29,263 nucleotides of DNA, taken from IMG/VR virus record IMGVR_UViG_3300031753_000032, positions 1 to 29,263 of that record; one strand, 5' to 3'. Made by a program: the position numbers and the translations under genes. The notes under the pieces were generated by a model. That model saw only the letters and a program-made list of their open reading frames with translations, did not search any database and was not told the DNA's origin. Positions within the stretch are counted from its first letter, which is position 1. Each line of letters opens with the position of its first letter. This DNA is from a virus. Positions 1-29,263 of this stretch are shown here, piece after piece.

Positions 1-32
1 AGCATATTACTGTATTTAATTACCATCCTTGT

Positions 33-52
33 TAATGTTACTGTTAACATTA
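33..52. repeat. AT-rich 8-bp hairpin
   Basis: TAATGTTA (33-40) and TAACATTA (45-52) form a perfect inverted repeat with a 4-base loop. It sits among several GTTAAT/GTTAAC words beyond the end of the leftward operon. It is not GC-rich and lacks a T-run, so it is a poor terminator. A protein-binding or melting site is possible. Confidence 0.4.
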
Positions 53-75
53 TTGTTAATGCCTGTCAACCTCTA

Positions 76-174
76 TTAGTTAATGGTGAGGCCCCATTCC
101 CCCAGGTTGACAATAAACTGTGCCTTTCGGCTATCCATAACAATCACCCTGTTATGATAGTCTATGGTTATCAT
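76..174 (-). CDS. possible 32-residue small protein, unrecognised
   Basis: A short open frame lies downstream of the leftward recombination operon. It would read MITIDYHNRVIVMDSRKAQ and end in GEWGLTIN. The alternation of hydrophobic and charged residues looks protein-like, but there is no clear ribosome binding site before the ATG. The frame also crosses part of an inverted-repeat-rich intergenic stretch, so it may be chance. It overlaps no other gene. No function is assigned. Confidence 0.25.
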   Translation of the reverse strand: MITIDYHNRVIVMDSRKAQFIVNLGEWGLTIN

Positions 175-223
175 GGTTAATGTTGATAGCCAGTCATCGT
201 GGTTGCCAGAAGAGGGGGCCTCA
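87..223. repeat. 9-bp inverted repeat bounding the left intergenic region
   Basis: TGAGGCCCC at 87-95 and GGGGCCTCA at 215-223 are perfect inverted copies about 120 bases apart. They enclose the possible 32-residue frame and the repeated element at 182-220. The function is unknown. Confidence 0.4.
182..220. repeat. copy 1 of a repeated intergenic element
   Basis: This stretch shares ordered blocks with 5354-5397: GTTGATAG(C/T)CAG, then ATCGTGGTT, then GGGGGCC, with short insertions between blocks. The two copies bracket the leftward recombination operon, one just past its end and one in its upstream promoter region. Shared blocks in the same order and orientation suggest a common protein-binding or RNA element. 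Confidence 0.5.
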
Positions 224-233
224 TTGATGATAA

Positions 234-878
234 CTACTGTCCATTAGATACAGCCTTAACTCTAGTGATTATTGCTCTCCCAAACGCCTTCTGCCCAGTC
301 GTCGGATTCTCAACTGTCAGTGTAAACTTACCCTCTTGATCTTTAGGCCACTGGAGGTCACCCTTTTTCTTATTGGGGGCCGTGCTGAATCTAGTCCCAT
401 CACTCTTAAAGTATGCCTCCCATTTAACTTCTCCCGTAAAGTTAACCCTACCATCTACAGTTGATAGAGCTTCCTTAATAGCCTCTGGAGTTAAGGCCCC
501 AGTTATCCTGAGGCCTAATGCTCTCAGTAACTCCCCACCAAAGCTAATTAACATCTTCTCAGTCTTAAAGAAGCTGGCATTCTGAAATTTTAGCGTTGGC
601 AACTCACTGCCATCCTCTGGAGCCGCGAATAAGTTGCCATCCTTGTCGCCAATAGCCTGGGCCTCATAGTTAATCTTAAGAAACTTCCTCTTAGGCTGGC
701 CTTTAACCACCTCAACCTCTTGTGCGTCGAACCAGTCTTTTGTTTCCTTAGGCATGTGAAACGCGAATAGATATGTACCTACCCCTATAGCTGGTGGCGT
801 ACTACCAGCTTCAGGGGCATCCCAGTCAACGGACGGCGTACTTTCTTCGTTTAGATTAAGTTCTGACAAATCTGGCAT
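234..878 (-). CDS. SSB-like / DUF669-like single-strand DNA-binding protein
   Basis: The product is about 214 residues. It has an acidic N-terminus, then a G-x-Y-x-F stretch and beta-rich segments, a helix ending in ELLRALGLR, and a lysine-rich C-terminal half. That arrangement resembles phage DUF669 or OB-fold proteins, which bind single-stranded DNA beside AAA_24/Sak4 ATPases. Its partner ATPase lies immediately upstream in the same operon, 25 bases away, which strongly supports a recombination role. AAAGGAG is spaced better for the ATG at 878 than for the ATG at 887, so I chose 878. It is the last gene of the leftward operon. The family assignment rests on pattern and context; a specialised recombination mediator is the main alternative. 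Confidence 0.6.
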   Translation of the reverse strand: MPDLSELNLNEESTPSVDWDAPEAGSTPPAIGVGTYLFAFHMPKETKDWFDAQEVEVVKGQPKRKFLKINYEAQAIGDKDGNLFAAPEDGSELPTLKFQNASFFKTEKMLISFGGELLRALGLRITGALTPEAIKEALSTVDGRVNFTGEVKWEAYFKSDGTRFSTAPNKKKGDLQWPKDQEGKFTLTVENPTTGQKAFGRAIITRVKAVSNGQ

Positions 879-903
879 CTCTATCATTCTCCTTTGAAAT
901 AGT

Positions 904-2028
904 TTATTGAGGCTTGGAAACTTTTATAGATATCTTAGGTGGAATAAACGTATGAGCCGTATGTGGAACTGTAGCTACTGTCGCTTGCGATTGGACAGGG
1001 GCCTCAGGAGGTAGCCCAGGCGAGTCACCTGCAACTACTGTCTCACGGGCAGTAGTTAACCCTCCATTGGCCCCTGGCTGACTGACACTAACATTAACTC
1101 TCTTAACTTCAGCCAAAGCTTGCTCATTTAGCTCATCTAACTTTCTATATAATGCGGCCATATCCGGTGGATCGAAAGTTGTTGGCATCTTCTCAGCCAG
1201 TTGAAACGGTGCCCTAGTCTTACAAGGGAATGGAATCTTATCCTTACCAGCGTGAGTTCTAGTATACATGACAGGCCGCTCGACTATATTCAACTGGCCC
1301 TTGTGCTTAACATCCTCCTCCTCAGTGACCAGTTGTTCTATATGGACACTGTTGCCAAACCACTGTGTGGCCTTGCCTGTTGATTTGCGGCCAACAATAG
1401 CAGGTCCATAAACTGGTGCCCTAGTCCCTTCTTCTTCACCCTTTCCTTCTAGAGCCGTCCATAACACTTTCTCGCATGGCAGCACGTGAGTTTTCATTAC
1501 GAAATCGTATAGTTGATCTTGGGCAAAGCCAAAATATGTCATGTTCCCACCGCTGTAACTAATCACCCTCTTCTTACCGTCAACCTCTATAGCTTCTTCA
1601 CTATAGGTATATGATGGGTCTTGAGATAGGCTGGCTTTATCCCTCTTAAGTATCCTGATGAAACTATCACCCATGCTGGTCAACCCTTCTATGGCATAGA
1701 ATCCAATCTCTTCCCAGGTAGCTAATGTTGGGCTGACAAGTGGACTAGCCGGATCATCTATATCCTTTGGCCAATATCCCTGCATGGCTAGATCAATGAC
1801 ATTAGTAGTTAATTTAGGCCTAGCTATTAATACCCATGGTTGGATAATCCCTTCTTCAACTAGTGATAATAGAGGGTCATAACCACCACCGTCTAGAGTT
1901 ATCATTCTAGTTTTCTTATGATACTTATGCCATACGTACATGGCTATGAGGCCGATGTTACTGGTCTTTCTAACGCCACTAGCTCCGTAGATGAGGTCAC
2001 TTTTAGGCCTTATTCTAGTCAATGCCAT
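904..2028 (-). CDS. Sak4-like RecA-fold ATPase (AAA_24 type) with altered Walker A
   Basis: This 374-residue protein has the layout of phage Sak4/AAA_24 recombination ATPases. It shows a P-loop near residues 15-22 (GASGVRKT), an acidic strand ITLDGGGYDP, and a Walker B-like strand FYAIEGLTSM. Sak4 enzymes promote single-strand annealing or exchange with an SSB partner, and an SSB-like gene follows here. The P-loop carries Arg20 where the family has Gly before Lys (codon AGA, one transition from GGA), so ATP binding may be altered. The C-terminal part is proline- and alanine-rich and ends in PPKISIKVSKPQ, sharing PPKISI with the zinc-ribbon protein upstream in the operon. The ATG at 2028 has GAGGGG seven bases upstream and begins two bases after the previous stop, so I prefer it to the ATG at 2052. 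Confidence 0.75.
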   Translation of the reverse strand: MALTRIRPKSDLIYGASGVRKTSNIGLIAMYVWHKYHKKTRMITLDGGGYDPLLSLVEEGIIQPWVLIARPKLTTNVIDLAMQGYWPKDIDDPASPLVSPTLATWEEIGFYAIEGLTSMGDSFIRILKRDKASLSQDPSYTYSEEAIEVDGKKRVISYSGGNMTYFGFAQDQLYDFVMKTHVLPCEKVLWTALEGKGEEEGTRAPVYGPAIVGRKSTGKATQWFGNSVHIEQLVTEEEDVKHKGQLNIVERPVMYTRTHAGKDKIPFPCKTRAPFQLAEKMPTTFDPPDMAALYRKLDELNEQALAEVKRVNVSVSQPGANGGLTTARETVVAGDSPGLPPEAPVQSQATVATVPHTAHTFIPPKISIKVSKPQ

Positions 2029-2030
2029 TA

Positions 2031-2396
2031 TTATCCCCTCGGTCCCTTCCAATTTAATGTCTCGTGATCCTTATCAGTAGCTTCCCTTAGATAAGTATTG
2101 GTAGACCTGTGACATAGGCAATGTAAGCCACCTTCAATCTCTTCAGCTATCTGATTAAATTCATTATCAGCACAATGGCTGCTGTCATTATAGAAGAATG
2201 TAATATCATCTTCAGTCCAAAATTTAGGTACCTCAACAACATAATCTATGGCCATCCTAAGGACAACCGACCTCCTGACTATAACACAATCAGGAGCGTG
2301 GTAGTTGCCAAATCCGCTTACCTTCCAGCCACAATAGAAACACTTATCTTGCTCTCCGGCTGGCCTGACTCCATTATCAGTCACTGGCAGGTCCAT
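2031..2396 (-). CDS. small zinc-binding protein, unrecognised
   Basis: The product is 121 residues. A CFYCGW pair near residue 19 and HAPDC about 15 residues later form a likely zinc site, and a second Cys/His-rich stretch (GLHCLCHR) lies near the C-terminus. It is rich in acidic and aromatic residues. It sits between the 80-residue gene (3-base gap) and the ATPase (2-base gap), so it is translated with the recombination operon. GGGGGA precedes the ATG. Function unknown; a DNA- or protein-binding accessory factor is an inference from context. Confidence 0.7.
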   Translation of the reverse strand: MDLPVTDNGVRPAGEQDKCFYCGWKVSGFGNYHAPDCVIVRRSVVLRMAIDYVVEVPKFWTEDDITFFYNDSSHCADNEFNQIAEEIEGGLHCLCHRSTNTYLREATDKDHETLNWKGPRG

Positions 2397-2399
2397 TGT

Positions 2400-2642
2400 C
2401 TATTCCCCCGGTCGTTTAAACTGTACAGTCTTAACTGGCTGCTCATCAGCCTCAATCTCATTAACCATCTCACTTTGATATATAACTATTCCACTTTTAA
2501 TATACATGCCCCTCTGAAACTGTCTGACGCCTTGGATAGGGATTCTACTGTTAGCTAATACAGCCTCTAACCACTCCTGGCTACCGTGCATCTCTATTAT
2601 CCTAGTTATGGTCTTATAGTTACTGTCATTATCCTCTGCCAT
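2400..2642 (-). CDS. hypothetical 80-residue phage protein
   Basis: The sequence begins MAEDNDSNYKTITRI and contains a predicted helix (SQEWLEAVLANS) followed by strand-like segments. No motif is recognised. AGAGGGATA precedes the ATG. The start overlaps the end of the small HTH gene by 14 bases, and the stop is 3 bases from the next start, so it belongs to the same leftward operon. A small DNA-binding or regulatory accessory is possible but unproven. Confidence 0.65.
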   Translation of the reverse strand: MAEDNDSNYKTITRIIEMHGSQEWLEAVLANSRIPIQGVRQFQRGMYIKSGIVIYQSEMVNEIEADEQPVKTVQFKRPGE

Positions 2643-2808
2643 TATCCCTCTTAGCTATATGCTTAAGTAAACTGTCATAATCTATCAGTAGTTTATTCTT
2701 AACCTTAGTAGCCACAAGTCTACCTGATCTAATGAGCCTATAAACCTCATCGACTCTGACATCTAGCTCCTTAGCGGCATCATTGACAGTTATAGTGATG
2801 GCTGTCAC
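2629..2808 (-). CDS. excisionase-like small HTH protein (GTG start)
   Basis: This 59-residue frame was found by reading the apparent gap between two genes. It starts with a GTG that overlaps the previous TGA (GTGA), a coupling arrangement common in this operon. The product contains TVNDAAKELDV, then VDEVYRLIRSGRL, then a basic strand and IDYDSLLKHI. That is the layout of HTH_17/excisionase-family winged helices, which bind DNA as regulators or directionality factors. Its end overlaps the next gene's start. The family call rests on the helix-turn-helix pattern and length. Confidence 0.65.
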   Translation of the reverse strand: MTAITITVNDAAKELDVRVDEVYRLIRSGRLVATKVKNKLLIDYDSLLKHIAKRDNGRG

Positions 2809-3353
2809 TTGTACATCCCTATACTTATCTTAGGCGGCGCTGGAACTGTCTTAACCTTAGTTGCCATCGCAGCTCTCATATTGGCCTCAGCTACCTTAGC
2901 TGCCATATCTTCTACATCGCTAACGGAAATCTCAAGCTGATCCTCAGTAACCTGGCTTCCTATAGCAGCATCCTCTAGCTGTTGGTCCGCCTTCATTGAG
3001 CAGCCACAGTATGCGCAAAATAAGTCAGTCTGTTCTCCAGGAGTACCACATTCAGGACACCTTAGCGATGATAACTTAGTCCCATCCGCTCGGCAAAAGT
3101 TTTCCTCGGAAGGCCTTTGGACTTTACAAACAGGGCAATACTTATCAGGTGGCGTATCAGATAATCTAGAGTGGAATTTAGGGGCTTGCATAACAGGCCC
3201 CTCTTGTGTAGCCATAATGCTAGCCATACCATGACAATCACAACGGCATCTACCACCTGCGCCATTACATAACGTATGGTCATTGTATCGACATGCCTCC
3301 GTTACTCCCATTACCTGCTTAGTCTCATGGAATGGAACTTGGTCAGCCATCAT
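2805..3353 (-). CDS. multi-zinc-ribbon protein with PPKISI C-terminal tail
   Basis: This 182-residue protein has at least three cysteine clusters: CRYNDHTLC with CRCDCHG near residues 21-41, YCPVCKVQ to NFCRADG around 72-89, and RCPECG to FCAYCG around 98-117. The last two resemble zinc ribbons. A long acidic helical stretch follows, and the tail is APPKISIGMYK. PPKISI recurs at the C-terminus of the Sak4-like ATPase, so both may dock on the same partner. The start ATG overlaps the preceding TAA (TAATG). It sits between the nuclease/small-protein pair and the HTH gene, so a DNA-transaction adaptor role is plausible. No enzyme motif is visible. Confidence 0.7.
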   Translation of the reverse strand: MMADQVPFHETKQVMGVTEACRYNDHTLCNGAGGRCRCDCHGMASIMATQEGPVMQAPKFHSRLSDTPPDKYCPVCKVQRPSEENFCRADGTKLSSLRCPECGTPGEQTDLFCAYCGCSMKADQQLEDAAIGSQVTEDQLEISVSDVEDMAAKVAEANMRAAMATKVKTVPAPPKISIGMYK

Positions 3354-3535
3354 TAACTCTCATTGGCAACTGTCATCAGTCCACATCTAATCTCCCTAAC
3401 CTCCAGCCCATAGTTATACTTATCTATAGACTGTCTGATGTCAATAGCTAGTGATTGCGCGTCATAGGCTAGTTTAACGTTATCGCCTTGGTAAGTGTCC
3501 TCTATGATTATCTCAACCTTCCATGATCTAGGCAT
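3353..3535 (-). CDS. hypothetical 60-residue protein
   Basis: The chosen start (MPRSWKVEIIIEDTY) has GGAG eight bases upstream and overlaps the nuclease stop by only 8 bases. The longer upstream frame would overlap the nuclease gene by more than 100 bases and has no such site. The short alpha/beta-like sequence (WKVEIIIEDT, then a helix with DIRQSIDKYNYGLEVREI) has no recognised domain. It ends by TAATG overlap with the zinc-ribbon gene. Co-translation suggests an accessory role in the same module. Confidence 0.6.
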   Translation of the reverse strand: MPRSWKVEIIIEDTYQGDNVKLAYDAQSLAIDIRQSIDKYNYGLEVREIRCGLMTVANES

Positions 3536-4814
3536 TGACAGTGCTCCATTGTTCAGCCTCTCTAGGATGATTGGCTTCACGAGGCTTAAACTTACTATTA
3601 TCATCGAAATCCGCCGACCCCCAACAACCATCTAAATACGGGCACCTTCCTCCCCGGATGCAATTTCCATGCCCCGACCGCATAGGGAAATAATGATCTA
3701 ATAGTATAGCAGCCGTATCAGGCTCAATCGTTATCAGCCTCTCTATCTCCCTAGCCCTATCAACATCCTCTATTTCTCTGGCTAATGTCTGCCGCTTCCA
3801 TCTCTCTATCTCCCAGTCAGAGCGTGTAATAGGCGGCAATGTGATAAAGTAAGGCGATAATGTTTCCGGTTCTGATGCCAGTAGATGGTCGATCCAGGCG
3901 ATAATTCCACCGGGAAACTTATCAGCCACGGAGCCTTTATAGTAACCCGATCTTGTATGATTCTGCCCACCAGGGCACTCTTTGGACCCTCTGCCAAGAG
4001 GATGAGGTCCATTACATTTCCACTTATATTTGGCTTGATAGTCAATGCTGCCACCATTATCCTTCATCCAACAATAGATCATTGGATTATTATGGCTCCA
4101 ATTACCAGAATCCTCAGGCCACTCACTTTTACGGCCCTTAACTAGGCCAGTTATGATAGTCCCAATTATCTGCTTCCCAATCCTATTCTCAGCGGCTATA
4201 TACTCAGTTAATGTCTGCTGGTCATATCTCCATTGCTCCAGCCAATCCTTATCGGCACTCGTAACCGACTTCCAGTTATGGATAACATAATTATCGCTGC
4301 CTCTAACCTTAGATAAACAGTCAGTTCTAGTTAATAGAGTGATCTCATTCTCGCCAACCTGGAATGTGATCTCTTCTTCACGTTCAATATCAACCGGCTC
4401 ATAACTAGCGATAAACTGAGGGTAGACAATCTTATACCATCCATATATCAGAGCAGTTGTCAACTCTGACTGTTCCTTTAGGTTATGTAATAGGATATCC
4501 TTAGCAGGGCCTTCTTCAAGGTCATTAAAAAGGGGGGAAATGTTATGTACATAAATACTTCCAGCCCCTACTGCTACATCAGCTGGACTAGCCCCAGTTA
4601 CATCTGATCCTCGTAATCCACCTCTCCTTAAGCCCTCTATGATCTGTTGTATCCCATTATGTATATATGTCCCAGTTAATAGTGGCCATGCCGGTGGAAT
4701 CTCCCTAGCCGCCACAACTCCTCTATTATGATAGTAGTAGTTCCAATAGCCTCGTCTAGGACAAGTTTGCTTAGTCTCAGTTCGGCTACGGTCGATGTAA
4801 TATCTATTGGTCAT
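3528..4814 (-). CDS. PD-(D/E)XK RecB/Cas4-like nuclease with Fe-S-type cysteines
   Basis: The 428-residue protein matches the RecB-family nuclease plan. It has Cys18 near the N-terminus, the motif-I histidine in GTYIHNG (H52), Asp165 in LLTRTDCL, a motif-III region YVIHNWKSV (179-184), and a Q-rich helix (DQQTLTEY). Three C-terminal cysteines (C385, C391, C397, in NCIRGGRCPYLDGCWG) complete a four-cysteine set of the AddB/Cas4 iron-sulfur type. The usual (D/E)-x-K of motif III reads N-W-K here: Asn180 is encoded by AAC, one transition from GAC, so cleavage may be impaired. An internal segment around 267-286 carries CNGPHP...CPGGQNH, possibly an extra metal site. The start overlaps the NADAR stop (ATGA) with GAGG upstream. 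The likely role is recombination or DNA processing with the Sak4-like ATPase. Confidence 0.75.
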   Translation of the reverse strand: MTNRYYIDRSRTETKQTCPRRGYWNYYYHNRGVVAAREIPPAWPLLTGTYIHNGIQQIIEGLRRGGLRGSDVTGASPADVAVGAGSIYVHNISPLFNDLEEGPAKDILLHNLKEQSELTTALIYGWYKIVYPQFIASYEPVDIEREEEITFQVGENEITLLTRTDCLSKVRGSDNYVIHNWKSVTSADKDWLEQWRYDQQTLTEYIAAENRIGKQIIGTIITGLVKGRKSEWPEDSGNWSHNNPMIYCWMKDNGGSIDYQAKYKWKCNGPHPLGRGSKECPGGQNHTRSGYYKGSVADKFPGGIIAWIDHLLASEPETLSPYFITLPPITRSDWEIERWKRQTLAREIEDVDRAREIERLITIEPDTAAILLDHYFPMRSGHGNCIRGGRCPYLDGCWGSADFDDNSKFKPREANHPREAEQWSTVNA

Positions 4815-5227
4815 CCTACCTCGTCCCTAACTCTCATTAATATCTTACCTAGATGATTCTCCCCTATGCCATTAACAGTCCCCCAGTAACAATCTCCCCA
4901 CCAGTTACCCTCTTGAATCTCTTGGGAACCTGTCTCTAATAGCTTACCTCTAAGGGCATAATCCGCCACGAATTTCTGCTTAACTAGCTCGTACATTATA
5001 TCTAGCTTAATCTCGTTCCAATCCTTCCTTAGGCTGACTAACTTCCCCATCCTCTTGGCTTCAGAGGCCTTACAATCAACAAACTTAGCTCTATCTATAG
5101 TATTAGCACATTTAGCTGCCTGATAAGCATTCTCAACTGAGGGATAAGTAACTCCATCTAGTTTTATAAAGCAGCTCCAGAAGTTTGAGAGGAACCTATA
5201 TTTCCCTGTCAATTCACCAATCATCAT
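4811..5227 (-). CDS. NADAR/YbiA-family N-glycosidase domain protein
   Basis: This 138-residue protein is a whole NADAR domain. Visible motifs are YRFLSNF (10-16), YPSVENAYQAAK (28-39), KRMG (58-61), the LLETG segment (96-100), the WWGD turn (109-112) and GIGENHLGKILMRVR (120-134). The family acts on N-glycosidic bonds of ADP-ribose-type compounds. Members paired with DarT1 remove ADP-ribose from guanine in DNA, and others act on riboflavin intermediates. In a phage, reversing DarT-type DNA ADP-ribosylation is an attractive but unproven role. It is the first gene of the leftward operon, just downstream of a TTGACA promoter, and overlaps the nuclease start by ATGA. Confidence 0.88.
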   Translation of the reverse strand: MMIGELTGKYRFLSNFWSCFIKLDGVTYPSVENAYQAAKCANTIDRAKFVDCKASEAKRMGKLVSLRKDWNEIKLDIMYELVKQKFVADYALRGKLLETGSQEIQEGNWWGDCYWGTVNGIGENHLGKILMRVRDEVG

Positions 5228-5249
5228 CCACCACCATTCCGGGGCTGCT

Positions 5250-5279
5250 GTTATCGCATGGCCCCATCCACCTTGTCAA
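5250..5279 (-). promoter_or_regulatory. leftward sigma70-like promoter for the recombination operon
   Basis: On the minus strand TTGACA (5279-5274) is followed 18 bases later by GATAAC (5255-5250). Transcription would start near 5243, leaving a short leader with GGTGGTGG before the NADAR ATG. The -35 is consensus and the -10 is weak. Confidence 0.45.
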
Positions 5280-5353
5280 GAGAAATCGACAAATTGCCAA
5301 TAAATTTCTATTGCTTCCCATCCGCGACTATGTTATCGTCCCGCAGCTAAAAA

Positions 5354-5397
5354 GTTGATAGTCAGCCTCGTAGCCATCGTGGTTACGACAGGGGGCC
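5354..5397. repeat. copy 2 of the repeated intergenic element
   Basis: The blocks GTTGATAGTCAG, ATCGTGGTTA and GGGGGCC match 182-220 in order and orientation, with a longer gap between the first two blocks. This copy lies in the divergent region between the leftward operon and the rightward AAA+ gene, a typical place for a regulator or initiator site. Confidence 0.5.
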
Positions 5398-5424
5398 ATC
5401 ATGCCGCAATCATGTTTGGCCCCC
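5391..5424. repeat. 8-bp GC-rich hairpin upstream of the AAA+ gene
   Basis: GGGGGCCA (5391-5398) pairs with TGGCCCCC (5417-5424), followed on the plus strand by TTT. It lies about 30 bases before the AAA+ ATPase start and overlaps the repeated element. It could be an attenuator or weak terminator in that gene's leader, or an operator. Confidence 0.45.
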
Positions 5425-5455
5425 TTTAACTTCCCTATATGCGGATAGGAGATAA

Positions 5456-6640
5456 ATGGCATTAACAACATCACCTACCCTAGCCCCCAGCCCTTCCGAG
5501 CTAATCTCGGCCGCAAAATGGCAGTCCACTGTAGACTATATAAACCGCTGGCATTACCGCCCTGATATCCAATCATTAGATATCATCCTTTCAGCCATCA
5601 CTGGCCAGTTTGACCCTAACTCTCAACCAATCTGGTTATTTCTCATAGGCCCCAGTGGTAGTGGTAAGACTAGCCTAGGCCTCACCCCTCTCATTAACCT
5701 CCCTAATGTCCATGAGGTCTCCACTCTCACCCCTCATACTTGGTTTAGTGGCTATATTGGCAGTAAAAACGCTGGCCTAGCTGCTAGAGTTGGCAGCGGC
5801 ATCGTCACCTTTCCAGACTTCACTTGTATACTATCACTTAGGGATGAGTCTAGGCATGAGATCGCTGGTCATATGCGGCTAATATTTGATGGCCATGCCA
5901 GTCCTGAAAACGGAGCCGTAACAGCTGAGCCATGGACAGGTAAGATAACGGTTATCGCAGCCGTGACCCCAGCCATCGAGAAATATTGGTCATTCACTAG
6001 AGATATGGGAGATAGATTTATTAACGTCAGGTGGGACAGGCTCCATGGGCCTTCTGTGGCCAAGGCTAGTCGTGGCCAACAAGGTAATGAGCTAGTCATC
6101 AGGTCAACCATGCAGGCTAATATGGTTGACTTCTTCACCAGCCCTCGGATTAACTATAGCCATATCCCGGAGCCTTCTGAGTCCCAAGGTAATCAGCTGG
6201 ATAACATGGCTGAGATCACCTGCATCCTTAGGACTCAGGTTACTAGGGAGGCTAATGGTAATCGTGAGATTAGAGACATCCCTCAGTCTGAAGGAACTGG
6301 GAGGGTTGGCAGGTCACTCCCGGCTATGGTTAGATACCATGCCATATTACATAGAAGGGATTATATTAACGACAGTGACATTAATGTCGCTAGGAGGTTA
6401 TCTATTGACTCTATACCATATACTAGGTCTAAGATAATCTCAGCCATTCCACCTGATGAAGGGATAGCCGCTGATAGCCTATTAGAGTTAATACAAATTA
6501 ATCCATCTACTTTAAAGTGGAACATAGAGGAGTTAATGGCTCTAGGAGTTGTTAGAGAGGTCACTAATCTAGTTGGAAAGTGTTATGAGATGACTAGTAG
6601 CTTCAAGGAGATGTGGAAGGTGGCGTTTCCGATAGCCTAG
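5456..6640 (+). CDS. AAA+ ATPase, probable replication helicase or initiator
   Basis: The 394-residue protein has a perfect Walker A (GPSGSGKT, 65-72). It has a strand IVTFPDF (116-122) at the Walker B position, followed by LSLRDESRHEIAGHMR. A sensor-1-like IAAVTPAIE (168-175) and GDRFINVRW (185-193), with a possible arginine finger, come next. The C-terminal third resembles a winged helix. The pattern matches ATPases common on mobile elements whose exact biochemistry I cannot name. It is the only rightward gene among the leftward early genes and has its own leader. AGGAG lies five bases before the ATG. Its last 38 bases overlap a convergent small gene. Replicative helicase or initiator is an inference; a helicase loader is the alternative. 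Confidence 0.7.
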   Translation: MALTTSPTLAPSPSELISAAKWQSTVDYINRWHYRPDIQSLDIILSAITGQFDPNSQPIWLFLIGPSGSGKTSLGLTPLINLPNVHEVSTLTPHTWFSGYIGSKNAGLAARVGSGIVTFPDFTCILSLRDESRHEIAGHMRLIFDGHASPENGAVTAEPWTGKITVIAAVTPAIEKYWSFTRDMGDRFINVRWDRLHGPSVAKASRGQQGNELVIRSTMQANMVDFFTSPRINYSHIPEPSESQGNQLDNMAEITCILRTQVTREANGNREIRDIPQSEGTGRVGRSLPAMVRYHAILHRRDYINDSDINVARRLSIDSIPYTRSKIISAIPPDEGIAADSLLELIQINPSTLKWNIEELMALGVVREVTNLVGKCYEMTSSFKEMWKVAFPIA

Positions 6641-6791
6641 CTATAGACACAGTCAGACTTAAGACTATTTCTCGTAACTTCTCTAGCTCGTTATGCCAGT
6701 CGTTATGTCTATCCTTCATATCCCAATTAATAGTGGCCCCACAGGTGTAACAAGTCTCATCATAGAACCTGTCATTAATATCCACCTTCAT
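6603..6791 (-). CDS. small zinc-binding protein
   Basis: A 62-residue product beginning MKVDINDRFYDETC contains CYTCG and HNDWHNE, a possible C2H2 metal site, followed by a helix and a serine/proline tail. AAGGGGG lies directly before the ATG. The start overlaps the preceding gene by 17 bases. The 3' end overlaps the convergent AAA+ gene. A longer upstream start at 6836 lies wholly inside the neighbour and is less likely. Function unknown. Confidence 0.5.
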   Translation of the reverse strand: MKVDINDRFYDETCYTCGATINWDMKDRHNDWHNELEKLREIVLSLTVSIARLSETPPSTSP

Positions 6792-6978
6792 CCCCCTTGA
6801 ATGTATGATGGATATACATGGCATGGCAATAGTCACAAAGGGTAGTTGATCCTATTATATTCTCATTGCCTCTAACGCCCTTCTTACCATCACACAGCTC
6901 ACAGTAATCCCTATTTTGGATGAATCTGATGGTTCTAAACAGCAGCCTCCTCCAGCCTACTCTAGCTACTGTTGTCAT
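6775..6978 (-). CDS. small zinc-finger protein
   Basis: The 67-residue product has a basic N-terminal helix (RRLLFRTIRFI), then YCELCDG and LCDYCHAM: two CxxC knuckles separated by about 18 residues. This makes a compact zinc-ribbon-like fold likely. A purine-rich GTGGAG lies before the ATG, which is 3 bases after the previous stop. It is one of several small cysteine-knuckle proteins in this phage. Function unknown; nucleic-acid binding is plausible. Confidence 0.6.
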   Translation of the reverse strand: MTTVARVGWRRLLFRTIRFIQNRDYCELCDGKKGVRGNENIIGSTTLCDYCHAMYIHHTFKGDEGGY

Positions 6979-6981
6979 CCT

Positions 6982-7452
6982 CTACTCCACCTCACTACCT
7001 AATACAGTCCTAATATTCTTAGTTAATAGATGGGCCTTAGACTTATGAGGCCTATTAGGATTAGAATGCTCGCCTCCACTTGAATGACCTTCTCCAATAG
7101 GACGATCCGGCTTATTCAACTTATACATCCCTGGCTCAAATCCTCCCCCTCTATCAAAACTAACCACTTCTCTACTGACATGCTCAGGAACAGCAAACCT
7201 AATCGCCTTCCTGCCCTTAATCATATAAGCGGTCTTAACACTGATGATAACTCCATCTAAGTTCAACTTTCTCTTACATGCTACTGCCATCGCACAAGTC
7301 TTATGAGCCTTCCTAGTGGCCACATGGTCATCATGCTTAGTGACCTCAATGGTCAACCCGGCTTTAGCATCAGTCACCCGATTAACCTCAGGGAAGTATT
7401 TCCTGACAATCCCAAGTGCTCTACTGATAGCAACCTTCTTTCTACTTGTCAT
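6982..7452 (-). CDS. basic hypothetical phage protein (156 aa)
   Basis: The N-terminal two thirds (RKKVAISRALGIVRKYFPEV, then TIEVTKHDDHVATRKAH, then GVIISVKTAYMIKGRKAIRF) look like a compact alpha/beta domain. The C-terminal tail is Gly/Ser/His/Lys-rich and probably disordered. The protein is strongly basic, suggesting nucleic-acid binding. AAGGAGG stands ideally before the ATG. It is separated from the upstream gene by a 104-base gap holding a 13-bp inverted repeat. I recognise no named family. Confidence 0.7.
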   Translation of the reverse strand: MTSRKKVAISRALGIVRKYFPEVNRVTDAKAGLTIEVTKHDDHVATRKAHKTCAMAVACKRKLNLDGVIISVKTAYMIKGRKAIRFAVPEHVSREVVSFDRGGGFEPGMYKLNKPDRPIGEGHSSGGEHSNPNRPHKSKAHLLTKNIRTVLGSEVE

Positions 7453-7490
7453 ATTAACCCTCCTTAGTTATCATTATTAAGATATAACCC

Positions 7491-7531
7491 ATAGTAACTA
7501 TAACCTCTATTAAGATAATTATAGTTACTAT
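7491..7531. repeat. 13-bp inverted repeat with nested ATAGTWACTAT palindromes
   Basis: ATAGTAACTATAA (7491-7503) and TTATAGTTACTAT (7519-7531) are perfect inverted copies with a 15-base loop. Each arm is itself an ATAGT-A/T-ACTAT palindrome. The element sits in the leader of the 156-residue gene and could be paired operators or an mRNA stem-loop. On the minus strand it also contains TATAAT, but I see no good -35. Confidence 0.55.
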
Positions 7532-7556
7532 AGCCCATCTTGGGAGCCTATTACCA

Positions 7557-7904
7557 TTACTCTCCTTCTTCAGTCTCAATCTCCGGCCCATCTGCTATTA
7601 AAGCCTCAGCCTCAGCATTAGCTTCTTCATAATCATCACTGACGGTTGTAACTGGATCACCTTCTGATTGAGCCATGACAGTCTGCTCTGATACTGGCTC
7701 AACTGTCATCCCCTGCCCTTCCGTCTGCTCTAATACCATTGACAGTGCTGTTATCCGCCTCCTATGCATAACCGGCAGCCTCTTAAGCTCCCTCGCGGCC
7801 TTCCCTAGAGCCACCATCCAGTTACTGCCTTCTACTATTACTGACTGATGGGAATCTCTACCTAGAATTGGAAAGTTAGCTGTTACTCGGAATCGACGGG
7901 CCAT
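7557..7904 (-). CDS. hypothetical protein next to the ubiquitin-like cassette (115 aa)
   Basis: The first 60 residues (RRFRVTANFPILGRDSHQSVIVEG, then NWMVALGKAARELKRL) look like a small alpha/beta domain: two strands, then a helix with an Asn-Trp-x-x-Ala-Leu motif. The rest is acidic and probably disordered, ending in EIETEEGE. GAGGAGG before the ATG is strong. It follows the JAB gene and a 64-residue gene with 2-base spacing, so it belongs to the same transcript. A partner or substrate of the conjugation system is possible but only inferred. Confidence 0.65.
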   Translation of the reverse strand: MARRFRVTANFPILGRDSHQSVIVEGSNWMVALGKAARELKRLPVMHRRRITALSMVLEQTEGQGMTVEPVSEQTVMAQSEGDPVTTVSDDYEEANAEAEALIADGPEIETEEGE

Positions 7905-7906
7905 AA

Positions 7907-8101
7907 TTAATCCTCCTCAAAAGGATAGCCTTCTACCTCATACTTGGCCTTATTACCTACATTATAGCTGTATTCATCAGGCCATAGTCTAACTACTCTA
8001 GTTAATTGAAACATGGTATTCATGCCTGTTACCACCTGCCCATATTTACAGTCAGGATGCCTTCCAATGGCATCCCCTACTATATCACTATCTGTTAGCA
8101 T
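7907..8101 (-). CDS. hypothetical 64-residue protein
   Basis: The product begins MLTDSDIVGDAIGRHPDCKY and ends in YEVEGYPFEED. The ATG at 8101 overlaps the JAB stop by 7 bases (ATGCTAA), and GGAAG and a G-run lie upstream. A longer frame starting at 8167 would run deep inside the zinc-finger coding end of the JAB gene and lacks a ribosome binding site. No motif is recognised. It is translationally coupled to the deconjugating enzyme. Confidence 0.55.
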   Translation of the reverse strand: MLTDSDIVGDAIGRHPDCKYGQVVTGMNTMFQLTRVVRLWPDEYSYNVGNKAKYEVEGYPFEED

Positions 8102-9546
8102 ACGCTTCCATACCCCCCAGGCCATCCAATCTCCGGCCTCAATCCCGTCCCTCCACAACTCACACATTCAATCTGAACTATCATATCCCCATTATTACTG
8201 TCAACCTTACCTGTCCCACTACACTCACCGCAGCTAACACTATCAACCTCAGCCTCCATCATCCTATCAATTTCCTCTTGAGTAGCAGGCCTAGTCCCAG
8301 TGGCATCAGTAATATCCACTTGACTACCGTCATCACTATTAGTATCTCTAGTCATAACTATCTGGCCAGTCTCCTCATCAATCTCAACGCTGGCTGACAT
8401 TATATCCTCTTGTTCGGCCATAGTCAGCGAGTTAAGTGGAGGCTTGTTAACATTCTCCTTATCAACCCACTTCCCATCCACTTTAACAACCTCCACATAT
8501 TGCTCCAATTTCTCATTCCATCTATGCGGTTTGCCGTTAATATGAAAATGCCACTCCTTGTTAGGATCATAACTGGCAATGGTTGGCCTGGATGGATTAC
8601 TAACACTGACACTATTATCTATCTCAGGTGTCCTATATCCCACAGCCACTTGCTTATCCTTAACCCTCGCCTGCCTTAACCTCTCACCACTCTCAAATGC
8701 CTTATCTAATGCCATTACATATCTATTATCACTGGCATCGCCAACGGTTAATATTTCACTGTAATTCTTAATCCACTGGCCACATTCTAACTGATGTCTT
8801 ATCATAACCTTGGCTTCACCTTTGGCATTAACAACTATCTCCACAGGCCAGTTAGAATGTCTCAAGTCCTCAGCTGAGAAGAAAACTCCCATCTGCACAT
8901 GAGAATGGATGGCTCCTATTGTATTCGGTAGATATTCAGTAAAATCATCATCTACATCCACATGGCTACTATGGGCCACTTGAGGCGGAAAGTACATCTT
9001 CCTAATCTCATACCTCGGCCCTCTATCGTCCTTAACAAACTGGCCAGTGAGATAAGCTAGCCACTCAGTGTTATAATCCTCTGCTAGGCTAATCCATTCA
9101 TTCCATAACCTAGCAGCAACATATACCTTAGGTATCTTAGCAATTGGGCACTGACCCTCAGTAATATCAGCACTATTAACTCTGAATATCCCTTTGTCAC
9201 TATCACCGATAGGCTTATAGCCGATATCTGATAGTTTGACATTAACATCAGGTCTAGCCTGCCCTCTAAACCATCCCAGTTGCTGCTGATAACTATTATC
9301 CTTATTACTGTCACTATCACTACTAGCATTACTGACATAATGCCCATTACCGTGATAATAAACTGGTAACCTTCTATCAACAGGTGGCGCTACTGTCCCA
9401 TGACCTACTTGTTGGCCACTTGCCTCAGTAGCAGCTATCTCAGTCACTCTCTCCTCAAAATGCCCAGTTATAGGAGTATCCTTAACTAGTCTAGCTAACC
9501 TCTCAGCTTCCATCTGCCGCCGTCTGGCCTTAGATCGCTTGCTCAT
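8095..9546 (-). CDS. JAB/MPN (JAMM) metalloprotease with C-terminal DnaJ-type zinc finger
   Basis: This 483-residue protein carries a complete JAMM site. Glu161 lies in TEWLAYLTG, and HSHVQMGVFFSAED (214-227) fits H-x-H-x7-S-x2-D exactly, so a zinc-dependent isopeptidase is predicted. Family members remove or process ubiquitin-like tags. The N-terminal 130 residues are low-complexity. The middle (about 330-365) includes EWHFHINGKPHRWNEKL. The C-terminus has two CxxCxGxG units (CGECSGTG at 439, CVSCGGTG at 461), as in DnaJ zinc fingers, giving a possible substrate-binding module. AGGAGG lies seven bases before the ATG, which overlaps the E1 gene end by 17 bases. The coupling to E1, E2-like and Ubl genes marks it as the deconjugating enzyme of the cassette. 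Confidence 0.88.
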   Translation of the reverse strand: MSKRSKARRRQMEAERLARLVKDTPITGHFEERVTEIAATEASGQQVGHGTVAPPVDRRLPVYYHGNGHYVSNASSDSDSNKDNSYQQQLGWFRGQARPDVNVKLSDIGYKPIGDSDKGIFRVNSADITEGQCPIAKIPKVYVAARLWNEWISLAEDYNTEWLAYLTGQFVKDDRGPRYEIRKMYFPPQVAHSSHVDVDDDFTEYLPNTIGAIHSHVQMGVFFSAEDLRHSNWPVEIVVNAKGEAKVMIRHQLECGQWIKNYSEILTVGDASDNRYVMALDKAFESGERLRQARVKDKQVAVGYRTPEIDNSVSVSNPSRPTIASYDPNKEWHFHINGKPHRWNEKLEQYVEVVKVDGKWVDKENVNKPPLNSLTMAEQEDIMSASVEIDEETGQIVMTRDTNSDDGSQVDITDATGTRPATQEEIDRMMEAEVDSVSCGECSGTGKVDSNNGDMIVQIECVSCGGTGLRPEIGWPGGYGSVC

Positions 9547-10321
9547 TGTCAGCCTCCTGAGGATTAGTAATCAGATGGCTATCCTCAACCTCTTCAATCT
9601 CAATCTCTTCATCAGCCTCATTAATATCAGTAATCAACACTCTATTACTAGTATGTCCAACATCTTCAGTCCCATCAGTTCCCCAATTAACATTAATAGT
9701 CCTATCATAGTTCCTGACATCTCCAAGTAGGACATAGTATGCCGCTATACTAGCTGCCATCGTACACGGTCCAACAAACACTGGCACACTTCTATATCCC
9801 ACATTCTCCTCATCAGCCGTTGCCATAGTCGCTGGGCTGAATGTCACTGTCATATGATGCCCATCAGCGCCACACTCAATATAGCCAATATACCTATAAT
9901 TATCCTTTCCAGCCTTAACCACCTCATCATAAACCATCCGCCTAGACTTTAAACTGTCAGTTGTCACCACCACCCACTGATATCCCTTCAGCCTATCTCT
10001 ATGAATCTCAGGCTCAAAGTTCTGCCTAGGGATAACACTAACTCCAGCCCTTAGTGACTGTATATACTCAGCCATGGCCACTGCCTTATTAACGCCAACC
10101 TTATCCGGCCCAAGCGGGAATCTATTAAGATTATTCTCGCTAATAACATCACTATCATATATATCTATCTCAGCCACTCCTGCTAGGCCTAGATATAGTG
10201 CTATCCATGATCCAATCCCGCCGCATCCTACTATGGCTACCTTCTGCTGCTGATTAATCCCTAATCCCTCATGTCGCTCATATAGGATGGGATTATCCCT
10301 ATTACTATCATTACCATCCAT
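9530..10321 (-). CDS. E1-like ThiF/MoeB-fold adenylating enzyme
   Basis: The 263-residue protein shows the ThiF/E1 signature. It has a Rossmann loop VGCGGIGSW (31-39), IYDSDVISENNLNR (54-67) with the Asp and Asn-x-x-Arg that contact ATP, Lys near 74-79, and the strand WVVVTTDSLKSRR (116-128). These enzymes adenylate the C-terminal glycine of a ubiquitin-like protein and often pass it to a cysteine. Candidate cysteines are Cys150 (IECGADG) and Cys186 (FVGPCTMAAS). Which one, if either, is catalytic cannot be decided by eye. The tail after residue 230 is very acidic. AGGAGG precedes the ATG. It starts 12 bases after the E2-like gene and overlaps the JAB gene, so stoichiometric expression is likely. 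Confidence 0.88.
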   Translation of the reverse strand: MDGNDSNRDNPILYERHEGLGINQQQKVAIVGCGGIGSWIALYLGLAGVAEIDIYDSDVISENNLNRFPLGPDKVGVNKAVAMAEYIQSLRAGVSVIPRQNFEPEIHRDRLKGYQWVVVTTDSLKSRRMVYDEVVKAGKDNYRYIGYIECGADGHHMTVTFSPATMATADEENVGYRSVPVFVGPCTMAASIAAYYVLLGDVRNYDRTINVNWGTDGTEDVGHTSNRVLITDINEADEEIEIEEVEDSHLITNPQEADNEQAI

Positions 10322-10333
10322 AGTAACCTCCTA

Positions 10334-12238
10334 TTAAATAGTGTTAGTAGTATCGTCAATTACCTCTAGATGCTCATCCTCCTCCACAGCCTCATTATCT
10401 ACCTCATCTACTACTCTAATGTCATCCTCAACGTTAATATCAGCCAGTTCCTCTCCTCTAGCCCTCCTAGCCTCTCTCAAACTCTCAACGTTAAACGTCT
10501 CCCTAGCCTCAACCTCAACTGGGACTCTCTCAGCGTCATTAAATAGCTCATCACCTAGGTTAAGGGCATCCTTGTAAACCCCCATATCTATAATCTTCTT
10601 AAGGTTAATTGGAGTCTGCGCTTGAATATCAGGATGCCAGTTGTTATAAGTAGACAACAGGCTCATCATATTAACTTCACTGCTACCTCTGTTAATAGCA
10701 GCCTGGAGCCTCCTATAACTATCAATATCTGTCATCCTCTCAGGTAGTCCTTGAAGCTCCATACAACATCTACTACTAGTTAAATGTGGCAGCTGATATC
10801 CACTAACCTCTATTATCTTAGCACTCTTATAAGCATAACTGCCATTAGTATGGTCAAACGGCAGCCAGATAGTCACCGTATGATAATTAGCTAGATGGAC
10901 TATTGACTGGTCACTGCCATCTAAATTACGATTCCACTTGATAATCTCACTCTTAGTAACTCTAGCCCTCCCTGTCCCACTTGTCTTATAATGCGTCATA
11001 CTAAAGCTATTAACCTTAGTCGATATCTCCATTCCTACTGCCATCTTATATACACTGCTATCCCATTTTCTAACCTTAATATAGTTATCAGCTATCCACT
11101 GCGGGATAGTCATAATGCTAGTTAATGCTGCCCTTTCCTTGGCTATCTGCTCTCTTGCCAACCTTAACTGCCTCTCAGCGTTACTAATGACAGCGGCTGC
11201 CTCTAACTGCCCAGTGGCCTTGATCTTAACAGCACTATCTCTCGCTGATCCCACAATCCTCTCTCTAATCGCAGCCATTGCCCTGCCAGCCTTGATAGCC
11301 CCTTTTGGCTGAAGGGTAAATAGTTGATCGCCAATGGCTATTATTGCTGGCTGAGTTACCATTGCCAGTTGTAACTCCCTATCATATATACTATTACTAA
11401 AACTCCCAGTGGCTTCCCTAGCCTGCTTAGCCAAACTAGCCTGAGTGATAGCCTCTACTAATATCGCTGGGTCCACTCCATACGTGTCAATGGCCCGGAT
11501 GATAATATACTCTAATTCCTTCATCCATGTGCCCCTGCCTAACCTTCTGACAATCCCCTTATCTAGATATTCTTTAATCTCATACTTAGTTGGCATAGGG
11601 CCATTAACCACTGTCAACTGCCAGTTAATGCTGCCATATCTATCAGCCCTTCTATCAATGGATACTCTTAGTCTAGGAACTGAGACTGGCAGCTCACTAG
11701 TCACTGGAGTTATTACTTCTACTGGCATTCCCACCACCCTCAACTCTCTAGCATACATTAAATAACAATGTCCTGGGCAATTCCCATGTGCGCCGATTCT
11801 ATGGCCATCAAATCTATCATCAAATACTACATGGACATATCCCACTAGATCAGTAGAAGTATTAGCTATCACTCTCCCTCTATGAGTCTCGCTAAACCTT
11901 CTACTGCTATCTACTCCTAATGCCATCGTCCCAACATTCTCCACTATAGTCCCCGGCGGGAATCCCTCTACAAACTCAGAGGGATTATAATTAACAGTGT
12001 TAACATTGGCCATAATAGTCTGCTCCACTATCTCAATCTCATTCCCAAACATCCAGCAACAATGTCCATTATGGCCATCAGTTGTATCTATAGCATGGCC
12101 AACAAACCCCTCCCCCCAGTTAACATGATATGCATCACCTTCTACAGCAAACACTGTCCCTGTCATCCCTACATTCAATCTGCCAGTCGCAATCCCTCTA
12201 AACGTCGGCCTGACAATGCTGCCAATAGTAATAGCCAT
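10334..12238 (-). CDS. multidomain protein with E2/UBC-like C-terminal region and duplicated SH3-like N-terminus
   Basis: This 634-residue protein lies between the Ubl and E1 genes, where an E2 is expected. Residues 5-71 and 95-169 look like two copies of a beta-rich module ending in GHNGHCCWM...EIEIV and CPGHCYLM...ELRVV. A helical stretch with a coiled-coil (331-371) follows. The region 380-540 has a UBC-like order: TVTIWLPFD, AKIIEVSGYQLPHLTSSRCC (473-492), MELQG, a helix, then YNNWHPD. Pro-His followed by Cys491/Cys492 recalls the His-Pro...Cys of divergent prokaryotic E2s. The tail is acidic. GGAGGAGGG precedes the ATG at 12238, so I prefer it to 12253. The E2 call is an inference from position and motif order; a pure scaffold is the alternative. 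Confidence 0.55.
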   Translation of the reverse strand: MAITIGSIVRPTFRGIATGRLNVGMTGTVFAVEGDAYHVNWGEGFVGHAIDTTDGHNGHCCWMFGNEIEIVEQTIMANVNTVNYNPSEFVEGFPPGTIVENVGTMALGVDSSRRFSETHRGRVIANTSTDLVGYVHVVFDDRFDGHRIGAHGNCPGHCYLMYARELRVVGMPVEVITPVTSELPVSVPRLRVSIDRRADRYGSINWQLTVVNGPMPTKYEIKEYLDKGIVRRLGRGTWMKELEYIIIRAIDTYGVDPAILVEAITQASLAKQAREATGSFSNSIYDRELQLAMVTQPAIIAIGDQLFTLQPKGAIKAGRAMAAIRERIVGSARDSAVKIKATGQLEAAAVISNAERQLRLAREQIAKERAALTSIMTIPQWIADNYIKVRKWDSSVYKMAVGMEISTKVNSFSMTHYKTSGTGRARVTKSEIIKWNRNLDGSDQSIVHLANYHTVTIWLPFDHTNGSYAYKSAKIIEVSGYQLPHLTSSRCCMELQGLPERMTDIDSYRRLQAAINRGSSEVNMMSLLSTYNNWHPDIQAQTPINLKKIIDMGVYKDALNLGDELFNDAERVPVEVEARETFNVESLREARRARGEELADINVEDDIRVVDEVDNEAVEEDEHLEVIDDTTNTI

Positions 12239-12259
12239 AATCCCTCCTCCCATCCCCTA

Positions 12260-12333
12260 TTAATAGTAATAATCATAGGCCAGAAGTTGTTATTATATTA
12301 TGATAGCTTCTGGCCCATTGTTATTACTATTAA
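12260..12333. repeat. large composite hairpin between the Ubl and E2-like genes
   Basis: Outer arms TTAATAGTAATAA (12260-12272) and TTATTACTATTAA (12321-12333) are a perfect 13-bp inverted repeat. Inner arms GGCCAGAAG (12278-12286) and CTTCTGGCC (12307-12315) are a perfect 9-bp repeat. A symmetric 5/5 internal loop separates the two stems, and the terminal loop is 20 bases. The hairpin directly abuts the Ubl stop codon. There is no T-run after it in the leftward direction, so mRNA protection or processing fits better than full termination. Confidence 0.75.
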
Positions 12334-12600
12334 TCAGCCGCGAGCGTCTTTTGCGAAAATTTCAAACGTCCTCACTCCCTTCAGTGTCTTATTCGCGTCC
12401 GGCTGCTCAACCTTCTTGCCATCAACCTTAATACTAAATGACCTAAGGCCAGCCTTCGTCGCAATCGCCTCTGATGCCTGACCAATGGTATTAGTATCCG
12501 GGATCGTCCCAGTCACCTGTCCATTGACCATAACTGTCACTAGCTTAGGCTCATTGCTACCTGTCCGCTTAACCACCTTTACTTTCTTCTTCGTTGTCAT
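12334..12600 (-). CDS. ubiquitin-like (beta-grasp) protein
   Basis: This 88-residue protein has a lysine-rich N-terminal extension, then a beta-grasp pattern: hairpin KLVTVMVNGQ/VTGTIPD, helix NTIGQASEAIATKAG, strand FSIKVDGKKV, and a final strand TFEIFAKDARG. Length and order match small prokaryotic ubiquitin-like proteins (Prok_Ub/PRTRC-C/BilA type). It ends in Arg-Gly rather than Gly-Gly. A terminal glycine directly before the stop would allow adenylation by the downstream E1 without prior processing. GGAG lies six bases before the ATG. It is the first gene of the cassette, followed by the hairpin and the E2-like gene. Lacking a database comparison, I rate the fold as probable; the E1-E2-JAB neighbours raise confidence strongly. 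Confidence 0.78.
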   Translation of the reverse strand: MTTKKKVKVVKRTGSNEPKLVTVMVNGQVTGTIPDTNTIGQASEAIATKAGLRSFSIKVDGKKVEQPDANKTLKGVRTFEIFAKDARG

Positions 12601-12620
12601 ATCACTCTCCCCAGTTAAAT

Positions 12621-12639
12621 TAGCCTGACTAGCAGGCTA
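12621..12639. repeat. 7-bp hairpin in the Ubl leader
   Basis: TAGCCTG (12621-12627) and CAGGCTA (12633-12639) form a stem with a 5-base loop, about 20 bases upstream of the Ubl ATG on the minus strand. It overlaps the proposed -10 region, so it may be an operator or a leader hairpin. Confidence 0.45.
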
Positions 12640-12672
12640 TTAGCTATGGTTAGTAGCTAATGTCAATGTCAA
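12637..12672 (-). promoter_or_regulatory. leftward promoter region of the ubiquitin-like cassette (tandem TTGACA)
   Basis: Two abutting consensus -35 hexamers TTGACA occur on the minus strand at 12672-12667 and 12666-12661. From the second, TAATAG lies 18 bases downstream at 12642-12637, a weak -10. The site follows directly after a terminator-like inverted repeat and precedes the Ubl gene, which fits a dedicated promoter for the cassette. Confidence 0.4.
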
Positions 12673-12674
12673 AA

Positions 12675-12724
12675 GGGAGCCACTAGCGTTAACATAGGGA
12701 GAGTTATCGCCTTCTGTGGCTCCC
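12675..12724 (-). terminator. possible leftward terminator upstream of the Ubl cassette
   Basis: GGGAGCCAC (12675-12683) and GTGGCTCCC (12716-12724) are a perfect 9-bp inverted repeat with a 32-base interior. In the leftward direction the stem is followed directly by TTTT. The long loop makes this a less typical rho-independent terminator. Its position between two gene sets and just before new -35 hexamers supports insulation of the cassette. Confidence 0.45.
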
Positions 12725-12781
12725 CGAGACTAGGCCAAGTTCTAGCCTCTACCCTCTCTAGGATTGCTAGAGGGATGTCAA

Positions 12782-12877
12782 TTAAAACGCAGCCCACGTC
12801 ACTACTACTATCCCATAGTAGATAATGACTGATAAGATGATTAATGCTAGATGACCGATTAACCTTAGCTTATCCAT
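12782..12877 (-). CDS. 31-residue single-pass membrane peptide
   Basis: This short frame reads MDKLRLIGHLALIILSVIIY and continues with YGIVVVTWAAF: a short charged N-terminus then one hydrophobic segment long enough to cross the membrane. The ATG overlaps the preceding TGA (TGATG), and GGAGAATAGG lies upstream, so translation is coupled to the zinc-finger gene. Such peptides may be holin-like, membrane anchors or superinfection factors; nothing here decides between these. Confidence 0.55.
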   Translation of the reverse strand: MDKLRLIGHLALIILSVIIYYGIVVVTWAAF

Positions 12878-13080
12878 CAACCTATTCTCCTAGTCTCAAT
12901 CTTCATCGTATGCTTCTGAAGAATATGCCGGATGATAGATTGCAGGGTATTTCTGGCCTTCCCACACTGTAGACAGCGGAATCCTCCATCTGCCCTAAAC
13001 CAGAACTTACTCCATCCATTACTCATAACTATCTCCCTTAGCCAATCAAGGGGAATGACCATTTTAATAGCCATCCCCAT
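12877..13080 (-). CDS. C2H2 zinc-finger small protein
   Basis: The 67-residue product contains FRCLQCGKARNTLQSIIRHI followed by LQKH. This is C-x2-C-x12-H-x4-H, a classical C2H2 finger spacing, with a basic tail. A helix (PLDWLREIVMSNGW) precedes it. No clear ribosome binding site stands before the first ATG; ATGs at codons 3 and 7 are alternatives. It ends in a TGATG overlap with the membrane peptide gene. It is likely a small DNA-binding regulator, by motif only. Confidence 0.6.
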   Translation of the reverse strand: MGMAIKMVIPLDWLREIVMSNGWSKFWFRADGGFRCLQCGKARNTLQSIIRHILQKHTMKIETRRIG

Positions 13081-13103
13081 TCATTAGCTAAGTTAACTAG
13101 CCA

Positions 13104-13397
13104 TTAACTAGCCCTAGCAGCCTCCTCCATCTTAATCCTATTCTCAATCCTCTTGACCGCCATGACATACTCTCTTCCCAGTGCAGTCACATGGTAACAC
13201 TGGCCCATCTTAGTCAATGCGCCAGCATTAACCAGCCCTTCCATAAACTCAGTGAACTGTTCGAGTGTCATCCCAAATGTCATTAACGCAGCATATAGGT
13301 ATCCCCCAGGCGTCCCTAGCAAGTCATCCCCTTCCATGACACTCTCGACTATCGCTGAGGTTAATGCCATTACCTTTGCCCTTCTATTGTCATCCAT
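13104..13397 (-). CDS. small winged-helix-like phage protein
   Basis: The 97-residue product starts MDDNRRAKVMALTSAIVESV and continues through GTPGGYLYAALMTFGMTLEQ, then a helix and GALTKMGQCYHVTALGREYV, a wing-like beta hairpin. This GxPGGxLYAALM...TLEQF layout recurs in small phage and plasmid proteins of unknown role. GGGAGG lies five bases before the ATG, so I reject the longer frame from 13490, which would overlap the upstream gene. A regulator is plausible. Confidence 0.65.
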   Translation of the reverse strand: MDDNRRAKVMALTSAIVESVMEGDDLLGTPGGYLYAALMTFGMTLEQFTEFMEGLVNAGALTKMGQCYHVTALGREYVMAVKRIENRIKMEEAARAS

Positions 13398-13407
13398 ATC
13401 TACCTCC

Positions 13408-13695
13408 CTATGTGTGGATATAACCATCTGTCTCAACCCCATGATACATGTTAGCGTAAACAAAGTAATAACAGTTAAGCAAGCTGTCATACTTCAGGCT
13501 ATCCATGATACCTTCTACCAGCTTAGAACCTTCAAACTTCTTAGCTATAGCTTCTACCACAGGCTTAGGAATAACTCCTAGCCTGTCCGTCGAACATTTA
13601 GGGCATATGAGATGGACTATGCCGGAATTACTTTCAGGTATTCCCTTCTTAATATGGAAGATGTGGCCATACTGACATTTAACGTAGCTTGGCAT
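13408..13695 (-). CDS. zinc-ribbon hypothetical protein (95 aa)
   Basis: The N-terminus MPSYVKCQYGHIFHI has a lone cysteine with GH, and LICPKCSTDRLG follows about 25 residues later, making a probable zinc ribbon. The C-terminal half is helical and ends in a tyrosine-rich stretch. GGGAGA precedes the ATG. It is the first gene downstream of the leftward promoter at 13840-13868. Function unknown. Confidence 0.65.
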   Translation of the reverse strand: MPSYVKCQYGHIFHIKKGIPESNSGIVHLICPKCSTDRLGVIPKPVVEAIAKKFEGSKLVEGIMDSLKYDSLLNCYYFVYANMYHGVETDGYIHT

Positions 13696-13723
13696 AGTTA
13701 ATCTCCCTAATTAGATTAGGATT

Positions 13724-13801
13724 GATGTTGTCAATGGTAAGAGCTATAATAGCCCTCTTTACATTTACCCGTACTTTTAGACGGTAACCATTGACAACAT
13801 C
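13724..13801. repeat. perfect 15-bp inverted repeat in an intergenic control region
   Basis: GATGTTGTCAATGGT (13724-13738) and ACCATTGACAACATC (13787-13801) are perfect inverted copies separated by 48 bases. Each arm includes a TTGACA hexamer, in opposite orientations. The pair lies just downstream of the leftward promoter at 13840-13868. Two operator half-sites allowing DNA looping, or an mRNA stem, are both possible. Confidence 0.65.
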
Positions 13802-13839
13802 GCATATGGGACAGCCATCACTAATATCATTAGCCATCC

Positions 13840-13868
13840 CATATATGCCATTGTCAAGGTAATGTCAA
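13840..13868 (-). promoter_or_regulatory. leftward sigma70-like promoter
   Basis: On the minus strand TTGACA (13868-13863) is followed after exactly 17 bases by TATATG (13845-13840). A second TTGACA lies within the spacer. Transcription would start near 13833 and run into the zinc-ribbon gene at 13695 and the genes after it. Confidence 0.55.
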
Positions 13869-13875
13869 TAGCGAT

Positions 13876-14178
13876 CTACTTGCTGGTCTTAACTGACAAC
13901 TTAGACCTGTTTTCACTGATAAATCTGTCTAACACTCCAGCCTTGATACTTTGAATGAGAGGCTCCCATTGGCTCACGTACAATGTGGTAGGGTAAGCGC
14001 CCAGACCTACGGCTGAGATAGCGCCCTTTTCGCTGACCATGAATTTGACCCTAGAGCTAATCTGCGCCTCTAGTTCGGCAATTCTCAGTTTAAGTTGCTC
14101 TACTTCAGATGGCGTCCCATTCGTCCCAGTAGCATTAACTTGATTACTACCAGTAACTTGCGCTGTATTCGTTGTCAT
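13876..14178 (-). CDS. coiled-coil hypothetical phage protein (100 aa)
   Basis: A Thr/Asn-rich N-terminus is followed by a coiled-coil-like helix (EVEQLKLRIAELEAQI). A conserved-looking block VSEKGAISAVGLGAYPTTLY comes next, then SQWEPLI and a C-terminal helix. The VSEKGA...GLG..P.TLY..QW pattern occurs in many phage and plasmid small proteins of unknown role. AGGGAGAGG precedes the ATG. A 170-base structured leader (14179-14348) lies directly upstream. Confidence 0.65.
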   Translation of the reverse strand: MTTNTAQVTGSNQVNATGTNGTPSEVEQLKLRIAELEAQISSRVKFMVSEKGAISAVGLGAYPTTLYVSQWEPLIQSIKAGVLDRFISENRSKLSVKTSK

Positions 14179-14209
14179 AATTATCCTCTCCCTATTGAGC
14201 TATCACTTG

Positions 14210-14348
14210 CTAGATGCTCACATATAGGGGCATAAGCTAAAGCTAGAGCGTAGACTTAGACAGGATGGCTCTGTAGGCTATCAAGAGCGCCACGTAGCTA
14301 CGGGTTAGCTATCTGCCCCTAGGTGAGAGCATCTAGTTAATTGCTCTC
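14210..14348 (-). promoter_or_regulatory. riboswitch-like structured leader upstream of the 100-residue gene
   Basis: CTAGATGCTC (14210-14219) pairs with GAGCATCTAG (14327-14336), and TAGGGGCA (14225-14232) with TGCCCCTA (14314-14321), across a 5/5 internal loop. This closes a domain of about 127 nt with further internal pairing (AGCTAA/TTAGCT and GCTCT/AGAGC). One arm can instead form a competing hairpin, GAGAGC (14325-14330) with GCTCTC (14343-14348). Mutually exclusive pairings in a leader suggest a switch. No known riboswitch class is recognised. Confidence 0.5.
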
Positions 14349-14466
14349 AAACTAGCTTAACGTCTAGTTATCGTAGACTGTTTCGTTGGCCAGTCTCGCC
14401 AGTCATTCGATTTTTGCATATCGCACCAAAAGTGAGTTAGGCTCACTCCACAATGGCCGACAAATG

Positions 14467-14557
14467 GCGTTTGCAGCCCGCTACAGCCCGTTTCGCATGG
14501 CGACCTGGGGGAAACCATGTCGCCTAAGTCCGGTCGCCGTAATCGGGCTGCAAACGC
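14467..14557. repeat. 14-bp perfect inverted repeat with nested stem
   Basis: GCGTTTGCAGCCCG (14467-14480) and CGGGCTGCAAACGC (14544-14557) enclose 63 bases. Inside, GGCGAC (14499-14504) pairs with GTCGCC (14519-14524). This is the longest stem in the CG-rich island. Confidence 0.75.
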
Positions 14558-14963
14558 TAATGTCGCTAACTTGTGTCCGCGATATTCGCTAATGTGCATT
14601 GCGCGACCGTCAAAACAGGTGGGATACGCGGCCAGGGGGTCGAACGAATCAAGGGAAATGCGACAATCGGCACGCACGCTATCTCTGCGTTGCCTCATGT
14701 GACACGATTCGCCTAGTGTGATCGTCGAGTGTGGCGTTGTTTTGCCTGTCTAGCTAGATTGACGGTCGGGTAACGCACATTAGCTTGCTCATTGCAGACT
14801 CAAATCCTCCGAGTCACGGTCGGCGCGCCCTACCCGGCTTAGCCTGTTCGCCAATTCGCCGTGATGTATGCGACCGGAGCATTCCGGCCAGGTCCAACCT
14901 GGCCTATGCCGACCGTTCCCACTTGGATTAAGTCTGCTGGCGCTATAGCCGACTAACGCGATG

Positions 14964-15284
14964 TTAGCCGACTAGAGCCATTTTACGGTCGCTCACTCCG
15001 CGTTGAGGTTCAGGGACAACGGCAGACTTGACAGCTAGTCCGCCCCGTGATACCGTTATGGGTGGGCGAAATTCGCCAGTGCCATTAGCGATTTTAATTT
15101 CCGGCATATGGCTCAATAGCCGACCATCAACACGTTTGCCATCGCGTCTTACTCGCGTTAGCTGTCCATTGCAACGTTTACAGCGACCTGGCAATGATTG
15201 TCGGTGCTGCAAGAAATTGCAGATAGAGCAACGCGCGATTCGCGGCGAACCAAACTCGATTGCGTGTTGGCGTCGGTGCAACAT
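14964..15284 (-). CDS. possible zinc-ribbon protein in the CG-rich island
   Basis: The 106-residue frame contains RCSICNFLQHRQSLPGRCKRC, two CxxC knuckles 14 residues apart, followed by a basic stretch (GQLTRVRRDGKRVDGR). Such spacing is typical of zinc ribbons and unlikely by chance. Against it, there is no ribosome binding site before the ATG. The codon choice (CGC, CGT, GCG) is unlike the AGA/AGG/CTA-rich genes around it, and the region is full of inverted repeats. It could be a recently acquired gene, a remnant, or a coincidence within structured DNA. The frame stays open upstream to a TAA near 15373 without a better start. Confidence 0.4.
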   Translation of the reverse strand: MLHRRQHAIEFGSPRIARCSICNFLQHRQSLPGRCKRCNGQLTRVRRDGKRVDGRLLSHMPEIKIANGTGEFRPPITVSRGGLAVKSAVVPEPQRGVSDRKMALVG

Positions 15285-15447
15285 TGAGGTCGCCAGGATA
15301 TCACGGCATAGCGAATCCGGCTTTGCGGCCCAGGTTGAGTTAATTGTGGATAATCGCGTTAACTCATTGATTCGATTGCATTAGCGCGAACCAAAAATAA
15401 CTGAAAATAATCCTTGACAAGTTTTCGCAAGTTTGCAGGTTGCGATA

Positions 15448-15518
15448 ATTCCGGTCGCGCCAGGTCGATTCCGGTCGATTCCGCTCGCGGCGACCTGGCC
15501 GCTCGTCATTTCCGGTCG
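15448..15518. repeat. iteron-like ATTCCGGTCG repeats, helically phased
   Basis: Copies of (A/T)TTCCGGTCG start at 15448, 15468 and 15509, with a one-mismatch copy (ATTCCGCTCG) at 15478. The spacings are 20, 10 and 31 bases, close to whole turns of the helix. They lie next to a long AT-rich stretch (15600-16260). This arrangement resembles initiator-binding iterons at replication origins. Confidence 0.5.
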
Positions 15519-15676
15519 CCAAGTCGGTTGCGCTAATTGCGATAACTTGCGCTATCACAAGTTTCGTGCAATTTGATAGGCGCAACCTAATCAGATACGT
15601 ATGACAATGATATTGACGATAATGTAAGGATAGACGAGTTATAGGACTAGTAATAGACGAGCGATAGGAATTGATA

Positions 15677-15728
15677 TTGACATTAGCTTAATACGACCAT
15701 GTTATAGCTATGAGTCAATCATTGTCAA
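15677..15728. promoter_or_regulatory. overlapping divergent promoters
   Basis: On the plus strand TTGACA (15677-15682) is followed after 17 bases by TGTTAT (15700-15705). On the minus strand TTGACA (15728-15723) is followed after 16 bases by TATAAC (15706-15701). The two -10 elements overlap, so the promoters should compete. The leftward one would transcribe the CG-rich island. Confidence 0.45.
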
Positions 15729-15781
15729 CCTTATCTATCTCATAGACACTAACATTGTCATTAACCTACCCTCCATTAAGA

Positions 15782-15856
15782 GGGGGTCAGCATCAATTCT
15801 CAAGGCCATGGTCAGCCTAATAGCTCCCTCGATGTGGATTGCTTGCGGAGACCCCC
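15782..15856. repeat. 7-bp GC inverted repeat, long loop
   Basis: GGGGGTC (15782-15788) pairs with GACCCCC (15850-15856) across a 61-base interior. A T-run (GTTTTTG) occurs about 20 bases later on the plus strand, too far for a standard terminator. It may be part of a structured transcript from the rightward promoter at 15677. Confidence 0.35.
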
Positions 15857-15909
15857 ATATATAACATCATCAGTTTTTGTCAGTAAACCGGCTTATTGAT
15901 AACCTCAGC

Positions 15910-15930
15910 CTGGGGCCTGGGGCCTGGGGC
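15910..15930. repeat. triple tandem CTGGGGC repeat
   Basis: Three exact 7-bp copies of CTGGGGC stand in tandem in non-coding DNA between AT-rich stretches. They could be slippage products or a binding-site array. Confidence 0.6.
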
Positions 15931-16153
15931 CAATATTAACCATAACCATCTTAACCTAATGTAATCGAAAATGGTTAATGACTAGATTAATGGCCTTAAT
16001 ATAGTCATAATAGCTAGTCCCTCCCGGTGTGACGCATAACCTATTGATTCTATTATCTATAGCAACTATTAAATATATTTTCTAATGGTATTAGGCTCCA
16101 TTATCATTGTAACTTATAGTATATAATGTAGATATAGCTATAGTAAGCCGGAT

Positions 16154-16169
16154 TACTATAATTATAGTA
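16154..16169. promoter_or_regulatory. 16-bp perfect palindrome just upstream of a strong promoter
   Basis: TACTATAATTATAGTA is a perfect palindrome ending 12 bases before the -35 hexamer at 16182. It shares ACTAT/ATAGT half-sites with the palindromes at 7491-7531, so it is likely an operator. Confidence 0.5.
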
Positions 16170-16181
16170 TAAACATTTTCC

Positions 16182-16209
16182 TTGACATCTATAAATACTA
16201 TGATATAAT
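16182..16209 (+). promoter_or_regulatory. strong consensus sigma70 promoter, rightward
   Basis: TTGACA (16182-16187) and TATAAT (16204-16209) are both perfect consensus hexamers with a 16-base spacer. This is the best promoter in the window. It points toward 16216-16400, which has no gene, and beyond that is antisense to four leftward genes. Confidence 0.75.
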
Positions 16210-16215
16210 TTAGGG

Positions 16216-16400
16216 CACGTGGGTGTATGGGAGATATACTATACTTAGTATAGTATATAACTGACTCGGAATCAATAGGTTAGAGTGGATGATTAGGCCT
16301 AATGTGACTATGGCCAAGGTGGGTGGTAGGCTTAACTCTAATAGACTGAATAGCTTGCCTAACCCACTGGGAGGGGGATGCTATTTCAATGATATTAGGT
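16216..16400 (+). ncRNA. possible small RNA from the strong promoter
   Basis: No substantial gene follows the promoter. The stretch holds the palindrome ATTAGGCCTAAT (16292-16303) and a bulged stem pairing GTGGGT and TAGGC (16319-16331) with GCCTA and ACCCAC (16357-16367). A structured transcript of roughly 150-180 nt would fit. I see no clear terminator, so the 3' end is unknown, and the RNA might extend antisense into the leftward genes. Confidence 0.35.
16234..16258. promoter_or_regulatory. 11-bp-arm palindromic operator downstream of the strong promoter
   Basis: ATATACTATAC (16234-16244) and GTATAGTATAT (16248-16258) are perfect arms around TTA. The site covers about +19 to +43 of the expected transcript, a classic position for a repressor operator. 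It could alternatively act as an RNA hairpin at the transcript's 5' end. Confidence 0.6.
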
Positions 16401-16403
16401 GGA

Positions 16404-16895
16404 TTAAGTCGATTGAGGTGAAAGGTGGATGATCCTAATAGAAAGTTCAGGCCTGCGGGAGTTAAATATTAGAATCTCAGTCGCTGGCATAGATGGATCA
16501 CGATGGAGAGTGGCTGATCTAAACACAATATCATAAAGGGTGTCAGTATTAGGATTATATTGTCTAGCGTAACCGGGTTGGCTAGTGATGACATCTCTGA
16601 TCTCCACGTAGAGATGAGGCCCAGCCCAGAGTCCATCGGGTTCAGTCCTAATATCAGGGACGATACATTCCATATAAGCGCGTTCTAGTAACGCTAATGT
16701 GATTCGGCTGCCAGTTGCGTCCATTATCTTCGCGCAGAGGCGGTCGTTGAGGCTAGGGGGACGAGGGAAGGTAGACTCAGGGAGGCCGATGTTATAAATG
16801 TTGGCCGCTAACCTGTCAGCTTCATGAGTATAATAATTATACTGCATGTTGGTAATGACATTAGCTAGAGTCTGAGCCTCAACCGTCCGTGGCAT
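16404..16895 (-). CDS. hypothetical phage protein (163 aa)
   Basis: The product starts MPRTVEAQTLANVITNMQYN and has helical segments and a region GLWAGPHLYVEIRDVIT, ending in beta-rich EILIFNSRRPELSIRIIHL. No family is recognised. The ATG at 16895 overlaps the upstream gene by 17 bases and lacks a strong ribosome binding site. A longer frame from 17042 would overlap it by more than 150 bases, so I rejected that. Last gene of the leftward set driven from 18087. Confidence 0.6.
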   Translation of the reverse strand: MPRTVEAQTLANVITNMQYNYYTHEADRLAANIYNIGLPESTFPRPPSLNDRLCAKIMDATGSRITLALLERAYMECIVPDIRTEPDGLWAGPHLYVEIRDVITSQPGYARQYNPNTDTLYDIVFRSATLHRDPSMPATEILIFNSRRPELSIRIIHLSPQST

Positions 16896-17460
16896 TGTTA
16901 CTGTCAGGCCGTTGGATAACTGGTTCAACCTTAGGTCTAGCCTCTGGGTGCTTCTCGTAGTATCGTTCGATGTAGTAGGTTGCCTCGTCCGGCGTGAGAC
17001 GGCCATATTTAACCTTTCTATTGACATAAGCGACGATGTCAAGTGGGGGATACTTTTGCCTAAGCCCTAACCGGCTTAGGAGACTATTTCTACCTATGCG
17101 CCATTTTACAAACTTAGTTATGCTGACGTGGGGATTTGGCTTGAGTGCATCATATTTCCTGAGGGCCTCAAGCTGAGCTGCTGGATCAGATTTTAACTTC
17201 TCGTAATAAGCCCGGAGCCATCTACCGACCGCAGCCCTCCGACAGACATTACACATTTTAGTAGACTTAAGTTTCTTCTCAACCTTTTTACCTTTTCTGA
17301 GGAAACGGTCAGCAGTTTTCCACTCGTTACAACTCTGGCAAAGGTAAAGTTTACCTGGATCAACTATCTTCTTATTCCAAGCTAGTTTAGGCTTAAGGTA
17401 GACCCTAAACTTTCCTGTTCTACGGTCGGGAATCCTGTTTTTACACTTAACTTGATACAT
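16879..17460 (-). CDS. basic zinc-binding phage protein, HNH-like knuckle region
   Basis: The 193-residue, lysine/arginine-rich protein contains YLCQSCNEWKTADRFLR and, about 20 residues later, MCNVCRRAAV: a zinc knuckle pair with a WK..(x)DRF spacing. Such knuckles often open phage HNH nucleases and recombination-associated proteins. No H-N-H catalytic residues follow, so I do not call it a nuclease. The C-terminal half is helical (LTPDEATYYIERYYEKHPEA). It is predicted to bind nucleic acid. Confidence 0.6.
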   Translation of the reverse strand: MYQVKCKNRIPDRRTGKFRVYLKPKLAWNKKIVDPGKLYLCQSCNEWKTADRFLRKGKKVEKKLKSTKMCNVCRRAAVGRWLRAYYEKLKSDPAAQLEALRKYDALKPNPHVSITKFVKWRIGRNSLLSRLGLRQKYPPLDIVAYVNRKVKYGRLTPDEATYYIERYYEKHPEARPKVEPVIQRPDSNNATDG

Positions 17461-17463
17461 AAC

Positions 17464-17652
17464 TTATCTAGGTTGAGGCTGGATTGGCTGCGGCCCGGTA
17501 ACCGGATTATGCCGCTTGGCCCTAACCTTAGCTAGATTAGCCCTGGCAGCTTTAACTTTAGCAGCAGACCGGGAGCGGCCACCACTTTTGCCAGCTTTAG
17601 ATTGATGAGCTTTAAAAGCATCGAAAACATCTAAATCCCCTTGATTGTTCAT
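17464..17652 (-). CDS. small basic hypothetical protein (62 aa)
   Basis: The product starts MNNQGDLDVFDAFKAHQSKA and continues with a Lys/Arg/Ala/Ser-rich stretch (RSRSAAKVKAARANLAKVRA) and a proline-rich tail. It is probably disordered or a basic helix, fit for nucleic-acid binding. The ATG at 17652 lies one base after the previous stop and has AAGG upstream; a TTG at 17661 is an alternative. Confidence 0.5.
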   Translation of the reverse strand: MNNQGDLDVFDAFKAHQSKAGKSGGRSRSAAKVKAARANLAKVRAKRHNPVTGPQPIQPQPR

Positions 17653-17653
17653 C

Positions 17654-18040
17654 TTACCCAACCTTTGGAGCCGGAACTGACGGTGGTAAAACAGCAGGTT
17701 TCAGCGTAACTGGCTGATTAGTAATAGACTTAGTGGCTATTTCAGGCTGAGAAGTCGTATCCTTATTATATACACTTTCGGCAGCCATTTCAACCAGGGC
17801 TGGCTTGATCGTCGGCCACGACCAGCCGCCGCCATTGGTAAGGCCATAACCTACACTAGTCCGCCTAGCCATTAGTGACGATGGCTGATTCGTAAATATA
17901 GTCAAATCAACCGCTTGCATTGGCGACCCACGATAAACTCTAGTAATAATGGCTGGCAGGATCATATCCTCGTCTGGGCCGAGATACTCCTCACCTTTAA
18001 TACAGTGATAGTTGACAATGCGACCTTTCGATGGCTCCAT
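17654..18040 (-). CDS. conserved-looking hypothetical phage protein (128 aa)
   Basis: The N-terminal 90 residues show RIVNYHC, LPAIITRVY, VDLTIFTN, then a WSWP motif (GGGWSWPTI) near residue 75. This compact beta-rich layout with closing WSWP/WHWP recurs in small phage proteins of unknown function. The tail is Pro/Thr-rich. GGAGG lies five bases before the ATG at 18040, so the ATG at 18052, inside that site, is rejected. First gene after the leftward promoter at 18059-18087. Confidence 0.65.
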   Translation of the reverse strand: MEPSKGRIVNYHCIKGEEYLGPDEDMILPAIITRVYRGSPMQAVDLTIFTNQPSSLMARRTSVGYGLTNGGGWSWPTIKPALVEMAAESVYNKDTTSQPEIATKSITNQPVTLKPAVLPPSVPAPKVG

Positions 18041-18058
18041 TTTAACCTCCATTTTAAC

Positions 18059-18087
18059 ATATTAGCTATGCCAAACCGGGTTGTCAA
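18059..18087 (-). promoter_or_regulatory. leftward sigma70-like promoter for 16404-18040
   Basis: On the minus strand TTGACA (18087-18082) is followed after exactly 17 bases by TAATAT (18064-18059). The start of transcription would be about 10 bases before the ribosome binding site of the first leftward gene. Confidence 0.55.
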
Positions 18088-18119
18088 CAGTAAAAATATA
18101 GTGCTCCAGTAAAATTCCC

Positions 18120-18149
18120 TTGACATTACTATTATCAATGCTCTAGCAT
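18120..18149 (+). promoter_or_regulatory. rightward promoter of the packaging/head operon
   Basis: TTGACA (18120-18125) is followed after 18 bases by TAGCAT (18144-18149). Transcription would begin near 18156, just before the first rightward gene. With the leftward promoter at 18059-18087 it forms a divergent pair separating two gene blocks. Confidence 0.5.
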
Positions 18150-18164
18150 CCGCGAATGGCCGAA

Positions 18165-18401
18165 ATGCCAAAGTGTAGAAATAAAAGTTGCCCTAATCAT
18201 AATAGTAATAGTAGAGTTATCCTCCTAGGCGAGGGTGACGACCACTGGCTATTTGGCTGCGATGGCTGCAAGGGGATACAATATGTGACTAAGCCTATTG
18301 GCTGGCGGCGGGCTGCCCAAGAGAATGATTATCGTCGAAAAGGTAGGCCAGAGTTTGCTAGAGATCGCGCGTTCTTTTTTCTAGGTAGACATCATGGTTA
18401 A
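18165..18401 (+). CDS. zinc-ribbon-like hypothetical protein
   Basis: This 78-residue product begins MPKCRNKSCPNHNSNSRVIL and includes GCDGCKGIQYVTK, giving a likely zinc ribbon (C-x4-C with C-x2-C). A basic C-terminal tail follows. There is no good ribosome binding site. An upstream in-frame ATG at 18156 lies near the predicted transcription start, so leaderless translation is conceivable. It precedes the terminase genes; function unknown. Confidence 0.55.
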   Translation: MPKCRNKSCPNHNSNSRVILLGEGDDHWLFGCDGCKGIQYVTKPIGWRRAAQENDYRRKGRPEFARDRAFFFLGRHHG

Positions 18402-18480
18402 TGATAGTTAATATAGGTGTCAAAGCCTCCCCAAGGTCGCGAGGCGCAAATGGAAGCCTTAGCAATCCGGATTGGAGCTG

Positions 18481-18918
18481 ATGATATTAATGGAAACTAT
18501 TCTAACACCTGAACAAAGGGTTGAACGTGCTAGACTAGCCGCATCCACTAGATGGAACAAGAGATTTGACTGGGAGATGGCTCCATTAGATGAATGTAAG
18601 ACCATGTTAGCTGATTTACGGTCAGAGGCCGAACGTGGAGGCCTGATCCTCCAGCGGAGAATGTCAGTTGAGAGAGTAACCGATGCCAACTGTTATAACC
18701 CTACTTGTAACAAGCCTATTGACATAGCCAGTGGCCGATTCGCTGGCAGTAGAAGTAGGATTAATAATGATACTGGCCTGATGGAAACCGCCTACGCGTG
18801 TTCGGCTGCCTGCTTCCTTTACCTATCATCCAACTTTACCCATTCGCCTGGGGCCAAGAGGGAGCCGGTAATAGCCCCTGAGATGGTTAATAATGAGCCA
18901 GCAAAGCCGTCAATATGA
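18481..18918 (+). CDS. zinc-binding protein upstream of the large terminase, possible small terminase subunit
   Basis: The product is about 145 residues. It has an N-terminal segment LTPEQRVERARLAASTRWNK, of the type seen in small DNA-binding phage proteins, then a helix. A cysteine region follows: CYNPTCNKPIDI and YACSAACFLYLS. Its stop overlaps the large terminase start by ATGA. The position suits a small terminase subunit, but no HTH is clear, so that is only context. GGAG lies just before the ATG at 18481; 18490 is the alternative start. Confidence 0.5.
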   Translation: MILMETILTPEQRVERARLAASTRWNKRFDWEMAPLDECKTMLADLRSEAERGGLILQRRMSVERVTDANCYNPTCNKPIDIASGRFAGSRSRINNDTGLMETAYACSAACFLYLSSNFTHSPGAKREPVIAPEMVNNEPAKPSI

Positions 18919-20702
18919 TTAACTTAGATGCTGCTGCAACCTTATTATCATCCCTCCCAATCCCTGACTATCAATCTCAGGCGATGGTTAACTTTAGATT
19001 CAAACCTAGCCAGGTAACGTTATTAAATAAGTTTAAGGCTCAACGGGCTAAAGGGCTGCCGATCAGGGCTATCATTTGTAAATCTAGACGTTTTGGTGGG
19101 TCAGCATTCGTCGATGGCATTGGCCTAGCTCACTGCGTTGGCGAAGAGAATGTTAACGCGATGATCGTTGCCCATCGTAAGGATTCCGCTGAGGCCCTCT
19201 TTAGAGTCCCATTAACTCTCATAAAGGGTCTGCCATCAACTGGTTACGACCTCCCCGAGCCAACGCAAAAGAAGATAACGTTTCCGCATCCAGGTGGAGA
19301 TAGCACATTATCTATCGCAACCGCCGGTGATGTCCTAGGAGGCCGAGGTGCTGCATTCTCATTCCTACATCTATCAGAGGCTGCTGGATACCAAGGTAAG
19401 GCTCCGTTTACTAGCCTGCTGTCAACCGTGCCTGACCACCCCTCCACTTTTATCGTTGTTGAGTCCACAGCTAATAAGAAGATTGGACCTGGGGAAGCAT
19501 TTTACTCTATGTGGTGCGATGCTGTCTACGGGAAGTCTGAGTACGATGCAATATTTATCGGCTACATTGACGATATCCTCTGTAGAAGAGATGCTCTAGA
19601 GGCTAAGGATGCGCCGGTCAATGAGGATGAAAAGGATATCATCAGCCTAGTTGCCTGCGATAAGTTCTGTGGCCGCTGTGGTAAATGTCATAAGGCCCTA
19701 GAATGCGTAGCCTGGAGACGATGGGCTATAGTTAATAAGTGTCAGGGGGATGTGGAGTTATTCCATCAAGAGTATCCGGCTACCTGGGAAGAGGCATTTA
19801 TAACTCCACAGAATCCGGCATTTACCCATGATGAACGTAGAATAGCCAGGGCCACGATAATAGAGCCAATCGCAACTGGCAGGCTGGAACGAGATATCAG
19901 CCCAGCCGCTGACCCTGGTAGGCCAATTATATTAATCCCTGATGACAGGTCGCCATTAAAAGTATGGAAGTTTCCAGAGGAGCGCAAACATTATTATATC
20001 GGTGCTGATGCGGCTAGAGGTTATGATAACAAGGATTACGCATCAGCTTTCGTATGGTGCGGGGAAACTGGCGAGACCTGTGCTAGATATGCCAGCCGCA
20101 TCAACCCTGAGTCTCTAGCTGAGCTACTTAACTTTATGGGGATTTACTATTTTAAGGCCATGGTTGCTGTAGAGTTGACAGGTAATCTAGGCCTATGGAC
20201 TCAAAAGGTGCTCCGTGACACTTACCAGTATCCGAATATATACAAATGGAAGGGTCGTGATGATAGGCAGCCAGTCGGGTATGTCACAAGAACCTCTATC
20301 GGATGGGAGACTACCGCTAGAACTAGGCCAATGTTACTTGATGCTTTCAGGACTGCTATCAGATTTGGCCGAGCTAAACTTTATGACGCCGCCGCCCTCA
20401 GCCAAATGGAAGCCGCCGAGATGATCGAAGGTAAATGGGAAGTTAGACAAGGCCATGACGATATCCTGATGGCCATGTTAATCGGCTGGCTCATTGGTGA
20501 ACAATGGCATTCAGCAGGGATGGCCAGTAGTAAACTATTAGACTTAGAAAACGAGCCTATAGATAAAAAGAGTGAGGATAGAAAGGTTATTAACAACGCT
20601 GATCTCGATGTCCAAGGGCAAGTTCGCGCGCATTGGTGGAAAATTCAACGCTATATTAAAAATGGCCCTCCTAAGCCTGGGGCTAGACTCGATGGAATTT
20701 AA
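18915..20702 (+). CDS. terL: terminase large subunit (packaging ATPase-nuclease)
   Basis: The 595-residue protein has the terminase ATPase motifs. There is a Walker A variant CKSRRFGGSAF (55-65), Walker B FSFLHLSEAAG with Glu155, and the coupling segment VVESTAN (181-187). The RNase H-like nuclease centre shows Asp365 (YIGADAARG), Glu420 (VAVELTG) and Asp515/516 (GHDDILMA). It cuts concatemeric DNA and pumps it into proheads at the portal. An extra cysteine cluster (C248, C252, C255, C258, C264) sits between the ATPase and nuclease domains and likely binds zinc. The start overlaps the preceding stop (ATGA), and the end abuts the next start. Confidence 0.95.
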   Translation: MINLDAAATLLSSLPIPDYQSQAMVNFRFKPSQVTLLNKFKAQRAKGLPIRAIICKSRRFGGSAFVDGIGLAHCVGEENVNAMIVAHRKDSAEALFRVPLTLIKGLPSTGYDLPEPTQKKITFPHPGGDSTLSIATAGDVLGGRGAAFSFLHLSEAAGYQGKAPFTSLLSTVPDHPSTFIVVESTANKKIGPGEAFYSMWCDAVYGKSEYDAIFIGYIDDILCRRDALEAKDAPVNEDEKDIISLVACDKFCGRCGKCHKALECVAWRRWAIVNKCQGDVELFHQEYPATWEEAFITPQNPAFTHDERRIARATIIEPIATGRLERDISPAADPGRPIILIPDDRSPLKVWKFPEERKHYYIGADAARGYDNKDYASAFVWCGETGETCARYASRINPESLAELLNFMGIYYFKAMVAVELTGNLGLWTQKVLRDTYQYPNIYKWKGRDDRQPVGYVTRTSIGWETTARTRPMLLDAFRTAIRFGRAKLYDAAALSQMEAAEMIEGKWEVRQGHDDILMAMLIGWLIGEQWHSAGMASSKLLDLENEPIDKKSEDRKVINNADLDVQGQVRAHWWKIQRYIKNGPPKPGARLDGI

Positions 20703-21241
20703 TGAACAGAACTCCAATAGACCGTGGAGAACAATCATTATCAGCATATCTACTTAAAATCCTGACCGTCCTAGTCAAACAGTCTGGTGGTGAAATTAGG
20801 ATAGACGCCACTGAGATGCTTGATGATCTCAATGGAGATGGCTTAAGTAAAAGTTATGACCGTGATAAGCGACAATTAGTATTAAGGTATCTGACTCCAG
20901 GCTCTGAAGTCTTTCTATCTAAGGATAATGATCAATGGCAATCAAACCCGAACTCCCTGAAATCCCCGGTTATCCCAAGTCAAAGGTCATCCATAGCCCA
21001 ACCGTTGCATCAGTCGGACCTGATGGAGGACTCGACATTAGTAAACGAGAGATTGATAGAACGGTCAGCATCAACCCTCGACGACTCCCGGATAGCCGAC
21101 CTAGAGGATCATCTGAGAAAAGAGGCAGCGGCCAGGATACTAGCCAACTTCCCGTCAACTCCAGTAACTCAGCCGAGGAGCCAGCCAAGGAGGTCAGCGA
21201 ATCAGCCGAATCCACTCCGGGAACGATTCTTCAAAGGTTGA
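20702..21241 (+). CDS. hypothetical head-operon protein (179 aa)
   Basis: The first 75 residues are a compact helical domain (LSAYLLKILTVLVKQSGGEI, then DATEMLDDL). The rest is Ser/Gln/Pro-rich, with a helix (IADLEDHLRKEAAARILANF) and a tail PNPLRERFFKG. It starts one base into the terL stop. Its last 307 bases are also open in a second frame that leads into the next gene. It lies between terminase and portal, where variable small proteins are common. No family is recognised. Confidence 0.65.
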   Translation: MNRTPIDRGEQSLSAYLLKILTVLVKQSGGEIRIDATEMLDDLNGDGLSKSYDRDKRQLVLRYLTPGSEVFLSKDNDQWQSNPNSLKSPVIPSQRSSIAQPLHQSDLMEDSTLVNERLIERSASTLDDSRIADLEDHLRKEAAARILANFPSTPVTQPRSQPRRSANQPNPLRERFFKG

Positions 21242-21528
21242 TGGAAAAGTTTATCTATCTTAAAGAGAATGGTGGCAAAGCTGAGGCTTTTAAGGCCCTA
21301 CAGAAGTCATTTGCTATGAATGCGGCTATATTAAGCCCATATTTCATCCCTCTTAAAGACCTGATGAATCTAATAATGGAGCTAGAGACCTTCATCGGCA
21401 AGTCTGGTGAGCATATCGGCAAGACTCCTGAGCAAGTTATTAGAACATTTCTCCAAAGTGGCCAGATTGGAAGTGTTACTGTTCCATCATCTTATCCGCC
21501 ATCAATCGAGGAATCCCTTGACAAATGA
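21241..21528 (+). CDS. hypothetical helical protein; frame open upstream to 20935
   Basis: From the TGATG overlap at 21241 the product (95 aa) starts MEKFIYLKENGGKAEAFKAL and is mostly helical, ending VPSSYPPSIEESLDK. AAAGG lies just upstream. The same frame is open back to an ATG at 20935, which would add 102 Ser/Pro/Glu-rich residues encoded entirely inside the previous gene. I list the short form as the safer call. The long overlap is reported as a finding. Function unknown. Confidence 0.6.
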   Translation: MEKFIYLKENGGKAEAFKALQKSFAMNAAILSPYFIPLKDLMNLIMELETFIGKSGEHIGKTPEQVIRTFLQSGQIGSVTVPSSYPPSIEESLDK

Positions 21529-21563
21529 CATTAATCCATGCTTATCATCACATTGGAGGGCCA

Positions 21564-21887
21564 ATGGCCAACAACCCCTCACGTGACCAACCTACTCTCC
21601 CCGAGAAGGTGGCCCTCCAGCCAGCTGATAATGGCAATATTAGTGATAATGAGGCTGAAATGGCCATTAATATAGCTAATCAGGCTAGAACTGACTGGAA
21701 TAAGGCTAGAAAGGCCGAAATTGACTCCGCTAAGAGGCTCCAAAGTAAGTCTGTACAGCAACAAATGGCAAATGAGCTATTCGAGGCCATCATAACCCAT
21801 CTAAAGTCCATCCCTCAGCCTGTGGCCGAACTAGTTATAGCTAAATTTCATGCCATTAACCTCCCTAAAAAGGTGATAGTGCTATAA
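21564..21887 (+). CDS. hypothetical protein before the portal gene (107 aa)
   Basis: The chosen start (MANNPSRDQPTLPEKVALQP) has GGAGGG a few bases upstream. An ATGA overlap at 21525 offers a longer form with 13 extra residues. The product has a long helix rich in Ala, Lys and Asp (AINIANQARTDWNKARKAEI) and a second helix, ending in PKKVIVL. Its position directly before the portal suggests a head assembly accessory; nothing more specific can be said. Confidence 0.6.
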   Translation: MANNPSRDQPTLPEKVALQPADNGNISDNEAEMAINIANQARTDWNKARKAEIDSAKRLQSKSVQQQMANELFEAIITHLKSIPQPVAELVIAKFHAINLPKKVIVL

Positions 21888-21888
21888 A

Positions 21889-23592
21889 ATGGCCTTAACC
21901 ACCTATACTGAACGCAAGTCAACGCCTAATTATAACCTTGATCCTAGAGTTAAGGCCCTCGATGAGTTGCACCGTATGAGCCTAGACCATCGAGATAAGT
22001 TTCTAGGCCCAAATTGGTTCCCTGAAGTTAGAGATTTCTATAACCTGACTGGATCAGGCCTCAGAAGCCCATCATTCCGGCCAAAGGTAACCGTCCCTCA
22101 GTTACAGGTAATGTCCATCAGTGAAGCCACTGAACTGTCAGATGCCAGCCCGAAAGTTTATATCTATGACCGGATGACTGGAAAGGTTGATGAGCAAAGA
22201 GGCCGCGTCTTTGATGAACAATGGAAACATTCCTCGATAAACTATTACCTATTATACTCACTCCTCTGGGCACAGATATCTAGTATCGGCTGGATGCAGA
22301 TTGGCTATGACCCAACCGCCGACTATGGCCTCGGTTGCGTCTGGGGATGCCATCGTGACCCTGAAACTGTAGCTGTTGATCCAGGCGCAATGTCAACGGA
22401 GGACTGGCAATATGTCATCCTCGAAGATCGCTACTACCCTGACCAGATCGCCCAGTTCTGGCCAGAAACAGGCCGCGATATCAGTGTCGAGCCATACATG
22501 CCAGGCACTTTCCACTCTCCAGAAGGCTTTGGCTTTAAACTCCCTGAAGGCCCTATGTCCGTTACATCTGGCCCAGTTGGTGGTGAAGTTACCCACGGTG
22601 ACGCTAGAGCAAGGACTAGAACTATATTCCTTACTGACCACACTATTGAAGTTACTAGAGCAACTGCCGGTGGCGACTCGGCAAAAGTGGTGGAGGGTGG
22701 ATTCGGTAAACCTCGTAATAGTATTAAGCGGATGCCAAGATATCCCAATAAGCGAATGCTCGTTGAATCTGGTGGAAGGGTGGTTGCGGACGGTGACAAC
22801 CCAACGCCGAAGGGACGATTTCCACTTGTTCCCATTTACGCGCTGCCGCCATTAACTGACTTCTATCCGCCGCCACCCGCTAGATTTACTAAAGACCTCC
22901 AAGACCTTGCCGGTAGAATGCTGACCCAGACATTTGAAAACGCCGTCAGGATCAATAATTACGTATGGTTTATAGATGAGAACACTGGGATCACTACTGA
23001 GAGTTTCGGAGGCCTCCCTGGGGAGGTGCAGATTATCAATGCGAATAGCCGCCCGCCGACACTGATAGCTCCGACGCCAATGCCAGTTCATATGACTCAG
23101 TTGCCACAATTACTATTGGCCCTCCAAAAGGAGCTTCAAGGTTATAGTGATACTCGCCAAGGTCAGCCTGGAGCCGGAAACATCAGCCCTGATCTATTTG
23201 AGGCATCATTATATCAGTCTAAGACTCTCACTAGATGTCGTGAGCGGCTCCTGGCCATGTCAGTCCGTCAGATCGCTGAACAACTATTCGATCACATGGC
23301 CACATATTATACAGGTCAGCGGGCGTTTCCATCCATCAATGAGGACTTTGAAACTATCCCATGGCTGCCACTGGCTGATAGTAATAAATTAGGGTTGTAT
23401 ATTGATCCGACTAGTCTAGCTCCTATCAGCCAGTCAGCCATGCGTCAAATGGCCCCACAACTGAGGATGAGTGGTGCGCTCGATGTGACTAGTTATCTCC
23501 GCGCCCTACAGTGGCCTGACGCTGATGCCGTGGCTGAGAAGATTGACCGTGAAATGCAGCTCGCCGCAATCGCCAAGGCCCGGAGACGTTAA
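21889..23592 (+). CDS. portal protein
   Basis: The 567-residue size, its place between terminase and scaffold/capsid, and the content fit a portal. There is an alpha/beta wing (LLWAQISSIGWMQIGYDPTA), then VAVDPGAM, a stretch FPLVPIYALPPLTDF near 310, and a helix-rich stem (DLQDLAGRMLTQTFENAVRI). A C-terminal helical region (FEASLYQSKTLTRCRERLLA) and barrel-like tail helices follow. Twelve copies would form the DNA entry ring. It starts one base after the upstream stop. The subfamily cannot be named with confidence. Confidence 0.8.
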   Translation: MALTTYTERKSTPNYNLDPRVKALDELHRMSLDHRDKFLGPNWFPEVRDFYNLTGSGLRSPSFRPKVTVPQLQVMSISEATELSDASPKVYIYDRMTGKVDEQRGRVFDEQWKHSSINYYLLYSLLWAQISSIGWMQIGYDPTADYGLGCVWGCHRDPETVAVDPGAMSTEDWQYVILEDRYYPDQIAQFWPETGRDISVEPYMPGTFHSPEGFGFKLPEGPMSVTSGPVGGEVTHGDARARTRTIFLTDHTIEVTRATAGGDSAKVVEGGFGKPRNSIKRMPRYPNKRMLVESGGRVVADGDNPTPKGRFPLVPIYALPPLTDFYPPPPARFTKDLQDLAGRMLTQTFENAVRINNYVWFIDENTGITTESFGGLPGEVQIINANSRPPTLIAPTPMPVHMTQLPQLLLALQKELQGYSDTRQGQPGAGNISPDLFEASLYQSKTLTRCRERLLAMSVRQIAEQLFDHMATYYTGQRAFPSINEDFETIPWLPLADSNKLGLYIDPTSLAPISQSAMRQMAPQLRMSGALDVTSYLRALQWPDADAVAEKIDREMQLAAIAKARRR

Positions 23593-23593
23593 T

Positions 23594-23857
23594 ATGCAGC
23601 CACTTAAGCCTCTCGAAGCCATCCCTATAACTCATGGTAATCCGGCCTTAATAGTAAAGGTTGACCCTCTTGCTAAGCACGTCGTTTTCATTAACAGTGA
23701 GCTGATGCCTATCAGTCAAATCGACCAGTTTACCTCTGATCCCAACAACCCTCTCCCAGCTGGCACTCCAGTCTACATTATCAACGGTGATCTCGATCAA
23801 GCCATCCGCATATACGAAATTTTCGATTCGAGGCTAACCAGTGGCAGCCGTCGTTAA
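23594..23857 (+). CDS. hypothetical 87-residue head-operon protein
   Basis: The product begins MQPLKPLEAIPITHGNPALI and is beta-rich (IVKVDPLAKHVVFINSEL, then PVYIINGDL). GGAGA precedes the ATG at 23594, one base after the portal stop; the longer frame from 23525 would lie inside the portal gene. Its end overlaps the next gene by 17 bases. Function unknown. Confidence 0.6.
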   Translation: MQPLKPLEAIPITHGNPALIVKVDPLAKHVVFINSELMPISQIDQFTSDPNNPLPAGTPVYIINGDLDQAIRIYEIFDSRLTSGSRR

Positions 23858-24056
23858 TCTAGCGGAACCTGTCCTAACTGACGATTGGGTCAGCCCTAGA
23901 TATATCGCCTATCACTATGGCCATTGTGTTCGCCTGATCCAAAAGTGGTGTAAGAACGGCACCCTCATCGACTTTGGCTTTACAGTTTATCAGGCTAGCA
24001 ACAAGCGATGGTGGATAAAGAAGCCAGCAGTAATGACAGTTAACAATGATAGTTAA
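23841..24056 (+). CDS. small HTH-like protein (GTG start)
   Basis: A GTG start with GAGG nine bases upstream gives 71 residues. DDWVSPRYIAYHYGHCVRLI followed by QKWCKNGTLIDFGFTVYQ and KRWWIKKP resembles a small helix-turn-helix with a wing, as in excisionase-like families. Such small DNA-binding proteins do occur within head operons. The assignment is by pattern only. Confidence 0.5.
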   Translation: MAAVVNLAEPVLTDDWVSPRYIAYHYGHCVRLIQKWCKNGTLIDFGFTVYQASNKRWWIKKPAVMTVNNDS

Positions 24057-24098
24057 CGCTATTAACCCTCATTAATTAGCATCCCCGTATCGTCCCTA

Positions 24099-24413
24099 TT
24101 GACATCATCCTGCTATATCCCTCATCCTCCTCCTGTGAAAGGTCTATCTGAATCCGCAACCTTAATCTCATGGTCAGGGCCAGATGATGGCTATTTCACA
24201 GTGGAAATGGGGATTAACAATATCAGAGCTATCCCATTCTCATTCCCGGCCAGCCATTTGGACAAGATGATTGACGAAGCCGCCCTCGGCCAATATCTCG
24301 AACGTCAAGCTAGAACTCTAATTGATCGCTATGGTGACGCTAGAAACCCCCGGCCTGATGTAATAGCTACTGAAGCTGAACAGTTAGCGTATCAAGAAAT
24401 TAATGGCGGTTAA
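24099..24413 (+). CDS. hypothetical protein (104 aa or shorter), start uncertain
   Basis: The frame opens with a TTG at 24099 and has a GTG at 24135; neither has a good ribosome binding site. The C-terminal two thirds (YFTVEMGINNIRAIPFSF, then LDKMIDEAALGQYLERQART) look genuine. The frame fills the gap between neighbours on the same strand. No motif is recognised. Confidence 0.5.
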   Translation: MTSSCYIPHPPPVKGLSESATLISWSGPDDGYFTVEMGINNIRAIPFSFPASHLDKMIDEAALGQYLERQARTLIDRYGDARNPRPDVIATEAEQLAYQEINGG

Positions 24414-24424
24414 GGTCGGTTAAG

Positions 24425-24613
24425 ATGGCCGGTTATTTCTCCGCTGATCGCGCAACTGTTAACCTGGAGGACAGAATGGCTGAACGCAAAGGTTATGCCA
24501 ACGAGGAGCCTAAAACTGAGATGAAGGGGGCTAAAGAGGGCCAGCTTCACTTTGGCAAGAAAGATGGCAAGAAGGAAGGCCGCAAACATTCTAGGAAGTC
24601 TAGCCGGAAGTAA
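24425..24613 (+). CDS. small lysine-rich protein (62 aa)
   Basis: The product begins MAGYFSADRATVNLEDRMAE. The C-terminal half is extremely basic and repetitive (GKKDGKKEGRKHSRKSSRK), likely disordered and nucleic-acid binding, as in small virion-associated or DNA-condensing proteins. AAGG lies upstream. The role is inferred from composition only. Confidence 0.5.
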   Translation: MAGYFSADRATVNLEDRMAERKGYANEEPKTEMKGAKEGQLHFGKKDGKKEGRKHSRKSSRK

Positions 24614-24650
24614 TAGGCTATATTACAGTTAATAGTCAATGGAGGTTGTC

Positions 24651-24836
24651 ATGGCACACGGTCATAAATCGGAAAAGGGATCATCGACAGGTTATGGGCC
24701 TCAGATGCCATCTGAGATGGAATCCCCTCTTAACGCCCAAAAAGAAGGTGCCGAAAAGGGTCCGTCAGCACCGACTGGCCTGCCTAAGTTTGAGCCATCC
24801 GATCCGCTTGGCATCTGCCCAGGAGACCATAAGTAA
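24651..24836 (+). CDS. small Pro/Gly/Glu-rich protein (61 aa)
   Basis: The ATG at 24651 has GGAGG seven bases upstream. The product (MAHGHKSEKGSSTGYGPQMP...) is low-complexity and probably disordered. Its stop directly abuts the next start. It lies among head genes; function unknown. Confidence 0.5.
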   Translation: MAHGHKSEKGSSTGYGPQMPSEMESPLNAQKEGAEKGPSAPTGLPKFEPSDPLGICPGDHK

Positions 24837-25358
24837 ATGGCAGCTGGTAATCCAATCAAGGCAATGATGCTCCAGGCTCTTATGACCAAGATCGCTCAGG
24901 GCCAGGGAGGAGGTGGGATTGGTCCAGGCTCTCCTGGGGGTCCAGTTCCATTAGCTGGAGGGGCTGGTGGAGGCGCACCTGGCGCATCAGATGGCACCAC
25001 TGTAGCCTCTCCCGCTGATGCCCAAGGGGACCAGTTAAGTAAAGAGCTGTCAGTTATGCGAACCGCTGACCCTCAGATGATGACGCAACAACTGACATCG
25101 GTAAAGAAACAAATAGTTACTCTAATCAATCATTCAGCGATGTCACTACCAGCAGTAGCTAGAGGCCTATCGAAAACTCTCCAGGGGATTGATGCTGCTC
25201 TTAAGGCCGCTGGAGAAGCCGCAACCACCATGGCCACAGTCGCCGGTGGCCCCTCAGCTAGTCAGCAGGGAGTCAGTGGGCCTCCATTGGGAATCTCAGC
25301 TCTACCTCCATCGCTCATGTCAGGTGCCAGCCAGCCTGGAGCCGCTGGCCCTCAATAG
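24837..25358 (+). CDS. Gly/Pro-rich head-operon protein with helical core (173 aa)
   Basis: A short N-terminal helix (IKAMMLQALMTKIAQG) is followed by a glycine/proline-rich linker. A helical core follows (QMMTQQLTSVKKQIVTLINH, then LPAVARGLSKTLQGIDAAL), then a flexible tail. AGGAG stands 12 bases before the ATG, which directly follows the previous stop. The position between portal and scaffold suggests a head assembly or internal virion protein. Confidence 0.6.
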   Translation: MAAGNPIKAMMLQALMTKIAQGQGGGGIGPGSPGGPVPLAGGAGGGAPGASDGTTVASPADAQGDQLSKELSVMRTADPQMMTQQLTSVKKQIVTLINHSAMSLPAVARGLSKTLQGIDAALKAAGEAATTMATVAGGPSASQQGVSGPPLGISALPPSLMSGASQPGAAGPQ

Positions 25359-25371
25359 GAGATATTAGATC

Positions 25372-26199
25372 ATGGATTGGCTAAAGGAAGTCATAGATAA
25401 TAAGGAACTTAAGGATGATTATGTGGTCACCCTTGCTGGCGGCAAAACAGTCCAGCTAGGTGAGATTAGAAATTTAACCAAGGCCAGCCAGAAGTTACTG
25501 ACTGACCGTGAAGCTAACCTAGCTGCTCAAGAAGCCCAGCTAAAGAAAAATTTGGAAACTCTCCAATTAGCTCAGGCTGAGACTGCGAAGTTATATGCTG
25601 AACTCAATCAGCAGAAAACTAGCAAGGGTGATAATGACAATAAGAATCAGCCTGACCCCCTGGATACTCTGGTTAATGACGCTATTCTAGGCCCATTAGC
25701 TAAGGCATATAAGAATCAGCAAGTTATCATCGACGAGTTAAAGGTAAAAGCCCTCCAGCCACTAGTCAAGGCCCAACAGGACATGGCCGCTATCTATGTC
25801 CAAGATCGTATAGAGGATTTATATGATAGGACTGTCCCAGACAAACTTAAGGCCACTGTTAGCCTGGAGTCTATCCTCAAAGTAGCTAATGACAATAACC
25901 TTAGAAATAAGTATGGTGTCCCTGACATCAGAGCAGCATATAGGCAGATGTCAACGAAATCCCTGACTCAAGAAGATATCGACAAGCAGATTGCTGATGC
26001 TAGGGAAGCTGGCCGTAAGGAAGCTGAGGAGAAGGCTAGATTAAGGGTGCCTAGACCAGGTATCGGCAGTGTCAGTGGCCGTCCTGAGTCCAGTTTTAAG
26101 CCAACTAAATTAACCAGTGTTAGTGATGCCCTTGGAGAGGCTCTTGCGGCTGCGGCGAAAGATGCTGATATCTGGTCCGCCGTCGATCAAACTAACTAA
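25372..26199 (+). CDS. probable scaffolding protein
   Basis: The 275-residue protein directly before the major capsid gene is highly charged and helical. It has a long coiled-coil (TDREANLAAQEAQLKKNLET, continuing through LQLAQAETAKLYAELNQQ) and a conserved-looking central helix region. A Lys/Glu helix (EAGRKEAEEKARLRVPRP) and a flexible tail follow. Size, composition and position are those of phage scaffolds, which guide capsid assembly and leave or are cleaved. No protease motif is seen. Confidence 0.65.
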   Translation: MDWLKEVIDNKELKDDYVVTLAGGKTVQLGEIRNLTKASQKLLTDREANLAAQEAQLKKNLETLQLAQAETAKLYAELNQQKTSKGDNDNKNQPDPLDTLVNDAILGPLAKAYKNQQVIIDELKVKALQPLVKAQQDMAAIYVQDRIEDLYDRTVPDKLKATVSLESILKVANDNNLRNKYGVPDIRAAYRQMSTKSLTQEDIDKQIADAREAGRKEAEEKARLRVPRPGIGSVSGRPESSFKPTKLTSVSDALGEALAAAAKDADIWSAVDQTN

Positions 26200-26227
26200 A
26201 CAATGTCTATTTATAGGAGCTAAAATA

Positions 26228-27349
26228 ATGGACCACGACTACAATATCAAGTCCCGGATGATCGCAACTAAAGTGGTTATTGACATGGAAACAATGCAGG
26301 TCATCCATAAGGACGAGTACGAGTATAGAGGTATAGTGGTCCTATGTGCGGGCGTGGTTGGAATGGGCTTGTCAAATCCGCCCCTGACCTTGGTTAATAC
26401 GCTTAATGCCATAACTCAGAAGTACATCATCCCAACTCTAGGTGATGTAGTTTTCATCCCATCTCCAGCATTCTGGGCATTAACCAGAGAGGGCAAGAAA
26501 TTTGCGGGTGGTGAAATTGTCTACCCAGAAGTCACCCAGGAGGAAATGACTGGCGGCGCTTACTTTGGTGACCAGCTGCTGGATACCGCCGTTGTTGATA
26601 GCGTGGTGCCAGCTAACCAACTGTGGCGATTCTACCGGCAGTCACTCTCAGTACCTATTACTGATATCATCCTTAATCGCGGTGGCAGCGGTGGCCTAGA
26701 CCTCCTTAAGACTAAGTTTGAGATCGCATCGGCATCATTTCTACAGAAGCTATGTCGAGCACTCTGGGGCACCAGTCCACAGAATACCAGCCTAGACATC
26801 GATAATATCAACAGCTGGGTCGTCCAGACAACTAACACAATCGCTGGCATCAACCGTAACCTAGCCGCCAACGCCTTTTGGAAGCCCCAGGCTAACGTAG
26901 CTCTAGGCGGCACTATCACGCCAGCCCAAGTGGAAACAGGTTATCAGAATGCTGTATTTGGCTACGACGAGCCTGATACTCTACTGATGACCAACGCTTG
27001 CTATGCGTTCTTTAAGAATAATTTCCTAGCTACAGCCTCAAACGCTGCCGGTATCATCCGATCAATTGACAACATGCAGGACAAACAGGCAGTCCAGGGC
27101 GGCATCCGTTATCACTTCCTCTTTAACAACGCGGTTGTCATCCCGGATCGCTTTAACACTGCCAATAACGTCCATCTGCTAAATAGCAAATATCTCTATC
27201 CAGTTTTCCACGAGGCTGACTATTTCACAGTTGATCCGTTTATTAAGCCAAGTAATCAGAGAGTGCTAGTTAGCTCGATATATATGGCATGGCAGTTGAT
27301 CTGCCGGAGTCCTAGGATGCAATTAGCATATACCGGCGCGCCGGCATAA
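26228..27349 (+). CDS. major capsid protein
   Basis: The 373-residue product begins MDHDYNIKSRMIATKVVIDM, with AGGAG upstream. The longer frame from 26117 would overlap the scaffold gene and is rejected. Segments such as LTLVNTLNAITQKYIIPTLG, FLQKLCRALWGTS and LLMTNACYAFFKNNFLAT, and the C-terminal VSSIYMAWQLICRSPRMQLA, fit a coat protein of HK97-like fold. The length, the scaffold before it and the strong terminator soon after it support this. I cannot name the subfamily. Confidence 0.8.
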   Translation: MDHDYNIKSRMIATKVVIDMETMQVIHKDEYEYRGIVVLCAGVVGMGLSNPPLTLVNTLNAITQKYIIPTLGDVVFIPSPAFWALTREGKKFAGGEIVYPEVTQEEMTGGAYFGDQLLDTAVVDSVVPANQLWRFYRQSLSVPITDIILNRGGSGGLDLLKTKFEIASASFLQKLCRALWGTSPQNTSLDIDNINSWVVQTTNTIAGINRNLAANAFWKPQANVALGGTITPAQVETGYQNAVFGYDEPDTLLMTNACYAFFKNNFLATASNAAGIIRSIDNMQDKQAVQGGIRYHFLFNNAVVIPDRFNTANNVHLLNSKYLYPVFHEADYFTVDPFIKPSNQRVLVSSIYMAWQLICRSPRMQLAYTGAPA

Positions 27350-27401
27350 CTTTTAGAATCAGTGGGTTACACTGGATTTAAGCGAATAAAAGGAGAATGA
27401 G

Positions 27402-27794
27402 ATGGCAATCGTAAATACCGTTAAAACCATTAGCGTGCAGGCTGTTCCCACTGAATATGTATCATTAGTAGCGCAGAATGTCCCTATTAACGCCAGCACC
27501 AGTTTCGCCCTAACTGGATTTGTCAACTTTGTCCGATCTGGCCGCATCCGATTCAAAACAACCGCTACTGGTGGCGCTGGCTCGCAAATCACTGGCATTA
27601 AAATCACCGCCACGGATGGCACTAGCACTGTTACCCTCTATCAGGATGGCACTGCTAGAACCGCGAATGAGTTTGAGGATTTCGTATGGACATTTATCAG
27701 CGAGCTGAATCTGACAACTGTGACTGTTATTATCACAACCGCTAACGCTGGAGGGGCGGCAACGGCTGATCTCGAAATTGCAGGCAATAGCTGA
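27402..27794 (+). CDS. probable head decoration or Ig-like minor head protein
   Basis: The 130-residue product is almost all beta strand, with many Thr, Val and Ala (VNTVKTISVQAVPTEYVSLV, GIKITATDGTSTVTLYQDG, TVTVIITTANAGGAATADLE). It follows the major capsid gene and precedes a terminator. AAAGGAGA precedes the ATG. An Ig-like or decoration protein bound to the capsid surface is a reasonable inference. Confidence 0.55.
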   Translation: MAIVNTVKTISVQAVPTEYVSLVAQNVPINASTSFALTGFVNFVRSGRIRFKTTATGGAGSQITGIKITATDGTSTVTLYQDGTARTANEFEDFVWTFISELNLTTVTVIITTANAGGAATADLEIAGNS

Positions 27795-27820
27795 GGTTTG
27801 CAGACGGCACGCGGATTAGA

Positions 27821-27864
27821 GGGGCTGAGGGTCGGACATTAAAATGGCCCCCAGCCCTTTTAAT
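27821..27864 (+). terminator. rho-independent terminator after the capsid genes
   Basis: GGGCTG (27822-27827) pairs with CAGCCC (27852-27857). The stem extends by GGG/CCC (27829-27831 with 27848-27850) past one mismatch and then a G-T pair. The loop is AT-rich and TTTTAATTTAATT follows the stem. Good position to keep capsid and decoration expression high. Confidence 0.75.
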
Positions 27865-27881
27865 TTAATTGGAGGTTATGA

Positions 27882-28097
27882 ATGGCATCGCCTGTCAGAT
27901 CAACGACTGGAGCCGCTCTCTTAGCCGAGATAATCACAGCCCTAGCCAACTGGGGCGTAACCTTATCTCAGTCTCAACGGATAGCATTCCTAGCTCACTT
28001 AGAGCAGATCATCCTGACCAACTCTGCTACTGTTATCGCTGACGTAACCGCTGACCTAGCCGCTTGGACTGAGCCAGCGCATGGTAGACATACATGA
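27882..28097 (+). CDS. small helical protein, tandem paralogue 1
   Basis: The 71-residue product is mostly helical (LLAEIITALANWGVTLSQSQ, then AFLAHLEQII). It shares a pattern with the next gene: QS...Q, EQ, N..AT.IA..TADL, and a closing proline. GGAGG lies six bases before the ATG. It follows the terminator. No named family; probably a small head-tail or virion protein. Confidence 0.6.
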   Translation: MASPVRSTTGAALLAEIITALANWGVTLSQSQRIAFLAHLEQIILTNSATVIADVTADLAAWTEPAHGRHT

Positions 28098-28109
28098 TGA
28101 GGGGTTAAT

Positions 28110-28316
28110 ATGCCAGGAACATCTGCATTTCGCGCAGACTTATCGGCAATAGTAAGTATGAGGCTATCTAATCAAGGCTTTAGCCAGTCCCCTGGTCAAC
28201 TTTCTGACCTTCTCGACGACATCGAGCAAACTGTTGTTAATGACCAAGCTACTTGTATAGCCCAAGCAACCGCTGACCTTGGACTGATCCCTGATCCTCA
28301 ACAAGGAGAATTTTAA
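28110..28316 (+). CDS. small helical protein, tandem paralogue 2
   Basis: The 68-residue product has the same shape as paralogue 1: FRADLSAIVSMRLSNQGFSQ, then IEQTVVNDQATCIAQATADL and PDP. GAGGGG precedes the ATG. The stop overlaps the next ATG by one base (TAATG). Function unknown. Confidence 0.6.
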   Translation: MPGTSAFRADLSAIVSMRLSNQGFSQSPGQLSDLLDDIEQTVVNDQATCIAQATADLGLIPDPQQGEF

Positions 28317-28543
28317 TGGCACTCGATACCAGCAAACTTAGGGTGGCAGTTGAAACCGCTATTCGTAACGGGATGGCCGACTGTGGCATCAACCCATCAG
28401 GGCCTGAAGTTAAAGCCTTTGTTGACCATCAATTAGCTGTAGTTGATAGGGTTGTCAAAGGGGAGTTTTATCAGCCTGATGCCCCTAAAGAAGTCCCAAC
28501 CCCCGCTGCAACAGTTGGCCCAGTTAAGCCTGTTAATGGCTAG
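28316..28543 (+). CDS. small helical protein, possible third paralogue
   Basis: The 75-residue product is helical (KLRVAVETAIRNGMADCGIN, then VKAFVDHQLAVVDRVVKG) with a Pro/Val-rich tail. Its layout matches the two genes before it, but identities are weaker, so the common origin is only possible. AGGAG precedes the ATG, which overlaps the previous stop. Confidence 0.55.
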   Translation: MALDTSKLRVAVETAIRNGMADCGINPSGPEVKAFVDHQLAVVDRVVKGEFYQPDAPKEVPTPAATVGPVKPVNG

Positions 28544-28552
28544 AGGTGACAG

Positions 28553-29263
28553 TTGCTTGTAGGGGATGTAATTTTAGCCTCTCGCGTGCGGATCAATGAT
28601 CTGCCTAGGACTATTGCGTCTCCAACTGGCAGCCCACTGACAGCCACTAATGTTGCTGTAGCCTCAACCCTCCAGGCAACCACTTATTTTATAGTCTTAA
28701 CTTATACTAACCAGTGGGGCGAGACCATAGCTACGAATGAGGTGTCAGTGACCCTTGGAGCTAATCAGTCTATTCAAATCCAAACTCCACTTACTGCCAA
28801 CTTTACGCCTGGAGCCACTGGAGTTAAGGCTTATTTTGGCCTCGCGGCTGGTCAAGAGAATCAATGGCAGTCGTCAACAGTAGTCCCATTTAACATCTCC
28901 GCTCCTGGCAACCCAGGGGTGCCGCCAACTAGAAATACCAGTTTCTACCCCGATGCCGATGGCCAGCGAGTGTCAGCATATACTATCTACAGCTGGTTTA
29001 ACGAAGCATTAGAGATGGCATCCAAGATCAGCAACGGTATCCCTGACATGACCGGCCTGCCAACCGTCAATGGCAACAGTAGTTACATCATCCCAGGCCT
29101 ATGGCATAAACTTGACCACGGATGGTGGGACGGTTATATATTCACATTAGCTGGTAAGGACAGCCTATTCTATCGTAATGTGGTCCCTGGGGTACCATCA
29201 TTTGGAGTAGTCCAACAAGTGGCTGATAGGATAGTCATTGAACTCCAACCACAGCCAAATAGA
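28553..29263 (+). CDS. phage virion protein with Ig/FN3-like domain, 3' end cut by the window
   Basis: A TTG with GAGGTGACAG upstream opens a frame of 237 codons that runs off the end. An N-terminal beta domain (TYFIVLTYTNQWGETIATNE, then FTPGATGVKAYFGLAAGQEN) resembles Ig/FN3-like modules of virion proteins. It is followed by VSAYTIYSWFNEALEMASKI and LWHKLDHGWWDGYIFTLAGK. Its place after the head genes suits a head-tail connector or tail protein. The start codon is the weak point; the coding frame itself is clear. Confidence 0.75.
   Translation, partial: MLVGDVILASRVRINDLPRTIASPTGSPLTATNVAVASTLQATTYFIVLTYTNQWGETIATNEVSVTLGANQSIQIQTPLTANFTPGATGVKAYFGLAAGQENQWQSSTVVPFNISAPGNPGVPPTRNTSFYPDADGQRVSAYTIYSWFNEALEMASKISNGIPDMTGLPTVNGNSSYIIPGLWHKLDHGWWDGYIFTLAGKDSLFYRNVVPGVPSFGVVQQVADRIVIELQPQPNR

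Follow-up and report, generated by a model that had tools for sequence, protein, structure and literature searches.

A phage gene cassette with the components of a reversible ubiquitin-like conjugation cascade

The window analysed here, a phage fragment of 29,263 nt (IMG/VR record IMGVR_UViG_3300031753_000032), contains four leftward genes that, in the order ubiquitin-like protein (Ubl), E2-like protein, E1 and JAB protease, span positions 12600 to 8095 in the open reading frame listing. On balance, we consider this cassette to be a working, reversible phage Ubl conjugation cascade, most likely acting on replication and recombination proteins. In bacteria, Ubl cascades have been described chiefly as defences against phages, and Bil tags phage structural proteins; here the attackers themselves carry complete writer-and-eraser sets, which in widespread phages lie within the replication module. 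The original prediction of a complete set in a phage holds: the four reading frames lie where predicted and their motifs are confirmed, with moderate confidence for the E2 call. Bacterial contamination was set aside because a large terminase, a P22-like portal and a podovirus-type major capsid protein share the contig with the cassette. The E1 and JAB genes overlap by 17 nt, and a Shine-Dalgarno-like sequence precedes each of the four genes (4/4). A NADAR gene is also present in the window.

The Ubl gene (12334..12600, minus strand) encodes 88 residues with an exposed C-terminal ...KDARG. Its AF2 model (pLDDT 80.8 overall, about 88 in the core) has the bb-a-bb-a-b topology of ubiquitin, and the best 50 rows of a Foldseek search against the PDB are all ubiquitin-like folds (ubiquitin, SUMO, ISG15, FAT10 and others; prob 1.00), in agreement with the beta-grasp fold anticipated for this protein. 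The predicted fold and the C-terminal Gly, which together characterize a ubiquitin-fold modifier, make this model-based identification strong. Relatives in the viral contigs L130, L070, L054 and L123 end in KDARG, KETRG or KDTRGNS. In crAss-type cassettes the Gly is invariant (30/30) and is followed by a tail of 2-206 residues, as expected for a precursor cleaved by JAB; when its sequence was searched against the PDB, a crAss-type Ubl found no match.

The E1 (9530..10321, minus strand; 263 aa) consists of a single ThiF/MoeB-type adenylation domain with one ThiF match to PF00899 at residues 25-160 (2.2e-26), and its profile matches ubiquitin E1 structures at 5e-27. The GCGGIGSW and NLNR motifs are present as first claimed, and the adenylation residues (GCGGIGSW, NLNR67, K79 and D122) are conserved; the identification is strong. 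Cys186, in a GPC motif, is the candidate catalytic cysteine. This cysteine is absent from the E1s of the clamp-linked branch, in which the transfer chemistry may therefore differ.

The JAB gene (8095..9546, minus strand; 483 aa) retains all five JAMM residues (Glu161, His214, His216, Ser224 and Asp227), i.e. the Glu plus HxHx7SxxD signature of a JAMM isopeptidase, of which the latter part had been noted from the outset. For the motif HSHVQMGVFFSAED (8866..8907, minus strand), shuffling the window gives an expectation of 0.00 occurrences, and a chance motif was set aside. On its own the protein scores 21.2 against Pfam, under the cut-off of 25, whereas Prok-JAB is matched by 13/13 of the relatives in its alignment (best value 1.4e-8), and the JAB profile matches an AMSH-like protease (3.9e-5) and Rpn11 structures. 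Zinc-ribbon-like Cys pairs (439/442 and 461/464) lie near the C-terminus. This identification is also strong.

The E2-like gene (10334..12253, minus strand) is listed with 639 residues; its true start is probably the internal ATG at 12238, after GGAGGAGG, which yields 634 residues. An N-terminal extension unseen in relatives precedes a coiled coil (about 321-380) and a UBC-like domain (about 380-546). The putative active-site motif LPHLTSSRCC (10763..10786, minus strand) contains His490 (codon 10786-10784) and Cys497 (codon 10765-10763), both invariant across 12 relatives; a further 17 all keep H-P-H, C and G. The whole model is of low confidence (pLDDT 49), and plain Foldseek with it returned noise only; in a second look at residues 380-546 of this low-confidence model, the structural rows were mostly E2 enzymes (Z 3.7-4.7). 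The window E2 profile matches another phage E2 family (E 4e-6), and BLASTP links the window protein to the L130 E2 (3e-21). Thus the profile and structure checks proposed with the original prediction bear out the E1 (PF00899), the JAB (via its relatives) and the Ubl (Foldseek), whereas the E2 profiles found no match in Pfam or the PDB and no E2 Pfam model recognises the window protein. The cassette Ubl and E2 families both go unrecognised by Pfam. Taken together, the PH-x6-C motif, the mostly UBC matches of the low-confidence model and the profile link to phage E2s point to an E2 with moderate confidence. A single origin of all phage E2s is not established, as hhalign shows no link between the DCWG-type and marine HPH-type E2 profiles (E 0.016, prob 3%).

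The polyUbl-type bacterial operons have a catalytically dead E2-like protein, and the low-confidence fold and missing E2 profile match could suggest the same here, the set then making a non-covalent or E1-only modification; we regard this as very improbable, since 12 diverged relatives all retain the His and Cys, and 17 others all retain H-P-H, C and G. Alternatively, the Ubl and E1 could form a sulfur carrier pair like ThiS/ThiF or MoaD/MoeB, for example in tRNA or nucleotide thiolation, with the JAB freeing the carrier. The E1 does have the size of ThiF/MoeB, and profile searches with the Ubl touch ThiS, SAMP2 and TGS; however, most cassettes include an E2-like gene with a conserved Cys, and among the genes next to the cassette none was recognised as a rhodanese or as acting in sulfur transfer, which makes this reading quite improbable. 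A thiamine or molybdenum gene set was set aside for want of metabolic partners.

The window E1 and E2, each used as a single query against viral contigs, gave no match, nor did tblastn of the window E2 and JAB against named phages; the window sequences are too diverged for such scans and called for searches by motif and profile. In public viral contigs, a JAB gene lies at most three genes from the E1 for 131 of the 167 distinct viral E1s of the window kind, and the E2 motif is present in the immediately preceding gene, upstream of the E1, in 91/117 testable cases, compared with 9/416 background reading frames (2%). The synteny search originally called for recovered the same four genes in identical order in divergent viral contigs, with relatives down to 20-30% identity keeping the motifs, a recurrence that places the set far beyond chance. 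The original prediction had named E1 and JAB relatives lacking a Ubl gene as evidence against it; homologous E1 and JAB genes are usually accompanied by E2 and Ubl genes. It had also supposed such a set to be unusual in a phage, which is wrong: the cassette is widespread in viral contigs and complete, beside the DNA replication genes, in the cultured gut phage crAss001 (gp79-gp78-gp77-gp76), whose Ubl is fused to a tail after the invariant Gly, so that the question of what phages ubiquitinate is testable at once. Flavobacterium phage FpV4 has the E1 and JAB. A further sequence matched by the E1, MT835529, is an apparent piece of bacterial chromosome with cofactor genes and was rejected as a phage cassette. 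A literature search outside bioRxiv and most subscription journals found no paper on phage-encoded Ubl cascades.

Replication and recombination genes are conserved neighbours of the cassette in three separate phage groups. A sliding-clamp gene lies 5' of the Ubl in E1-JAB cassettes, one gene away in 15/31 and two genes away in 6/31, and among 93 JAB-E1 cassettes, 35-36 have Sak4-like ATPase or SSB-like genes nearby and 25 a primase. The window, itself a fragment of its phage, has no identified sliding-clamp gene; its phage and L130 do encode a Sak4-like ATPase of the recombination module (904..2052, minus strand; 47% identical to L130:9210-10241, which matches phrog_124 Sak4-like at 8.2e-9). 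In L070, the cassette lies near apparent structural genes. The recurrent replication and recombination neighbours are more in keeping with a core function of the phage than with an accessory weapon, although shared neighbours may stem from common timing or inheritance instead of common function.

The same neighbourhood bears on counter-defence, in which the phage cascade would tag host defence proteins, or saturate or strip host Bil/CBASS conjugation. The chemistry is shared with host Bil and CBASS, host conjugates could be JAB substrates, and the NADAR family is linked to removal of ADP-ribose marks. However, no association with known anti-defence genes was seen, and entire groups of phages keep the cassette within their replication module and not in variable accessory islands. 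PADLOC yielded little in the cassette and its ten neighbours: the E1 matches via its generic adenylation domain only, the JAB has one weak match (0.0066), and one match to a candidate system falls on the NADAR gene. A decoy or eraser would, moreover, have no need of its own E1 and E2. We consequently hold counter-defence to be rather unlikely; for the decoy block of host Bil/CBASS initially envisaged, the PADLOC scan and the replication and recombination neighbours provide no evidence.

We favour a conjugation cascade directed at phage replication. The analysis documents the gene content, its synteny and conservation, the catalytic residues, the Ubl fold and the hairpin. In the scheme that we infer for activity, transfer order, targets and role, the E1 would adenylate the C-terminal Gly of the Ubl and hand the Ubl on, probably via Cys186, to the E2-like protein at Cys497; this protein would attach it to targets, perhaps selecting them through its long N-terminal region. 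The JAB would strip the Ubl off again and, in relatives with residues beyond the Gly, also mature it. The targets most likely lie at phage replication or recombination, either replisome proteins of the phage (for instance clamp, SSB or recombinase) or recruited host factors. Protein tagging may thus be a common, overlooked part of phage replication. Eukaryotic PCNA undergoes ubiquitination and SUMOylation, which the clamp one gene away in 15 divergent cassettes recalls, providing a testable substrate hypothesis. A bolder proposition, offered as speculative, is that Ubl conjugation is a core and previously unrecognised control of DNA replication across several large groups of phages, namely the clamp-bearing, crAss-like, marine and window-group ones, in which a hairpin-boosted Ubl would be put on the clamp, SSB or recombinase by un-catalogued E2s and removed by the JAB, a viral parallel of PCNA modification.

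By their defining features, the cassette is not Bil, PRTRC or CBASS. BilABCD, a bacterial ISG15-like anti-phage operon (PMC11354881, PMC12135933), likewise combines Ubl, E2, E1 and JAB in one four-gene operon. However, BilA has two Ubl domains in tandem, BilD inactive and active adenylation domains plus a Cys domain, and BilB a CEHH motif, with Glu at Cys +6, His at +8 and His at +13 (PMC11354881). The window Ubl of 88 aa instead has one beta-grasp domain in the model, and its 263-aa E1 a single adenylation domain without the second adenylation or Cys domain; Cys497 is followed by Leu503 (+6), Glu505 (+8) and Ile510 (+13), in an E2-like protein of 639 aa encoded by a phage. These differences in Ubl, E1 and CEHH spacing, together with conservation within core replication modules, also argue against a Bil-like phage-borne defence against competitors, in which superinfecting phages would have their virion proteins tagged; this reading shares the four-part logic of Bil, and phage-borne defence systems are known, but we find it unlikely.

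In the parts of PMC1779556 that we draw on, type 6d operons of Iyer, Burroughs and Aravind resemble the cassette in having a stand-alone Ubl with a C-terminal Gly and separate E2-like, E1 and JAB proteins, but differ in having an additional helical protein and a JAB-N domain and in lacking a His before the E2 Cys; the one phage Ub case in those parts is the tail-assembly TAPI/TAPK pair. In the window, the invariant His490 stands seven residues before Cys497 and no helical-protein gene separates Ubl and JAB. PRTRC shares a ThiF-type enzyme on a mobile element, yet the window E1 scores 31.8 bits against PRTRC ThiF TIGR03736 (NCBIfam), well under the cut-off of 144.75. PRTRC systems have Ubl/E2/JAB-like partners, but no PRTRC model, including those of partners A, B and C, matches the window Ubl, E2-like protein or JAB. 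CBASS Cap2/Cap3 share the E1 fold and a JAB protease; however, the window E1 stands alone, unlike the fused E1-E2 Cap2 of type II CBASS, and PADLOC E1-E2 models match its adenylation part only. The window also has a Ubl, in contrast to CBASS, and no CD-NTase is found among the ten cassette neighbours scanned. ATG7 has a single adenylation domain with its Cys on the crossover loop (PMC12355090). The non-canonical UFM1-UBA5-UFC1 and ATG7-type cascades share with the cassette this E1 layout and a single-Gly Ubl, which many phage relatives extend by one residue that has to be trimmed off, but their sequences are unrelated beyond the folds and they employ a Cys protease where the window has a JAMM protease.

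The gap between the Ubl and E2-like genes contains a strong RNA hairpin (12260..12333, minus strand; -31.6 kcal/mol, z -8.4), and Rfam has no match anywhere in the window. Such hairpins recur: the median z of the Ubl-E2 gaps is -3.4 across 41 cassettes, and that of 256 control gaps is -0.9 (p 2e-9 by the Mann-Whitney test). The hairpin is a probable attenuator or processing site and, being 3' of the Ubl gene, probably keeps the Ubl in excess of the enzymes. At the other end of the cassette, a 115-aa reading frame (7557..7904, minus strand) shares 30-34% identity with the genes that follow JAB in L054 and L123. The window's clade has three members with this gene after JAB, and it is a possible fifth cassette gene.

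The four cassette genes lie consecutively on the minus strand and are read leftward: Ubl (12334-12600), the E2-like protein (10334-12253), E1 (9530-10321) and JAB (8095-9546). Gaps of 80 nt (Ubl-E2) and 12 nt (E2-E1) and a 17-nt E1/JAB overlap agree with the original prediction of a tightly spaced Ubl/E2-like/E1/JAB set in a phage. A Shine-Dalgarno-like sequence was found for each gene; because one precedes an internal ATG at 12238, this is the likelier start of the E2-like protein. The window corresponds to one virus record in IMG/VR and is 29,263 bases long. Its rightward genes code for a podovirus-type major capsid protein, a portal like that of P22 and a large terminase, which identifies the contig as a phage. 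We are confident that the four genes form a genuine set, one that very probably works as a functional system for attaching and removing Ubl.

The AlphaFold2 model of Ubl, built with 18 relatives as input, has ubiquitin topology (core pLDDT about 88), bearing out the proposed beta-grasp fold. A Foldseek search of the PDB gave nothing but ubiquitin-like folds in its top 50 rows (ubiquitin, SUMO, ISG15, FAT10 and others), each at probability 1.00, though E-values were only about 3e-3 to 8e-3. VIA-align gave Z 7-8 across 63-85 residues, and the Ubl profile touches ThiS, RelA TGS and SAMP2, all beta-grasp. The ThiF/E1 identity is confirmed: the protein matches PF00899 at 2.2e-26, and a profile from ten relatives finds ubiquitin E1 structures (5e-27) and, lower down, ThiF, MoeB, UBA5 and Cap2. 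The glycine loop, Arg67, Lys79 and Asp122 are all invariant, the three residues corresponding to MoeB Arg73, Lys86 and Asp130 (PMC12355090). The enzyme comprises a single adenylation domain only. Cys186 (GPC) is a candidate catalytic cysteine; it is present in the window's clade and in locus L067, and missing from the clamp-linked E1 branch (E1-JAB-order cassettes near a sliding-clamp gene). In JAB, the anticipated HxHx7SxxD site (His214, His216, Ser224, Asp227) is joined by Glu161 to form a complete JAMM site. Alone, JAB falls below the Pfam cut-off (21.2 vs 25 bits); Prok-JAB is matched by 13/13 aligned members (best 1.4e-8), whose profile leads to AMSH-like protease and Rpn11 structures. 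Its C-terminus carries two CxxC motifs resembling the DnaJ zinc region.

The E2 identity is the weakest of the four calls. Neither the protein nor its relatives gave a Pfam or PDB sequence match, and the model of the whole protein is of low confidence (pLDDT 49), with no match by Foldseek alone; the E2-like C-terminal region is nonetheless supported by three observations. All twelve relatives compared keep His490 and Cys497, in a frame (xPH-x6-C) resembling the HPN...C spacing of E2 enzymes. Other phage E2 families at the same gene position carry HPH-x5-9-C-L-G or HYH-x-D-C-W-G, and hhalign against the latter (DCWG) family aligned His and Cys (E 4e-6, prob 87%). In a second look with VIA-align, about half of the 50 rows were UBC/E2 enzymes, and these form the majority once rows attributable to the long helix are set aside; they cover model residues 380-546 (Z 3.7-4.7, 108-120 residues). 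Residues 1-175 include an N-terminal extension of roughly 170 residues, absent from relatives, that reads as two SH3/KOW-like repeats (G..V......W/F D...G.........GHC) and is possibly a substrate-binding part. Locus L141 has two E2-like genes in tandem (329 and 248 aa), with Ubl on one side and E1 on the other.

In the window, the sequence between Ubl and E2 forms a very stable hairpin on folding (z -8.4). Ubl-E2 gaps in 41 cassettes have a median z of -3.4, whereas the remaining gaps in these loci give -0.9 (n=256, p 2e-9), and several of the hairpins end in U-runs, like intrinsic terminators. This arrangement would likely yield Ubl in excess over the enzymes.

The cassette shares its logic of operation with Bil, PRTRC and CBASS, but it lacks features that define each of them, and we reject all three assignments. 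It is without the tandem Ubl, two-part E1 and CEHH of Bil; its E1 has a bit score far under the PRTRC cut-off; and the Cap2 fusion of CBASS is absent and no CD-NTase was found among ten neighbours scanned. The literature searched, incomplete in coverage, yielded no description of phage-encoded Ubl cascades, which may have been published elsewhere. Yutin et al. 2021, on crAss-like phages, mentions neither ThiF, thiamin nor metalloprotease, and in Iyer et al. 2006 (PMC1779556) phages come up for tail-assembly TAPI/TAPK.

A complete writer-and-eraser set in a phage had been expected to be unusual, which proved incorrect. A JAB-motif scan of viral contigs gave at least 119 loci, most with an adjacent ThiF/E1, and an E1 profile scan gave 208 related stretches, 80 of which were kept. 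JAB lies no more than three genes away in 131/167 distinct viral E1s, and the E2 motif occurs in the gene directly upstream in 91 of 117 testable cases, compared with 9/416 other ORFs (2.2%). Two gene orders exist, Ubl-E2-JAB-E1 (n=93) and Ubl-E2-E1-JAB (n=38, the window among them), and the window's gene order recurs in divergent viral contigs. The window's cassette belongs to a wide phage repertoire, most of it un-annotated. In the E1 tree, its E1 clusters with those of loci L130, L054, L123, L070 and L136 (99/96). The nearest relative, L130 (E1 49% identical), shares the cassette, Ubl and E2 included, and in addition the Sak4-like ATPase (47%) and a nuclease-like protein of 430 aa (33%). 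Among the best 80 bacterial/archaeal genome matches, only about nine have the E2 motif plus JAB or Ubl beside E1; one locus from this search, L214, is also an IMG/VR virus (27,887 bp record). Three bacterial E2-E1-JAB cassettes (L216, a complete Omnitrophota bacterium chromosome, and L217 and L218, with a Ubl candidate ending VKAG) fall within the viral E1-JAB branch of the tree and may be either prophage or host genes. In a further group of viral contigs (L165, L166, L170, L174 and similar), the E1 is 185 aa long and is paired with a JAB-like protein (HTHPFGxAYFSGTD), with no E2 motif or Ubl recognised.

E1 and JAB are also carried by crAss001 and relatives, Flavobacterium phage FpV4 and Dulem virus 41, whose Ubl was detected by iterated profile. 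In this Ubl family (n=30) a Gly at residue 75-126 never varies; Ser precedes it in 27/30, and a further 2-206 residues form a tail after it. In crAss001 (3307-7717) the order is Ubl-E2-JAB-E1: gp79, a Ubl precursor whose tail runs for 135 residues beyond the Gly, gp78 (E2-like, HSHVSS...PCTG), gp77 (JAB) and gp76 (E1). The record names these products hypothetical protein, metalloprotease and thiamine biosynthesis protein. Xanthomonas phage PhiXhv-12 (1757-5633) encodes a Ubl ending SGG, an 892-aa Cys-rich E2-like protein carrying HPHMAVPSSQESHGSLCLG, and E1, adjoining DNA topoisomerase genes; no JAMM motif was found within the 10 kb examined. MT835529, labelled Bacteriophage sp., was set aside: with molybdopterin and ABC-transporter genes, it looks like a bacterial chromosome.

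In the E1-JAB type, a DNA polymerase sliding-clamp gene (phrog_223, 5e-9) lies 5' of Ubl, one gene away in 15/31 and two genes away in 6/31. Near the 93 JAB-E1 cassettes we found Sak4-like ATPase (35), SSB-like (36) and primase (25) genes, 'Sak4-like' and 'SSB-like' in the marine cassettes being labels from sequence reading, not family match. The window's own phage also has a Sak4-like ATPase. We place the cassette with replication mainly because such neighbours recur in three groups with different replication machineries; this placement is the best-supported, although it rests on synteny and falls short of proof. For the combined reading, a functional Ubl system acting in phage replication, we lean slightly in favour.

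Several further features of the window are worth noting. A small gene after JAB (7557-7904) is conserved in three clade members (also L054:10975-11352 and L123:1260-1682) and could encode an adaptor or substrate. About 2 kb (14200-16400) without a convincing ORF or Rfam match separates the leftward and rightward gene blocks, and G+C is raised (0.52) at 14001-15000. Finally, a NADAR-domain gene on the minus strand (4811-5227; PF08719, 6.5e-22; PADLOC candidate PDC-M42C, 2.2e-9) belongs to a family linked to removal of ADP-ribose marks and could counter a DarT-like host defence.
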